Assembly: GCF_014196205.1 (NCBI RefSeq)
Contig: NZ_JACIDE010000021.1
Location: 1-57,154, forward strand
Length of the DNA stretch: 57,154 nucleotides
Origin: Anoxybacteroides voinovskiense
GTDB taxonomy: Bacteria; Bacillota; Bacilli; Bacillales; Anoxybacillaceae
Direction: 5' to 3'
Within the stretch, counting starts at the first letter, position 1, and every line of letters starts with the position of its first letter. A program made the position numbers and the translations under genes. Shown here in pieces: positions 1 to 57,154 of this stretch. A model generated the notes under the pieces. The model ran no database searches. It was not told the DNA's origin and saw nothing but the letters and a program-made list of their open reading frames with translations.

Positions 1-2
1 TT

Positions 3-16
3 AGAAAACGCTTACA
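3..16. promoter_or_regulatory. Possible CcpA cre site
   Basis: The 14 bases AGAAAACGCTTACA match the cre consensus TGWAANCGNTNWCA at every fixed position except the first. The site lies at the window edge, so the regulated gene is not visible. It may be a gene to the left or the TetR gene that starts at 180. A single site match like this can arise by chance. Confidence 0.35.
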
Positions 17-137
17 AACACTGGGTTATTTAAACCAAATATATCCAGAGAATCGAAATATCAAAAAAAATCTCCCACAAACTCTTGACTCAATCCCGCT
101 CTTCCATTGCGTTTGCGCAAGTATCGGGAGTGTTCTA

Positions 138-146
138 TGATATAAT
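138..146 (+). promoter_or_regulatory. Extended -10 promoter of the TetR gene
   Basis: TGATATAAT is a perfect -10 hexamer preceded by the TGn extension. It lies about 33 bases before the GTG start at 180. No good -35 hexamer is seen at the right spacing, which fits an extended -10 promoter. Confidence 0.45.
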
Positions 147-179
147 AACGAAAGGAAACATGACGGAAGGTGGAAGAGC

Positions 180-743
180 GTGAAAGAAAAAATTATTGAT
201 GCGAGCATTACGTTATTTGAACAAAAAGGGTTTAGCGACACATCGATTCAAGACATTGTCGATGCGTTAGGGGTCACAAAAGGAACGTTTTATTACTATT
301 TTAAAAGTAAAGAAGAGTTGTTAATGGACATTCATCTTCGTTACATTGAAGAACTGCTTGAAAAACAACAAGAAATGATGAACGATTCGACAAAAACGAC
401 GAAAGAAAAATTGTTAGGCATCGTATACATGCTTATTCATAACATTGAGAAAAGAGGGAGGCAAGCGCGCATTTTCTTTCGCGAGATGCGGCATTTGAAT
501 GCGGAACATTTGCGACAGATTAAACAAAAACGCGACCAATTTCGCTATGGAGTGCAAGCATTAATTGAGCGTGGAATCGAAAACGGCGAGTTTCGCCAAG
601 ATTTGCTTCCGAGCATTGCGACGTTAACGATTTTAGGCGCTGCAAACTGGAGCTACCAATGGTTTAAACCAGATGGTTTATATACGGATGCAGAAGTTGC
701 GAAGCAAATGGTAACGATTTTTCTCGAAGGGATAGAAAAATAG
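180..743 (+). CDS. TetR/AcrR family transcriptional regulator
   Basis: This 187-residue protein is a normal length for a TetR repressor. Residues 1-48 form the helix-turn-helix: an amphipathic first helix, then the recognition segment around VTKGTFYYYFKSKEELL, the family signature. The rest is helical and should bind a ligand and dimerise. The start is GTG at 180, preceded by a purine-rich ACGGAAGGTGGAAG. A terminator follows the stop at once. The next gene on the same strand carries a palindrome inside its promoter (783-800), so the likely job is to repress that oxidoreductase, and perhaps itself. The ligand is unknown. The family assignment is firm; the target is inference. Confidence 0.9.
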   Translation: MKEKIIDASITLFEQKGFSDTSIQDIVDALGVTKGTFYYYFKSKEELLMDIHLRYIEELLEKQQEMMNDSTKTTKEKLLGIVYMLIHNIEKRGRQARIFFREMRHLNAEHLRQIKQKRDQFRYGVQALIERGIENGEFRQDLLPSIATLTILGAANWSYQWFKPDGLYTDAEVAKQMVTIFLEGIEK

Positions 744-782
744 GCTGCTTCGGCTGTATACGTGAAGCAGCTTCTCTTTTTC
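744..782 (+). terminator. Intrinsic terminator after the TetR gene
   Basis: An 8-bp inverted repeat, GCTGCTTC (744-751) with GAAGCAGC (764-771), is followed by a T-rich run ending near 781. It starts immediately after the TAG stop. Confidence 0.8.
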
Positions 783-805
783 ATACTGACTAGTTAGTAT
801 ATAAT
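777..805 (+). promoter_or_regulatory. Promoter with TetR-type operator for the oxidoreductase
   Basis: A perfect TATAAT (800-805) is preceded by a near-perfect 18-base palindrome, ATACTGACTAGTTAGTAT (783-800), occupying the space between the -10 and a weak -35 (about 777-782). Only one pair of positions breaks the symmetry. A repressor bound here would block RNA polymerase. The adjacent TetR gene is the obvious candidate, but that link is inferred. Confidence 0.6.
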
Positions 806-822
806 GAAAGGAGAAATATACA

Positions 823-1797
823 GTGAAGCAAATTCAATTCACAACATACGGTGGACCAGAAGTGTTGCAAGTAATCGAAACCGCTCAACCGAAAGCAACT
901 GGAAGACAAGTGCTTATTGAAGCAAAAGCGATTGGGGTAAATTATGCGGATACGGCGCGAAGGGAAGGAAAATATGTCGTGCCGACCCCATTGCCGTTCG
1001 TTCCAGGGACAGAGGTGGCAGGAATTGTTTGTGATGTCGGAGAAGAGGTGACGTCCGTTTCGCTTGGACAGCGTGTCGTCGCACTAATCGAGGAAGGTGG
1101 GTACGCGGACTATGTGCTTGTGGACGAACGAAGTGTCATTGCCCTTCCGAATGGATTCGATTTTTACGAGGCGGTCGCTCTTCCGGTGCAAGGATTAAGC
1201 GCGTATCATATTTTAAAAACGATGGGGCGTTTGGAAGAAGGAGAAACAGTGCTTATTCATGCAGCAGCGGGAGGAGTGGGGACGATTGCTGTTCAGCTGG
1301 CGCGAATTTTTGGGGCAGGTACCATTATCGCAACGGCAAGCACAGACGAAAAACGTGCACTAGCTCGACAGCTTGGCGCGCATGTAGCGGTTGATTATAC
1401 AAAAGAAGGATGGAAAGATGAAGTGTTGGCAGCTACGGACGGTAAAGGGGTCGATGTCGCCTTAGAAATGGCGGGCGGAGACGTTTTTCAGCAAACGTTG
1501 CAATGCTTGGCCCCATTTGGCCGTCTTGTCATCTACGGAGTAGCGAGCGGGCAATTGACGAAAATGACCCCATCGCTATTAATGGGCAAAAACTTATCCG
1601 TTATCGGCTTCTTTTTGCCACAAATCATGAGAAAACGCGCATTATATCAGCAAAGCTTGCAAGAAATGCTTCATTATGTACAGACAGGGCGCGTGCAACT
1701 GACGATTGGCGGCGTCTATCCGTTAGAACAGGCAGCAGACGTCCATCGTTTATTACAGTCGCGGCAAACGCACGGAAAATTAATTCTCGTTCCATAG
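823..1797 (+). CDS. NADPH:quinone reductase-like medium-chain oxidoreductase
   Basis: The 324-residue product belongs to the medium-chain dehydrogenase/reductase superfamily, quinone-reductase branch, and is probably a cytosolic NADPH-dependent reductase of quinones or reactive carbonyls. The N-terminal GroES-like catalytic half contains GVNYADTARREGKY, typical of zinc-independent members. The Rossmann half carries the cofactor motif AAAGGVGTIAVQLARIFGA near residues 147-165. Length is normal. The GTG start at 823 follows GAAAGGAG. It stands alone behind a TetR gene with an operator in its promoter, which suggests induction by a toxic compound. The true substrate cannot be read from sequence. 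Its 3' end was altered by a mobile element that split the downstream terminator. Confidence 0.88.
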   Translation: MKQIQFTTYGGPEVLQVIETAQPKATGRQVLIEAKAIGVNYADTARREGKYVVPTPLPFVPGTEVAGIVCDVGEEVTSVSLGQRVVALIEEGGYADYVLVDERSVIALPNGFDFYEAVALPVQGLSAYHILKTMGRLEEGETVLIHAAAGGVGTIAVQLARIFGAGTIIATASTDEKRALARQLGAHVAVDYTKEGWKDEVLAATDGKGVDVALEMAGGDVFQQTLQCLAPFGRLVIYGVASGQLTKMTPSLLMGKNLSVIGFFLPQIMRKRALYQQSLQEMLHYVQTGRVQLTIGGVYPLEQAADVHRLLQSRQTHGKLILVP

Positions 1798-1799
1798 GC

Positions 1800-1821
1800 A
1801 AAAAAGGTGAGAACTCTCACC
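1800..1821. terminator. Terminator half left behind by an insertion
   Basis: Six A's are followed by GGTGAGA, AC and TCTCACC. The T-run expected after it is missing here but is present at 2047-2052, beyond the inserted element, directly behind a second copy of ACTCTCACC. Removing the element and one 9-bp copy restores a symmetrical two-way terminator between the convergent genes ending at 1797 and 2042. Confidence 0.7.
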
Positions 1822-2037
1822 CAGGCGTGTTGATTAACCATTAAAAACCAGTTGACCTCGCTCTATTCCTAGCTTTTCTGCCGTAGTCGGCAAGCGAACC
1901 GCTTGCCGACTGGGCATGCTGTACGCATGCCCTCCTCGAACAACGGCGTTCTTGTTCGAGGGAAGAGGCAGAAAAGCTTGTGTTCAGTCAAATGATTCTG
2001 TGTTTTTTAGTAAAATAATGGATAATCAACAGCCATG
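1822..2037. mobile_element. MITE-like element, copy 1 (216 bp)
   Basis: The ends CAGGCGTGTTGATTA and (reverse complement of the right end) CATGGCTGTTGATTA match at 12 of 15 positions. The element is flanked by a perfect 9-bp direct repeat, ACTCTCACC, at 1813-1821 and 2038-2046. Inside, a 12-bp closing stem (1871-1882 with 1967-1978) encloses three hairpins: 1885-1911, 1912-1932 and 1934-1961. It has no coding capacity. A close relative lies at 51400-51649 and a decayed one at 45399-45511. The transposase that moves it is not in this window. Confidence 0.85.
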
Positions 2038-2041
2038 ACTC

Positions 2042-3190
2042 TCACCTTTTTTGCTGAATGTACTGCTCCATCCGGTCTAGCCCTTCTTTTAACGTTTCAA
2101 ACGAATACGCATACGACAATCGAACGTATCCTTCCCCATAGGAAGAAAAGGCGCTGCCAGGCACGACGGCGACCCCAGCTTTGTCTACTAAATCGAGTGC
2201 AAAATCAAAAGACGATTGACCGAACGACTGAATCGACGGGAATAAATAAAACGCCCCTGTCGGTTTTTCGACGGCTAATCCCATACCGACAAGCCGCTCG
2301 TACGCATATTCCATGCGCGCTTTATATTGTTTGCGCATGTCGTCCGCGTCGTTTTTTCCAACGGTTAAAGCCGCTAATGCCGCTTTTTGCGAAACCGAAG
2401 AAGCGCACGAAACGCTATATTGATGCACTTTCAACATATGTTTCGTTAAAAATTCTGGGGCGAACAAAAACCCGATACGCCATCCTGTCATCGAATGAGA
2501 TTTGCTCAGCCCGTTTATAACGATCGTTTGGTCGCGAAGCCATGACGCGATGGAACGATGGACGCCATCATAGACGAGCTCGCTATAAATTTCGTCCGAT
2601 AAAATCCAAATCGGTTTATCTTTTAACAACGCGGCAAGCTTAACGAGTTCTTGTTCCGATAAAGTTGCTCCGGTCGGATTCGATGGATACGGCAAAACGA
2701 TGCAGCGCGTCCGCTCGTTTATGTGAGGGGCGACTAGCTCTGCGGTGAGGCGAAAGCCGGTCGAGCGCGTATCGACGTAGACAGGCTTTGCCCCGCACAT
2801 GCGAATAATTGGCTCATAGCCTGGGTAGACCGGTCCTGGTAAAATGACTTCCACGCCTTCTTCTAAAATCGTCCGAAACGCCACATCAATCGCTTGGCTT
2901 GCCCCGATAGTGACGATGATTTCCTGTTCGTTGTATTGCAGTCCGTATTTGTCGTAGACAAATTGGCAAGCAGCTTGCCGCACATCAACGAACCCAGCGT
3001 TATGCGTATACGTTGTAAAGTTGTTACTGATTGCCTCCTTTCCGGCTTCCTTTACGTGTTCAGGAGTCGGAAAATCCGGTTGACCGATCGTTAATGAAAT
3101 TAAATTCGGACGGTCGGCGACCATATTAAAAAATTTGCGAATGCCTGATATTTCAATGTTTCTCACTCGTGAATGAATAAGATGTTCCAC
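2042..3190 (-). CDS. patA: PLP aminotransferase PatA, N-acetyl-diaminopimelate aminotransferase
   Basis: The 382-residue fold-type I aminotransferase closely resembles B. subtilis PatA, which acts in the acetylated branch of lysine/diaminopimelate synthesis. Its opening MEHLIHSRVRNIEISGIRKF is characteristic. The PLP lysine lies in GLSKSHSMTGWRIG, and YPSNPTGATLSE is the usual substrate and cofactor segment. The partner enzymes DapH and DapL are encoded at 34844 and 35596 in the same window. The stop codon lies within the 9-bp target duplication of the mobile element at 1822-2037, yet the reading frame is not altered: the pre-insertion site gives the same TGA. Length is a little below the B. 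subtilis protein, which has a longer tail. Confidence 0.9.
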   Translation of the reverse strand: MEHLIHSRVRNIEISGIRKFFNMVADRPNLISLTIGQPDFPTPEHVKEAGKEAISNNFTTYTHNAGFVDVRQAACQFVYDKYGLQYNEQEIIVTIGASQAIDVAFRTILEEGVEVILPGPVYPGYEPIIRMCGAKPVYVDTRSTGFRLTAELVAPHINERTRCIVLPYPSNPTGATLSEQELVKLAALLKDKPIWILSDEIYSELVYDGVHRSIASWLRDQTIVINGLSKSHSMTGWRIGFLFAPEFLTKHMLKVHQYSVSCASSVSQKAALAALTVGKNDADDMRKQYKARMEYAYERLVGMGLAVEKPTGAFYLFPSIQSFGQSSFDFALDLVDKAGVAVVPGSAFSSYGEGYVRLSYAYSFETLKEGLDRMEQYIQQKR

Positions 3191-3481
3191 AATCGTCCTT
3201 CCTTCCGTTATAGGTTATTTTTTCAAAAGATAAGAAAATATAAAATTTGCTACTATGGTGGGGAGCTGTCTAGCTCCAAGCGCCATCGGCCTGAGGCGTT
3301 CCCTCCTCGGTGGGGCTTGTGCGATCTTCGCCGATAGGCGGGCGCTTTTCACTTTTCTTAATTGTACCAAAAAATCATAAAAGGTGAGCCGTCTTCTTCG
3401 ATACTCGCGGAAGAAGTGGCTCACCTTATTAAGGCGCTATATGACTGTGAGGCTTCGCATTCCATTTGACAATCTCCTTGT
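3191..3481. repeat. Intergenic region with a Bacillaceae-type dispersed repeat
   Basis: No credible gene lies in these 291 bases. About 3260-3358 reads, on the minus strand, as AAAAGCGCCCGCCTATCGGC and ends in GGAGCTAGACAGCTCC. From memory this resembles a dispersed intergenic repeat common in Bacillaceae. It contains GC-rich self-complementary segments. A terminator for the minus-strand gene at 3482-3703 occupies 3369-3427. Confidence 0.5.
3369..3427 (-). terminator. Terminator of the IDEAL-domain gene
   Basis: A long hairpin pairs AAGGTGAGCC (3381-3390) with GGCTCACCTT (3418-3427), and inside it CTTCTTC (3393-3399) with GAAGAAG (3410-3416). Read on the minus strand it is followed by T-rich sequence ending in a run of six T's. 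Confidence 0.65.
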
Positions 3482-3703
3482 TTACGCTCCATATTTTTTT
3501 AGCAACTCGTTATATTGGGCGGAGAGTTCTAAAAACAGCTCTTTATTTTTTGTTGCTAGCGCTTCATCGATCTTTTCCATCAATTTATTTTTCTGATAAA
3601 GAAAGATCGCTTGTTCCAAAATCATTTGCGCAAGTGGTCCATAACTATTTTTTTCTTCCGGATGACCAAACGCAACTTCGTGAGGATAATGTTTTTCGTA
3701 CAT
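3482..3703 (-). CDS. Small IDEAL-domain protein
   Basis: This 73-residue protein carries an IDEAL domain in its second half: KIDEALATKNKELFLELS followed by a short helix ending LLKKYG. IDEAL domains occur in Bacillus proteins such as YpiB and at the end of ComK and are thought to mediate protein contacts; no enzymatic residues are visible. The first half (PHEVAFGHPEEKNSYGPLAQ) is not familiar to me. ATG at 3703 follows AAGGGGGAG. It is monocistronic, with its own promoter (3748-3776) and terminator. The exact family member and role are unknown. Confidence 0.8.
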   Translation of the reverse strand: MYEKHYPHEVAFGHPEEKNSYGPLAQMILEQAIFLYQKNKLMEKIDEALATKNKELFLELSAQYNELLKKYGA

Positions 3704-3747
3704 ATGTGACTCCCCCTTGTTCGGGAACGAAAGGTCCCCTTTTTTAT

Positions 3748-3776
3748 ATTATCGTTGTTTTTTACGAAAATGTAAA
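3748..3776 (-). promoter_or_regulatory. Promoter of the IDEAL-domain gene
   Basis: On the minus strand TTTACA (3776-3771) is separated by 17 bases from GATAAT (3753-3748), a fair sigma-A promoter. The leader then includes a GGGA/TCCC hairpin just ahead of the ribosome binding site. Confidence 0.5.
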
Positions 3777-3875
3777 GAAAATTTTGATAAATTAAATGAT
3801 AGCAATTTTTACAAACGATTTTGTATGTTTTCGGTTATGATATAAAGAGGTATGGAACGGAAAGGAGTGAATCAA

Positions 3876-4820
3876 ATGATTCGGACGTGCGCAGTAACAA
3901 AAGATTTTGAGGTCGTTTATGACTTGCCGTTGCAAACGTTAAAAGGGGACGATATTTCTTGGTATTGGGTCGATTTTCATGAGCCGACTGATGAAGAAAC
4001 GAAATTGTTGGCAGATTTTTTTCACTTCCACCCGCTAGCAATTGAAGATTGTTTAGAATATGTCCAGCGCCCGAAACTTGATTTTTATGAGCAATATTTA
4101 TTTGTCGTACTGCATTCGATTCACCAACATACGCTCGATGCAGAAGAAGTTGACCTATTTGTTGGGCACAATTTTATCGTTTCGTTTCATAAACAACCGA
4201 TTAAAGGAGTTGATCAAGTGTGGATGCGTTTGAAAACGGACGAGGATTTCAAAATAGGTCCTTTGCATACGATGTATTGCCTGTTAGATAAGTTAGTCGG
4301 CGAATATTTTCCGTTCATTTATCATATAGAGGATGTATTGAATGAATTGGAAGAAAACCCGGATATTGAAAGGATATTTGATATTCGCAGAGATTTATCC
4401 AAGCTTCGTCGAACAATTGTGCCGATGCGCGATTTGTTGTACCGAGTTATTCATTCGGATCGGTTAGAAAGAATGAAGGAGCGACAAATTTATTTTCATG
4501 ACATTTATGACCACCTTTTGAAACTTGTAGAGATGATTGAAGAAAATCGAGAAATTACGTCCGATATTCGGGACAGTTATTTGTCATTGAACTCCAACCG
4601 TATGAATACGATTATGATGACATTAACAGTGATTACGACCATTTTTATGCCGCTTACTTTTATTGTCGGTGTGTACGGAATGAATTTTGATTATATGCCA
4701 GAATTACATTGGAAATATGGCTATTTCACGGTGCTTGCGGTCATGGGAATCATTGCGGTCACCATGTTTCTTTGGTTTAAGAAAAACGGATGGATTCGTT
4801 TTCATAAGGAAGATCGTTAA
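3876..4820 (+). CDS. corA: CorA family magnesium/divalent cation transporter
   Basis: The product is a CorA-type pentameric inner-membrane channel for Mg2+ (or Co2+/Ni2+). The long N-terminal cytoplasmic domain is acidic and helical. The signature YGMNF sits at the end of the first of two C-terminal membrane helices (about residues 250-310), followed by a basic tail. An upstream ATG at 3852 is in frame, but the ribosome binding site AAAGGAG lies between it and the ATG at 3876, so I use the latter (314 residues, normal for the family). The next gene follows after 13 bases and probably shares the transcript. Confidence 0.92.
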   Translation: MIRTCAVTKDFEVVYDLPLQTLKGDDISWYWVDFHEPTDEETKLLADFFHFHPLAIEDCLEYVQRPKLDFYEQYLFVVLHSIHQHTLDAEEVDLFVGHNFIVSFHKQPIKGVDQVWMRLKTDEDFKIGPLHTMYCLLDKLVGEYFPFIYHIEDVLNELEENPDIERIFDIRRDLSKLRRTIVPMRDLLYRVIHSDRLERMKERQIYFHDIYDHLLKLVEMIEENREITSDIRDSYLSLNSNRMNTIMMTLTVITTIFMPLTFIVGVYGMNFDYMPELHWKYGYFTVLAVMGIIAVTMFLWFKKNGWIRFHKEDR

Positions 4821-4833
4821 GGGAGGACACAAG

Positions 4834-5388
4834 ATGAAACGAATTGCAGTTATTGGACAATCAGGGGAGATTCCGGACGACGTTCGCCAAATGGCAGAAG
4901 CTGTCGGAGCGGAAATTGCCAAGCGGAAAGCAGTGTTGTTAACCGGTGGAGGAAGCGGCGTGATGGAAGCTGCTTCGAAAGGGGCGAAAGAAGCTGGAGG
5001 ACTTGTCATCGGTATTTTAGCGGGGGACCGTACCGATGTAGCGAACGATTATTTAGACGTGCCGATTACGACAGGGCTGCATTTTGATTTTCGTAGCTTA
5101 ATTCTCGTGCATTCGTCTGATGCGCTTATTATGATTCGCGGCGGCAACGGGACGCTCGGGGAATTGTCCGCCGCTTATATGAATCGAAAGCCGGTGGTGA
5201 TTATTGAAACGTCAGGAGGATGGGCAGCGAAAATAAAAGAGGTGGCGTATGAAGGCGGTTATTTAGACGAGCGCCGCACAATTGAAATCGCGTTTTGTGA
5301 CTCAGCGGAAAAAGCGGTCGACTTAGCCTTTCGCCGCAGCGAAGAGCCGTTAGACGAAGAAAAAAACACCGGACGAATTGGCGATTAA
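4834..5388 (+). CDS. LOG/TIGR00725-like Rossmann-fold protein
   Basis: The 184-residue protein has the DprA/LOG-like nucleotide-binding fold. Visible motifs are the N-terminal beta strand KRIAVIGQSG, the glycine-rich LLTGGGSGVMEAASKGA, and MIRGGNGTLGELSAAYMNRKP, which corresponds to the PGGxGTxxE motif of lysine-decarboxylase-like/LOG proteins. Here the first position is R rather than P. LOG members release cytokinin-like bases from nucleotides, while the TIGR00725 group has no proven activity. It probably acts in the cytosol on a nucleotide-like ligand. ATG at 4834 follows GGGAGG, 13 bases after corA. A dispersed repeat starts immediately after the stop. Confidence 0.8.
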   Translation: MKRIAVIGQSGEIPDDVRQMAEAVGAEIAKRKAVLLTGGGSGVMEAASKGAKEAGGLVIGILAGDRTDVANDYLDVPITTGLHFDFRSLILVHSSDALIMIRGGNGTLGELSAAYMNRKPVVIIETSGGWAAKIKEVAYEGGYLDERRTIEIAFCDSAEKAVDLAFRRSEEPLDEEKNTGRIGD

Positions 5389-5454
5389 AACGAAAAGCGA
5401 AGGCGACTGGTTAGCTCTCGAATCGGAGCGTTCGTGTGTATACGTCGAACAGAG
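5389..5454 (+). repeat. Post-stop repeat (AAAGCGAAGGCGACT family), copy A
   Basis: Starting right after the stop at 5388, AAAAGCGAAGGCGACTGGTT continues into TAGCTCTCGAATCGGAGCG. The same core follows the stops at 31811, 37017 and, on the minus strand, 38584. It is non-coding and sits just upstream of a terminator. Confidence 0.6.
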
Positions 5455-5495
5455 AAAAAGCCCGATAAGGCAATTCTACCTTATTGGGCTTTTTT
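5455..5495. terminator. Bidirectional terminator between convergent genes
   Basis: GCCCGATAAGG (5460-5470) pairs with CCTTATTGGGC (5479-5489), with one G-T pair. The stem is flanked by A's on the left and TTTTTT on the right, so it can work on both strands. The stop codon of the minus-strand MFS gene lies inside the right arm. Confidence 0.85.
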
Positions 5496-6989
5496 AGTTG
5501 CTGTAAACTGGTCGGTTAGACGTGCAGACCCCATAAAGAAAATGAGGACGATGGCGATGATGACTGGAATAGTTGCCCAAGAAAACATCGTCGCGATAGA
5601 GTCTGCCAAGGCGTCCACAATTTTTTGCAATACTTCTTTCGGAATGTGGGCGCGCGCTTCTTTTGAAAGCAATACGCGCGAATCGCCAGATGGATTGAAT
5701 TGTTTCATCATCGGCAGCGCTTTTTCTAATTTGTCCATCAATAAATGGTTTTGAATCGTACCGTAAATCGTTACCCCTAATGTCATACCGATGGAACGGA
5801 AGAAGGTGTTTGTCGAGTTTGCAGTCCCGCGCTCACGCATATCCAACCCGTGAATGGACGACATGCTCAATAGCGGGAACGAGAACCCGACACCGATTCC
5901 AGTAATAATCATATAGATAGTGACGACAGAACGAGCCGTATCGGCGGTTAACGTACTTAATAAATAAATGCCTGTTAAAAAAAGAATGCCAGAAATAATC
6001 ATTAAATTGCGGTACGACGTCTTTGCCGCAAACCGTCCACCAATTTGGCTACCAACAACAGAGCCGAGCATCATTGGCGTTAAAATGAGCCCAGAGTTTG
6101 TCGCCGTCCCGCCATATACCCCTTGAACGAAAATCGGAATGAAAATCGTGCCGAGAATGAACGTCGCGCCATATAAAAAGCCGATTCCTTGTGCGGTCGC
6201 AAACAGCCGCTTTTTAAACAAATGAAACGGGATGACCGGATCGGTTGCTTTCGTTTCCGCCCAGAAAAATAGAGCAAGGAAAACAGCAAAACCGCTAAAT
6301 AAACTAATAATTACCGATGAATCCCATGCATACTCTTTGCCGCCAAGCTCTAAAGCGAACATCAAGCAAAGAACGGACGATACGAGCAAAATCGCTCCCC
6401 ACCAGTCAATTTTTTGCTCCCGGTGTTCTAGTGATTCAAAATAAAATTTACCGATGAAGAAAAGTGACAATAGACCAAGCGGAACGTTTACATAAAATAC
6501 CCAGCGCCAGTCGATATAATCGGTAATATATGCCCCTAACAGTGGACCAAATACGCTTGAAATACCGAAAACAGCGCCAAACAATCCAGACATTTTTCCG
6601 CGTTGTTCCGGCGGAAACGTGTCAAACATAATGGTGAATGCAATCGGCATTAACGCACCGCCGCCTAGTCCTTGAATGGCACGAAATAAGCTCAATTGCA
6701 CCATATCTTGGGCAAGTCCGCAAAGAACGGAGCCAACTAGAAAAAGTGTCAAGCCCGACACATAAAATAATTTTCGACCGTACATATCGGAAAGTTTCCC
6801 GAAAATTGGCATGCCGGCGACACTGGCAATCATATACGCGGATGTAACCCAAACAAACTGATCGAGTCCACCGAGTTCTGATACGATTGTTCCCATCGCC
6901 GTTGCGACGATTGTGTTGTCCATCGCCGCCATTAAAATGCCAAGCAATAATCCAATGACGACAAACGTTCGTTTGCTTTCTTTTTTCAT
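5481..6989 (-). CDS. DHA2-family drug:H+ antiporter (EmrB/QacA-like MFS)
   Basis: The 502-residue membrane protein belongs to the 14-helix DHA2 group of the major facilitator superfamily. The first helix segment LLLGILMAAMDNTIVATAMG holds the conserved motif D1 (LDxTIVNVALP-like). GKLSDMYGRKLFYVSG is motif A between helices 2 and 3, and FRAIQGLGGGALMPIAF is motif B. It would export cationic or lipophilic compounds using the proton gradient. ATG at 6989 follows AAGGGG, with a promoter at 7030-7057. Transcribed alone, it converges on the LOG-like gene. The substrate cannot be predicted. Confidence 0.92.
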   Translation of the reverse strand: MKKESKRTFVVIGLLLGILMAAMDNTIVATAMGTIVSELGGLDQFVWVTSAYMIASVAGMPIFGKLSDMYGRKLFYVSGLTLFLVGSVLCGLAQDMVQLSLFRAIQGLGGGALMPIAFTIMFDTFPPEQRGKMSGLFGAVFGISSVFGPLLGAYITDYIDWRWVFYVNVPLGLLSLFFIGKFYFESLEHREQKIDWWGAILLVSSVLCLMFALELGGKEYAWDSSVIISLFSGFAVFLALFFWAETKATDPVIPFHLFKKRLFATAQGIGFLYGATFILGTIFIPIFVQGVYGGTATNSGLILTPMMLGSVVGSQIGGRFAAKTSYRNLMIISGILFLTGIYLLSTLTADTARSVVTIYMIITGIGVGFSFPLLSMSSIHGLDMRERGTANSTNTFFRSIGMTLGVTIYGTIQNHLLMDKLEKALPMMKQFNPSGDSRVLLSKEARAHIPKEVLQKIVDALADSIATMFSWATIPVIIAIVLIFFMGSARLTDQFTATKKAQ

Positions 6990-7029
6990 GCTCTTTTCCC
7001 CTTTTTTCTAAATGAGTAAACATATCTCT

Positions 7030-7057
7030 ATTATAATCAAAGTTATTGATGTAGCAA
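7030..7057 (-). promoter_or_regulatory. Promoter of the MFS gene
   Basis: On the minus strand TTGCTA (7057-7052), a 16-base spacer and a perfect TATAAT (7035-7030) form a plausible sigma-A promoter 41 bases before the start codon. Confidence 0.5.
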
Positions 7058-7129
7058 GAAAAATGGACTATCTCACTTGGAAGCGTCATACGATAAAGTG
7101 ATGGAGTTTTCACAAAAGGAGGGGCCGAT

Positions 7130-8350
7130 ATGAACTTAGATCCATACGGGGCGTTTTCGGCATATGTGCCGGGATTTACGGAAATGCTAATCGACTATTA
7201 CGACCGACAGCAACGTGAACGCGATCAAGAATTGGATAATATTTGGCGCATGATTCGCCCGATGTTGCAGCCGCTATATACTACGCTTGGACAATATTAT
7301 GTGCCGCGCAACGTTTCCCGTCATATTTTTCGTGTCGTCGTTCAACTGGCGCTGCAACATAAAAGTGAAGTGAGTGGTTCGCTTGACCAACGCGTGCAGC
7401 AATTATTTTATATCGTAAAAACGAATTCCCCATGGATAACGGTTGTTTTACAAGCGTATCGAGTACCAGAAAAAGAAATCGAGCATATCGTGAAAACGGT
7501 TATTCGCGCCGTGCTCGAACATATCGGTTATCAGCCGGAACAAGAATTTAGCAAGTGGGAAAGTATTGGTGGGGTTTTATCGTCTGGGCCTGCCGCCGCT
7601 TCTTGGGGAGGGAACCGTTTAGATGTATTTGCCCGTGGTCCGGAACATGAATTGTTGCATAAATGGTGGGACGGGGGACGCTGGAGCGATTGGGAACACC
7701 TTTCAGGAACATTAACATCCTCTCCAGCGGCTGTTTCATGGGGGAGAAATCGGATAGATGTATTTGCGCGCGGCCCAGAACATGAGTTGTTGCATAAATG
7801 GTGGGACGGAGAGCGTTGGAGTGATTGGGAAAACTTAGGGGGAGTGTTAACGTCAAGCCCAGCGGTTGCTTCGTGGGGAGAAAATCGCCTCGACGTATTT
7901 GTCCGCGGGGAAAATCGCCACTTATACCATAAATGGTGGGACGGGGTACGTTGGAGTGATTGGGAAAACTTAGGGGGAATAATCACCTCTGCCCCAGAAG
8001 CTGTTTCATGGGGAGAAAACCGAATCGATGTGTTTGCTCGCGGCACGAAACGCCAACTATTGCATAAATGGTGGGACGGAGAGCGTTGGAGCGACTGGGA
8101 AGACCTTGGCGGGGTGTTAACCTCTAGTCCAGCAGCGGCTTCTCGCCGCGCGAATCGGCTAGATGTATTTGCGCGCGGGGCAAACGAAGAGCTGTTGTAT
8201 AAATATTGGGATGGAGAACGATGGAGTGATTTTCTCCATTTGGACGGTCGGATTACGTCCGAACCAGCGGCTGTTTCATCGGGGAGAAATCGCCTCGACG
8301 TGTTTGCCCGCGGCGAGCGTCACGATTTATTGCACCGTTGGAAAGGGTAA
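7130..8350 (+). CDS. Lectin-like beta-propeller protein with a novel helical N-terminal domain
   Basis: The 406-residue protein has two parts. Residues 1-142 are mostly helical with no signal peptide or membrane segment, and I do not recognise them. Residues 143-406 are six tandem blades: five of exactly 45 residues (starting at 143, 188, 233, 278 and 323) and a shortened sixth (368-406). Each blade has the pattern W(E/D)xLGGxLTSSPAAxSWGxNRxDVFARG, then LLHKWWDGxRWSD. This resembles PLL-type fucose-binding propellers and related tectonin-like repeats, where the NRLDVFARG strand and the WW pair build sugar pockets. A carbohydrate-binding role is therefore inferred. Three mutations of the pattern occur in blade 5 (SRRANR). 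A strong AGGAGG precedes the ATG. Confidence 0.8.
   Translation: MNLDPYGAFSAYVPGFTEMLIDYYDRQQRERDQELDNIWRMIRPMLQPLYTTLGQYYVPRNVSRHIFRVVVQLALQHKSEVSGSLDQRVQQLFYIVKTNSPWITVVLQAYRVPEKEIEHIVKTVIRAVLEHIGYQPEQEFSKWESIGGVLSSGPAAASWGGNRLDVFARGPEHELLHKWWDGGRWSDWEHLSGTLTSSPAAVSWGRNRIDVFARGPEHELLHKWWDGERWSDWENLGGVLTSSPAVASWGENRLDVFVRGENRHLYHKWWDGVRWSDWENLGGIITSAPEAVSWGENRIDVFARGTKRQLLHKWWDGERWSDWEDLGGVLTSSPAAASRRANRLDVFARGANEELLYKYWDGERWSDFLHLDGRITSEPAAVSSGRNRLDVFARGERHDLLHRWKG
7556..8347 (+). repeat. Tandem 135-bp coding repeats
   Basis: Five consecutive 135-bp units and one partial unit encode the propeller blades. The 17-base string CATAAATGGTGGGACGG is identical in the first four units, so the repeats are similar at the DNA level and not only at the protein level. 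That points to recent duplication or gene conversion and a possible length polymorphism between strains. Confidence 0.85.
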
Positions 8351-8358
8351 CGAACATT

Positions 8359-8392
8359 ACGCGCTTGGAACGAAGTCCAAGCGCGTGATTTA
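8359..8392 (+). terminator. Hairpin after the propeller gene
   Basis: A perfect 11-bp stem pairs ACGCGCTTGGA (8359-8369) with TCCAAGCGCGT (8376-8386). The following sequence, GATTTACTTT, is only moderately T-rich, so termination may be partial. Confidence 0.6.
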
Positions 8393-8475
8393 CTTTCCTA
8401 AAAAACAATGCATCGATATGAAAAATTGTGGTACAATGAGGGGCGATGGCTGGAAGAGATGGAGGAAAATCGAGA

Positions 8476-9723
8476 ATGCTCTTAATGATTAAACCTCTTA
8501 TTGTGAATATCACAATATTATTGTCATTAACGTTTAACGCTAATTTGTTTTTTCCGTTTCGTGAACGAATCATTTTGACGCTACGTCAACAAGTTGTTTA
8601 CGGGCTTGTGTCGGCGTTTGCAGCGGCATTATGCATGTTTTATCCGATTGAAACGTTAGGCGAAACGAATTTTGATTTTCGGATGATTGTCATTTTAATT
8701 GTGACGCTATATGTCGGATGGATTGCCGGCGGAATATGTACGGCGATTGTTGTTATCATGCGGCTATTGATTGGTGGTTCGTTTGCATGGATTGGCGTGC
8801 TCGTATCGCTTGTGGCGTTTGCTGTGGCGTTATTGTTTCGCCCAGTATATATGAAAGCGCAGCATAAATGGATGTACGCTATTGTTATTGCTGTTTTGTA
8901 TTCTTTTTTTTATTTTACCATTATTGTTCAGACTGTTTCTTTTTTGAGCGTGGATTTTTATCTTGTCTATTTTGCGATGTTTTTGTTGACATATATGATG
9001 GTCTATTTTTTAATTGAGCGCCTGATTATGTATAACCATCAGTTTGATGAGATGGTATATGTCGATAAGTTGACGATGGTCAGCGAAATGGCGGCATCAT
9101 TTGCTCATGAAATTCGCAACCCAATTACAACGGTGCGCGGGTTTATTCAATTGTTGCAAACAAGCACGAAAGACGAACAGCTGCAACAATTCGCCCCGCT
9201 CATTTTAGAAGAGCTAGACCGCGCCAATAAAATTATTACCGACTATTTGCAGTTGGCGAAGCCGAACGATTTTCGCGTCCGACCGATCGATTTGCATCAT
9301 GTGCTTCGCGATTGTGTGCAGCTGATTCAGCCGTTAGGGGCATTTGCAAACGTAGCGGTTGAGTGGGATCGCCATGGCGAATGTCGCGTATTGGGCGATG
9401 AACAATATTTAAAACAGTCGCTTTTAAATATTATGAAAAATGCAATTGAAGCGATTGAAGGTAGCGGGGTTGTGAAAATTTCCACCGAAGCGCATTCGCA
9501 GCGCAATGTGGTAAAAGTGATTATTGAAGATAACGGCAAAGGAATGACGGAAGAAGAATTGAAAAAAATCGGCTTGCCGTACTATACGACAAAATCGAAA
9601 GGGACAGGGCTAGGAAGCATGATTTCGAACCGCTTAATTCGCGAAATGGGCGGAACGATTCATTATACGAGCCAACTCGGCAAAGGAACGCGCGTCGAAA
9701 TTACGCTGCCGCTTGTAAAATAG
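8476..9723 (+). CDS. Membrane histidine kinase with 5TM-type sensor (KinB-like)
   Basis: The product is a 415-residue sensor kinase. Residues 1-190 hold about six hydrophobic helices with little extracellular sequence, like the 5TMR-LYT/KinB type of sensor. The dimerisation helix carries the phospho-accepting His211 in SFAHEIRNPITTVRGF. The ATPase domain shows the N box LLNIMKNAIEAI, G1 DNGKGM and G2 GTGLG. An in-frame ATG exists at 8446, but GGAGG at 8461-8465 favours ATG 8476. No response regulator is adjacent, which fits an orphan kinase such as those feeding Spo0F/Spo0A; that is inference. The DUF1906 gene follows after 60 bases. Confidence 0.85.
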   Translation: MLLMIKPLIVNITILLSLTFNANLFFPFRERIILTLRQQVVYGLVSAFAAALCMFYPIETLGETNFDFRMIVILIVTLYVGWIAGGICTAIVVIMRLLIGGSFAWIGVLVSLVAFAVALLFRPVYMKAQHKWMYAIVIAVLYSFFYFTIIVQTVSFLSVDFYLVYFAMFLLTYMMVYFLIERLIMYNHQFDEMVYVDKLTMVSEMAASFAHEIRNPITTVRGFIQLLQTSTKDEQLQQFAPLILEELDRANKIITDYLQLAKPNDFRVRPIDLHHVLRDCVQLIQPLGAFANVAVEWDRHGECRVLGDEQYLKQSLLNIMKNAIEAIEGSGVVKISTEAHSQRNVVKVIIEDNGKGMTEEELKKIGLPYYTTKSKGTGLGSMISNRLIREMGGTIHYTSQLGKGTRVEITLPLVK

Positions 9724-9783
9724 CTTGATAAGACAACCCGCTCAAGTCATATATATGAAGAAAAAAGCGAAAGGGATGAGAAG

Positions 9784-10434
9784 ATGGCGAGAGCGGTTTG
9801 GGGAGTGGATTCAGCAGCAAAGGTGACCGAACAGCTTTTTTATTGCGTCAAAAATGAACTTGGCTATCCGAAATTTTGGGGGCGGTATTTAACCGATGTT
9901 CCGAACGTATCGGACGGTTTAACGCGGCAAGAAATTACGTTGTTGCGGAATTATGGCGTGCATCTTTTGCCCATTTATAATGCGTTTCGCCAAGCGACAG
10001 GTTTTTCCAATGGGCAAATAGCTGCTCGTAATGCCGCTTTTCACGCACGGCGGCTTGGAATTCCGAAAAATAAAGTGTTGTTTGCGAACATCGAAGATTT
10101 TTTTGCTGTTGATGCCGCCTGGATTCGCGCATGGGTAGAAACGTTGTATCCAACAGGGTATCGCCCAGGGCTGTACGCAGACCCAACGAAAGGTGATTTT
10201 GCCAAAGCATATTGTGAAGCGGTGCAACAACAAAATAAAGTCGCTGTCCAAGCGATTATTTGGAGTTCTGCGCCTCGCACTGGCACGACAAGCGAGCAAC
10301 GGGCACCAAAATATGCGCCTGCGTCTCCTAGTTGCAAAGCAAACGTATGGGCGTGGCAATATGGTCGCGATGCACAAAGCTGCCCTGTCGATACGAATTT
10401 AGCTGACCGAAGATTGCTTGAATTTTTGTATTAA
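9784..10434 (+). CDS. DUF1906 (Rv2525c-like glycoside-hydrolase-fold) protein
   Basis: The 216-residue protein matches the DUF1906 family, a TIM-barrel related to GH25-type and Rv2525c-like domains. Typical features are the opening WGVDSAAKV, the strand and acidic motif GRYLTDV, the central VLFANIEDFFAVDAAW with acidic residues at the barrel mouth, and YRPGLYADP. Related proteins often bind or cleave peptidoglycan. No signal peptide is visible, so export or spore association is uncertain. ATG 9784 follows AAAGGGATGAG. A terminator closes the unit. The preceding kinase may share its transcript. Confidence 0.8.
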   Translation: MARAVWGVDSAAKVTEQLFYCVKNELGYPKFWGRYLTDVPNVSDGLTRQEITLLRNYGVHLLPIYNAFRQATGFSNGQIAARNAAFHARRLGIPKNKVLFANIEDFFAVDAAWIRAWVETLYPTGYRPGLYADPTKGDFAKAYCEAVQQQNKVAVQAIIWSSAPRTGTTSEQRAPKYAPASPSCKANVWAWQYGRDAQSCPVDTNLADRRLLEFLY

Positions 10435-10435
10435 A

Positions 10436-10459
10436 GGTTGCCAGCATGGCAGCCTTTTT
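10436..10459 (+). terminator. Terminator after the DUF1906 gene
   Basis: GGTTGCC (10436-10442) pairs with GGCAGCC (10448-10454) with one G-T pair, followed by TTTTT. Confidence 0.75.
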
Positions 10460-10567
10460 GCGTAAATGATAAAATAGGAAATAAGTGTAGAAAGAAAATG
10501 GTTTCGTCTTTCGATTCGACAAAATATAATAAATATAGACATATTATGATGAGAGGGCGTTTATAGG

Positions 10568-11473
10568 ATGGAGAAAAAACGTGAAATTTTATTAGAGAGC
10601 GGAACGAATGAATTAGAGATTGTCGAATTTTTCATTGGCGCAAACCCGTTTGCCATTAACGTGATGAAAGTGCGGGAAATTTTAAACCCTGTGCCGACGA
10701 CAAAAGTGCCGCACGCTCATCCGCATGTTGAAGGGATTATCGAGTTGCGCGGGGAGGTGCTTCCGGTCGTTGATATGGCGAAAGCGCTCGGCTTGCCTCC
10801 TTCGGAAACACCAGCACAAGATAAATTTATCGTTGCGGAATTTAATCAGCAAAAAGTCGTGTTTCACGTGCACAACGTGACGCGCATTCACCGCATTTCG
10901 TGGAAACAAATCGAAAAACCGTCGCAAATGTACCAAGGAATTGACGGACAAATTATTGGGGTCATTAAGCTTGACGGCAAAATGATTTTACTGCTTGATT
11001 TTGAAAAAATAATTGTCGATATCAATCCACAAACAGGAATTAACGTCGAGCAAGTAAAAAAGCTTGGCAAGCGAGAACGGTCCAATAAAAAAATTGTCGT
11101 TGCAGAAGATTCGCCATTGTTGCGCAAACTGTTGCACGATACGCTTGCGGAAGCAGGATATGTATTTGTCGAGTTTTTTGAAAACGGAGAAGAAGCACTT
11201 CGCTATTTACAGACGATTGTGAAAGAAGGAACGCCGATTGAGCAAGAAGTGCAGCTTGTTATTACCGATATTGAAATGCCGCAAATGGATGGTCACCACC
11301 TGACAAAGCGCATTCGGGAAGACGAGCGATTAAAAAAATTGCCAGTCGTCATTTTCTCGTCGCTTATTACCGACGACCTTCGCCATAAAGGGGAGAAGGT
11401 CGGGGCAACCGCGCAAGTAAGTAAGCCGGAAATTGGAGAGTTAGTGAAAGTGATTGATCAATACGTTTTATAA
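10568..11473 (+). CDS. cheV: Chemotaxis coupling protein CheV (CheW-like + receiver)
   Basis: The 301-residue protein joins a CheW-like adaptor (about residues 15-155; VEGIIELRGEVLPVVDM is the hallmark) to a receiver domain (about 175-300). The receiver has the acidic pocket VVAEDS, the phosphorylatable aspartate in VITDIEMPQMDG and the lysine in QVSKPE. CheV couples chemoreceptors to CheA and takes part in adaptation. In B. subtilis it also lies near patA and kre. ATG 10568 follows GAGAGGG. The start of the HPt-REC-GGDEF-REC gene comes only 31 bases later with no terminator between, so co-transcription with the six-gene operon is possible. I found no sigma-D promoter match upstream. Confidence 0.93.
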   Translation: MEKKREILLESGTNELEIVEFFIGANPFAINVMKVREILNPVPTTKVPHAHPHVEGIIELRGEVLPVVDMAKALGLPPSETPAQDKFIVAEFNQQKVVFHVHNVTRIHRISWKQIEKPSQMYQGIDGQIIGVIKLDGKMILLLDFEKIIVDINPQTGINVEQVKKLGKRERSNKKIVVAEDSPLLRKLLHDTLAEAGYVFVEFFENGEEALRYLQTIVKEGTPIEQEVQLVITDIEMPQMDGHHLTKRIREDERLKKLPVVIFSSLITDDLRHKGEKVGATAQVSKPEIGELVKVIDQYVL

Positions 11474-11504
11474 TGATCCATCATAACGAGTAAGGGGATC
11501 GCTA

Positions 11505-13112
11505 ATGGATAAATACAAACAATATTTTTTTCAAAATATCCGTAAAAAGCTTGAGGAATGGGAAGCGGTTGAAACGATTCCACATCAGGAAGTGTATCGT
11601 TTTCTTCATTCGATGGCGGGAACTGCTGCAATTATCGGCTTAGAGGACGTTGGGAAAAAGGCTCGTCAATTAATGGATGCGTTAAATGAAAACGACGACA
11701 AAATGTGGTCGGTTGACGATGTGAAGCAATATATATTTGACTTATTAGAGTCATGTTACGAAAACGGAGAAGGCGCGCTTGCTTCGTTTCGCGGGAAACG
11801 GGCGAAGCAAGGCGAGGAGCCGGTGATTTTATTAATTGATGATGATACGTCGTTTTTAATGTATATGAAAGAGAAGTTGGAGAATATTGGATGGTATGTC
11901 GTTGCGATTGCCAATCCAGAAAAAGCAATTACGTCGTTTTATGACGTTCGCCCAGATTGTGTCGTCATTGACATTCATATGAAAGAAACAGACGGTTTTG
12001 CTGTATTAGAATTTTTAAAAGAGAAACTAAAGCAGCAGTTCATCCCAACGATGATGGTTAGCGTCGACAATAGCAAAGACGTGCGAATAAAAAGCTATGA
12101 AATGGGCGCGGACGATTTTATTCAAAAACCGTTCGATTTAGATGAATTTATTGTACGTGTCAAACGACAGCTCGAACGAAAAAGACATATTGACGAAGTG
12201 TTATTGCTTGATGAATTAACACATGTGTATAACCGCAAATATTTAAAGCAAGCATATGCCTTATTACAGAGCGAATGGCAGCGCTTAAAAGAGCCGTTTT
12301 GTTTAGCTGTTCTCGATCTTGACCATTTTAAGCAAGTAAACGACCGTCACGGTCATTTAGTTGGCGATGTCGTATTACGGGAGTTTGCTAACTTTTTAAA
12401 ACAAGGGCTACGCGTAAGCGATATTATCGTCCGTTTTGGCGGTGAAGAGTTTGTCGTATTGTTTCCAAAAACGCAGTTGAGTGAGGCACGCGACGCGCTT
12501 AACCGCCTGCGCGAAACGTTTATGAAGCATACGTTTCACGAAGGAAACACGACGTTTTCTTGCACGTTTTCGTGCGGAGTCGTCGAAATTACAGATGCAA
12601 GCGAGCCGCTCGAACATTGGCTTCGTCTTGCCGATAACGCCTTATATGAAGCGAAAGAAAATGGGCGAAACCAAGTCGTTAGCGCAGCTTCTTCCCAAGT
12701 AGCCGCCCATCCAAAAGTGATGAAAATTGCTGTCGTAGACGATGACCCGATTATGCGAACGATTATTACCGACATCGTCACCAAACTGCCTTGTAACGGA
12801 AAAGTAAAGCATGAACTGCAAACGTTTAAAGATGGGATCGAATTTATTGCGTCGGATTGGCATCAAGACGAATCCGCATGCTTAGTTCTTTTAGACGGCG
12901 TTATGCCGAAAATGGACGGCTTAGAAGTATTGCAGTGGATTCGCACACAAAAACGTTCCGACCGCTACAAAGTCATTATGCTTACATCAAGGCGAAGCGA
13001 AAGCGACATCGCTCGCGCACTTGAACTTGGCGCGGACGATTATATGACGAAACCGTTTAAATTACTTGAACTTGAGGCAAGAATATGCCAAATGATGAAA
13101 AGGATGAGTTAA
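11505..13112 (+). CDS. HPt-REC-GGDEF-REC diguanylate cyclase and phosphorelay protein
   Basis: The 535-residue protein has four domains. An HPt domain (about 1-90) has the phospho-histidine at His35 in HSMAGTAAIIG. Receiver 1 (about 103-225) has LLIDDD, the aspartate in VVIDIHM and the lysine in QKPF. A GGDEF domain (about 235-390) has an intact GGEEF at 312-316 and an inhibitory-site RVSD at 303-306, five residues upstream, so it should be an active, product-inhibited c-di-GMP synthase. Receiver 2 (about 408-533) has the aspartate in LLDGVMPKMDG and the lysine in TKPF. It can both relay phosphate and make c-di-GMP. AAGGGG precedes the ATG. Its TAA is followed without a gap by the GTG of the next gene, so it heads a translationally coupled operon. 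Confidence 0.92.
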   Translation: MDKYKQYFFQNIRKKLEEWEAVETIPHQEVYRFLHSMAGTAAIIGLEDVGKKARQLMDALNENDDKMWSVDDVKQYIFDLLESCYENGEGALASFRGKRAKQGEEPVILLIDDDTSFLMYMKEKLENIGWYVVAIANPEKAITSFYDVRPDCVVIDIHMKETDGFAVLEFLKEKLKQQFIPTMMVSVDNSKDVRIKSYEMGADDFIQKPFDLDEFIVRVKRQLERKRHIDEVLLLDELTHVYNRKYLKQAYALLQSEWQRLKEPFCLAVLDLDHFKQVNDRHGHLVGDVVLREFANFLKQGLRVSDIIVRFGGEEFVVLFPKTQLSEARDALNRLRETFMKHTFHEGNTTFSCTFSCGVVEITDASEPLEHWLRLADNALYEAKENGRNQVVSAASSQVAAHPKVMKIAVVDDDPIMRTIITDIVTKLPCNGKVKHELQTFKDGIEFIASDWHQDESACLVLLDGVMPKMDGLEVLQWIRTQKRSDRYKVIMLTSRRSESDIARALELGADDYMTKPFKLLELEARICQMMKRMS

Positions 13113-14162
13113 GTGCGACAGCCAGCTATCGTTTACTTTTTCGTTCTGTTTATAAGCTTGCTCATCGTATTAACAAGTTTGTTTCTTTATCTTGTTATCC
13201 GAAAGGCAGCCGAAAATGAAAGGCGACGGAAAATTGATGCGTATAAAACTTCTTATCAACAAACCGTCTTTCGTTACTTAAACGAAGGGATTGGCGAAGG
13301 GGAGCTTTCGTGTCGCTCCCCGCTAAAACAACAGGCGCTCCTTGAATTGTTCGAAGAGTTTTCGAGATTAATAGAAAGCGAGCATGTTCAAGCGCGCATT
13401 CGTGCATTCGCGGAAACCCATTTTCAACCAATGATTCGCAAGCAACTGTTTCATCGACGCTGGGGGGTTCGGATGAATGCGTTATTTTATATTGAAGATT
13501 TTCAGATGAAGGTGATGATTAACGATTTAGAGCGGCTATATCAATCGGCGAAATTAACAAAGAGCGAAGAAATTCAACTATTAAAAATATACGCGATATT
13601 CGACTGCCCTAAGCTTTATGAACGAATGCTTGCCCCGAAATATCCGTTGACGGAATTTGCGTACCGGCTATTGTTTCGCCATATGAACGATGAGACACTG
13701 AAAGCGATCGTTCACCGTTTCGCACAATGGCCGCCGCTGATGCAATATGCGTTCATCGATATTGTAGGGATTCGTAATCGAAGCGAATATGGCGTGTATT
13801 TAGAGCAATTGCTAGAAAGCGAGTCTGAAGAAATTCGCATTCGTTCGTTGAAAGCGATGGCGACAATGGGGTATTTTCTTTCACACGAAAAACTAATCCA
13901 CTTCCTTTCGTCCCCGCTATGGCAAGAGCGGCTGATGGCGATAAAAGTGTGCGGAAAAATCCGCGCCAATGAATGTATCCCACACCTCGTTTCGCTATTG
14001 TCTGACCCAATATTTTCTGTGCGTTCGCAAGCTGCACAGGCGCTATTGCGGATGGAAAACGGTTCACAATGGCTAAAAGAAGTCGCAACTTCTGCAGACG
14101 ACCCGTTTGCCCGCGATATGGCGCGCGAATGGCTAGAAAGAGGGGTGGAAGTATGGGGATAG
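13113..14162 (+). CDS. Membrane-anchored HEAT-repeat-like protein
   Basis: The 349-residue protein has one N-terminal membrane helix (about residues 7-29) and then a long helical region. The last third contains HEAT-like repeats: EEIRIRSLKAMATMGY, ERLMAIKVCGKIRANECIPH and FSVRSQAAQALLRM. No catalytic motif is seen, and it probably acts as a scaffold for the synthase that follows. GTG at 13113 touches the previous stop, so translation depends on the upstream gene. Its last 10 bases overlap the start of the glycosyltransferase gene. I do not know a named family for the whole protein. Confidence 0.8.
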   Translation: MRQPAIVYFFVLFISLLIVLTSLFLYLVIRKAAENERRRKIDAYKTSYQQTVFRYLNEGIGEGELSCRSPLKQQALLELFEEFSRLIESEHVQARIRAFAETHFQPMIRKQLFHRRWGVRMNALFYIEDFQMKVMINDLERLYQSAKLTKSEEIQLLKIYAIFDCPKLYERMLAPKYPLTEFAYRLLFRHMNDETLKAIVHRFAQWPPLMQYAFIDIVGIRNRSEYGVYLEQLLESESEEIRIRSLKAMATMGYFLSHEKLIHFLSSPLWQERLMAIKVCGKIRANECIPHLVSLLSDPIFSVRSQAAQALLRMENGSQWLKEVATSADDPFARDMAREWLERGVEVWG

Positions 14163-15562
14163 ATATATGGTATACGTTCGTTTCCGTTGTCGGGTGGTTT
14201 GTCTTTTTGTTTATGGTGGCAGTTATCGCCTTTTACACATTTTTATTGCTCGTTTCCCTCGTCCAACTTCGCAAATCATATCAATTAGATGAGTGGGAAC
14301 CGTACGAAGAACTGCTCGATGTTAGTTATGCGAAACCGCTCTCGATCTTAGTTCCAGCGTATAACGAATCGGCCGGAATTTTTGGAACGGTTCGGTCGCT
14401 GCTAAGCATCGAATATCCTGAATATGAAATTATTGTCATTAACGACGGTTCGACCGATGATACGCTTGCAAAGTTAATCGAGTCGTTTCAGCTTGTGCGT
14501 ATCAACCACGTCATTCGTCAGCAGCTAAAAACAAAACGAGTGAAAGCGGTATACCGTTCGAAGCTGTATCGGCATTTATTTGTCATCGATAAAGAAAATG
14601 GTGGCAAGGCAGACGCATTAAACGCAGGCATTAACGTGTCGCGCTATCCGTATTTTTGCTCGATTGATGGCGATTCGGTGCTAGAGCGAAGTGCGTTTTT
14701 AAAAGTGATGAAGCCGATTATTGATTCCGATGGGGAAGTCATTGCTTCCGGCGGGAGTATCCGCATCGCAAACGGCTGTGAAATTGAAAGTGGGGAAATT
14801 GTGAAAGTTGGCTTATCGCGTCATCCGCTTGTTGTTATGCAAGTAATTGAATATTTGCGCGCGTTTTTAATGGGACGAATCGGGTTAAGCCGCCATAATT
14901 TACTGCTTATCGTATCTGGTGCGTTCGGTGTGTTTTCGAAACGATGGGTCATTGAAGCGGGTGGATACGCCCATACAGTTGGGGAAGATATGGAATTAGT
15001 CGTTAGGCTTCATCGCTTAATAAAAGAACGAAAAGAGTCGAAAAAAATTGTGTACGTTCCTGACCCTGTTTGTTGGACAGAGGCGCCTGAATCATTGAAA
15101 TATTTGCGGCGGCAACGAAGCCGGTGGCATCGCGGCTTATTGGAAAGCTTATGGATACATCGCCGCCTCATTTTTAACCCTAAATATGGCTCGATTGGGC
15201 TTGTTTCCATGCCGTATTTTTTATTCATCGAATTTTTCGGTCCAGTCGTCGAATTGCTTGGATATGTCGTGATGCTCGTCTCGCTATTTTTCGGCGGCGT
15301 ATATATCGAATTTGCGATTCTACTTTTTTTATTATCGGTTATTTACGGCTCGGTTTTTTCGATGGCTGCCGTGCTTTTAGAAGAATGGACGGTACGAAAA
15401 TTTCCGAACGTATCCGACATCGTTCGTTTATTTCTATTTTCGCTCACCGAGTCGCTATGGTATCGCCCATTAACGGTATGGTGGCGCTGTGAAGGGATTG
15501 TTGATGTGCTTCGGAAAAAGAGAGGATGGGGAGAAATGACAAGAAAAGGTGTGTCGAAATGA
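14153..15562 (+). CDS. Processive family-2 glycosyltransferase, membrane synthase
   Basis: The 469-residue integral membrane enzyme resembles IcaA/BcsA-type polysaccharide synthases. It has N-terminal membrane helices, a GT-A domain with LVPAYNESAGI and VINDGSTDD, the metal-binding D172-G-D174 (SIDGDSV), the base-providing aspartate D279 (GEDMEL) and the processivity motif Q321-R-S-R-W325, then several C-terminal membrane helices. Such enzymes polymerise a sugar nucleotide and extrude the chain. No PilZ domain is present, so any c-di-GMP control must use another receptor. An earlier in-frame ATG exists at 14069, but AGAGGGGTGG favours 14153, overlapping the HEAT gene by 10 bases. The sugar is unknown. 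Confidence 0.88.
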   Translation: MGIDIWYTFVSVVGWFVFLFMVAVIAFYTFLLLVSLVQLRKSYQLDEWEPYEELLDVSYAKPLSILVPAYNESAGIFGTVRSLLSIEYPEYEIIVINDGSTDDTLAKLIESFQLVRINHVIRQQLKTKRVKAVYRSKLYRHLFVIDKENGGKADALNAGINVSRYPYFCSIDGDSVLERSAFLKVMKPIIDSDGEVIASGGSIRIANGCEIESGEIVKVGLSRHPLVVMQVIEYLRAFLMGRIGLSRHNLLLIVSGAFGVFSKRWVIEAGGYAHTVGEDMELVVRLHRLIKERKESKKIVYVPDPVCWTEAPESLKYLRRQRSRWHRGLLESLWIHRRLIFNPKYGSIGLVSMPYFLFIEFFGPVVELLGYVVMLVSLFFGGVYIEFAILLFLLSVIYGSVFSMAAVLLEEWTVRKFPNVSDIVRLFLFSLTESLWYRPLTVWWRCEGIVDVLRKKRGWGEMTRKGVSK

Positions 15563-18500
15563 AAGAGCGTCGTGTTACTCGCATATTGCTTCTATATCTT
15601 CTGTTGCTTCTTGCGCTCGTTTCCTCGCCATATTGGCTTTGGCAGTTAAAGCCGGCAAAACCATTAAATTTACTAATTATGGATAAAACGGTTCCTGACG
15701 CGACGTATCGTGAACATAAAGGGCTTGTCTGGCTATTAAGCCAACAAAAATACGTATTTAGCGACGGAACACCGTATGATTTAGCAAACGATTATGTCGG
15801 GTTTGTGCCGAAAAAAAATGGGGAATATGCGGTGCGGCAGCTTCCCCGTTCGCTTTCGCGCTATGATGCCGTTTACGTTGCTGATACGTATGGCGTGTAT
15901 GAAGAGGAATTTTTGAAAAACGACAAAACAGGCAAACGTTCAGCAAAAATATACGGTGGGCTAACGGAAAAAGAGGTAAATGCTCTCCATCAGTTTGTGA
16001 TGGCAGGTGGAAAAACGCTTCTCGCCGAGTTTAACTCGTTCGCCCATCCGACGCCGATAAACGTCCGAAAGCAGTTTTATTCGCTGTTAAACGTCGAATG
16101 GTCGGGATGGATTGGTCGGTATTTTCCGAACTTGCAAAGTCGGGAAGTGCCTGTTTGGGTGAAAGACAACTACGAAAAACAATACGGGCGTCCGTTTCGC
16201 TTTCGTGGCGCTGGGATTGTGCTCGTCGACGAAAACGACCGGCTGGTAGTGCTTGACCGGCAAATGATTGGGAAAAAAGGGGTCACGTTTTCGACGACAA
16301 AAGCGGGGGAAGCGCAACTCGGAGAACAAATTACTACTCCGTATTCGTATTGGTTTGATATCGTTACCCCGCTCAATCCAAACGAAGTATTAGCAACGTA
16401 TACGTTGTCGCTATCGGCACGTGGAGAAGATACGTTGCGCGCGCTCGGATTGCCAACAAAATTTCCTGCGGTCGTCCATCATACGAATCGCGTCTATAAC
16501 GCGTATTATTTTTGTGGAGACTACGCGGATGAAGCGGAAGTACCGGACATTTACGAAACGGTTGGCTTTACGACATGGCGAAAATGGATGGCTACCGATA
16601 GCCCAGACAACGCGTCATCATTTTATTGGAAAGCGTATGTCCCAATGATGACCGAGATTTTACAAAATATAACGAAGCCACACAACACACTGAAAGCGAC
16701 GGTACAAACGCCGAAAGTGGACGGGATTCACCTTGCTGGTACGGTCGGAAAAGATTATTTGCAAATCTATCGAAACGGGAAATGGACGAATTTATTGATT
16801 AAAGGTGTCAATATGGGCATTTCGAAACCGGGCGCATTTCCTGGCGAAACGGCGATTACGAAAGAACAATATTTCCGCTGGTTTAAGCAAATTGGCGCGA
16901 TGGGGGCAAACGCGGTGCGCATCTATACGATTCATCCGCCAGCCTTTTACGAAGCGTTTTATGAATATAACCAAATTGCCGCGCGTCCGCTTTATTTATT
17001 CCATGGGGTATGGGTAAACGAAGAAACGCTCTTGCGGACGAACGATGCGTTTGCGAAAGCAAATACGGATGAATTCGCCACGGAAATCAAACGAACGATC
17101 GACATCGTCCACGGAAAAGCGAATGTGCCGAAACGAAGAGGGCATGCAAGCGGGGCGTATCGTTACGACATTTCGCCGTATGTGCTCGGCTGGATTTTCG
17201 GCATTGAGTGGGATCCGACCGTAGTGAAAGCGACAAATGACAAACATAAAGGGCTTGTGGATTATAAAGGGACATACATTCAGACAGAAAAAGCACAGCC
17301 GTTTGAAATTTGGCTCGCGCAAATGATCGATGAAGCGATCGATTATGAAACGAAGACGTACCATTGGCAACGCCCGGTGAGCTTTACAAATTGGGTGACG
17401 ACCGACTTATTAACGCATCCGAGCGAGCCGCTCGAAAAAGAAGACATGGTCACCGTCAACCCGAATGTGATGAAAAAGACAACCAATTTGCATAGCGGAC
17501 TATTTGCCTCGTATCATATTTATCCGTACTATCCAGACTTTTTAAACTATGAAAAGAAATATGTCGACTATATCGATCATCGTGGGCAAAAAAACAACTA
17601 TGCCGGCTACTTGCACGATATGAAACAAGCGCATGACATGCCCGTATTAGTCGCGGAATTCGGTGTTCCGTCGTCACGAGGAATGACGCACCGTAACGTG
17701 TATGGGATGAATCAGGGGTTTCATTCGGAAAAAGAGCAAGGCGAAATCGACGGGAAGTTATTTGAAGACATTGTGCAGGAAAAAATGGCGGGCGGTCTTG
17801 TGTTTGTTTGGCAAGACGAATGGTTTAAACGAACGTGGAACACGATGGACTACGACGACCCGAATCGGCGTCCGTTTTGGTCGAACGCGCAAACAAACGA
17901 ACAACAATTTGGGTTGCTCAGCTTTGACCCTGGCAAAGATGCTACGGATATGATTAAAGTCGACGGTCGCGCGCAAGATTGGGCGTTTACTGAAGGGACG
18001 CAAGCGTTTCGTGAAAAAGGGCGTGCGCTGTATGTAACAAGCGACGAACGGTACGTCTATTTGCGCATCGACACGACGATTGCAACCAATAAAACGACGT
18101 ACGTGTTATTCAACACGATTCCAAACCAAGGACAATCGCGGATTTTACACGTGCCAAACGTAAAAACGTCTGATATTGATTTTATTTTAGAAATAAAGGG
18201 GACGACGGAAGCGCGATTATGGGTAGACAGCTATTACGATACGTTTTATTATCATTATGGGCATTTATTGCACATGATTAAAGAAGCACCGTATGCCAAA
18301 AAGAAAGATAACGGCGTATATCACCCGATTCGTTTGACGCTCAACAAACAATTGGACGTTGGCGGGAAAAAAGTGCCGTTTCAGTCGTACGAAACAGGAG
18401 TTTTCCGATTTGGGACAGCCAATCCAGAAGATAAGAACTATGATTCGCTCACGGATATTAGCGTCAACGCTAAGCGAACGATGTACGAAATTCGTATTCC

Positions 18501-18783
18501 GTGGCTCCTTCTTAATATAAAAGACCCGAGCACGCGTGAAGCGATGGGCGATGTTTGGTCAGGAGGGCTAACAAGCAACGTGCATTTGGACGGAATTCGT
18601 ATCGGGCTATATGAAACAGATGGAAAAACATCGTTCGCTTATCCTACGCTACAAAACGATGCATTGCCTGCCAATCAGTTTTATCATTACCAATGGCAAC
18701 CGTGGGAAGAGCCCGTATATCATGAACGGCTCAAACAATCGTATGAGGAACTGAAAAAAGTGTTTGAACGGGAAGGAGACTAA
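15559..18783 (+). CDS. Membrane-anchored glycoside hydrolase (clan GH-A-like) with C-terminal carbohydrate-binding domain
   Basis: The 1074-residue protein starts with one membrane helix (about 6-27), leaving the rest outside the cell. Residues of roughly 40-330 resemble a class-I amidotransferase-like fold seen in some glycosidases. The middle is a TIM barrel: GANAVRIYTIHPPAFYEAF, then GWIFGIEWDP with candidate acid/base E550, and VLVAEFGVPSSRG with candidate nucleophile E700. GGLVFVWQDEWFKRTWN follows. From about 800 the sequence (KVDGRAQDWAF, LYVTSDERYVYLRID) resembles CBM9-like domains. It probably trims the polymer made by the adjacent synthase. ATG 15559 overlaps the synthase stop (ATGA). 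The GH family cannot be fixed by eye. Confidence 0.78.
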   Translation: MKERRVTRILLLYLLLLLALVSSPYWLWQLKPAKPLNLLIMDKTVPDATYREHKGLVWLLSQQKYVFSDGTPYDLANDYVGFVPKKNGEYAVRQLPRSLSRYDAVYVADTYGVYEEEFLKNDKTGKRSAKIYGGLTEKEVNALHQFVMAGGKTLLAEFNSFAHPTPINVRKQFYSLLNVEWSGWIGRYFPNLQSREVPVWVKDNYEKQYGRPFRFRGAGIVLVDENDRLVVLDRQMIGKKGVTFSTTKAGEAQLGEQITTPYSYWFDIVTPLNPNEVLATYTLSLSARGEDTLRALGLPTKFPAVVHHTNRVYNAYYFCGDYADEAEVPDIYETVGFTTWRKWMATDSPDNASSFYWKAYVPMMTEILQNITKPHNTLKATVQTPKVDGIHLAGTVGKDYLQIYRNGKWTNLLIKGVNMGISKPGAFPGETAITKEQYFRWFKQIGAMGANAVRIYTIHPPAFYEAFYEYNQIAARPLYLFHGVWVNEETLLRTNDAFAKANTDEFATEIKRTIDIVHGKANVPKRRGHASGAYRYDISPYVLGWIFGIEWDPTVVKATNDKHKGLVDYKGTYIQTEKAQPFEIWLAQMIDEAIDYETKTYHWQRPVSFTNWVTTDLLTHPSEPLEKEDMVTVNPNVMKKTTNLHSGLFASYHIYPYYPDFLNYEKKYVDYIDHRGQKNNYAGYLHDMKQAHDMPVLVAEFGVPSSRGMTHRNVYGMNQGFHSEKEQGEIDGKLFEDIVQEKMAGGLVFVWQDEWFKRTWNTMDYDDPNRRPFWSNAQTNEQQFGLLSFDPGKDATDMIKVDGRAQDWAFTEGTQAFREKGRALYVTSDERYVYLRIDTTIATNKTTYVLFNTIPNQGQSRILHVPNVKTSDIDFILEIKGTTEARLWVDSYYDTFYYHYGHLLHMIKEAPYAKKKDNGVYHPIRLTLNKQLDVGGKKVPFQSYETGVFRFGTANPEDKNYDSLTDISVNAKRTMYEIRIPWLLLNIKDPSTREAMGDVWSGGLTSNVHLDGIRIGLYETDGKTSFAYPTLQNDALPANQFYHYQWQPWEEPVYHERLKQSYEELKKVFEREGD

Positions 18784-19160
18784 TGGGAATGGCGAAAATT
18801 TTGCTTGCGGAAGATGAAGAAGTATTGCGGATGTTAGTCGTCGATACGCTCGAAGACGAAGGATATGAAATTGATGAGGCGTGCGACGGGCAAGAAGCGA
18901 TTGAACTCATTAAAGAAAATGAGTATGACTTAATTTTGCTTGACTACATGATGCCGATTTATACAGGGCTCGAAGTGATTCAACAAGTGCGCGAACTCCC
19001 TGAGAAAAAGCACGTGAAAATTATGATGCTGTCCGCCAAAAGCCAGCAGGCGGATCAGCAGCGCGTGCTCGAAGCTGGCGCGGATTATTTTATGGCAAAA
19101 CCGTACAGCCCGCTAGAGCTAGTAAAACGAATCGAGGAGATTTTGCATGGAGAAAATTAG
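18783..19160 (+). CDS. Stand-alone receiver (CheY-like) protein
   Basis: The 125-residue protein is a single receiver domain with no output. All active-site residues are visible: acidic LLAEDEE, phosphorylatable aspartate in LILLDYMMPIYTG, threonine/serine position LSA and lysine in MAKPYSP. It should shuttle phosphate between the hybrid kinase encoded next and the HPt domain encoded by the first gene of the operon. ATG 18783 shares its first base with the previous TAA (TAATG) behind GGAG. A second in-frame ATG at 18789 is less well spaced. It overlaps the next gene by 14 bases. Confidence 0.92.
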   Translation: MGMAKILLAEDEEVLRMLVVDTLEDEGYEIDEACDGQEAIELIKENEYDLILLDYMMPIYTGLEVIQQVRELPEKKHVKIMMLSAKSQQADQQRVLEAGADYFMAKPYSPLELVKRIEEILHGEN

Positions 19161-22023
19161 CCGCTATTTTCGCCAAAGTTTAACGCGACAATTTATTGGA
19201 CTAATGAGCCTATTTATCGTCCTTTTTTTAGTCGGGGGAGCACTCGTTCTTTGGAAACAGCAGACGCTTGTCAATACGTTTGAAGCAAAGCGTGAGCAAT
19301 TGCAACAGAAGGAAAGATATGCCGAGCAGCTAGATCGAGCGTTTACCCAAGCATTTTTCGACGCTCGCGGCTATTTGGCGTTTGGACGAAAAGAGTTTAA
19401 ACAAAGCATTTATCAACAAAAAGAGCAAGTGGTAGCAACGATGCAAAAGCTAAAGCCGCTTGCGAAAACAGCAGAAGACCGGCAGCTGTTAGAAGAGGCA
19501 GCGGCGTTTACATCGTATTATTTCGACGATTTAGTAAAAAAAGCGATTGCTGATTTTGAAGCAGGGAATATACAAGCGGTATTGAAAGCGTCGGAAAACG
19601 GTGGTACTGCCTCGATTCAACGGTTTCAAAAGCAGCTTTCGGAATATCACTCGTCATTAGTCGAGCAAATCGAAAATGAGTATAAACAGTTGAAAATGAC
19701 ACAGGCGCAACTGCAATATTCATTTTTATTGTTTATTTTTTTGATGATGCTTTTATTAATGAGCATTATGCGCATGATGGCGAAGCGAATCGGAAGACCG
19801 TTGAATGCGTTTGCGACGGCGGCGGAAAAATTTGCGCAAGAGGAAACAGATGTACATTGGTCGTTCGCAAATGAGCGAGATGACGAGATTGGAAAACTAT
19901 CAAGGGCGTTCCAGAAAATGATCTATAGCATTCGGGAAAAAGAAGATAGCCTAGTTGCCCAAAACGAAGAATTGCTTGCCCAGCAAGACGAACTAGAGTC
20001 ACAACAAGCGGAACTAGAGCAAGCGCTCGAAACGATGCAACGGAGAGAAGAAGAATTAAGGCGGCGAAACGAGTTTATTAACGGGCTTTCTAATTCGCTT
20101 GACAAACAAGAAGTGCTCGATAGCATTGTTTGTAATATATGCAAAGTAATGGATGCCGACCGCGGCATGATCGTATTGTTAAATGATAAAAAATCATATG
20201 CAGCGTTTGGGGTATCCGCACAAGGGGTACAGCAATTTTTACATGAGCTAGATAACGGAATGTACCAACGATTGCAGAAAACGAAGCAACCGTTTTCGGT
20301 AAAGCGAGAATTGCCGACGTCAGAGAAAGGGTATTACGAAGAAGCGCTTTATTCGTACGATTTGGTTTTGCCAGTGCTTTCTGCGCAGCGAGAAGTAGAA
20401 GCAATAATGATGTTTAGCCGTTTCCGCGGCGACTTTTCGCCGCATGAAATCGAAGAATATGAACGTTTGACGAAACAAGTGTCGATTTCGTTACAAAAAA
20501 TTCGCTTATACGAAGAGTCGGAAAAAGACCGGCGCATGACGCAAGATATTTTAAATAACATTCAAGAAGGCATTCAACTTGTTGACATGCGCGGGGTAAA
20601 CTTAATGATGAATACACAACTTGCGAACTTTTTACACGTGGATGTAAACGAAATTTCCGAAGCGCCGTATGAACAATGGAAATCGCTGCTGCTGCAAAAA
20701 GTAGTGGATGAGAAAAACTTGTCCGATTATTTAGATCGTGTTTTGCTGCACGATACACTGGAGACAAAATCGTTTACGTACCACGTTAAAGGCGAGAAAA
20801 AAGTGATCCATATGTACGCAGAGCCGCTTTATCGTGGAACGGAACGATTTGGTACGGTTTTTGTTCATCGTGACATTACGAAAGAGTTTGAAGTCGATCA
20901 AATGAAATCGGAGTTTGTTAGCACCGTCAGCCATGAACTGCGCACGCCGCTTTCTAGCGTGCTTGGCTTTACAGAATTAATGCTAAATAAAGAACTGAAG
21001 CCAGAGCGGCAGCGAAAATATTTAACGACGATATACCAAGAAGCAAAACGGCTGACTGCGCTTATTAACGACTTCTTAGACGTCCAGCGGATGGAATCCG
21101 GACGGCAAACGTACGACAAAAAATACGAAGATATCGTTCCGATTATTCAAAACGTTATTGAAACGCAAAAAGTAAACACAACGATTCATGAGTTTATGAT
21201 TCAAAAAGAAACAAATCGGACAATTGTGCTTGGCGACCGCGACAAACTAGCGCAAGTGTTTACGAATTTACTGAGCAATGCGGTGAAATATTCCCCAGAC
21301 GGCGGAAAAATAACGGTACGCATTTATGAACAAGGCGACCGGTTAGCGATTGACGTCACAGATGAAGGGCTTGGTATTCCAGCGGAGGCAATTCCGCATT
21401 TGTTCACGAAATTTTACCGTGTCGACAACTCTGACCGCCGCCGCATCGGTGGAACAGGGCTTGGGTTAGCGATTGTCAAAGAAATTGTGAAAGCACATGA
21501 CGGAGAAATTGCTGTCACGTCTGAAGTGAAAAAAGGGAGTACGTTTACCATAAGCTTGCCGCTTGTTGCTGTCGAAACGGATCCACAAAACGACGTACCA
21601 ATAGATAAAGGAATGAATGTAATTATTGTCGAAGATGACCGCAATTTAGCGTCATTATTAGAAGCAGAGCTATCCGATAGCGGTTTTTCCGTGAAAAGCT
21701 TTAAAAACGGAAAAGAGGCAATTGGGGCGATAAAAGCGGAAAAGCCGGCGGCAGTAGTGCTTGACATTATGCTTGAAGAAGGCGAAATGTCTGGATGGGA
21801 CGTTCTTGAAAAAATGAAAGCAGACAAAGAGCTTTCTTCCATTCCAATTATTGTGTCATCCGCGCTTGAGGAAAAAGAAAAAGGATTGATGCTTGGGGCA
21901 AGCGATTATCTCATTAAGCCGTATCAACCGAGCCAGCTGACAAAAACGATTTTGCATATGTTATTAAAACAAGAACGCCAAGGCGAAATTTTAGTGCCGG
22001 TAACGGATGAAGAGGATAAATGA
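19147..22023 (+). CDS. Hybrid histidine kinase: sensor-HAMP-GAF-PAS-HisKA-HATPase-REC
   Basis: The 958-residue protein opens with a membrane helix (about 15-35), an extracellular helical sensor like CHASE3 or four-helix bundles (about 40-185), a second membrane helix (about 190-210) and a HAMP domain. A long Gln/Glu-rich coiled coil (about 265-310), a GAF domain and a PAS domain follow. HisKA carries His596 in VSHELRTPLSSV. HATPase boxes are NLLSNAVKYSPDG, DEGLGIP and GGTGLGLAIV. A C-terminal receiver has VEDDR, an aspartate in VVLDIMLEEGEMSG and a lysine in LIKPYQP. It is the likely input kinase of the operon, which ends at the terminator at 22029. Confidence 0.92.
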   Translation: MEKISRYFRQSLTRQFIGLMSLFIVLFLVGGALVLWKQQTLVNTFEAKREQLQQKERYAEQLDRAFTQAFFDARGYLAFGRKEFKQSIYQQKEQVVATMQKLKPLAKTAEDRQLLEEAAAFTSYYFDDLVKKAIADFEAGNIQAVLKASENGGTASIQRFQKQLSEYHSSLVEQIENEYKQLKMTQAQLQYSFLLFIFLMMLLLMSIMRMMAKRIGRPLNAFATAAEKFAQEETDVHWSFANERDDEIGKLSRAFQKMIYSIREKEDSLVAQNEELLAQQDELESQQAELEQALETMQRREEELRRRNEFINGLSNSLDKQEVLDSIVCNICKVMDADRGMIVLLNDKKSYAAFGVSAQGVQQFLHELDNGMYQRLQKTKQPFSVKRELPTSEKGYYEEALYSYDLVLPVLSAQREVEAIMMFSRFRGDFSPHEIEEYERLTKQVSISLQKIRLYEESEKDRRMTQDILNNIQEGIQLVDMRGVNLMMNTQLANFLHVDVNEISEAPYEQWKSLLLQKVVDEKNLSDYLDRVLLHDTLETKSFTYHVKGEKKVIHMYAEPLYRGTERFGTVFVHRDITKEFEVDQMKSEFVSTVSHELRTPLSSVLGFTELMLNKELKPERQRKYLTTIYQEAKRLTALINDFLDVQRMESGRQTYDKKYEDIVPIIQNVIETQKVNTTIHEFMIQKETNRTIVLGDRDKLAQVFTNLLSNAVKYSPDGGKITVRIYEQGDRLAIDVTDEGLGIPAEAIPHLFTKFYRVDNSDRRRIGGTGLGLAIVKEIVKAHDGEIAVTSEVKKGSTFTISLPLVAVETDPQNDVPIDKGMNVIIVEDDRNLASLLEAELSDSGFSVKSFKNGKEAIGAIKAEKPAAVVLDIMLEEGEMSGWDVLEKMKADKELSSIPIIVSSALEEKEKGLMLGASDYLIKPYQPSQLTKTILHMLLKQERQGEILVPVTDEEDK

Positions 22024-22028
22024 TGTGA

Positions 22029-22057
22029 AGACTGCCTAGAACGGGCGGTCTTTTTTT
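22029..22057 (+). terminator. Terminator of the polysaccharide/phosphorelay operon
   Basis: AGACTGCC (22029-22036) pairs with GGCGGTCT (22044-22051) through one G-T pair and runs into seven T's. It lies eight bases after the last stop codon. Confidence 0.85.
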
Positions 22058-22106
22058 GTTTAAAAAAAGGAATTTTATGCATAATAACGGTAATGGAGGG
22101 ATGAAG

Positions 22107-23558
22107 ATGTGGATTCCGTCATCGTTAGCAGAAGTGGAAGCAACGATTCAAGCGACGTGGGGCGAAACGCCCGATTTAGTCGTTTGTCGTTTAAACGTAC
22201 GGCAGCTGAAAAAAGACGTAGTGCTTTTATATTTAGATAGCTTAGCAGATAAAAACTCGATTAATAATAACGTTTTGCAGCCCCTTCTTTTTGAAACACA
22301 CGATGCAACAAACGTAGAAGAGGTAGCTGTTTTAATCGGGCAAAAAAAATATACAAATTTATGGTCAGAAGTTGAAACGGCTGTTTTTCAAGGGGAAAGC
22401 GTTTTATTTATTGACGGGGAGCAACAAGCGCTCCTTTTAGATACGCAAGGATGGCCGCAGCGAGCGATTGCTGAGCCGCAAGTCGAATCATCAATTAAAG
22501 GAGCGCATCAAGGGTTTATTGAAACGAGCGGAAAAAATATTGCCCTTATTCGTCGCTACCTTCCGAATCGAGAGTTAAAAGTGAAAGAGCTTGTCGTCGG
22601 AAGGAGAGGAAAAACAAAAGTGGCGCTTCTTTATTTAGAAGATGTTACCCATCCAGAAGTATTAAAAGAGTTAGAAGACCGCATTCGCATGATTGACGTC
22701 GATGCGGTCGTGAATACAGGCGAATTAATGCAGTTGATTGAAGATAATCCTTTTTCACCGTTTCCACAATTTTTGTTAACGGAACGTCCCGATGCTGCGG
22801 TTAGCAATTTGTTGCAAGGACGCATCGTCGTTGTTGTAGATCGTTCGCCAAGCGTCATGATTGCGCCGATGTCATTTATTGCGTTTTTTCAAACGATTGA
22901 TGACTATAGTACGCGGTGGATGATTGCGACGTTTTTGCGGCTGTTGCGTACGTTAGCGTTTTTTATCGCCATTTTTTTGCCGTCGCTTTACATTGCGGCG
23001 ATTTCCTTTCACTATGAACTATTGCCGCTCAATTTAATTTTAACGGTCGGCGAATCGCGCGAACAAGTGCCACTACCGCCGATATTGGAGGCGATTTTAA
23101 TGGAATTAGCGATCGAAATGTTGCGCGAAGCAGGGCTTCGCTTGCCAGCGCCAATTGGACAAACGGTCGGGATTGTCGGCGGGGTCGTCATCGGGCAGGC
23201 AGCGGTGCAGGCAGGGCTCGTCAGCAACATTATGGTCGTTGTCGTTGCCATTACCGCAATTGGCTCGTTTATTATTCCAAACCCCGACATGTCCGAATCG
23301 GTGCGGTTGATTCGTTTTCCAATGATGATTGTTTCTTCGTTGTTCGGAGTCATTGGCATGGCGATTGGGTTGATGATTTTAGTCATTCATCTTGCATGTT
23401 TAGAATCGCTTGGCACTCCGTTTGGTAGCCCGTTTGCACCCGTTCGGTTTCGCGACTGGAAAGATACGGTCGTTCGTTTTCCACTTTGGACGATGCGTAG
23501 CCGTCCGCTCTCTGCCCATCCCATTCAGCTAAAACGACAAACGAAAACGAGGAAATGA
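22107..23558 (+). CDS. Spore germinant receptor A subunit (GerA/GerK A family)
   Basis: The 483-residue protein is an A-type germinant receptor subunit of the spore inner membrane. It has a large soluble N-terminal part with ALIRRYLPNRELKVKELVVGRRGKTKVALLYLEDV and the segment ending in ISDNPFSPFPQ-like NPFSPFPQFLLTERPD, then about five membrane helices including RLPAPIGQTVGIVGGVVIGQAAV. Together with B and C subunits it senses nutrients. The ligand cannot be read from sequence. The start is ATG 22107, spaced seven bases from GGAGG; a longer frame from 22056 is less likely because it would begin within the preceding terminator. The start of the B subunit gene follows three bases after the stop. 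Confidence 0.93.
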   Translation: MWIPSSLAEVEATIQATWGETPDLVVCRLNVRQLKKDVVLLYLDSLADKNSINNNVLQPLLFETHDATNVEEVAVLIGQKKYTNLWSEVETAVFQGESVLFIDGEQQALLLDTQGWPQRAIAEPQVESSIKGAHQGFIETSGKNIALIRRYLPNRELKVKELVVGRRGKTKVALLYLEDVTHPEVLKELEDRIRMIDVDAVVNTGELMQLIEDNPFSPFPQFLLTERPDAAVSNLLQGRIVVVVDRSPSVMIAPMSFIAFFQTIDDYSTRWMIATFLRLLRTLAFFIAIFLPSLYIAAISFHYELLPLNLILTVGESREQVPLPPILEAILMELAIEMLREAGLRLPAPIGQTVGIVGGVVIGQAAVQAGLVSNIMVVVVAITAIGSFIIPNPDMSESVRLIRFPMMIVSSLFGVIGMAIGLMILVIHLACLESLGTPFGSPFAPVRFRDWKDTVVRFPLWTMRSRPLSAHPIQLKRQTKTRK

Positions 23559-23561
23559 TAG

Positions 23562-24668
23562 ATGGCGATGACACGTATCCCGCAAAACGAAATTACGATT
23601 TTTCAATACGTCTTTTTTATCGTCGGTGCACAAATCGGTATCGGCATTTTATCATTGCCGGCAGATGTGGCAAAGGGGAGCGGAACGGACGGCTGGATTG
23701 CGATTATTTTTGGCGGAGTGCTATCGATAATCGCTAGTTTAATTATCGTCTCCATTATGGAACAACATCCGCAAGATACGATTTTTGATTTGTTATTACG
23801 CTATTTTGGCAAATGGTTCGGGAAATTGCTGTCGCTTTTATTTTCGCTTTATGCGGCGCTGGCGGCAACGACAGTCGTATTTACGTCGATTCATCTCGTC
23901 CAAGTATGGGTGTTGCCGCAAACGTCGAACTACTGGATTATGATTTTGTTTATGATTCCAGGTTTTTTAGCTGCACGTCAAGGAGTGCGCATTCTCGGCC
24001 GGTATGCGGAAATCGTATTTTATATGACGCTTTGGATGCCGTTATTAATTGCCGTGCCGTTAAAAGACGGTCATTTGCTTCATTTATTGCCAGTCATTAA
24101 AGAAGGGTGGCTGCCGATTATAAAAACGGTGAAACAGACGATTTTATCGTTTTTAGGGTTTGAATTAGCGTTTTTGCTTTATCCATATGTGAAAGAAAAG
24201 CATTTAGCGAAAAAAGGGATTATTATCGCCAACGGCATTTCCATGGCAGCTTTTGTATTTGTGACGCTTGTCGGCTTTATTTTTTACAGCCCTGACGAAA
24301 TTACCGAATACGTCTGGCCGACGTTGTCGTTATTAAAAACGATTGAGTTTCCGTTTATGGAACGGTTTGAAATTATTTTTTTAGCCGCATATTTATTTGT
24401 TTTATCGACAACAGGCATCCCGTATATTTTTACCGCTGTGTTCGGCATTGCGCACGTATTGGAACAGTACGACCATGTGCGCGTTCTCGTTGTTGGCGTT
24501 GGTCTGTATATTATTGTTTCGTTTTTATACACCCCGCCGTTCGCCGATTTACAAGCATTTTCTGATTGGTGGGGAAAAACAGGAACGATTGTTGGCTACA
24601 TTTTTCCGGTCGTTTTATGGCTATATATGAAATTGTATCAATGGCTAAGAGGGGGAAAACCGTCATGA
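23562..24668 (+). CDS. Spore germinant receptor B subunit (GerB, APC-type permease fold)
   Basis: The 368-residue protein has ten hydrophobic helices and the amino-acid permease-like fold of B subunits. The opening PQNEITIFQYVFFIVGAQIGIGIL is typical: the first helix breaks at GAQIGIGIL, which forms part of the ligand site in the known family. It acts in the spore inner membrane with the A and C subunits. ATG 23562 follows GAGGAAATG. Its stop overlaps the start of the C subunit gene (ATGA), so the three genes are one operon, expected to be transcribed in the forespore. I could not assign a confident sigma-G promoter. Confidence 0.93.
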   Translation: MAMTRIPQNEITIFQYVFFIVGAQIGIGILSLPADVAKGSGTDGWIAIIFGGVLSIIASLIIVSIMEQHPQDTIFDLLLRYFGKWFGKLLSLLFSLYAALAATTVVFTSIHLVQVWVLPQTSNYWIMILFMIPGFLAARQGVRILGRYAEIVFYMTLWMPLLIAVPLKDGHLLHLLPVIKEGWLPIIKTVKQTILSFLGFELAFLLYPYVKEKHLAKKGIIIANGISMAAFVFVTLVGFIFYSPDEITEYVWPTLSLLKTIEFPFMERFEIIFLAAYLFVLSTTGIPYIFTAVFGIAHVLEQYDHVRVLVVGVGLYIIVSFLYTPPFADLQAFSDWWGKTGTIVGYIFPVVLWLYMKLYQWLRGGKPS

Positions 24669-25759
24669 AAGCTGCTGCTTTATTGCTTTGTGTAGCACTT
24701 TTCTTATCCGGCTGCGGCATGAACACGAAGTTGGATTCCTTAACAATGACGTTAACGCTTGGGCTTGATACAGATGGAGGAAAATTGCTCTCGTATTCAT
24801 CAAGCCCTGTGTTTAATAAAGATGCGAAAGAGCATACGGAAGTGATTGAAGTCAATGCGTCTTCCTTAAGGGAAGGACGGTATAAAATCGATTTATTTGC
24901 TTCTGGCCGGGCAGTCGGCGGGAAAATCCAAAACGTTGTGATCGGCAAAGCGCTTGCAAAGAAAAAAGAAATTCCTTCGTTGCTAGATGTGTTGTATCGC
25001 GATCCGAAAAACTCGACGACCGCTTTGCTCATCGTTTATGATGGACCAGTGAAAGAACTAATGGAATCGAAACAAAAAGATAAACCGCGCTTAGCGGTAG
25101 CGATTAAAGACTTAATTATGACAACGGCAGTAGATAAACAAACGGTCAAAACAAATTTACTCGATTTTCATCGAACACTATTTGATAAAGGATGTACACC
25201 GTTTGCATCAGAAATGACGCGGAAAAACGGGAAAATGATGGCGAACGGCACTGCGTTATTTGATAATAAAGGAAAATACGTCACTTCGCTGTCGCCGAAA
25301 GAAACGCCGTTTCTTCAGCTTTTGCGAAAAGAAATAAAACCGGCGATTCCGTTTACGCTCCGGACGGCGGCGTTGACAGGGAAAAAAGAAAATATTAGCG
25401 TATCGATAGAGCATGGAAAAGTTCGCTATGAAACACGGTATCGAAACGGTCGGTTTCAGTTTCATGTGCAAATCGATGCCGGGGTGATTATTACCGAAAA
25501 AATCGCCGATATTGACATCAGCAAAAAACAAAAGAAACTAGAAAAAATGATTGCTCACGAAATTAAAACAAAGACGACCGCCCTAGTAAAGACGTTTCAA
25601 CATCATCACGTCGACCCAGTCGGTTTTGGGCTGTATGCGCGGGCGTATGAATATGACCATTGGAAAAAAGTCGAGAACGATTGGGGCAAAGCGTTTGCCG
25701 CAGCGGACGTTTCTGTGTCTGTGAAAGCAAAAGTAATTAGCTATGGGGTCATCCACTAG
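24665..25759 (+). CDS. Spore germinant receptor C subunit, lipoprotein (GerC family)
   Basis: The 364-residue protein has a lipoprotein signal: a short basic start, hydrophobic LLLCVALFLSGC and the lipobox LSGC with its cysteine near residue 17. The mature part shows the three-domain GerC pattern, including FASGRAVGGKIQNVVIGKALAKK and the end KIEKMIAHEIKTKTTALVKTF-like stretch. It is anchored on the outer face of the spore inner membrane. A long upstream in-frame extension from 24566 lies inside the B subunit gene and lacks the signal peptide at its start, so ATG 24665 is chosen. The operon ends in a perfect palindrome shared with kre. Confidence 0.93.
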   Translation: MKAAALLLCVALFLSGCGMNTKLDSLTMTLTLGLDTDGGKLLSYSSSPVFNKDAKEHTEVIEVNASSLREGRYKIDLFASGRAVGGKIQNVVIGKALAKKKEIPSLLDVLYRDPKNSTTALLIVYDGPVKELMESKQKDKPRLAVAIKDLIMTTAVDKQTVKTNLLDFHRTLFDKGCTPFASEMTRKNGKMMANGTALFDNKGKYVTSLSPKETPFLQLLRKEIKPAIPFTLRTAALTGKKENISVSIEHGKVRYETRYRNGRFQFHVQIDAGVIITEKIADIDISKKQKKLEKMIAHEIKTKTTALVKTFQHHHVDPVGFGLYARAYEYDHWKKVENDWGKAFAAADVSVSVKAKVISYGVIH

Positions 25760-25787
25760 CGCTGACAGCTAACTAGCTGTCAGCGCT
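25758..25787. terminator. Perfect 13-bp palindrome shared by two convergent genes
   Basis: AGCGCTGACAGCT (25758-25770) and AGCTGTCAGCGCT (25775-25787) pair perfectly around AACT. The stem contains both stop codons (GerC family, plus; kre, minus). It lacks a T-run on either side, so it is not a standard intrinsic terminator and may act as a 3'-end stabiliser or a factor-dependent stop. Confidence 0.6.
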
Positions 25788-26220
25788 CCCCAAGCCGCTT
25801 AAATACAGGTTTTTGATATGGTCGCTTCGTTCGAGGCGGCTCGTTTTTTGTTTCTGTCATTCCTGTGTATGTTTGCAGTAACGCCTTTGCTTTCGAAAGC
25901 GGCATTTTTGCCATAGGATTGCGATAGGAACCGTTTAATGCACCAAGGTGTGGAAGTGTCGCGAAGTCTTCTTTCGTTGGAGGAATGTGAAAGTAATACT
26001 CACCGACAGCAACGAGTACGTCAGACTGCTGCTGGCTATATTTCGGATTTGGTGAAAAATGGAGCCCGACTTTTTTTGCTTTTCCTTCCGCAAGCAGTTT
26101 TTCAATCGCTTTTTTCTTAAGCGAATATAAAAATGAGGGGTTTAACGCTGTTTTCGCATGGCGGTTTACCGTAAAAATCGCTTTCGCCAAATTATCTATC
26201 GTTGGTTCTAAACGTTCCAT
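25780..26220 (-). CDS. kre: Kre (YkyB) family protein, ComK-regulation factor
   Basis: The 146-residue protein matches B. subtilis YkyB, renamed Kre, which controls ComK abundance and thereby competence. Shared landmarks are the opening LAKAIFTVNRHAKTA, then KAKKVGLHFSPNPKYSQQQS, YYFHIPPTKEDFATLPHLG and YRNPMAKMPLSKAKALLQ. No membrane segment or signal is present, so it is cytosolic. ATG 26220 follows AAAGGAG. A good promoter lies at 26259-26286. The gene is divergent from ppx. Whether competence is functional in this organism cannot be judged. Confidence 0.92.
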   Translation of the reverse strand: MERLEPTIDNLAKAIFTVNRHAKTALNPSFLYSLKKKAIEKLLAEGKAKKVGLHFSPNPKYSQQQSDVLVAVGEYYFHIPPTKEDFATLPHLGALNGSYRNPMAKMPLSKAKALLQTYTGMTETKNEPPRTKRPYQKPVFKRLGER

Positions 26221-26258
26221 AGCAAATCTCCTTTTCTTTTAGCTTGTCTACTACCTTT

Positions 26259-26286
26259 ATTATACATCATAAACAGTTGTTTTCAA
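26259..26286 (-). promoter_or_regulatory. Promoter of kre
   Basis: On the minus strand TTGAAA (26286-26281), a 16-base spacer and TATAAT (26264-26259) form a good sigma-A promoter 39 bases before the kre start. Confidence 0.6.
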
Positions 26287-26320
26287 TATTAGGTGTATGA
26301 GAATTGGGGCAGGTGCAACT

Positions 26321-26349
26321 ATTTTTGTGAATCTTTCGTGTGCTATAAT
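26321..26349 (+). promoter_or_regulatory. Extended -10 promoter of ppx-ppk
   Basis: TGCTATAAT (26341-26349) gives an extended -10 with a perfect hexamer. A weak -35, TTTTTG, lies 17 bases upstream at 26321-26326. It precedes the ppx start by 28 bases. Confidence 0.55.
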
Positions 26350-26377
26350 AAAAAAAAGCGTTGAAGGATGGACGGAC

Positions 26378-27901
26378 ATGAAAGAAAAATACGGCATTAT
26401 TGATATTGGCTCAAACACGATTCGCTTAGTCATTTATGAACGACAAAAAAGCGGGCGATTGCGCGAAATGGAAAACGTAAAAGCGGTGGCGCGACTACGC
26501 AATTACTTAACAGATGAGCATATATTGACAGAAGAAGGAATTTTTTTATTGTTAGATACGCTCCGTAGCTTTCAAGAAATTACTCGCCATCATCAGCTCG
26601 AACGCGTCATATGCGTAGCGACCGCTACGATTCGTCAAGCGAAAAATAAGCAAGAAATTATCGAGCTAGTAGAAAAAAACACAGATTTTCGCATGCGCGT
26701 TTTAACGGGAGAAGAAGAAGCGTATTACGGCTTTTTGGCGGTTGTCAACTCGACGGCGATTACGGAAGCGATTACGGTCGACATCGGCGGCGGAAGTACG
26801 GAAGTCACCTATTATAAAGATCGAGAATTGCTTGAATCATACAGCTTTCCGTTCGGGGCGCTGTCGCTAAGACAAGCGTTTGTTGCCGGCAACGTGCCGA
26901 CAGAAGAAGAGTTGAAGCGCTTGTCGGTTTATTTGACGGAGCAATTTCAGTCGCTACCGTGGCTCGTAGAAAAAAAAGTGCCGCTCGTTGCGATGGGCGG
27001 GAGCGCACGCAATATTGTGCAAATTCATCAGCTGATGAAGCAATATCCGTTAGCGGGCGTCCACCAATATGAAATGAAACGGAAGCATTTGCTTGACGTT
27101 CGGAAGTTGTTAACATCGTTATCGTTTGAAGAACTGCAAAAACTAGAAGGATTGTCGAAAGACCGTGCCGATTTAATTATCCCTGCGCTCGAAGTATTTT
27201 GTGCGCTGTACGATGCTGTCGATGCTTCTTCTTTTGTGTTAAGCCGGAAAGGCTTGCGCGACGGCATTTTTTACGAAGAATTGATTCAACCGTTCGGCAC
27301 GCGGCTATTTCCGAACGTACTGCAAGAAAGCTTTTACGAATTGGCGCAAGACTATGACATCCGTTTAGACGACGTTCAGCACGTAAATCAGCTATTAGCG
27401 CAGCTTGTGGCACAAATTCGCCAGCTAGAGCTTTATCCGATTACAGAAGAGGATGTACGCGACATGAAGCAGGCGGCGCACGTCTTTTATTTAGGGCAAT
27501 ATATTGACGAAGAGGCGAGTAGCCAACATACGTTTTATTTGTTGGCGAACCGTACAATCGACGGATTAATGCATAAAGACCGGGTGAAGCTTGCCTTAAT
27601 CGCTTCGTACAAAAATAAACCGTTGTTTAAGCAATATATCGCGCCATTTTCCGATTGGTTTTCTAAAGACGAGCAGCGAAGAATGCGGTTTATTGGTGCG
27701 CTCGTCAAATTTGCTCATAGCTTAAACGATACGAAACGAAAAATCGTTCAACATATTGCGCTGACGAAACAGCCAGAGGCGATTGTCATGGATATTACGT
27801 GCACCGGTGATTTTCGCGCCGAAGAATACCAAGCAGAAAAAAATAAAAAACAGCTTGAAAAACTATGGAAACAACCGATTGAATTACGGTTTCGACAATA
27901 A
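26378..27901 (+). CDS. ppx: Exopolyphosphatase (Ppx/GppA family)
   Basis: The 508-residue enzyme should remove terminal phosphates from polyphosphate or act on pppGpp. The sugar-kinase/Hsp70-like fold is shown by GIIDIGSNTIRLVIYE (phosphate loop 1), VATATIRQAKN, and AITVDIGGGSTEVTYY (phosphate loop 2). GGSARN belongs to the second half. The C-terminal 200 residues resemble the HD-like domain of long Ppx proteins. A longer reading from 26297 would start within the promoter; ATG 26378 follows GAAGGATG and fits the family start. ppk follows 13 bases later, so synthesis and breakdown of polyphosphate are co-transcribed. Confidence 0.93.
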   Translation: MKEKYGIIDIGSNTIRLVIYERQKSGRLREMENVKAVARLRNYLTDEHILTEEGIFLLLDTLRSFQEITRHHQLERVICVATATIRQAKNKQEIIELVEKNTDFRMRVLTGEEEAYYGFLAVVNSTAITEAITVDIGGGSTEVTYYKDRELLESYSFPFGALSLRQAFVAGNVPTEEELKRLSVYLTEQFQSLPWLVEKKVPLVAMGGSARNIVQIHQLMKQYPLAGVHQYEMKRKHLLDVRKLLTSLSFEELQKLEGLSKDRADLIIPALEVFCALYDAVDASSFVLSRKGLRDGIFYEELIQPFGTRLFPNVLQESFYELAQDYDIRLDDVQHVNQLLAQLVAQIRQLELYPITEEDVRDMKQAAHVFYLGQYIDEEASSQHTFYLLANRTIDGLMHKDRVKLALIASYKNKPLFKQYIAPFSDWFSKDEQRRMRFIGALVKFAHSLNDTKRKIVQHIALTKQPEAIVMDITCTGDFRAEEYQAEKNKKQLEKLWKQPIELRFRQ

Positions 27902-27914
27902 GGCAGGGAAGACG

Positions 27915-30005
27915 ATGATGGGACTAAATAATCCAAACTATTACAATAATCGAGAATTAAGCTGGCTCGCGTTTAATGAACGCGTGTTACAAGAAGCGTT
28001 CGATGAGCGAAATCCGCTGTTGGAGCGACTCAAATTTTTAGCGATTTTCAGTTCCAATTTAGATGAATTTTTTATGGTGAGAGTAGCGGGCTTGAAAGAC
28101 CAAGTGAAAGCAGGCTTTAATAAGCCGGAAAATAAAGCAGGCTTGACGCCGAAGCAACAGCTAAAGCGCATTTCCGAAAAAGTGCATGAACTAGTGCGCT
28201 CGCAATATCGGCTGTATAACGATGTATTGTTACCGATGTTAAGGGAAGAAGGGATTCGGCTTATTTCGATGGAACAAGTAACGGACGAGCAGCGTGCATT
28301 TTTGTATACGTATTTTATAGAACAAATTTTTCCAGTATTGACACCGATGGCGGTCGATGCGTATCGCCCGTTTCCAATGTTGGCAAACAAAAGTTTAAAT
28401 TTGGCAGTCATCCTTGACGATGACGAAGAGGACGAGGACGAACGATGGAAGCTAGCGCTTGTGCAAGTACCGTCCGTGTTAAACCGCTTTATTCGTCTTC
28501 CGTCAGAGCAGGAGGAATTTGTTTATATTTTGTTGGAAGATGTCATTACCGCGCATATTGACATTTTGTTTAAAGGCTATGACGTCGTTTCTGTTACTCC
28601 GTTTCGCATTACACGTAACGCCGATTTAACGATTCACGAAGAAGGCGCTCGCGATTTATTAAAAGAAATTGAAAAAGAATTGAAAAAACGAAAATGGGGG
28701 GCAGCCGTTCGCCTCGAAATGAGAAAAGATGGGTTTGACCCGTTTATTTTGCATTATTTATTAGAGGAGCTCGAAATTCACCGAAAAGATGTGTACGAAA
28801 TCGACGGTCCGCTTGATTTAACGTTTTTACACCATTTCCATAAAGAACTAGCAAGCTATAAAGAGCATTTAGTATACGAAACGCTGATTCCACAGCCGCC
28901 GAAAGATTTAGATTCGGACGAAGATATTTTTGAAAAGGCGGCGGAACAAGATTTATTGTTCCACCACCCGTATGAATCGTTTGAACCGGTCATTGATTTT
29001 ATTGCCGATGCGGCGGAAGACCCGCACGTGCTTGCGATTAAACAGACGCTTTACCGTGTTAGCGGCGGTTCGCCGATTATTGAAGCGTTAAAGCGCGCAG
29101 CAGAAAACGGCAAACAAGTGACCGTTCTTGTCGAATTAAAAGCGCGGTTTGATGAAGAAAATAACGTCCAGTGGGCAAAAGAGCTCGAGAAATCAGGGTG
29201 CCACGTCATTTATGGGATTACCCATTTAAAAACGCATAGTAAAATTACGCTCATTGTCCGGCAAAAACAAGGGAAAATCGAGCGGTTCGTCCATTTAGGA
29301 ACAGGAAATTATAACGATGCAACGGCAAAGCTTTATACCGATTTAGGGTTTATTACGTCCAATCGGGAAATCGGTGAAGATGCGACGAACTTTTTTAACT
29401 ATTTAAGCGGATATATGGAAAAACCAGCATTTCATCATTTATCGGTGGCGCCGTTCGATTTACGCCGTGATTTTATTCGCTTCATCGACGAGGAAATCCG
29501 CTTCCATCAAGCGTATGGCAACGGGCGCATTATTGCGAAAATGAACGCCTTAACGGACAAAGAATTAATTATGAAGCTATATGAGGCGTCGCAAGCAGGA
29601 GTGTCGATCGATTTAATTGTGCGCGGCATTTGTTGTTTGCGCCCGCAAATCCCAGGAATAAGTGACAACATTCGCGTTCGCAGCATCGTTGGCCGCTTTC
29701 TCGAACATAGCCGCATTTATTATTTTCATCATAACGGGGCGGAGAAAGTGTTTTTATCCTCAGCCGATATGATGACGCGCAACATGGAAAAGCGGGTCGA
29801 AATTTTATGGCCAATTTTTTCCGAGCAGTTGAAAAAGCGCGTGCTGAAAATTTTATCGCTTTTACTTTCTGATAATGTGAAAGCACGCGAGCAAGACGAG
29901 CATGGAGAGTATCATTATGTGCAGCGAAAAGAGGGAGAACCGGAAATCGATAGCCAACTATGTTTGTTTCAGATGGCGTATCGAGTAAGCGAAGATGAAG
30001 AATGA
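27915..30005 (+). CDS. ppk: Polyphosphate kinase 1
   Basis: The 696-residue enzyme reversibly makes polyphosphate from ATP. The start region NNPNYYNNRELSWLAFNERVL is the PPK1 N domain. The paired phospholipase-D-like domains carry DPHVLAIKQTLYRVSGGSPI and the catalytic-histidine segment THLKTHSKITLIVRQ, followed by RFVHLGTGNYNDATAKLYTD, and later LIVRGICCLRPQIPG. Length is typical. Two adjacent ATGs exist (27915 and 27918); GGGAAGACG suits either. It is in an operon with ppx. The enzyme is membrane-associated in other bacteria; no membrane segment is visible here. Confidence 0.96.
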   Translation: MMGLNNPNYYNNRELSWLAFNERVLQEAFDERNPLLERLKFLAIFSSNLDEFFMVRVAGLKDQVKAGFNKPENKAGLTPKQQLKRISEKVHELVRSQYRLYNDVLLPMLREEGIRLISMEQVTDEQRAFLYTYFIEQIFPVLTPMAVDAYRPFPMLANKSLNLAVILDDDEEDEDERWKLALVQVPSVLNRFIRLPSEQEEFVYILLEDVITAHIDILFKGYDVVSVTPFRITRNADLTIHEEGARDLLKEIEKELKKRKWGAAVRLEMRKDGFDPFILHYLLEELEIHRKDVYEIDGPLDLTFLHHFHKELASYKEHLVYETLIPQPPKDLDSDEDIFEKAAEQDLLFHHPYESFEPVIDFIADAAEDPHVLAIKQTLYRVSGGSPIIEALKRAAENGKQVTVLVELKARFDEENNVQWAKELEKSGCHVIYGITHLKTHSKITLIVRQKQGKIERFVHLGTGNYNDATAKLYTDLGFITSNREIGEDATNFFNYLSGYMEKPAFHHLSVAPFDLRRDFIRFIDEEIRFHQAYGNGRIIAKMNALTDKELIMKLYEASQAGVSIDLIVRGICCLRPQIPGISDNIRVRSIVGRFLEHSRIYYFHHNGAEKVFLSSADMMTRNMEKRVEILWPIFSEQLKKRVLKILSLLLSDNVKAREQDEHGEYHYVQRKEGEPEIDSQLCLFQMAYRVSEDEE

Positions 30006-30012
30006 AGCCGCC

Positions 30013-30891
30013 TTATGACAAAGGCGGCTCATGTTTTAATGTAAAGACGGTTAATTCAGGGGGCGTTAAAAAGCGAAACGGCATTCGCGTCGTACCGAGG
30101 CCGCGGTTGACGTAAAGGGTCATGTCTTGAATGCGATAAAAACCTTCGTAATATTGAACGGCAAGCGGTGGAGTAATGAGCGGACCGATAAACGGAAGCT
30201 GAATTTGCCCGCCGTGGCTATGCCCTGATAATTGCAAATGCACAGGATAACGTGCTGCCTTCGTTGCGCCGTCTGGCTCGTGCAACAATAAAATCGTATA
30301 CGTCGCTGGAGGGATAGGTTGAAACATTTTCGCGAAATCTGGTTTTCCAAGCATTAAATCGTCAGCACCGACGATGGCAATTTTACTTTTGTCGGGTTGT
30401 TCAATCCAAGCGTGTTTATTTACTAATACACGAAATCCGGCTTGTTTCATAATTTTTTTGTATAAGTCCGTTCCGTACCCACCGTGGTCATGGTTTCCGT
30501 AAATACAAAATTTACCTAAAGGGGCGCGAATTTTTGTAAGAATCGGGGCAATGTCGTGCGAGAAGCGGTATTGATTCGGTGCGTCCATTAAATCCCCAGT
30601 AAATACGACGACATCTGGCGCTAGGTCGTTTATCCGCATGACGACGCGGCGCAATTGGGCAAGGGAAAAATGATAGCCAAGATGGGTATCGCTAAACTGG
30701 ACGATTTTTATGCCGTCAAAGCTTTTCGGAATTAATGAATGGCTGATTGTATGGGCGGTGACTGTTAGCCGCTTCGGCTCGATAAATCGAGCGTAATAAT
30801 AGCCGAAAGAAGGGAGAGCTATTCCGCCGAACAATGAAGTAATGCTTTTTTGCAAAAACGTTCTTCGTGTCATAGTAGTCGCTGTTTTCAT
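30013..30891 (-). CDS. ykuE: Tat-exported metallophosphoesterase YkuE
   Basis: The 292-residue calcineurin-like phosphoesterase has all metal-binding motifs: FSDTHLG, FTGDLMD, GNHDHGG and LSGHSHGGQI. The N terminus carries a twin-arginine signal, TRRTFLQKSITSLFGG, with a hydrophobic stretch, as in B. subtilis YkuE, which goes to the cell wall through TatAy-TatCy. A cell-wall phosphodiester or phosphomonoester substrate is likely but not proven. It converges on ppk with seven bases between stops and no visible separate terminator. Divergent fadH lies upstream. Confidence 0.92.
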   Translation of the reverse strand: MKTATTMTRRTFLQKSITSLFGGIALPSFGYYYARFIEPKRLTVTAHTISHSLIPKSFDGIKIVQFSDTHLGYHFSLAQLRRVVMRINDLAPDVVVFTGDLMDAPNQYRFSHDIAPILTKIRAPLGKFCIYGNHDHGGYGTDLYKKIMKQAGFRVLVNKHAWIEQPDKSKIAIVGADDLMLGKPDFAKMFQPIPPATYTILLLHEPDGATKAARYPVHLQLSGHSHGGQIQLPFIGPLITPPLAVQYYEGFYRIQDMTLYVNRGLGTTRMPFRFLTPPELTVFTLKHEPPLS

Positions 30892-30972
30892 CTTCCCATC
30901 GTCCTTTCACAATTAGTTTTATTATAAATGGGAAAAAGGGAATAGAAAAGAAACAAATCGTTAAAATAAATG

Positions 30973-31025
30973 TTAGAAAATTATGTCTATTTGTCGTATA
31001 ATAAAAATGAATGAGTAATCAGTCA
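30973..31025 (+). promoter_or_regulatory. fadH promoter with FadR-type operator
   Basis: TTAGAA (30973-30978), an 18-base spacer and TATAAT (30997-31002) are followed at 31008-31025 by TGAATGAGTAATCAGTCA, which closely matches the B. subtilis FadR operator TGAATGACTAGTCATTCA. A repressor here would block the start of transcription until long-chain acyl-CoA appears. In B. subtilis fadH is a FadR target. Confidence 0.7.
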
Positions 31026-31043
31026 TTAAAAAGGGGGAGGAAC

Positions 31044-31811
31044 ATGCAAGGGAAAGTAATTATTGTGACAGGCGGGTCGAGCGGCATGGGGAAATATATG
31101 GCGAAACGGTTTGTTGCCGACGGGGCGCATGTCGTTATTACCGGAAGAAGAATGGAAGCGCTAGAAGAAACGAAGAAAGAAATTGAAACGCCGACGGGCG
31201 GGAAAGTGTTGCCGATTGCGATGGATGTGCGCGACCCAGAACTTGTCGCGGAAATGGTGAAACGAACGGATGCGGAATTCGGAAAAATTGATGCGTTAGT
31301 TAACAATGCAGCAGGGAACTTTATTTGCCCAGCGGAAAAGCTGTCGATTAACGGATGGAATAGCGTTATTAACATCGTTTTAAACGGAACGTTTTATTGC
31401 AGTCGTGAAGTCGGCAACTATTGGATTCAAAACGGGCAAAAAGGCTCGATTATTAACATGGTCGCTACATATGCGTGGAACGCGGGCGCTGGCGTCATTC
31501 ATTCCGCTTGCGCGAAAGCAGGGGTATTAGCGATGACAAGGACGCTAGCGGTCGAATGGGGCAAAAAGTACGGCTTTCGTGTGAATGCCATCGCTCCAGG
31601 TCCAATTGAGCGAACTGGTGGGGCAGAAAAGCTTTGGGAGTCGGAAGAGGCGGCAAGACGGACACTTGCTAGCGTTCCGCTCGGACGGCTCGGAACGCCG
31701 GAAGAAATCGCCGCACTCGCTGCCTTTCTACTTTCCGACGACGCAGCCTATATTAACGGAGAATGCATTACAATGGACGGAGGACAGTGGCTAAATCAAC
31801 ATCCTTTTTAA
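31044..31811 (+). CDS. fadH: 2,4-dienoyl-CoA reductase-like short-chain dehydrogenase FadH
   Basis: The 255-residue enzyme is a classical short-chain dehydrogenase that should reduce 2,4-dienoyl-CoA during degradation of unsaturated fatty acids. The NADP-binding TGGSSGMGKYMAKRF, the structural NNAAG and the C-terminal LSDDAAYINGECITMDGGQWL are present. As in dienoyl-CoA reductases the usual catalytic tyrosine motif is altered: the segment reads VATYAWNAGAGVIHSACAKAG. The start is ATG 31044 behind AAGGGGGAGG; an in-frame ATG at 31011 lies inside the operator. It is equivalent to B. subtilis ykuF (fadH). A FadR-type operator precedes it. Confidence 0.9.
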   Translation: MQGKVIIVTGGSSGMGKYMAKRFVADGAHVVITGRRMEALEETKKEIETPTGGKVLPIAMDVRDPELVAEMVKRTDAEFGKIDALVNNAAGNFICPAEKLSINGWNSVINIVLNGTFYCSREVGNYWIQNGQKGSIINMVATYAWNAGAGVIHSACAKAGVLAMTRTLAVEWGKKYGFRVNAIAPGPIERTGGAEKLWESEEAARRTLASVPLGRLGTPEEIAALAAFLLSDDAAYINGECITMDGGQWLNQHPF

Positions 31812-31844
31812 CAAAGAAAAGCGGAGGCGACTCGTTAGCCCTTG
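31812..31844 (+). repeat. Post-stop repeat (AAAGCGGAGGCGACT family), copy B
   Basis: Directly after the fadH stop, GAAAAGCGGAGGCGACTCGT continues to TAGCCCTTGAA, matching the copy after the stop at 5388. The terminator at 31845 follows. Confidence 0.6.
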
Positions 31845-31890
31845 AAAAAACGCGCGCGGTCAGCAAGATGACCACGCGCGTTTTATTTAT
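31845..31890 (+). terminator. Terminator after fadH
   Basis: AAAACGCGCG (31847-31856) pairs with CGCGCGTTTT (31875-31884), and GGTCA with TGACC inside it. It ends in a T-rich run. Confidence 0.85.
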
Positions 31891-31951
31891 AAATGGAGAG
31901 CATCATATGGTATAATATGCGAAATGACGAGTGCAAAAAGAGGTGAGCAAC

Positions 31952-33169
31952 GTGGATGCGTTAGATATTATAGCCAATTTGCAACATGTCGTTCCGTACT
32001 ACCAAGCGATTTTCAGCGCGGACGAACATCGGGTAATTGGATATGAAGTATTAGGGAGATACGAAACAGGAGAGCACGTAGATAGCTTAGGACCGTTTTT
32101 TCATGACGAAACGATTCCGGAAGAGTTTCGGTTGGAAGTAGATGAAACGGTAACGAAAAAAGCGCTCGATCATTTCCTTGCCAATGGCGACGAAAAGCTA
32201 CTCATTTTCCTTAATCGCGATGCCAATTTATTAATGCTCGACCGTGCGGAATCTTTTTTAACGCTTTTATTTCAGTACGAAGAAAAAGGGCTGGCGCTTG
32301 ATCGAATCGTATTAGAAATTAATGAAAAACATTTCAAAGGCGATTTCGACCAATTAAGCCATCTGTTAACATATATTCGTACATACGGCATTCGCGTGGC
32401 GCTAGATAATATCGGCGAACATAGCAGCAACCTCGAACGAATTAGCTTACTCGCGCCAGATATTTTAAAAATGGACTTGCGCGAATTGCGGAAAACGTCA
32501 GCAAGCTATTCGTACCAAGACGTCCTTTATTCCATTTCGCTGTTGGCACGAAAAATAGGGGCGACGCTGTTGTACGAAGACATCGAAGCGTCTTTTCAAC
32601 TGCAATACGCATGGCGAAACGGCGGCCGCTATTATCAAGGGTATTACTTAGCGAAGCCGAAACCAGAATTATTGCCTGCAGACTTTTTAAAAGACCGGTT
32701 GCGCGATGAATGCCACCAATTCATTCAACAAGAAAAGAAAAAGCTACAAACGTTATACAACATTTCCGAGCAATTTCAGCAGCGCCTCACCGCACTACTA
32801 GCAAAACATAAAAAAGCAATCGATGTTAATGAGCTGATTGCGGCGATTGCTAACGAATTGGGCGACGTTTGTTTTCGCGTATACGTCTGCGACGAAGACG
32901 GCTTCCAGCGGTCAGCAAATATCTTTAAACGCAATAATATGTGGGAAATACAACCAGAATATTACATGAAAAACTGGAGCTGGCGTCCTTATTTTTTAGA
33001 AAACATTATCCGAATGCGTTCGCGCAAACGTGGCATTTTGTCGGATTTATATGCGGACATTGAAACAGGGGAAACGATTCGTACGTATTCATACCCGATG
33101 GACGAACGCCATTATTTGTTCATCGACTTATCCTACAGCTATTTGTTTGAACAAGATGCCCATTATTAA
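31952..33169 (+). CDS. ykuI: EAL-domain c-di-GMP-binding protein YkuI
   Basis: The 405-residue protein has an EAL domain (about 1-245) and a C-terminal PAS-like domain (about 270-405), as in B. subtilis YkuI, whose crystal structure binds c-di-GMP. The signature reads EVL rather than EAL (GYEVLGR), and the metal motif usually DDFG reads DNIG. From knowledge of YkuI, binding is likely and hydrolysis is weak or absent. The GTG at 31952 gives the start VDALDIIANLQ, equivalent to that of B. subtilis, and follows AGAGGTGAGC; an earlier GTG at 31931 precedes that site. It is a plausible receptor for the GGDEF protein encoded at 11505. Confidence 0.92.
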   Translation: MDALDIIANLQHVVPYYQAIFSADEHRVIGYEVLGRYETGEHVDSLGPFFHDETIPEEFRLEVDETVTKKALDHFLANGDEKLLIFLNRDANLLMLDRAESFLTLLFQYEEKGLALDRIVLEINEKHFKGDFDQLSHLLTYIRTYGIRVALDNIGEHSSNLERISLLAPDILKMDLRELRKTSASYSYQDVLYSISLLARKIGATLLYEDIEASFQLQYAWRNGGRYYQGYYLAKPKPELLPADFLKDRLRDECHQFIQQEKKKLQTLYNISEQFQQRLTALLAKHKKAIDVNELIAAIANELGDVCFRVYVCDEDGFQRSANIFKRNNMWEIQPEYYMKNWSWRPYFLENIIRMRSRKRGILSDLYADIETGETIRTYSYPMDERHYLFIDLSYSYLFEQDAHY

Positions 33170-33218
33170 TGCATAAAACGAAATCGTCGTGGGAAAGTAA
33201 ACATGAGGTGAAAAGATA

Positions 33219-33455
33219 ATGGCGCAACTTTCATTCATTTTATCGATTCTCATCTTCCTTATTGCAGTCATCGGGTTTATTTATACGGTCATGCTCGGCA
33301 GGCGGCAAAAGTTGCAAGGGGAGTACGATGCTCCAATCAACGAAAAAATTCAGGAACATCCATATGTTCGTAACCCTATTCTTTTAGCTTATTTGCTGGC
33401 AGGATTGTTAGCGGTCGGATCGATTATTTATTTAGCGATCAATACGCAATGGTAA
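33219..33455 (+). CDS. Small two-helix membrane protein
   Basis: The 78-residue protein has two membrane helices (about 5-25 and 53-73) joined by a basic, polar loop LGRRQKLQGEYDAPINEKIQ that most likely lies in the cytosol. No known motif is seen. GAGGTGAAAAG precedes the ATG. It follows ykuI by 49 bases and may be co-transcribed. I do not recognise a function. Related Geobacillus genes are often labelled as dehydrogenases, which this sequence does not support. Confidence 0.75.
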   Translation: MAQLSFILSILIFLIAVIGFIYTVMLGRRQKLQGEYDAPINEKIQEHPYVRNPILLAYLLAGLLAVGSIIYLAINTQW

Positions 33456-33553
33456 CGCGTGACGGGCAGTCCTATGAAAGGGCTGCTCTTTTTGCTATAA
33501 TATGGTCGAGGGGCAATAAACCGTTCGTTTTCGGAAAGAAAGGGGAAAAATCG

Positions 33554-33814
33554 ATGTCTCAATTGTTAGGAATTATTCAACGTTTAATGCAGCTTCGGGA
33601 ACAAGAACAAAATGGAAGTGAAGCACCTCAACGCAATTTTGAAGTAAATGGCGAAAAAAAATGCAGTGTGACGTATTTAGCGAAAACAGATACATACATG
33701 CTCGAAGTGTATGAGAAAGGGAAAAAACCAAAAACGTATCAATTCGATAATATTGATATGATTGCCATTGAAATTTTTGAATTGCTTGATGAAAAAAGTG
33801 AGGCGATGAGATGA
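33554..33814 (+). CDS. ykuJ: YkuJ family protein
   Basis: The 86-residue cytosolic protein closely follows B. subtilis YkuJ, a small alpha/beta protein of unknown function: MSQLLGIIQRLMQLRE, then FEVNGEKKCSVTYLAKTDTY and the end KPKTYQFDNIDMIAIEIFELL. ATG 33554 follows AAAGGGGAAAA. The longer upstream frame (from 33449) has no ribosome binding site. Its stop overlaps the start of a tiny zinc-ribbon gene (ATGAGATGA region), so the two are coupled. Confidence 0.9.
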   Translation: MSQLLGIIQRLMQLREQEQNGSEAPQRNFEVNGEKKCSVTYLAKTDTYMLEVYEKGKKPKTYQFDNIDMIAIEIFELLDEKSEAMR

Positions 33815-33957
33815 AAAAGCCGGTAGTTGTTTGCCCCGCTTGCCAAAAGCGAGCGTATTTAGAGGAAGTGTTGACAGCACAGTCAAACCAAAACGTAATT
33901 TACACATGTCCTTCGTGCCAATTTATGCTGCGCAACATTTATACGAGCAAAGGATAA
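33811..33957 (+). CDS. 48-residue zinc-ribbon protein
   Basis: ATG at 33811 overlaps the ykuJ stop at 33812-33814. The 48-residue product has two CPxC knuckles, VCPACQKR near residues 8-11 and TCPSCQF near 35-38, about 24 residues apart: a rubredoxin/zinc-ribbon pattern. It may bind zinc and a nucleic acid or protein partner. It is too short for many gene finders. The intact frame, the start-stop overlap and the terminator directly after the stop support it. Function unknown. Confidence 0.8.
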   Translation: MKKPVVVCPACQKRAYLEEVLTAQSNQNVIYTCPSCQFMLRNIYTSKG

Positions 33958-33959
33958 AA

Positions 33960-33987
33960 AGTCTTCCAGTGGCGAAGGCTTTTTTTC
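33960..33987 (+). terminator. Terminator after the ykuJ unit
   Basis: AGTCTTC (33960-33966) pairs with GAAGGCT (33974-33980), followed by seven T's. Confidence 0.8.
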
Positions 33988-34045
33988 TTGGACTTTTTTT
34001 TCGTCTTTGTGAATATACCATTAGTGGACGGAAGGAGGAATAGCG

Positions 34046-34243
34046 ATGGAAAAATGGATGGAGCGATTATCGCCAGACGAGCAATGCTTGCTATTAGAGG
34101 TGTTATTTAATCAACGATACGCGCTAGAAATCATTAGCTCTGAGCTTGCTGATATGGAAAGCGGACAGAAGCAAGTGGATGAAGCACGGTATCGTCATTT
34201 AGTAAAGCTGTATGAACGGATTTGCAATGAACTATCGCTATAA
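34046..34243 (+). CDS. abbA: AbrB antirepressor AbbA
   Basis: The 65-residue protein aligns well with B. subtilis AbbA: LSPDEQCLLLEVLFNQRYALEIISSELADMESGQKQVDEARYRHLVKLYERI. AbbA mimics DNA and sequesters the transition-state regulator AbrB, relieving repression of stationary-phase genes. Its acidic helices fit this. ATG 34046 follows GAAGGAGGAA. The gene is single, between terminators at 33960 and 34230. In B. subtilis it sits in the same place between ykuJ/ykuK and ykuL. Confidence 0.9.
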   Translation: MEKWMERLSPDEQCLLLEVLFNQRYALEIISSELADMESGQKQVDEARYRHLVKLYERICNELSL

Positions 34244-34263
34244 GGCGGTAGTTATTTTTTTTG
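34230..34263 (+). terminator. Terminator overlapping the end of abbA
   Basis: AACTATCGC (34230-34238) pairs with GCGGTAGTT (34245-34253), with one T-G pair, then a run of T's. The left arm lies within the last codons of abbA. Confidence 0.8.
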
Positions 34264-34287
34264 CTCTAGTGTCGGGTGTGGTAAACT
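34260..34287 (+). promoter_or_regulatory. Promoter of the CBS-domain gene
   Basis: TTTGCT (34260-34265), a 16-base spacer and TAAACT (34282-34287) with a TGG extension (34279-34281) form a plausible sigma-A promoter. Confidence 0.4.
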
Positions 34288-34316
34288 AAAAGGGGAGTTT
34301 AATAGAAAGGCGGAAA

Positions 34317-34772
34317 ATGAGCATGATTAGTTTCGATAGTAAAGAATTTCTTCAACAAACGGTGGCGCAGTTTTTAATTCCTTCGGATAAAGTAGCGCAT
34401 GTCCAAATTGGCAATTTTTTAGACCATGCGTTGCTCGTGCTTACAAGAACAGGCTATTCCGCCGTTCCGGTGCTAGATATATCGTATAAATTGCATGGCT
34501 TAATTAGCATGACCGCCATTATGGATGCCATTTTAGGACTGGAACGAATTGAATTTGAGCGGCTCGAAACGATGAAAGTTGAACAAGTGATGAATAAAGA
34601 CATTCCTAGGTTAATGGTAACGGATCATGTGATGAAAGGGATTGAATTAGTGGTCAACCATCCGTTTGTTTGCGTGGAAAACGAAGACGGTTATTTTGAA
34701 GGGATTTTTACAAGACGGGAAGTATTAAAGCGATTAAATCGGCAGCTGCGCCGGCTAAATGCAAAAGGGTGA
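34317..34772 (+). CDS. darB: CBS-domain protein DarB (YkuL), c-di-AMP receptor
   Basis: The protein has two CBS domains and strongly resembles B. subtilis YkuL/DarB. Matching stretches include DKVAHVQIGNFLDHALLVLTRTGYSAVPVLD, LHGLISMTAIMDAILGLERIEFE and FVCVENEDGYFEGIFTRREVLK. In B. subtilis it binds c-di-AMP and, when free, stimulates Rel and pyruvate carboxylase. It is cytosolic. ATG 34317 is best spaced from AAAGG. The next in-frame ATG (34323) matches the B. subtilis start, so the true start could be two codons later. Confidence 0.9.
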   Translation: MSMISFDSKEFLQQTVAQFLIPSDKVAHVQIGNFLDHALLVLTRTGYSAVPVLDISYKLHGLISMTAIMDAILGLERIEFERLETMKVEQVMNKDIPRLMVTDHVMKGIELVVNHPFVCVENEDGYFEGIFTRREVLKRLNRQLRRLNAKG

Positions 34773-34780
34773 ATTTCTGC

Positions 34781-34810
34781 TTGTCAGCATAAACAACGTT
34801 TTGTTAAAGT
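34781..34810 (+). promoter_or_regulatory. Possible dapH promoter
   Basis: TTGTCA (34781-34786) and TAAAGT (34805-34810) are separated by 18 bases, upstream of the dapH ribosome binding site. The match is moderate. Confidence 0.4.
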
Positions 34811-34843
34811 AAAAAAATAAGAACAAAAAAGGAGGAAGCAACG

Positions 34844-35554
34844 ATGAAAATGATGGATGCGAACGAAATTATTGCGTTTATTCAAAATAGTAAAAAAGCA
34901 ACTCCGGTTAAAGTATACATAAAAGGAGAGCTTGACGGCATTGACTTTGGTGCTAATGCGAAAACGTTCCTGACCGGAAATACGGGCGTCGTCTTTGGCG
35001 AATGGCAGGAAATTAAAGAAGCGTTGGAAGCGAACAAAGAGCGGATTGAAGATTATGTCGTCGAAAACGACCGCCGCAATTCGGCGATTCCGCTCCTTGA
35101 TTTAAAAGGAATTAAAGCGCGCATCGAGCCGGGTGCAATCATTCGCGACCAAGTGGAAATCGGCGACAACGCGGTCATTATGATGGGAGCAGTGATTAAT
35201 ATTGGGGCTGTCGTCGGCGAAGGAACGATGATTGATATGAATGCGGTGCTTGGCGGGCGAGCAACGGTAGGGAAAAACTGCCACGTTGGAGCAGGTGCCG
35301 TATTAGCAGGGGTCATTGAACCGCCTTCTGCAAAACCAGTCATTGTTGAGGACGATGTTGTCATCGGGGCAAACGCCGTCCTTTTAGAAGGAGTAACTGT
35401 CGGAAAAGGAGCAGTCGTTGCAGCAGGCGCTGTTGTCATCGAAGACGTGCCTCCTTATACGGTCGTAGCCGGCGTGCCAGCACGCGTCATTAAGCAAATT
35501 GACGAGAAAACAAAAGCAAAAACAGAAATTAAGCAAGAACTTCGCCAACTATAA
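34844..35554 (+). CDS. dapH: Tetrahydrodipicolinate N-acetyltransferase
   Basis: The 236-residue enzyme acetylates tetrahydrodipicolinate, the first step of the acetyl branch towards diaminopimelate and lysine. The opening [24 protein letters not shown] is specific to DapH. Residues about 85-215 form a left-handed beta helix of hexapeptide repeats ([26 protein letters not shown]) as in other acyltransferases of this type. AAAGGAGGAA precedes the ATG. dapL follows after a terminator, and patA for the intermediate step is at 2042. Confidence 0.95.
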
Positions 35555-35579
35555 AGCGTGGAAAACTTCCACGCTTTTT
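35553..35579 (+). terminator. Terminator between dapH and dapL
   Basis: AAAGCGTGGAA (35553-35563) pairs perfectly with TTCCACGCTTT (35567-35577) and is followed by TT. It lies only 16 bases before the dapL start, so dapL must depend on read-through, since no separate promoter fits in the gap. Confidence 0.75.
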
Positions 35580-35595
35580 GCAAAGGAGAGGGAAA

Positions 35596-36717
35596 ATGAG
35601 TCAGTTTGTTGCCATTCGCCGGGAATTGCACAAAATCCCAGAACTAGGGTTCCAAGAAGTGAAAACGCAACGTTATTTATTAGATTATCTCGCGACATTG
35701 CCGCAAGAACGGTTAGAAGTGAAAACGTGGCGGACGGGTATTTTCGTTAAAGTGCATGGGATACGTCCGACGAAAACGATCGGGTATCGCGCGGACATCG
35801 ACGGATTGCCGATTCAAGAAGAAACAGGCGTCCCGTACCGTTCGGAGCATGAAGGGTATATGCATGCATGCGGGCACGATTTTCATATGAGCATTGCGCT
35901 TGGAGTATTGACACATTTTGTGCACGAGCCAATTCGTGACGATTTATTGTTTATTTTTCAGCCGGCGGAAGAAGGGCCAGGCGGTGCGCTACCGATGCTT
36001 GAAAGTGAAATAATGAAACAATGGTGGCCTGATATGATTGTTGCTTTGCATATTGCCCCAGAATATCCAGTCGGTACAATTGCGACGAAACAAGGGCTGC
36101 TTTTTGCGAATACGTCGGAGTTGTTTATTGATTTAAAAGGAAAAGGTGGTCACGCGGCGTTTCCGCATTTAGCGAACGATATGGTTGTAGCAGCATGCTC
36201 GCTCGTGACACAGCTGCAGTCTGTCGTTGCGCGAAACGTCGATCCGTTAGATAGCGCTGTGATCACGATCGGTAAAATTACGAGCGGGACGGTACAAAAC
36301 GTCATCGCCGAACGCGCCCGTTTAGAAGGAACGATTCGCACGTTATCAGTGGAATCGATGCAGAAAGTGAAAGAGCGAATTGAAGCGATCGTGCGTGGAG
36401 TCGAAATCGCTTATGGGTGTGAAGCGACGATTGATTACGGTTCGATGTATCACCAAGTCGATAACGATAAAGCATTAACGACCGAATTTATCGAATTTGC
36501 CGAGCAATTGTCCAATACGACGGTCGTTCGCTGTAAAGAGGCGATGACGGGAGAAGATTTTGGCTACATGCTTGCGAAAATTCCTGGATTTATGTTTTGG
36601 CTTGGTGTCGATTCCCCGTTTGGGTTACACCATGCGCAATTGCTGCCAGACGAACGCGCGATTGATTTCGCAATTTCGCTAGTAACTGCTTATCTTTCAT
36701 GGAAAGGAAACAATTAG
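35596..36717 (+). CDS. dapL: N-acetyldiaminopimelate deacetylase
   Basis: The 373-residue zinc-dependent enzyme of the M20 family removes acetate from N-acetyl-diaminopimelate. Metal-binding and catalytic features are [14 protein letters not shown], the EEGPGGALP acidic pair, and [14 protein letters not shown] near the C terminus. The opening [29 protein letters not shown] is typical (B. subtilis YkuR). ATG 35596 follows AAAGGAGAGGG; the upstream in-frame ATG at 35578 lies within the terminator. Its name follows B. subtilis usage and should not be confused with the LL-DAP aminotransferase also called DapL. Confidence 0.93.
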
Positions 36718-36774
36718 TGTTGCATACTTTCTCCTCTGTTTAGCCACATTATGTAACGGAGGAGGTGGGTGACG

Positions 36775-37017
36775 ATGGCGAAAATCGGTGTCGAACCGTC
36801 ATTAACGAACGTACAAGTAGCGTTAAAAGAAAGAGGATACGAAGTTGTCCCGCTTCGGCAAGAAAGCGATGCTAAAGGGTGTGACTGTTGTGTCGTGACA
36901 GGCCAAGACGTAAACGTCATGGGCATTCAAAACGCGGTCACGAGAGGCGCAGTCATCGATGCAAGCGGGTTAACAGCGGAAGAAATTTGCCAAAAAGTCG
37001 AAGCAACCGTTCGATAA
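36775..37017 (+). CDS. ykuS: YkuS family (UPF0180) protein
   Basis: The 80-residue cytosolic protein closely resembles B. subtilis Yku[27 protein letters not shown], then [20 protein letters not shown] and the end [11 protein letters not shown]. Function unknown. Two adjacent cysteines around CDCC are conserved in the homologue. ATG 36775 follows GGAGGAGG with good spacing; a GTG six bases earlier is in frame but less likely. A repeat core begins immediately after the stop. Confidence 0.9.
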
Positions 37018-37040
37018 AACGAAAAGCGAAGACGACAAAA
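37018..37040 (+). repeat. Post-stop repeat (AAAGCGGAGGCGACT family), degenerate copy C
   Basis: The sequence ACGAAAAGCGAAGACGAC, directly after the ykuS stop, matches the first bases of the repeat that follows the stop at 5388 (ACGAAAAGCGAAGGCGAC). The rest of the repeat is missing. Confidence 0.45.
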
Positions 37041-37043
37041 AAG

Positions 37044-37163
37044 AGGGTGTCCCAAAAGAAACGGGGCACCCTTTGTTATACCTATATATGTGTACGAAAC
37101 ATCTTTGTGAAACTATATACTGTATCTTCCTTGGAGAAAGTCGACCTTTTGAGTCAGCCCCTT
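37044..37163. mobile_element. Possible short inverted-repeat element
   Basis: The left end GGGTGTCCCAAAAG (from about 37045) and the right end, read in reverse complement as GGGGCTGACTCAAAAG (about 37163-37148), agree at about 12 of 16 positions. The end sequence resembles IS termini common in Bacillaceae. The interior (about 90 bases) encodes nothing. No target duplication was recognised. The left end also forms a hairpin, AGGGTG with CACCCT (37044-37072), that may terminate ykuS. Confidence 0.4.
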
Positions 37164-37832
37164 TTATTCATTGCTTACGACTTTTGTTTCAAAGCGGTCA
37201 ATGTCTTCGTCTGCACCAATCACAATGAGCACATCGCCTTTTCGGATAATTTCTGACGCAAGTGGAGATACAATCACTTGATTGCCTCGTTTAATTGCAA
37301 CGATATTAATGCCGTAACGCGCACGAATATCAAGCTCTAATAACGAGTGCCCGTCCAGCCGATCGCTTGCGGCAATTTCTACGATACTATGTACATCTGA
37401 CAGTTCTAAATAGTCGAGAACATTGTTGGAAATAATGCTATGCGCAATGCGCTCACCCATGTCTCGCTCTGGATGCACGACTTGATCGGCGCCGATTTTC
37501 TTTAACACTTTTTCATGGTAATCGTTTGTCGCTTTGACCGTAATGTTTTGTACGCCAAGTTCTTTCAAAATTAACGTCGTTAAAATGCTTGCTTGAATGT
37601 TGTCACCGATTGCCACAATGACATGGTCGAAATTGCGAATCCCTAAGCTTTTTAGTACCGCTTCGTCCGTAGAGTCTCCGACGACCGCGTGGGAAGCAAT
37701 CGACGCATATTCATTGACGCGGTCTTCATCAACGTCAATCGCCAATACTTCCATTCCTTGTTCGCTTAGTGTACGGCAAATGCTACCGCCAAAACGACCA
37801 AGCCCAATAACCGCAAACTGCTTCTTTTTCAC
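37164..37832 (-). CDS. ktrC: Potassium uptake regulatory subunit KtrC (RCK domain)
   Basis: The 222-residue cytosolic protein is the gating ring subunit of a Ktr potassium transporter. Residues 1-140 form the RCK_N Rossmann domain (VIGLGRFGGSICRTLSEQG and the acidic AIDVDEDRV), and the rest is RCK_C, which in relatives binds c-di-AMP. It matches B. subtilis KtrC (YkqB) throughout. The start is GTG 37832, eight bases behind GGAGG; an ATG two bases upstream is out of frame. No membrane partner (KtrD/KtrB) is in this window. Confidence 0.93.
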   Translation of the reverse strand: MKKKQFAVIGLGRFGGSICRTLSEQGMEVLAIDVDEDRVNEYASIASHAVVGDSTDEAVLKSLGIRNFDHVIVAIGDNIQASILTTLILKELGVQNITVKATNDYHEKVLKKIGADQVVHPERDMGERIAHSIISNNVLDYLELSDVHSIVEIAASDRLDGHSLLELDIRARYGINIVAIKRGNQVIVSPLASEIIRKGDVLIVIGADEDIDRFETKVVSNE

Positions 37833-37867
37833 ATAAATTCCTCCAGTGCTTCATCTACTATTTTTAA

Positions 37868-37918
37868 TGTAATACGCGGATGCAAAAAAGGCAATGAGAA
37901 CTGCAAGCCAGTTCCTTT
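37868..37918 (-). terminator. Weak terminator between ykuV and ktrC
   Basis: On the minus strand GAACTG pairs with CAGTTC around GCTTG, and a run of six T's follows about eight bases later. On the plus strand the same hairpin is followed by CTTTTT. Activity is uncertain. Confidence 0.4.
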
Positions 37919-38371
37919 TTATTCCGATCGTTTGTTTTCTTCCAATAGGCGCATAAGGCGGTTTTCTAGCATTGTCATGCTGGTTCCCCCTGCTTGGAAA
38001 TGGCGGAGCTTTCCTTCCGCATCAAACAAATAATACGAAGGGACATATTGGTTTTCAAACGCTTCTGTAATTTTCCGGTCGTTGTCGACTAAGATCGGTT
38101 GAGTAATATCGTGTTCTTCCGCTGTCTGTTTCACGAGTTCGATATGTAAATCGCTCGCTAAACGTGGCATATGTATGGAAACCACATGTAACTCATTTTG
38201 AAAGCGGTCGCGAAGTTCATTTACTTGCGGCATCGCTTTTTTGCAAAGATGACAACTTACCGCCCAAAAGTGAATGAGTGTCGGCTTATCTTGTAGCTGC
38301 TCTTTTGTCACTTTTCCGTTTAAATAAGCGGTTGCACCGTTTAAATCTGGCATCAACTCACGTAGCTTCAT
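37919..38371 (-). CDS. ykuV: Thioredoxin-like thiol-disulfide oxidoreductase YkuV
   Basis: The 150-residue protein has a thioredoxin/TlpA fold with the redox centre CHLC in THLIHFWAVSCHLCKKAMPQ-like context (LIHFWAVSCHLCKKAMP). The cis-proline region VPSYYLFD and HFQAGG match B. subtilis YkuV. No signal peptide is visible, so it acts in the cytosol, probably as a disulfide reductase. GGGGGATAAC precedes ATG 38371. A terminator lies directly upstream (38386-38412), separating it from rnjA. Confidence 0.92.
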   Translation of the reverse strand: MKLRELMPDLNGATAYLNGKVTKEQLQDKPTLIHFWAVSCHLCKKAMPQVNELRDRFQNELHVVSIHMPRLASDLHIELVKQTAEEHDITQPILVDNDRKITEAFENQYVPSYYLFDAEGKLRHFQAGGTSMTMLENRLMRLLEENKRSE

Positions 38372-38385
38372 TGTTATCCCCCATG

Positions 38386-38412
38386 AAAAAGGTCTAACGT
38401 TCTGTTAGACCT
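38386..38412 (-). terminator. Terminator after the rpoY-rnjA unit and repeat
   Basis: On the minus strand AGGTCTAAC pairs with GTTAGACCT (38390-38398 with 38404-38412) and is followed by five T's. It ends only 15 bases before the ykuV start codon. Confidence 0.8.
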
Positions 38413-38583
38413 CGTTTCGATAGATGCTTCCTTGGCTACGCCAAGGATTGTTCTCCGCTTTTCTTTTCTAGCTACGGCTCCTAGCTGCTCGGGTGTCGAA
38501 TAACCTTCCCCCTCGAGGTGACGAGCACCTCGAGGGGGGAAGAACATTCGCCCCGTCACAGCTGTTCAGTCGCCTCCGCTTTT
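38413..38583 (-). repeat. Post-stop repeat copy D with strong palindrome
   Basis: On the minus strand, immediately after the rnjA stop, AAAAGCGGAGGCGACTGAAC begins a longer repeat. It contains a strong hairpin pairing CTTCCCCCTCGAGGTG (38505-38520) with CACCTCGAGGGGGGAAG (38526-38542), plus TAGCTACGGCTCCTAGCTGC and CCTTGGCTACGCCAAGG self-complementary stretches. The beginning matches the copies at 5389, 31812 and 37018. I see no gene in it. Confidence 0.65.
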
Positions 38584-40254
38584 CTATATTTCCATAATAA
38601 TCGGCAAAATCATTGGTTTTCGTTTTGTTTTTTCGTATAGGAATGGGGCGAGTGTGTCGGTAATTTCGTTTTTAATTTCGGACCATTGGTTTGTTTTCCG
38701 TTCGAGCACTTTTTCGAGATGTTTAGTAATAAGCGCTTGTGCGTCGCTAATTAAATCGCTCGATTCGCGCATATACACAAATCCGCGCGAAATAATGTCT
38801 GGCCCAGCGGCGATTTTAAATTCTTTCATATTAATGCTGACAACGACGATGACGAGCCCTTCTTCCGAAAGGATGCGGCGGTCGCGCAAGACGATATTTC
38901 CAATATCGCCAATGCCGCTGCCGTCAATATAGACAGAGCCGGACGGAATTTTGCCGACGACGCCTGCTTCTTCGTCACTTAAGCCAAGCACTTCCCCGTT
39001 GTCCATAATAAAGCAGTTTTCTTCAGGCACACCGCAGTCCACCGCAAGTTTGGCGTGCATTTTTTGCATTCGATATTCTCCGTGAATCGGCATAAAGTAT
39101 TTCGGCTTCATGAGGCGAATCATTAGCTTTTGCTCTTCTTGCCCACCGTGACCAGAAGTGTGGATATCGCTTAGCGGTCCGTGAATGACTTCGGCACCAG
39201 CGCGATACAACATGTTAATCGTGCGGTTCACACTGACCGTATTTCCCGGAATCGGAGAAGACGAGAACACAACCGTATCGCCAGGGATAATTTGAATTTG
39301 GCGGTGCGTCCCATTAGCGATGCGGGATAGTGCCGCCATTGGCTCGCCTTGGCTTCCGGTACATAAAATCGTAATCCGGTTTGCTGGGAGACGATTAATT
39401 TGTCCCGCGTCAATAAACGTATCTTTCGGGCATTTAATGTAGCCAAGCTGTTGCCCGATTTCAATTGCTGCTTCCATACTGCGACCGAATACAGCGATTT
39501 TGCGGTTATTTAACACCGCTGCTTCCGTTACTTGCTGGAGGCGGTGGATGTTAGAAGCGAACGTCGCAAAAATGATGCGGCCTTGCACTTTTCGGAAAAT
39601 GTCGTGAATGCTTTCGCCAACGCGGCGTTCCGACATTGTAAAATGCGGGATTTCACTATTTGTACTGTCGGACAATAAACATAGCACGCCTTCTTTTCCG
39701 ATTTCCGCCATTTTTGTCAAATTCGCAGGCTCCCCGACAGGCGTAAAGTCAAATTTAAAGTCTCCTGTATGCACGATTTGCCCCGCTGGTGTTTTGACAA
39801 CGATGCCATAGCTATCTGGAATGCTGTGGGTTGTCCGGAAAAACGTCACGGCTGTTTTGGAAAAACGAATGACATCGTCTTCTTTAATTTCGATTAATTT
39901 CGTTTGGCTTAATAGCCCGTGCTCTTCTAGTTTATTGCGAATGAGTCCTAACGCAAGTTTCCCACCATAAATGGGAACATTCACTTGGCGAAGCAAATAT
40001 GGAATGCCGCCAATGTGGTCTTCATGCCCGTGAGTAATAAATACTCCTTTTACTTTCTCGGCGTTTTTCACTAAATAGCTATAATCTGGAATGACGTAAT
40101 CAATTCCGAGCAATTCATCTTCAGGAAATTTAATTCCAGCATCAATAACAATAATTTCATCTTGAAATTGTACGCCATATGTATTTTTCCCGATTTCACC
40201 TAATCCGCCGAGAGCAAATACGCCAACTTGGTTTTCTTTTAAAAATTTCATCAT
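38584..40254 (-). CDS. rnjA: Ribonuclease J1
   Basis: The 556-residue metallo-beta-lactamase/beta-CASP ribonuclease has 5'-3' exonuclease and endonuclease activity and is central to mRNA turnover and rRNA maturation. The signature [18 protein letters not shown], the [12 protein letters not shown] strand and the beta-CASP motifs FGRSME and [13 protein letters not shown]-like ([11 protein letters not shown]) are intact. It is nearly identical in plan to B. subtilis RnjA. The ATG at 40254 directly abuts the stop of rpoY, so the two are coupled. Confidence 0.97.
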
Positions 40255-40464
40255 CTAAATCTCCAATACCGAAAAATTTGGGTTTTGTTTTTCATATTCT
40301 AAATGAGCACCTTCAAGCGGATGAATGTACTCGATGTTGAAGTTCCGTTCTTTTAGCTTTTGGCGTACATCGCGCTCTGACTGTGCTTCAATATACAACG
40401 TTTTCGTTTTTTCTCTCACAGGCACTTCGTTCGCATTCTCTTGGTAAAACACTTTAAAAATCAT
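40255..40464 (-). CDS. rpoY: RNA polymerase epsilon subunit
   Basis: The 69-residue protein matches RpoY (YkzG), the small epsilon subunit of Firmicutes RNA polymerase: [27 protein letters not shown], then [20 protein letters not shown] and the C-terminal FSVLEI. AAGGAGAGA precedes the ATG. Its stop codon touches the rnjA start, joining transcription and RNA decay in one operon as in B. subtilis. TATAAT-like sequence lies at 40509-40514 on the minus strand as a possible promoter. Confidence 0.94.
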
Positions 40465-40614
40465 TACAAAATCTCTCCTTACTGACCGATAATTTCCTTA
40501 ACTTTTTTATTATATATAAAACAAAGATGTTTTTCATGTTTTTCTTCCTTTTTTCCGTTACGAATATTTGTCTTACCATCTTTGACGAAACGGGGAAGTT
40601 TCATTCAAGCAACG

Positions 40615-40650
40615 TTTTAAAAGAAAGCCCTTCTTCGAACAGAAGGGCTT
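40615..40650 (-). terminator. Terminator of the short peptide gene
   Basis: AAGCCCTTCT (40625-40634) pairs perfectly with AGAAGGGCTT (40641-40650). On the minus strand it is followed by TTCTTTT. It lies six bases beyond the peptide stop codon. Confidence 0.8.
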
Positions 40651-40656
40651 ATGACG

Positions 40657-40728
40657 CTAGGCGATTGATTTTTTTCGGAGCAAATCTTTCCATTGTTGGA
40701 GCAATTTTTTCTTGAGCTTTTTCAACAT
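40657..40728 (-). CDS. 23-residue basic amphipathic peptide
   Basis: The frame encodes 23 residues, beginning MLKKLKKKLLQQW and ending KDLLRKKSIA. It contains nine lysines or arginines, and its leucines are spaced three to four apart, which would make one amphipathic, cationic helix. AGGGAGT lies eight bases before the ATG. A promoter (40751-40778) and a perfect terminator surround it, so it is a complete single-gene transcript. It could bind the membrane surface or RNA, or be a short regulatory RNA with an incidental frame. I know no homologue. The TSS predicted from the -10 would leave a leader of only about 16 bases. Confidence 0.65.
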   Translation of the reverse strand: MLKKLKKKLLQQWKDLLRKKSIA

Positions 40729-40750
40729 CTCACATCACTCCCTATTTCTT

Positions 40751-40778
40751 ATTGTACTCATTTCTTGACGAAAGTAAA
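40751..40778 (-). promoter_or_regulatory. Promoter of the short peptide gene
   Basis: On the minus strand TTTACT (40778-40773), a 16-base spacer and TACAAT (40756-40751) form a fair sigma-A promoter. Confidence 0.55.
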
Positions 40779-40915
40779 TGTTCTTGTCTTTAGTATATGA
40801 ATATAAGGCTATGTTTTTCATGGAGAAAGCTGGAACTTGGTTTTATTTGACACCGTTTCTTTTTTCCATTAACGTAATGATGAGGCAATGATTTTTTAAT
40901 GACAGGTGAGAAAAC

Positions 40916-41692
40916 ATGGGGAAAAAAATTGTGTTTTTTGACATCGATGGCACGTTGCTTGACGAGAACAAAGAGTTGCCGCCATCGACCGTCCGAGCAG
41001 TGCAGGCGCTAAAAGAGGCAGGGGTGTATGTGGCAATCGCGACAGGAAGGGCGCCGTTTATGTTTTCTGATTTACGAAAGAAGCTAGGGATTCATTCATT
41101 TGTTAGTTTTAATGGCCAGTACGTCGTTTTTGAAGGAAACGTCATTTATAAAAATCCGCTCGAGCGCCATAAGCTACATGAGTTGAAAGAAGAAGCCGAC
41201 GAAAACGGACATCCGCTTGTTTTTATGGATGAAAGCACGATGCGGGCAAGTGTGGAAGACCATCCGTACATTCATGTCAGCATGGGCAGTTTAAAGTTTG
41301 CTCATCCGCCGCATGACCCAATATATTATGAAACGCGCGACATTTATCAAGCACTATTGTTTTGTCGACCAGAAGAAGAACACGAATACGTTAGCGCTTA
41401 CCCGGAGTTTCGTTTCGTGCGTTGGCATAGCGTTTCAACGGATGTGCTGCCAGTCGGCGGTTCAAAGGCGGAAGGAATTCGCAAGCTCATCGAGCGCCTC
41501 GGTATGGCGAAAGAAGATGTATATGCCTTCGGTGACGGATTGAACGATATGGAAATGTTGCAGTTTGTCGGCACAGGGGTGGCGATGGGCAATGCAAAAG
41601 AGGAAGTGAAACAAGTCGCTGATTTCGTCACAAAGCGCGTCGATGAAGAAGGAATTTTATACGGGCTAAAGCAGCTGGAGCTAATCAAATAA
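40916..41692 (+). CDS. ykrA: Cof-type HAD phosphatase YkrA
   Basis: The 258-residue protein is a haloacid dehalogenase-superfamily phosphatase of the Cof/IIB type. Motif I is FFDIDGTLLD with the nucleophilic aspartate, motif II is ATGRAP, motif III includes the lysine of GGSKAEGIRKL, and motif IV is AFGDGLNDMEML. Such enzymes dephosphorylate sugar phosphates or flavin precursors. The substrate is unknown. It matches B. subtilis YkrA in position and length. The start is ATG at 40916; only a weak GACAGGTGAG precedes it. It shares a terminator with defB. Confidence 0.92.
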   Translation: MGKKIVFFDIDGTLLDENKELPPSTVRAVQALKEAGVYVAIATGRAPFMFSDLRKKLGIHSFVSFNGQYVVFEGNVIYKNPLERHKLHELKEEADENGHPLVFMDESTMRASVEDHPYIHVSMGSLKFAHPPHDPIYYETRDIYQALLFCRPEEEHEYVSAYPEFRFVRWHSVSTDVLPVGGSKAEGIRKLIERLGMAKEDVYAFGDGLNDMEMLQFVGTGVAMGNAKEEVKQVADFVTKRVDEEGILYGLKQLELIK

Positions 41693-41718
41693 AGAAGGGC
41701 ACACTCGCCCTTCTTTTT
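41692..41718. terminator. Bidirectional terminator between ykrA and defB
   Basis: AAGAAGGGC (41692-41700) pairs with GCCCTTCTT (41707-41715) and is followed by T's. It is suited to stop both converging transcripts. Confidence 0.85.
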
Positions 41719-41719
41719 C

Positions 41720-42274
41720 TCAACGTTCGATAGGGATAGCGTTTTCTGGAACTTTAAACGGATTTTCTTGGTCGATATGGTCATAAAACATAATGCCGTT
41801 TAAATGGTCAATCTCATGTTGGAAAACGATAGCAGGGAGCCCCTTTAACCGCAACGTAACCGCTTCGCCTTCGAGTGTCGTACCGGTTACGGTAATACGA
41901 GCGTAGCGCGGAACGTAGCCAGGGACGTCGCGGTCAACGGATAAGCATCCTTCTCCGCTTGTTAAATAACACAATTGCACGGAATGACTTACAATTTTCG
42001 GATTAAATAATGCATAGCTATATAGCGTCCCTTTTTCATCGCGCACGTGCACAGCAATCATTCGCTTTGACACGTTAATTTGCGGTGCAGCTAATCCAAT
42101 GCCAGGACGAAGTCCGTACTTCGCTGCTAACTCTGGGTCTTGGCTCATTTTTACATATTCTAACAGACTTCGTAAAATCGCTTCATCTTCGGCAGATGCA
42201 GGAAGCGAAACTGGTTCCGCTACTTTTCGCAACGTTGGATGACCTTCTTTAATAATGTCTTTCATTGTAATCAT
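41720..42274 (-). CDS. defB: Peptide deformylase
   Basis: The 184-residue metalloenzyme removes the formyl group from new proteins. All three motifs are present: GIGLAAPQ, EGCLS and HEIDH. The insertion LEYVKMSQDPELAAKYGLRPG marks the longer type 2 Gram-positive enzymes (B. subtilis DefB/YkrB). I choose ATG 42274, seven bases from GGAG and equivalent to the B. subtilis start. GTG 42277 is in frame and closer to the site. ykyA is divergent. Confidence 0.95.
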   Translation of the reverse strand: MITMKDIIKEGHPTLRKVAEPVSLPASAEDEAILRSLLEYVKMSQDPELAAKYGLRPGIGLAAPQINVSKRMIAVHVRDEKGTLYSYALFNPKIVSHSVQLCYLTSGEGCLSVDRDVPGYVPRYARITVTGTTLEGEAVTLRLKGLPAIVFQHEIDHLNGIMFYDHIDQENPFKVPENAIPIER

Positions 42275-42320
42275 CACCTTTCACTCCTCGTATTAAAGTT
42301 AACGAAAGAAGGGACACGGA

Positions 42321-42944
42321 TTGAACGTAGGAAAATATTTATTCGTATTCGTTGTTATTTTACTACAAGCGTGCACAACACCTGAACAACAAATCAATCG
42401 GTTATTTGAACAGCTTGGGAAATACGAAACAAATATAAGCGAAAATGAAAACGAACTTGTTCGTCTTGAAAAGAAACAAACAGCTCTTTACAACGATATC
42501 ATGGCGCTTGGAATGAAACAAGTAGAGGACATAGAAAAACTGGTTAGCGAAGCAGAAGCGCTTATCAAACAAAGAGAGAAGCAGCTTGAAAAAGAGTACA
42601 GGAATATCAAAAAAGCTGCCAAACAAATAGAAACAATCAATACATACGCCGATAACCTTCACGATGAAACATTAAAACAACGGTTGCATCAGCTCATTCA
42701 AACAGGGAACAAACGGTACGATTCTTATGAAAAACTATACGCTCATTATCATACGGCATTGACCGCCGAAAAAGAACTATACCGCCTTTTCAAGCAGCCA
42801 GATGTCACGTTAGCTGAGTTGCAAACACAAATCGGTGAAGTGAATGAGGCGTATGCAAAATTGTTTGCGGCGAACGAGCAATTTAACGAATATACGAAGC
42901 AGTATAATCAAGAAAAAAAGCAACTATATAAAATCCTTCCGTAG
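42321..42944 (+). CDS. ykyA: YkyA family putative cell-wall-binding lipoprotein
   Basis: The 207-residue protein starts with TTG, has a hydrophobic signal and a lipobox ending in LLQAC with its cysteine at residue 18. The mature part is almost wholly helical coiled coil (ENENELVRLEKKQTALYNDI and EALIKQREKQLEKEYRNIKKA), as in the YkyA/DUF family. In B. subtilis ykyA also sits between defB and pdhA. It probably spans between membrane and wall; its role is unknown. GAAAGAAGGGA precedes the start. Confidence 0.88.
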   Translation: MNVGKYLFVFVVILLQACTTPEQQINRLFEQLGKYETNISENENELVRLEKKQTALYNDIMALGMKQVEDIEKLVSEAEALIKQREKQLEKEYRNIKKAAKQIETINTYADNLHDETLKQRLHQLIQTGNKRYDSYEKLYAHYHTALTAEKELYRLFKQPDVTLAELQTQIGEVNEAYAKLFAANEQFNEYTKQYNQEKKQLYKILP

Positions 42945-42998
42945 CAGCCGACTCGACAACTTTTTCTATCATATGTGATATAGTACAGAATATAGTAC

Positions 42999-43036
42999 AG
43001 ATCTGTTTATATACTATAACAGATCTTTTTTATTTT
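42999..43036 (+). terminator. Terminator after ykyA
   Basis: AGATCTGTT (42999-43007) pairs perfectly with AACAGATCT (43018-43026), then a T-rich run. Confidence 0.85.
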
Positions 43037-43076
43037 AAAAACGTACGAATAGTGTAATTTTGAAATATCAAAGTAA

Positions 43077-43105
43077 TTGACGTTAGAAATGAGAAGGTGT
43101 AAACT
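43077..43105 (+). promoter_or_regulatory. Probable pdhA promoter
   Basis: TTGACG (43077-43082), a 17-base spacer and TAAACT (43100-43105) form a good sigma-A promoter about 200 bases upstream of pdhA. A TTGACA at 43178 has no -10 at the right distance. Confidence 0.5.
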
Positions 43106-43146
43106 TAAAAATACAAGCGAAAATTGTATTAATTTTTTTTGATTAA

Positions 43147-44418
<1,272 letters not shown>

Positions 44419-44420
44419 GC

Positions 44421-45398
44421 ATGGCGCAAATGACAATGATTCAAGCAATCACGGATGCGTTGCGCATCGAAATGAAAAACGATCCGAACGTATTAGTGTT
44501 TGGGGAAGACGTTGGGGTAAACGGCGGCGTGTTCCGTGCAACAGAAGGGCTACAAGCGGAGTTTGGCGAAGAGCGCGTATTTGATACCCCGCTTGCAGAA
44601 TCAGGAATCGGCGGTTTGGCAATCGGTCTTGCGCTCCAAGGATTCCGACCTGTTCCGGAAATTCAGTTTTTTGGATTCGTGTATGAAGTCATGGACTCGA
44701 TTTCTGGACAAATGGCGCGGATGCGCTATCGTTCTGGCGGCCGTTTCCACGCGCCGATTACGATTCGTTCGCCATTTGGTGGGGGCGTGCATACGCCAGA
44801 ATTGCATGCGGACAGTTTAGAAGGACTTGTTGCGCAACAGCCTGGATTAAAAGTAGTCATTCCATCGACACCGTATGACGCTAAAGGGTTGCTTATTTCT
44901 GCGATTCGCGATAACGACCCGGTCATCTTTTTAGAGCATATGAAGCTTTACCGTTCGTTCCGCCAAGAAGTGCCGGAAGGAGAATATACGATTCCAATTG
45001 GCAAAGCGGACATTAAACGCGAAGGAAAAGATGTGTCGATTATTACGTACGGAGCGATGGTGCATGAATCGTTGAAAGCAGCAGCAGAGCTTGAAAAAGA
45101 AGGCATCTCAGCGGAAGTTGTTGACTTGCGTACTGTACAACCGTTAGACATTGAAACGATTATTGCCTCTGTAGAGAAAACAGGTCGCGCCATTGTTGTG
45201 CAAGAAGCGCAAAAACAAGCAGGTATTGCAGCAAACGTCGTCGCAGAAATTAATGAACGGGCGATTCTTAGCCTAGAAGCTCCAGTGTTGCGCGTGGCGG
45301 CTCCAGATACAGTATATCCGTTCTCGCAAGCAGAGCCAGTATGGTTGCCAAACTTTAAAGATGTCATCGAAACAGTGAAAAAAGTGATGAGTTTCTAA
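44421..45398 (+). CDS. pdhB: Pyruvate dehydrogenase E1 component, beta subunit
   Basis: The 325-residue subunit completes the E1 heterotetramer. Landmarks are [37 protein letters not shown] and the C-terminal transketolase domain with [19 protein letters not shown] and [10 protein letters not shown]. The frame is complete. Its stop codon lies inside a 9-base sequence that is partly repeated at 45512-45520, flanking a decayed mobile element. The 185-base gap before pdhC is unusual for this operon. Confidence 0.97.
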
Positions 45399-45511
45399 CA
45401 AGTGCGTTTATTACGTCAGCTGATCAGCCAAGTAGCATTACTACATTGATCGTTTTTCTGCCGTAGTCGGCAAACGAGCCGTTTGCCGACTTAAATAAAT
45501 CAACACGGATG
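45399..45511. mobile_element. MITE-like element, decayed copy 3
   Basis: The left end CAAGTGCGTTTATTA matches the family end CAGGCGTGTTGATTA at 11 of 15. The right end, in reverse complement CATCCGTGTTGATT, also matches. The first internal hairpin is kept (45465-45475 with 45481-45491) with a compensatory change: the family's AAGC/GCTT arms read AAAC/GTTT here. Flanking bases AGTTTCTAA (45390-45398) and AGCGTCTAA (45512-45520) agree at 7 of 9, a worn target duplication. Hairpins 2 and 3 are gone. Confidence 0.65.
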
Positions 45512-45526
45512 AGCGTCTAAAAGTAG

Positions 45527-46876
<1,350 letters not shown>

Positions 46877-46881
46877 TAATT

Positions 46882-48291
46882 ATGGTAGTCGGCGATTTTG
46901 CAATTGAAACAGAAACTCTTGTCGTTGGAGCCGGCCCTGGCGGCTATGTGGCAGCAATTCGTGCCGCTCAGTTAGGGCAAAAGGTGACGATTGTTGAAAA
47001 AGGCAATCTCGGCGGCGTATGCTTAAACGTTGGCTGCATCCCATCGAAAGCGTTAATTTCGGCAGGTCATCGCTACGAAATGGCAACCCATTCCGAAGAC
47101 ATGGGGATTAAAGCGGAAAACGTAACGGTGGACTTTGCGAAGGTGCAAGAGTGGAAAGCGAGCGTTGTTAAAAAATTGACAGGCGGCGTCGAAGGATTAT
47201 TAAAAGGAAATAAAGTGGAAATTGTTCGCGGCGAGGCATATTTTGTCGATGCAAATACCGTGCGCGTCATGACAGAAACAAGTGCACAAACGTACAAATT
47301 CAAAAACGCCATCATCGCGACTGGTTCCCGTCCAATCGAACTTCCTGCATTTAAGTTCTCAAAGCGCGTTCTTGATTCAACTGGCGCATTAAACTTACCG
47401 GAAATCCCGAAATCGCTTGTTGTCATCGGCGGAGGGTATATCGGAACAGAATTAGGGACAGCGTACGCGAACTTTGGGACGAAAGTGACCATTCTTGAAG
47501 GTGCAGATGAAATTTTATCCGGCTTTGAAAAACAAATGAGTGCCGTCGTGAAGCGCCGCTTAAAGAAAAAAGGCGTCGAAGTGTTCACAAACGCGCTTGC
47601 GAAAGGCGTGGAAGAACGCGAAGATGGCGTAACGGTGACGTTCGAAGTACAAGGGGAAACGAAAACAGTTGATGCACAATATGTGCTTGTCACCGTTGGA
47701 CGCCGCCCGAATACAGATGAGTTAGGGCTCGAACAAGTCGGTGTGAAAATGACAGAGCGTGGGCTCATCGAAATTGATAAACAATGCCGTACGAGTGTAC
47801 CGAACATTTATGCAATTGGCGACATCGTTCCAGGGCCGCCGCTTGCCCATAAAGCGTCGTACGAAGGGAAAATCGCGGCGGAAGCAATCGCAGGTCATCC
47901 GTCGGAGATGGATTATTTAGCGATTCCAGCGGTTGTGTTCTCAGACCCTGAATGTGCATCGGTCGGTTATTTTGAAAAACAAGCGAAAGAGGAAGGCATT
48001 GACGTTACAACAGCAAAATTCCCGTTTGCGGCAAACGGCCGCGCATTGGCACTCAACGATGCGGAAGGCTTTATGAAGCTCGTCGTACGCAAAGACGATG
48101 GCGTGATTATCGGGGCACAAATCGTCGGTCCGAACGCATCGGATATGATTGCCGAACTTGGACTTGCGATTGAAGCAGGGATGACAGCAGAAGATATTGC
48201 GATGACGATTCATGCGCATCCGACGTTAGGCGAAATCGCGATGGAAGCAGCGGAAGTCGTTCTTGGCAGCCCAATCCATATCATTAAATAA
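46882..48291 (+). CDS. pdhD: Dihydrolipoamide dehydrogenase (E3)
   Basis: The 469-residue flavoprotein reoxidises lipoamide for the pyruvate dehydrogenase complex and probably other 2-oxo acid complexes. FAD-binding [17 protein letters not shown], the redox disulfide in [19 protein letters not shown]-binding [12 protein letters not shown] and the C-terminal [10 protein letters not shown] with the catalytic histidine are intact. GGAGGCGTAATAATT precedes the ATG. A strong terminator ends the operon. Confidence 0.97.
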
Positions 48292-48293
48292 AG

Positions 48294-48325
48294 AAAAAGG
48301 ACATCCGGGGGGATGTCCTTTTTTA
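48294..48325 (+). terminator. Terminator of the pdh operon
   Basis: AAAAAGGACATCC pairs with GGATGTCCTTTTT (48294-48306 with 48311-48323) around GGGG. It is a strong, symmetrical terminator. Confidence 0.9.
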
Positions 48326-48385
48326 TGACTATTTTCTCTCGTAAAGTCATATGGTTATGGTAAAAAGGAAAAAAGGGGATTCCCA

Positions 48386-48625
48386 ATGAAAGCGTACGTC
48401 GTTTTTTTGCTGCAAATGATGATTTGGAGTAGTTTTTCGCTCGTGGAATGGTTATCTGGCCGCGATCGTCCGCTATTTCGTGGAATGTTGCTTTGCATGT
48501 TTTTATATTTGGCGTTTTTGCTAGCACGGAAAGTTGGCTTGCGAACGAAAAGAGCGTTATTGACAACATGCGTTACAGCAATTATCTATTTTAGTTGCCA
48601 ACATTTTGTTTGGGAGTTCATATAA
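48386..48625 (+). CDS. Small hydrophobic membrane protein, unknown
   Basis: The 79-residue protein has two or three hydrophobic helices (about 3-22, 30-48 and 58-75) separated by basic loops (SGRDRPLFRG and RKVGLRTKRA). No motif is recognised. AAAAGGGGATT precedes the ATG. It lies between the pdh terminator and a convergent gene. The reading frame is well formed, but the function is unknown. Confidence 0.65.
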   Translation: MKAYVVFLLQMMIWSSFSLVEWLSGRDRPLFRGMLLCMFLYLAFLLARKVGLRTKRALLTTCVTAIIYFSCQHFVWEFI

Positions 48626-48643
48626 AAAAACGATAGCTTCGGG

Positions 48644-49057
48644 CTATCGCTTATAATAATACATGATTCTGCCGTTAAATAAATGCAATTCCCCTTCTAA
48701 TTGTTTTGCAAGAAATTTGCAAAATTCGTTCGCTTTTCCTTTGTCTCCATGCGTAGCGTTGTTTGGAAGCGTTACTTGAATAAATGACGTTTCGTCGTCT
48801 TCTGTCTTTTCTTGACCGACCCCAATAATAATTGAATGGTAACGGTCGTTCGTTCCTTTTAAATAAAACCACTGTCCATTTCCGTCTGCCTCTACGATTT
48901 GATAAGGAAACGAGGCATTTTCAAATCCCCACCCGAGCTGTTCGCCTGTTTTTTTCATTAGTTGTTGATATGTGTGAAACAGCTCTTTTACTTCTTCTAA
49001 TGTAATCGTTTTCTTTTTCGATGCTGGTACAAGCTTTATGTATGCATGTGTGGACAT
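48644..49057 (-). CDS. DUF1885 family protein
   Basis: The 137-residue soluble protein belongs to the DUF1885 group, known from a G. stearothermophilus structural genomics target. It starts MSTHAYIKLVPASKKKTITLEEVK and includes FHTYQQLMKKTGEQLGWGFENASFPY and NATHGDKGKANEFCKFLAKQLEGELHLF. An in-frame GTG/ATG extension exists upstream, but GGGGGTG at 49064-49070 supports ATG 49057. Function unknown. The aromatic pattern suggests a small alpha/beta domain. Confidence 0.82.
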   Translation of the reverse strand: MSTHAYIKLVPASKKKTITLEEVKELFHTYQQLMKKTGEQLGWGFENASFPYQIVEADGNGQWFYLKGTNDRYHSIIIGVGQEKTEDDETSFIQVTLPNNATHGDKGKANEFCKFLAKQLEGELHLFNGRIMYYYKR

Positions 49058-49164
49058 TTCGATCACCCCCAACGATATTGTAACATTATCGCAACATTTT
49101 TGCTATTGATTCAAAAAGAAATTTGAATTATAATAAAATTCAGTATATTTAAAGGGGGGAGTTT

Positions 49165-49467
49165 ATGAATTTGTTTGAAAAGTTGTATGATGAATACGAA
49201 AAAGTGAAAGTGCGGTTCGTTGGCTTTACGACAAAAGATACGCGGTATGATTTTGGGATTGTGTATACGAATATGTTTTTTGGCAAGCCGCTCGTCATTT
49301 GTATGCAAACAGGCCGCTCGACTCTCCTCGATCCAAAAGACGTTGAAAACCATGAGTATTTGCAGCGAATTTTCCGAATTGATACGGCCGAGCAGGCAGC
49401 AGATTTAGCTGAGTTTTTCTCCGATGTTCTTCCAGCGACGGCGTTGCATCCAGAATATGATTATTAG
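49165..49467 (+). CDS. SAV0927/DUF3055-like conserved protein
   Basis: The 100-residue cytosolic protein, MNLFEKLYDEYEKVKVRFVG, then FGIVYTNMFFGKPLVICMQTGRSTLL and EYLQRIFRIDTAEQAADLAEFF, looks like a small conserved Firmicutes family that I associate with DUF3055. The assignment is from memory of the pattern. AAAGGGGGGAG precedes the ATG. A strong terminator follows. It may be a regulator or adaptor; no catalytic residues are evident. Confidence 0.65.
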   Translation: MNLFEKLYDEYEKVKVRFVGFTTKDTRYDFGIVYTNMFFGKPLVICMQTGRSTLLDPKDVENHEYLQRIFRIDTAEQAADLAEFFSDVLPATALHPEYDY

Positions 49468-49474
49468 TGAAGGC

Positions 49475-49502
49475 AAAAAACGGGCATAACGCCCGTTTTT
49501 TG
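49475..49502 (+). terminator. Terminator before SR1
   Basis: AAAAAACGGGC pairs with GCCCGTTTTTT around ATAAC (49475-49501). It isolates the SR1-like unit from the gene upstream. Confidence 0.88.
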
Positions 49503-49519
49503 TTGCATTTTTATTTAAA

Positions 49520-49568
49520 TGTGACATACAAATTAATAATTGACAAACAAAATATGATATATTATTAT
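49520..49568 (+). promoter_or_regulatory. SR1 promoter with two CcpN boxes
   Basis: TTGACA (49540-49545), a 17-base spacer and TATTAT (49563-49568) form a strong promoter. TGTGACATACA (49520-49530) and TATGATATATT (49553-49563) each match all 11 positions of the CcpN consensus TRTGHYATAYW, as I recall it. They are 33 bases apart, about three helical turns, bracketing the -35. Repression by CcpN during growth on sugars is thus expected. Confidence 0.8.
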
Positions 49569-49610
49569 TAAATTAGCCAATCATTAAATCATCATAAAGG
49601 GGTTATGGGG

Positions 49611-49733
49611 ATGGGCACAATCGTTTGTCAAACATGCAATTCAACAATTGGGCATTTTGAAGACGAAAAAGTGACAACGCTTTACGGAAAATGTACACAA
49701 TGTGGTCATGAAGAAGTAGACGAGCGAGAGTAA
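49611..49733 (+). CDS. sr1P: GapA-binding peptide SR1P
   Basis: The 40-residue peptide starts MGTIVCQTCNSTIGHFEDEK and continues VTTLYGKCTQCGHEE. It aligns with B. subtilis SR1P (MGTIVCQDCN, HYFEDEKVTTLYG). It has two CxxC pairs, suggesting a small zinc-bound fold. In B. subtilis the peptide binds GapA and promotes RNase J1 activity; rnjA lies at 38584 in this window. AAAGGGG lies upstream. An in-frame ATG six bases earlier (49605) is possible, but the homologue begins at 49611. Confidence 0.9.
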   Translation: MGTIVCQTCNSTIGHFEDEKVTTLYGKCTQCGHEEVDERE

Positions 49734-49775
49734 CACGGTTTTTAAACAATGGGGGAAAGGTTTCGATATAATGAA

Positions 49776-49812
49776 AGCGCATGCAGAACGGGAGCGGCAT
49801 GTGCTTTTTTTT
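49776..49812 (+). terminator. SR1 terminator
   Basis: AGCGCATGC (49776-49784) pairs with GCATGTGCT (49797-49805) through one G-T pair and continues into eight T's. Confidence 0.85.
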
Positions 49813-49815
49813 GCA

Positions 49816-49843
49816 TGAAAACAGGGTGCGTTGGCACCCTGTT
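49816..49843. terminator. Terminator of speA
   Basis: ACAGGGTGC (49821-49829) pairs with GCACCCTGT (49834-49842). On the minus strand it is followed by four T's. Its right arm contains the first base of the speA stop codon. Confidence 0.8.
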
Positions 49844-51314
49844 ATTTAATCGGTTTATGTTCTTTAATCACGCGCAATGTTTGAAGCGTATCGTCCTCCG
49901 GACCTTGTACCGGCAAGCCGACTTCGAGGTTTTTCTTAATGTACGCTAAATTTTCTTCTGTAATAATTTCGCCAGGAATAAAAATCGGAATCCCTGGAGG
50001 ATAGACCATCACAAATTCGGCAATAATTCGTCCGGCAGATTGCTCAAACGGCACGATTTCCGTTTCCGAATAAAACGCATCGCGTGGCGTTAACGCCAGT
50101 GCCGGAATGTCAGGAAGCAACACTTTCGGCTTCACACCTGCATCGGCTTGATGGCGATATTGCTCGGATAAATGGCAGAGCGCTTTGACTAATATGTCTG
50201 TTTCCTTTTCCGTATCGCCTGGTGTAATAATACATAAAATGTTGTATAAATCGGACAACTCGACTTCAATTTGGTACATTTCCCGAAGCCATTTTTCGAC
50301 GTCGTACCCGGTTAATCCAAGTTCTTTTACGGAAATAATTAACTTTGTCGGGTCGTAATTGTACGTTGCTTCCGTCCCTAAAATTTCTTTGCCAACGCAG
50401 TACAAATGTGGAATTTCATTAATTTTCTCGCGCGTCGCTTCCGCTAGCTGAATCGCTTTTTCGGCAAGGATTCTCCCTTCTGTCGCCAACCGTTTGCGCG
50501 CGACGTCAAGCGATGCAAGCAATAAATACGACGTCGATGTCGTTGTTAACATGCTTAAAATTGCTTGGACGCGCTTCGCGGAGACAAGCCCTTCCCGCAC
50601 GTTCAAAATGGAGCTTTGCGTCATCGAGCCACCTAGTTTATGAACGCTTGTCGCTGCCATATCTGCTCCGGCTTGCATTGCAGAAAGCGGTAGCTTCTCA
50701 TGGAAATGAATGTGCACCCCGTGTGCTTCATCGACGAGGACAGGCACATGATGGGCATGAGCAATCTCCACAATTTTTTTCAAATCGCCAGCGATGCCAA
50801 AGTACGTCGGGTTAATGACGAGCACTCCTTTGGCATCAGGATGTTGCGTTAACGCCTTCTCGACGGATTCTGGTGTAATGCCGTGTGAAATGCCAAGCTC
50901 CTTGTCCACCTCTGGATGAATAAAAATAGGCGTAGCGCCAGAAAAAACAATGGCAGACATGACCGACTTATGCACGTTGCGCGGCACGATAATTTTATCG
51001 CCAGGACCTGCGACAGACATGACCATCGTCATAATCGCCCCGCTCGTTCCTTGCACGGAAAAAAACGTATAGTCGGCGCCGAACGCTTCTGCGGCTAGTT
51101 CTTGCGCGCGTTTAATCATCCCTTTTGGTTGATGCAAATCATCTAAAGGACCGATGTTGATTAAATCGATGGCTAACGCATTTTCACCGATGAACTCACG
51201 AAAATCGGGATCCATTCCTGCTCCTTTTTTATGGCCAGGAATGTGAAATTGAATCGGATTTTTTTTCATATGTTCTAACAGCCCAGTAAACAACGGTGTC
51301 TCAAACTGTGACAA
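49842..51314 (-). CDS. speA: Arginine decarboxylase (Orn/Lys/Arg decarboxylase family)
   Basis: The 490-residue PLP enzyme makes agmatine from arginine for polyamine synthesis. Its opening ETPLFTGLLEHMKKNPIQFHIPGHKKG is typical of the bacillar short form. The cofactor lysine lies in TSVHKLGGSMTQSS, and VDEAHGVH is the preceding acidic motif. It matches B. subtilis SpeA, whose gene also neighbours SR1 and the ykt genes. The start codon is TTG at 51314 behind GAGGG, unusual for an important enzyme and perhaps lowering expression. A MITE-like element lies 86 bases upstream and may have displaced its promoter. Confidence 0.92.
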   Translation of the reverse strand: MSQFETPLFTGLLEHMKKNPIQFHIPGHKKGAGMDPDFREFIGENALAIDLINIGPLDDLHQPKGMIKRAQELAAEAFGADYTFFSVQGTSGAIMTMVMSVAGPGDKIIVPRNVHKSVMSAIVFSGATPIFIHPEVDKELGISHGITPESVEKALTQHPDAKGVLVINPTYFGIAGDLKKIVEIAHAHHVPVLVDEAHGVHIHFHEKLPLSAMQAGADMAATSVHKLGGSMTQSSILNVREGLVSAKRVQAILSMLTTTSTSYLLLASLDVARKRLATEGRILAEKAIQLAEATREKINEIPHLYCVGKEILGTEATYNYDPTKLIISVKELGLTGYDVEKWLREMYQIEVELSDLYNILCIITPGDTEKETDILVKALCHLSEQYRHQADAGVKPKVLLPDIPALALTPRDAFYSETEIVPFEQSAGRIIAEFVMVYPPGIPIFIPGEIITEENLAYIKKNLEVGLPVQGPEDDTLQTLRVIKEHKPIK

Positions 51315-51766
51315 TGCTCCCTCACACCTCTTTTTGCATAAAAATAAAACAAATGCATTATAGCACTTATTTCACCGTTTGCAAAGAATCATTTTTCAAC
51401 AGGCGTGTTGATTAACCAATAAAAACCAGTTGACATCGCTCTATTTCTAGCTTTTCTGCCTTAGTCGGCAAGCGAACCGCTTGCCGACTGGGCATGCGCA
51501 CAGCATGCCCTCCTCGAACAATGCACGCTTTGCGGGCAAATGTCATTTGCCCGCCGGCGTTCTTGTTCGAGGGAAGAGGCAGAAAAGCTTATGTTCAGTC
51601 ATATGATTCTGTGTTTTTTTAGTAAAATAATGGATAATCAACACCCGTGATTTTTCAATTATGTTTTAGGCAATGTTTAATGGGGAAAAACTTTTCCGCT
51701 CGATACGCAGGAAATGAGGCAAGTATTCTCGAAACATATTATACTTATACATAGGGGGTGTGACAA
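51315..51766. other. Gap between divergent speA and the FMN oxidoreductase gene
   Basis: Of these 452 bases, 250 are the MITE-like element at 51400-51649. The bases near 51315-51399 are the speA leader. 51659-51766 hold the leader of the plus-strand gene, with TATACT at 51740-51745 as a possible -10. I find no coding frame. Confidence 0.6.
51400..51649. mobile_element. MITE-like element, copy 2 (250 bp)
   Basis: The ends CAGGCGTGTTGATTA and (right end reversed) CACGGGTGTTGATTA match at 13 of 15, with a perfect 9-bp duplication, ATTTTTCAA, at 51391-51399 and 51650-51658. The interior repeats copy 1: closing stem 51449-51460 with 51578-51589, hairpin 1 at 51463-51489, hairpin 2 at 51490-51510, hairpin 3 at 51512-51572. 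An extra nested hairpin (51532-51540 with 51546-51554) lies in the loop of hairpin 3 and accounts for the length difference from copy 1 together with one extra T. Confidence 0.88.
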
Positions 51767-52726
51767 ATGGATTGGAAAACGAGAGTGACAGAGTTATTAC
51801 GGATTGACTATCCGATTATTCAAGGTGGGCTTGCGTATTTAGCATATGCAGAGCTAGCAGCAGCCGTCTCGAACGCAGGCGGATTAGGGCAAATTACGGC
51901 AATGTCGCTATCGACACCAGAGGCGTTGCGTGAAGAAATTCGAAAAGTGCGCGAGAAAACCGACCGACCGTTCGGCGTGAACTTTGCGATTGGGCAACAC
52001 GGACGACCGTTTTCCCATATGCTTGAAGTGGCGATTGAAGAAAAAGTGCCGGTCGTCTCGGTGACAGGAGGAAATCCTGCCCCGTTTTTTGAGCAGTTAA
52101 AAGGAGTAGATGTTAAAAAGCTTGTACTTGTCGCGGCTGTCCGCCAAGCGGTAAAAGCAGAAGAGCTAGGGGCAGATGCGGTGATGGTCGTCGGGCAAGA
52201 AGGAGGAGGACATTTAGGAAAATACGATATCGGAACGTTTGTACTGATTCCGAAAGTTGTTGATTCTGTATCGATTCCGGTGATTGCTTCTGGCGGCATT
52301 GGAGACGGCAGAGGGCTAATGGCGGCATTAGCGCTCGGTGCGGAAGGCATCGAAATGGGCACACGTTTTATTGCAACGCAAGAATGTGTACATGCCCATC
52401 CGCTGTACAAAGAGTTGCTTGTAAAAGGATCGGAAAACGATACCGTTGTTATTAAGCGAAGTTTAGGAGCGCCAGGAAGAGCGATTGCGAACGAGTGGAC
52501 GGAAAAAATTTTACAAATGGAACAACAAGGTGGAACGTACGAACAATTAAAAGAATACATTAGCGGGGAAGCGAACCGTCGCTTTATTTATGACGGGAAA
52601 ACGAACGAAGGATTTGCGTGGGCCGGACAAGTGATGGGCTTAATTCATGATGTGCCGACCGTTGCCGAATTATTTGCCCGCATGGTGAAAGAGGCGGAAC
52701 AAATTCGCAAACGCTGGGCAAACTAA
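51767..52726 (+). CDS. FMN-dependent nitronate monooxygenase or FabK-like enoyl-ACP reductase
   Basis: The 319-residue TIM-barrel flavoenzyme belongs to the NPD/FabK superfamily. It shows [29 protein letters not shown] (start of the barrel), [18 protein letters not shown] with the histidine typical of the family and [22 protein letters not shown] (phosphate-binding loop of FMN). The family contains both nitronate monooxygenases and the FabK fatty-acid reductase, and sequence by eye does not separate them safely. AGGGGGTG precedes the ATG. yktA follows after 16 bases and is likely co-transcribed. Confidence 0.85.
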
Positions 52727-52742
52727 TGGCGGAGGTGATTTA

Positions 52743-53021
52743 GTGTACTCGTACCCGTTTTCTTACGATTGGACAACGCAAGAAATTATTGATGTGATTA
52801 AGTTTTTTGAAGCGGTCGAAACGGTTTATGAACACGGAATGGAACGTGAGCAGTTAATGAATATGTACCGTCGATTTAAAGAAATCGTTCCGAGCAAAAG
52901 CGAAGAGAAAAAATGGTGTGATGAATTTGAAAAAACGAGCGGCTACTCGTCCTATCGCGTCGTGAAAAAAGCGAAAGAAGCAAAAAATGGCGAGTGGATT
53001 CAGATGAACGAAAAAAATTAG
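52743..53021 (+). CDS. yktA: UPF0223 family protein YktA
   Basis: The 92-residue helical protein matches the UPF0223 family: [23 protein letters not shown], then [23 protein letters not shown] and [14 protein letters not shown]. The C-terminal tail here, [11 protein letters not shown], is longer than the core. Structure and function unknown. GTG 52743 follows GGAGGTGATTTA, 16 bases after the previous stop. Confidence 0.9.
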
Positions 53022-53130
53022 ACGAATGCACAAATTTGTTGCATAGCCCCCTTTCCTTACATAATATATATAAACACTATCAGAAAATTTTGTGATTTTC
53101 CAAAAGAAAGGGAAAGGGGTGCTTCTGTTA

Positions 53131-53319
53131 ATGAAAAAAACAGTCAATTCAGTCAAACGGACAGACGGCGAAAAGCGGATGGCAGTTCTCAAGCTTGAGT
53201 TAGATTATGAGTTGGCAACCCTTTATGATGCGATGATGGAAAATGATGAAGAGAAGAAAAAAGAGTGCAAGCGAAAATTAGAAAAGTTACGTCAAGAACT
53301 GATGCGTCTTCAGCTATAA
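53131..53319 (+). CDS. ykzI: Small coiled-coil protein (YkzI-like)
   Basis: The 62-residue protein starts with a basic stretch and continues as one helix: RMAVLKLELDYELATLYDAMMENDEEKKKECKRKLEKLRQELMRL. Its place between yktA and yktC corresponds to B. subtilis ykzI. The symbol rests on position and length, not a checked alignment. AAAGGGGTGC lies nine bases before the ATG. A terminator follows. Function unknown; protein-protein contact is a fair guess. Confidence 0.65.
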   Translation: MKKTVNSVKRTDGEKRMAVLKLELDYELATLYDAMMENDEEKKKECKRKLEKLRQELMRLQL

Positions 53320-53333
53320 AGAAAGCGAACTGG

Positions 53334-53361
53334 CGAACCATATGATACGGTTCGTTTTTTC
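53334..53361 (+). terminator. Terminator after the ykzI-like gene
   Basis: CGAACC (53334-53339) pairs with GGTTCG (53349-53354), followed by six T's. Confidence 0.75.
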
Positions 53362-53446
53362 TTGCAGAATGTGCCAACTTGCACTATTCTAATGTATATT
53401 CGTACATAACAAATTATGATGATTTTTTTCGATAGGAGTTGGAAAA

Positions 53447-54235
53447 ATGAATTGGGAACAAATCGACGAATGTGCCCGAGCATGGTTGAAAGAAGCTGGA
53501 TCCCGCATTTGTGAAACGTTTGCGCAGCAATTGACGATACAAACGAAATCGAATCGGAAAGACTTAGTGACTAACGTGGACAAAGAAACGGAGCAGTTTT
53601 TCATTGAGCACATAAAAAATACTTTTCCACAACATCGCGTGCTTGGCGAAGAAGGGTTTGGCGATGATATAGGAGCATTAGATGGGACGGTGTGGATTAT
53701 CGACCCGATTGATGGGACGATGAATTTTATTCACCAACAACGAAATTTTGCCATTTCGATCGGCATTTTTCATGATGGCGTCGGTCAACTTGGCTATATT
53801 TACGATGTTGTGCATGACGAACTATATTCGGCACAAAAAGGAAAGGGCGCGTATGTAAACGATTCTCCGCTTCCGCGGTTGCAGCCGGTATCTGTTTCCG
53901 AAGCGATTATTTCCTTAAATACAACGTGGGTGATTGACAATGCCCGCATTGACCCATCTAGACTAACACCGCTTGTGAAAGCAGTGCGTGGGACGCGGTC
54001 ATACGGTTCAGCAGCGCTCGAAATGGCATATGTTGCCGCGGGAAGGTTAGATGCGTACATGACGATGCGGTTGTCGCCGTGGGATTTTGCCGGTGGGCTT
54101 ATCATTGTCGAGGAAGTTGGCGGCGTGGTGACAAATATTTATGGTGAACCACTTCAATTGCTTGAACAAAACTCGGTGTTAGTCGCCAAACCAGGGCTTC
54201 ATGAACAAATTGTAAAGCAATATATTCGAAAATAA
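53447..54235 (+). CDS. yktC: Inositol monophosphatase family protein YktC
   Basis: The 262-residue Mg-dependent phosphatase has the family metal sites: LGEEGFG, VWIIDPIDGTMNFIH and LSPWDFAGGLIIVEEVGG. Substrates could be inositol phosphate, or other sugar phosphates or 3'-phosphoadenosine phosphate. It matches B. subtilis YktC. GATAGGAGTTGG precedes the ATG. It converges on ylaF at a strong hairpin. Confidence 0.93.
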   Translation: MNWEQIDECARAWLKEAGSRICETFAQQLTIQTKSNRKDLVTNVDKETEQFFIEHIKNTFPQHRVLGEEGFGDDIGALDGTVWIIDPIDGTMNFIHQQRNFAISIGIFHDGVGQLGYIYDVVHDELYSAQKGKGAYVNDSPLPRLQPVSVSEAIISLNTTWVIDNARIDPSRLTPLVKAVRGTRSYGSAALEMAYVAAGRLDAYMTMRLSPWDFAGGLIIVEEVGGVVTNIYGEPLQLLEQNSVLVAKPGLHEQIVKQYIRK

Positions 54236-54264
54236 AATCGGGACAAGCGTTCCATGTCCCGATT
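54236..54264. terminator. Terminator between yktC and ylaF
   Basis: AATCGGGACA (54236-54245) pairs with TGTCCCGATT (54255-54264). The minus-strand side has a T-rich tail (TTTTATTTT), so it mainly serves ylaF and may also stop yktC. Confidence 0.75.
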
Positions 54265-54448
54265 ATAACATACCTTTTTCACGCATCCGTTTTTTCGTGA
54301 TGAATCCGATTCCCATAATAAGCACAAAAGCAACAATTGAAAGGATAATGCCGATTGTAATTTGTTCGGCAATAAAAATCCCGATGGCCATAATCGATGA
54401 AGCAGCCAAAATCGCAAACAACAAAAACACGGGCTGAATCGATTTCAT
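54263..54448 (-). CDS. ylaF: Small two-helix membrane protein YlaF
   Basis: The 61-residue protein has two membrane helices (about 6-26 and 30-50) and a basic C-terminal end (TKKRMREKG). Position before typA and size match B. subtilis YlaF (DUF5325). AAGGGGATTTTC precedes the ATG. Function unknown. Confidence 0.78.
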   Translation of the reverse strand: MKSIQPVFLLFAILAASSIMAIGIFIAEQITIGIILSIVAFVLIMGIGFITKKRMREKGML

Positions 54449-54564
54449 GAAAATCCCCTTTCTCGTCTTCTCTTTTCCTTTTTCAGTTTACAGGAAAACA
54501 TTCCGCTTTTCTATCCTCTTTATGATATAATAAACGAGCAATTTACGTATAGGAGTTGAATGAA

Positions 54565-56406
54565 GTGAAACGGCGAGAAGATCTTCGAAATATTGCAATT
54601 ATCGCCCATGTCGACCATGGCAAAACAACGTTAGTCGATCAGTTGTTGCGCCAATCAGGGACGTTTCGTGCAAATGAACAAGTACAAGAACGGGCGCTTG
54701 ACCGCAATGATTTAGAAAGAGAACGTGGCATTACTATTTTGGCGAAAAACACCGCGATTCATTATAAAGATGCGCGCATTAACATTTTAGACACGCCTGG
54801 GCATGCCGATTTTGGTGGAGAAGTAGAACGGATTATGCGATTAGTGGATGGGGTGTTGCTTGTTGTCGATGCGTACGAAGGGTGCATGCCGCAGACGCGC
54901 TTCGTGCTGAAAAAAGCGCTCGAGCAGCAGTTGACGCCGATTGTCGTTGTCAATAAAATCGACCGCGAATTTGCTCGTCCGGAAGAAGTCGTCGATGAAG
55001 TCATTGATTTATTTATTGAACTAGGGGCAACAGAAGAGCAGCTAGAGTTTCCGGTCGTTTACGCTTCTGCATTGAACGGGACGGCAAGCTTAGACCCGCA
55101 CCGGCAAGAAAGCGATATGACGGTACTATTTGAAACGATTATGGAGCACATTCCTGCTCCTGTTGATAACCGCACTGAGCCGCTGCAATTCCAAGTGGCG
55201 CTGCTTGATTATAACGACTATGTCGGTCGAATTGGGATTGGGCGTGTGTTTCGCGGCACGATTAAAGTCGGCCAACAAGTGGCGTTAATGAAGTTAGATG
55301 GATCGGTGAAAACGTTCCGCGTTACGAAGCTATTTGGCTTCATCGGATTAAAGCGCATCGAAATTACTGAAGCAGAAGCAGGCGATATTATTGCTGTTTC
55401 GGGAATGGAAGACATTAACGTCGGGGAAACGGTATGCCCGATTGAGCAGCAAGAGGCGTTACCAGCGTTACGAATTGATGAACCGACGTTAAAAATGACA
55501 TTTTTAGTGAATAATAGCCCGTTTGCTGGTCGCGAAGGAAAATACGTCACCGCTCGTAAAATCGAAGAACGGCTTCGCACACAGCTTGAGACAGACGTGA
55601 GTTTACGCGTCGAACCGACCGAGTCGCCGGACGCGTGGATTGTTTCGGGGCGCGGGGAATTGCATTTATCGATTTTAATCGAAAATATGCGGCGTGAAGG
55701 GTTTGAGCTGCAAGTATCCAAACCGGAAGTCATTATGAAGGAGGTAGATGGGGTGCTTTGTGAGCCGATGGAGCGCGTGCAAATTGACATCCCAGAAGAG
55801 TATACAGGAGCGATTATGGAGTCGCTCGGTATGCGTAAAGGGGAAATGGTCGATATGCTCCATCAAGAAAATGGACAAGTCCGCCTTATTTTCCTAGTGC
55901 CAGCACGCGGGTTAATCGGCTATCGCACGGAATTTATGTCGTTGACGCGCGGGTACGGGATTTTAAACCATTCGTTTGACCATTACGCGCCAGTGCAAAA
56001 AGGGCTTGTCGGCGGACGACGCCAAGGAGTGCTTATTTCGCTGGAAACGGGCAAGGCGACTGCCTATGGAATTATGCAAGTGGAAGACCGCGGCACGATT
56101 TTTGTGGAGCCAGGAACAGAAGTGTATGAAGGAATGATTGTTGGCGAGCATACGCGCGAAAACGATTTAGTCGTAAACATTTGCAAAGTCAAACACGCGA
56201 CAAATATTCGTTCGGCGACAAAAGAGCAGACGGTGACGATGAAAAAGCCGCGCATTATGACGCTGGAAGAAGCGCTTGAATATTTAAATGACGATGAATA
56301 TTGCGAAGTGACGCCGCAATCGATTCGCTTGCGCAAGAAAATTTTAGATAAAAACGAGCGTGAGAAGCTAGCGAAGAAAAAGAAAGCGGCGGAACAGGCG
56401 AAATAA
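54565..56406 (+). CDS. typA: Translational GTPase TypA/BipA
   Basis: The 613-residue ribosome-associated GTPase has G1 [10 protein letters not shown]2 ERGITI, G3 [11 protein letters not shown] and G4 NKID in the first 200 residues, an EF-Tu-like domain 2 ([17 protein letters not shown]), EF-G-like domains and the TypA-specific C-terminal part. It takes part in ribosome assembly and stress adaptation. GTG 54565 yields the start [15 protein letters not shown], as in B. subtilis, nine bases from AGGAG. A TTG at 54556 is in frame but abuts the ribosome binding site. Confidence 0.96.
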
Positions 56407-56418
56407 GGGGGAGATAAT

Positions 56419-56733
56419 ATGTTAGAGCGGCTTTCCTTCTTTGCCTCGCTGTACGGGGTGCATACGAACCCGAAGCAAGGCATGTGGCTGTTGTATGTTA
56501 CAGTGCTCATTTTATCCGCCATTGTATATCGGCTTGGGTTTGCGAAAAAACTGCCGGTATTAAAAAACGTCATCATTTACGTGCTCTTGGCGTTAGGCTG
56601 TACCATTTTAACATTTTTTGCTGTCTTTTTGCCTATTGCGGAAGGGTTAGTAGTCGCCGCGCTTATTTTGACGATTTATAAAATTCGACTACATCAAGCG
56701 AAAAAACAAGATGCAAATAAAGGGGCTAATTAA
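56419..56733 (+). CDS. ylaH: YlaH family membrane protein
   Basis: The 104-residue protein has three membrane helices (about 22-39, 48-66 and 68-86) and a basic C-terminal tail. [38 protein letters not shown] is characteristic of YlaH. It follows typA by 12 bases (AAGGGGGAGA precedes the ATG), as in B. subtilis. Function unknown. Confidence 0.88.
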
Positions 56734-56793
56734 TTAGACAAATCTTTTTTGCCGTAGTCCACGCATACAAGCATAAAATAAGGTGGTGGTGGA

Positions 56794-57069
56794 GTGAAGT
56801 CATTGCAAGACGCCCTTTATAACTGGTTGACGATTCACGTCGTTGCTGAGGCGCGACCGAATGATACGGCAGCGCAAGAAACGGTTGCTTTTTTCCGCGC
56901 TATTTTACAAACGGACTTTCACGTTACAGACATAAACGTCGTGAAAGAGGAATCGATGTATACCGTTCACTATAAAAAAGAAGACGAGTGGAAAACGGCG
57001 CGCTTTCCGGTAGAATTGATTGACGTTATGCTTGAACAAATCGAGCGCGAGCCTGAGAAATATGGATAA
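56794..57069 (+). CDS. Conserved hypothetical protein
   Basis: The 91-residue soluble protein starts with GTG at 56794 behind AAGGTGGTGGA. It has an N-terminal helix (QDALYNWLTIHVVAEARPND) and beta strands (YTVHYKKEDEWKTARFPVELIDVM). I do not recognise the family. Translation is supported by a good ribosome binding site and typical codon use. It may be co-transcribed with ylaH, 60 bases upstream. Confidence 0.72.
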   Translation: MKSLQDALYNWLTIHVVAEARPNDTAAQETVAFFRAILQTDFHVTDINVVKEESMYTVHYKKEDEWKTARFPVELIDVMLEQIEREPEKYG

Positions 57070-57154
57070 TAAAATTAACCAAATAAATAAAAATAATTAA
57101 AAATTTTTATAAAAATAGTTATTTTTAATCTGGCAATATGTTATCATCATATTG

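Follow-up and report, generated by a model that had tools for sequence, protein, structure and literature searches.

A HEAT-repeat and GT2 gene pair in Anoxybacteroides voinovskiense, with a proposed switch that combines a phosphorelay with c-di-GMP reading

Among the closest described counterparts of the locus reported here are polymer systems in which c-di-GMP is read by a GGDEF protein. YdaJKLMN of Bacillus subtilis is an EPS operon with putative glycosyltransferases and a GGDEF protein with RxxD, YdaK, that acts as the c-di-GMP receptor; the R202A and D205A substitutions in YdaK each abolish EPS (PMC5422440). Pel is a polymer system without PilZ, in which a degenerate GGDEF domain with RxxD and a further arginine does the reading (PelD requires R367, D370 and R402), and its synthase is the GT4 enzyme PelF (PMC8461298). 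The plan of an EPS operon with glycosyltransferases and an RxxD GGDEF protein would be common to YdaJKLMN and to our locus. The differences are that the GGDEF domain is joined here to an HPt and two receivers, and that a HEAT protein and a hybrid kinase are present. In YdaK the motif is degenerate (SDERI) and transmembrane helices are present, whereas the corresponding protein of our locus shows no transmembrane segment by hydropathy and an intact GGEEF. The synthase here is a GT2 enzyme, and none of the seven genes has a GT4 family in its Pfam list.

The window, by which we mean the whole stretch of 57,154 nucleotides that was analyzed, carries the following features.

10568..11473, plus strand: cheV, encoding a CheW-REC protein (Pfam CheW and Response_reg)
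11505..13112, plus strand: HPt-REC-GGDEF-REC gene, operon gene 1 (Pfam Hpt, two Response_reg, GGDEF)
13113..14162, plus strand: membrane-anchored HEAT-repeat protein (Pfam HEAT_2 5e-14, HEAT)
14153..15562, plus strand: processive-type GT2 synthase (Pfam GT2; motifs)
15559..18783, plus strand: 1074-aa exoprotein (conservation; no Pfam family over cut-off)
18783..19160, plus strand: single-domain receiver, or lone REC (Pfam Response_reg; Asp54)
19147..22023, plus strand: hybrid histidine kinase (Pfam HAMP, GAF, HisKA, HATPase, REC)
22027..22053, plus strand: terminator-like stem closing the operon (11-pair stem, then a T run)

The first-pass annotation of this DNA had described six tightly joined genes behind a 31-base gap to cheV, with a closing terminator, and the open reading frames, the joins and the stem at 22027-22053 agree with it; in the ORF listing of the window, the frames and joins of the operon (11505-22023) are confirmed as real. 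The HEAT gene starts with a GTG immediately after the stop of gene 1, and the GT2 frame, which begins mechanically at 14069, has its likely start at the ATG at 14153. The gene arrangement is more than chance, since it returns in many loci of the order. The domain calls for HPt, REC, GGDEF, HEAT, GT2, receiver and kinase likewise agree with Pfam, as do the named phosphorelay residues, kinase His596 and HPt His35; the assignment of a glycoside hydrolase is weaker than stated there, with no family above threshold. In the terminator listing of the window, no terminator-like site falls in the 31 bases between cheV and gene 1, and cheV is possibly co-transcribed with the operon. It is a neighbor of the operon and not a core part, and 10 of 55 HPt-type loci have a cheV gene directly 5' of the one for HPt-GGDEF. 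A search of the window with Rfam at gathering threshold gave SR1 only, and no c-di-GMP riboswitch.

The GT2 protein (469 aa) carries the motifs DGD, GEDM and QRxRW. It has no Pfam match to PilZ, which bears out the earlier statement that this domain is lacking. The genome has two PilZ genes, either of whose products could in principle act in trans on the synthase; both lie on other contigs and the I-site of gene 1 offers a receptor in cis, and we regard such an action as very improbable. The top-scoring NCBIfam model is that of the PNAG synthase PgaC/IcaA (TIGR03937), yet the GT2 scores far under its cut-off (120.4 bits against 422.3) and its partner gene encodes a HEAT protein. The XrtG-associated glycosyltransferase model (TIGR03111) gave 99.8 bits against 363.95. 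BcsA, the cellulose synthase, is a processive GT2 as is the enzyme here, but the score on its model (TIGR03030) is 37.1 bits against 699.1, and the PilZ match is absent. The Pel, PNAG, cellulose and XrtG identities were put aside for the GT2 or the operon on these Pfam and NCBIfam scores. The sequence of a GT2 does not by itself fix its product, and the enzyme could make a glycolipid or modify the wall with no exported polymer. That a polymer synthase tops the NCBIfam models (albeit far under cut-off), that residues 7-379 align with hyaluronan synthase (E 6e-8), and that glmS, glmU and a nucleotide-sugar dehydrogenase share the gene row in some relatives all speak against this reading, to which we give very little weight.

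The HEAT gene is the regular companion of the GT2 gene. The first-pass annotation had proposed a search for the HEAT protein and its gene order across relatives. Among the 397 genomes that represent the order here, 150 carry the family, and the HEAT gene directly precedes GT2 in 104 of the 105 HEAT genes examined (matches above 60 bits only, identical HEAT proteins entered once), with a median overlap of 4 bases. In the named genomes, HEAT repeats are found upstream of 36/43 family GT2s versus 2/25 distant GT2s (Fisher p 5e-10); a usable upstream gene was available at 43 of the 47 family loci and at 25 of the 33 distant ones. Among the 43 are three likely fusions (L135, L138, L155) and L123, at none of which an upstream HEAT gene is expected. 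A narrower, earlier family set gave 27/29. One of the two matches among the distant controls may be L162, a look-alike of a family member. The GT2s of L135, L138 and L155 have some 490-510 additional N-terminal residues; when the profile of this extension was aligned with the HEAT family, only 62 columns matched (hhalign probability 93). By Pfam, HEAT_2 shows up just in L135, with a score below its cut-off. These three are likely HEAT-GT2 fusions. Two other apparent fusions were not retained: the L123 frame seems to be over-extended, with no HEAT in it by Pfam, and L126 is a GT2 with a sulfatase domain, its HEAT being a separate upstream gene. The pair occurs in Bacillota, Bacteroidota, Proteobacteria, Deinococcota and haloarchaea; fourteen plasmid records were matched, of which five were examined, one (H1) without annotation in the stretch. 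Neither the pair nor the gene set was found described in open-licence papers, in keeping with the earlier designation of the operon as a candidate undescribed system.

The HEAT protein has one transmembrane segment (residues 11-29, by hydropathy), and because this single segment is N-terminal, most of the protein is probably cytosolic. This disposition, and its constancy as partner of a PilZ-less GT2, would suit a protein that itself binds c-di-GMP and activates the synthase, the candidacy put forward in the earlier annotation. However, only two columns are invariant among 27 HEAT relatives (R304 and D330), and in a haloarchaeon, Mesorhizobium and Deinococcus, whose gene tables are incomplete, HEAT-GT2 has no annotated GGDEF gene closer than 8 kb. 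A receptor-type I-site, moreover, lies in the adjoining gene 1 and is the better candidate. We therefore consider c-di-GMP reception by HEAT improbable and have set the proposal aside. As the pair occurs without an annotated GGDEF gene nearby, HEAT appears to be a constant subunit or adaptor of the synthase.

The gene 1 protein is built of HPt (His35), REC (Asp156), GGDEF and REC (Asp464). Its GGDEF domain carries GGEEF with the metal aspartates D271 and D273, a diguanylate cyclase by motif, and an I-site made of R303-V-S-D306 together with R260 and R334, its RxxD (R303-D306) standing five residues before GGEEF as expected of a receptor. PleD is likewise a receiver-controlled diguanylate cyclase with an I-site, and its R359 and R390 are 31 residues apart, the spacing of R303 and R334. 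The gene 1 protein differs from PleD by the HPt at its N-end and one receiver after GGDEF, and scores 274.9 bits on the PleD model (NF007135) against a cut-off of 474. The I-site of an active cyclase may serve simple feedback inhibition, and relatives that have lost the catalytic motif bear on this point. We looked for GGDEF domains in as many as three genes upstream of HEAT on the same strand. Of the 105 loci, 76 had such domains (78 in total), and no GGDEF-like domain turned up at the other 29. RxxD is kept in 19 of the 24 GGDEF-like relatives without the exact GG/GS-D/E-EF motif, as is R334 (19/24). Three of the 24 deviate in the first glycine only (SGDEF in the second gene of L069, AGDEF in L097, KGEEF in L108) and may be active; without them, RxxD is kept in 18/21. 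When the 44 columns conserved in active relatives were scored in the 24, the best kept were D306 (0.92), R303 (0.79) and R260 (0.71), and the GGEEF and metal-aspartate columns dropped to 0.04-0.46. L064 and L069 have a separate GGDEF gene just upstream of the degenerate one. On the GT2 tree, which covers 75 of the 76 loci, the catalytic state changed at least seven times, five of these changes being forced by starred branches; in the tree-corrected tests of HPt, receiver aspartate, catalytic state and I-site, the independent changes are too few for significance. This retention after motif loss would follow the logic of PelD and YdaK. Because most relatives without the catalytic motif still have the I-site, the gene 1 protein is a better candidate than HEAT for the c-di-GMP receptor, and we propose that it is cyclase and receptor in one. 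RxxD is absent from 13/54 catalytically intact relatives and from 5/24 others, which excludes the I-site as a receptor common to all lineages.

The earlier view that the operon encodes the parts of its own relay has gained support. The hybrid kinase has two transmembrane segments, HAMP, GAF, a PAS-like region (PAS_7, below the Pfam cut-off, the other domains being above it), HisKA (His596), HATPase and REC (Asp873). His596, Asp873, His35, Asp464 and Asp54 are all present, at the level of sequence. A hybrid-size kinase is near 18/19 loci with an HPt-GGDEF gene versus 3/28 without, in a subset made up of the window and loci most of which are 20 kb long. With the shorter, 12-kb loci included, the counts are 34/56 and 3/49, and the 12-kb loci end too soon to show the kinase, hence its apparent absence. 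The aspartate of the C-terminal receiver is kept in 57/57 HPt-bearing rows and in 9/20 others (L069 entered twice among the latter, the L064 domain without receiver left out). HPt, kinase and receiver aspartate thus tend to co-occur, supporting a relay.

The same 57/57 would also suit a synthase gated by receiver phosphorylation alone, with an I-site that only feeds the product back on the cyclase, and with c-di-GMP acting elsewhere in the cell. Outside Bacillota, receivers accompany several HEAT-GT2 loci near which no GGDEF gene was seen (none annotated in Mesorhizobium and Halosolutus), and RxxD is lost in the 13 of 54 active relatives. Yet GGDEF domains without the catalytic motif cannot need feedback and keep RxxD all the same (19/24, or 18/21 without borderline motifs), and such domains are often paired with a receiver that lost its aspartate. 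We judge gating by phosphorylation alone to be unlikely, though a serious competitor.

The model that we favor, with confidence a little above even, is a HEAT-GT2 synthase switched by the gene 1 protein through both the relay and c-di-GMP reading at the I-site. HEAT and GT2 would form a two-part membrane synthase that builds its polymer from a nucleotide sugar and extrudes the chain, and the exoprotein would trim, bind or anchor the polymer outside. The kinase would autophosphorylate at His596 and pass the phosphate through its own receiver to His35 of the HPt, which would phosphorylate the C-terminal REC (as well as the lone one) and so turn on the GGDEF domain of the gene 1 protein, the switch. 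The c-di-GMP made would be read by the I-site of the same protein (R303, D306, R334, R260), which would then dock on HEAT and open the synthase. Gene order, domains, residue conservation and co-occurrence are the basis of this model, and from them we infer the phosphotransfers, c-di-GMP synthesis and binding, HEAT docking and polymer production. Against the model stand the 29 HEAT loci with no GGDEF-like domain upstream, the loci outside Bacillota with receivers alone, the 13 intact relatives lacking RxxD and the low power of the tree-corrected tests. Of the first-pass reading of a relay- and c-di-GMP-controlled polysaccharide operon, the encoded relay parts and the PilZ-less GT2 stand; HEAT as the likeliest receptor is not supported.

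More tentatively, and with more doubt than conviction, HEAT-GT2 could be an ancient, undescribed class of two-subunit polysaccharide synthases whose HEAT solenoid docks exchangeable receiver-type switches. In Bacilli, the cyclase would have become its own c-di-GMP receptor via its inhibitory site, and several lineages would then have dropped catalysis and kept the reading site. If true, a widespread family of envelope-polymer systems has so far gone unnamed, with HEAT identified as the synthase partner by gene order across phyla, and a route leads from active cyclase to receptor by reuse of a product-inhibition site as a sensor that outlasts catalysis. The version in the window has an intact catalytic motif, the I-site and all relay residues, which makes the model testable by single-residue changes.

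The exoprotein, formerly called a membrane-anchored glycoside hydrolase, merits a weaker description. No Pfam family reaches its cut-off with this protein, and neither NCBIfam nor PDB gives a match; Pfam GH113 is matched in 3/41 relatives (best E 0.0061), under the gathering score, and the protein of the window has no match at E 0.01. It has one N-terminal transmembrane segment (9-27), an N-part (about 1-375) and a C-part (about 395-1074) that may be a clan GH-A-like barrel, and in this C-part Glu550 and Glu700 are near-invariant among relatives.

The operon proposed in the first-pass annotation was confirmed, together with its coordinates, by open reading frames, domain matches and residues in the window. 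Its features are as follows.

Ending at 11473, + strand: cheV, a neighbour 31 bases before the next gene
11505-13112, + strand: HPt-REC-GGDEF-REC gene (first gene)
13113-14162, + strand: HEAT gene
14153-15562, + strand: GT2 gene, with the ATG at 14153 as the likely start
15559-18783, + strand: gene of a membrane-anchored 1074-aa exoprotein
18783-19160, + strand: lone receiver gene
19147-22023, + strand: hybrid kinase gene
22027-22053: terminator-like stem, which closes the operon

The relay residues His35, His596 and the receiver Asp were all located in the window proteins, and the GT2, described as devoid of PilZ, indeed gave no PilZ match. The window's genome holds two PilZ genes, both on contigs other than that of the operon, along with 12 GGDEF matches, 13 EAL matches and a single match to the HEAT profile. 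An EAL-domain protein with a C-terminal extension is encoded 10 kb from the operon (31931-33169, +); it presumably resembles Bacillus subtilis YkuI and is a possible c-di-GMP phosphodiesterase or receptor. Directly 3' of the terminator are three genes (22056-25759, +) whose appearance we take to be that of a GerA-type spore germination receptor operon, and genes of similar size come after the operon in two loci of relatives (L045, L046). A membrane histidine kinase is found upstream of cheV (8446-9723, +), and L045, L050 and L054 likewise have a kinase of similar size ahead of the operon. The SR1 small RNA (49566-49744, +) was the sole Rfam match above threshold in the window.

Within the order, 97 of 249 genomes encode the exoprotein, and 150 of 397, belonging to 53 of 135 genera, encode a member of the HEAT family; G058, a genome of the same genus as the window, has neither. 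A thinner draw across the phylum comprised 398 genomes; 14 of them, counting that of the window, gave a match to the HEAT profile at E <= 1e-20. We read 119 loci in addition to the window, chosen by exoprotein or HEAT and never by GT2. In these loci, 104 of the 105 distinct HEAT genes are followed directly by the GT2 on the same strand (L213 is the sole miss), and the two genes overlap by a median of 4 bases.

The pairing extends beyond the phylum. Named genomes were scanned with a GT2 profile, and the best 80 of at least 389 confirmed stretches comprised 47 closer loci (34-54% identity), which include Bacteroidota, Proteobacteria, Terriglobia, Nitrospira and a record labelled Thermoplasmatota; the other 33 were more distant GT2s. 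Among these best 80, HEAT repeats (Pfam HEAT_2, E <= 0.01) were encoded upstream of 36 of 43 closer GT2s, whereas this was so for 2 of 25 distant ones (Fisher p = 5e-10; only loci with a usable upstream gene counted). Of 14 matching plasmid records, five were opened. The pair is annotated as "HEAT repeat domain-containing protein" and "glycosyltransferase" in Deinococcus radiophilus, Mesorhizobium ciceri and the haloarchaeon Halosolutus; a "hypothetical protein" precedes the GT2 in Emticicia, and the Paenibacillus cellulosilyticus stretch carries no annotation. Upstream of the pair, Mesorhizobium encodes an ATP-binding protein that is probably the kinase, along with two response regulators and a YaiO outer-membrane barrel; downstream, on the opposite strand, is an Hpt gene. 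A single protein probably unites a HEAT-like part with the GT2 in three records, named Firmicutes, Bacillota and Acholeplasmatales. Taken together, these observations argue strongly, if circumstantially, that HEAT and GT2 act as one unit.

The genes that trail HEAT-GT2 in relatives hint at GlcNAc and its uronate as candidate polymer sugars, since they include glmS, glmU and dehydrogenase genes. A receiver-bearing protein and a nucleotide-sugar dehydrogenase follow the pair in L140 and L102, with glmS in addition in L079 and with glmS and glmU in Brevibacillus fortis (L144); in the haloarchaeon, a sugar phosphate nucleotidyltransferase and glmS follow. The window operon has no glmS, glmU, dehydrogenase or nucleotidyltransferase gene among its members. 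A decoration step is hinted at by Chryseobacterium gilvum, whose GT2 carries a fused sulfatase domain (L126, 6998-10423), and by Emticicia, which has an LTA synthase family gene downstream of the GT2.

The HEAT protein had been put forward as a candidate for the missing c-di-GMP receptor; the pattern of conservation makes the first gene's protein the better candidate. A GGDEF-like domain was found within three same-strand genes upstream of HEAT at 76 of 105 loci (78 domains) and none was found there at 29. The exact catalytic motif is present in 54 domains, 41 with the RxxD of the inhibitory site and 13 without; among the 24 lacking it, 19 have RxxD and five do not. Three of these 24 differ in the first Gly only (SGDEF in the second gene of L069, AGDEF in L097, KGEEF in L108) and are possibly active; with them removed, RxxD is present in 18 of 21. 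When the 44 columns conserved at 75% or more in the active set were scored in the 24 domains, D306 (0.92), R303 (0.79) and R260 (0.71) were the best retained, and the GGEEF and metal-Asp columns were down to 0.04-0.46. R334 is kept in 19 of the 24, versus 35 of the 54 active domains. These four residues fall at the positions of the primary and secondary c-di-GMP site. For comparison, the PelD site comprises R367, D370 and R402 (passages of PMC8461298), and YdaK has RxxD at 202-205 and a putative RxxR at 157-160, with R202A or D205A abolishing EPS (passages of PMC5422440). A GT2 tree that covers 75 loci requires at least seven changes of catalytic state, five of them forced by starred branches; the tree gives no direction, but repeated loss is the simpler explanation. 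L064 and L069 carry a second GGDEF gene (canonical motif and SGDEF, respectively) upstream of the degenerate copy, which looks like a division of c-di-GMP making and reading between two genes. Two groups count against I-site reading as a universal rule: the 13 active proteins that lack RxxD (R334 is missing as well in 11 of them) and the 29 loci where no GGDEF-like gene was found upstream.

A hybrid-size kinase is near 18 of 19 HEAT genes with an HPt-GGDEF gene, versus 3 of 28 without (Fisher p = 5e-9, kinship of loci ignored; the count covers the window and the first three sets of loci, most of which span 20 kb). All 57 HPt-bearing rows keep the C-terminal receiver Asp, versus 9 of the 20 others (L069 contributes two rows), the rest of which have Asn, Glu or Ser in its place. 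The HPt His is present in 51 of the 57, and the first receiver is often eroded among relatives. With one partner per locus, the relay pair (HPt His plus receiver Asp) occurs together with RxxD in 37 of 76 loci and without it in 14; RxxD is kept without the pair in 22, and three loci have neither, such that at least one input is retained in 73. Tree pair tests of HPt with receiver Asp and with catalysis went in the expected direction, on three to five independent pairs, a number below the reach of significance.

We propose that phosphate would pass from the kinase to its own receiver, the HPt and the C-terminal receiver, switching the cyclase on; the c-di-GMP produced would bind the I-site of the same first protein, which, so loaded, would dock on HEAT and open the GT2. 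In lineages without HPt and catalysis, the first protein would be a plain receptor supplied by other cyclases. We lean slightly toward this reading as a whole; the 29 loci at which no GGDEF-like gene was found, and the three borderline motifs, lower our confidence a little. The logic is that of synthase-dependent exopolysaccharide systems in which an I-site GGDEF protein is the receptor, but the parts differ, as the operon falls below the cut-off of every named synthase family tested. Open-licence PMC papers, mostly as abstracts, yielded no description of HEAT paired with a GT2 polymer synthase; the retrieved passages of the Anoxybacillus flavithermus WK1 genome paper (PMC2614493) do not describe the operon, and its main text contains neither "HEAT" nor "glycosyltransferase".

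The label "glycoside hydrolase" for the exoprotein drew no support from families: Pfam gave the window protein no match above cut-off, NCBIfam and PDB gave none at all, and GH113 was marginal in 3 of 41 relatives (best E 0.0061). A hydrolase stays plausible because the near-invariant Glu550 and Glu700, set in GIEWDP and AEFGVP, presumably resemble the acid/base and nucleophile sites of clan GH-A. The N- and C-parts are split, moved or missing in some loci; near the 105 HEAT genes both occur in about 50 cases, one in about 20 and neither in about 35 (cut-short loci included). The C-part, a family with no Pfam name, is a stand-alone gene of 675-768 aa in L075-L080 and others, some with no HEAT-GT2 adjoining. 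A protein of about 570-615 aa adjoins the stand-alone N-part in L082 (7622-9469), L083 (7771-9474) and L084 (10507-12291), where it perhaps substitutes for the C-part; in L083 and L084 it has membrane segments and repeated loops, which we take to be phosphatase-like. The exoprotein genes of L106, L107 and L108 are apparently broken or split, which suggests that the system is under loss in some lineages.
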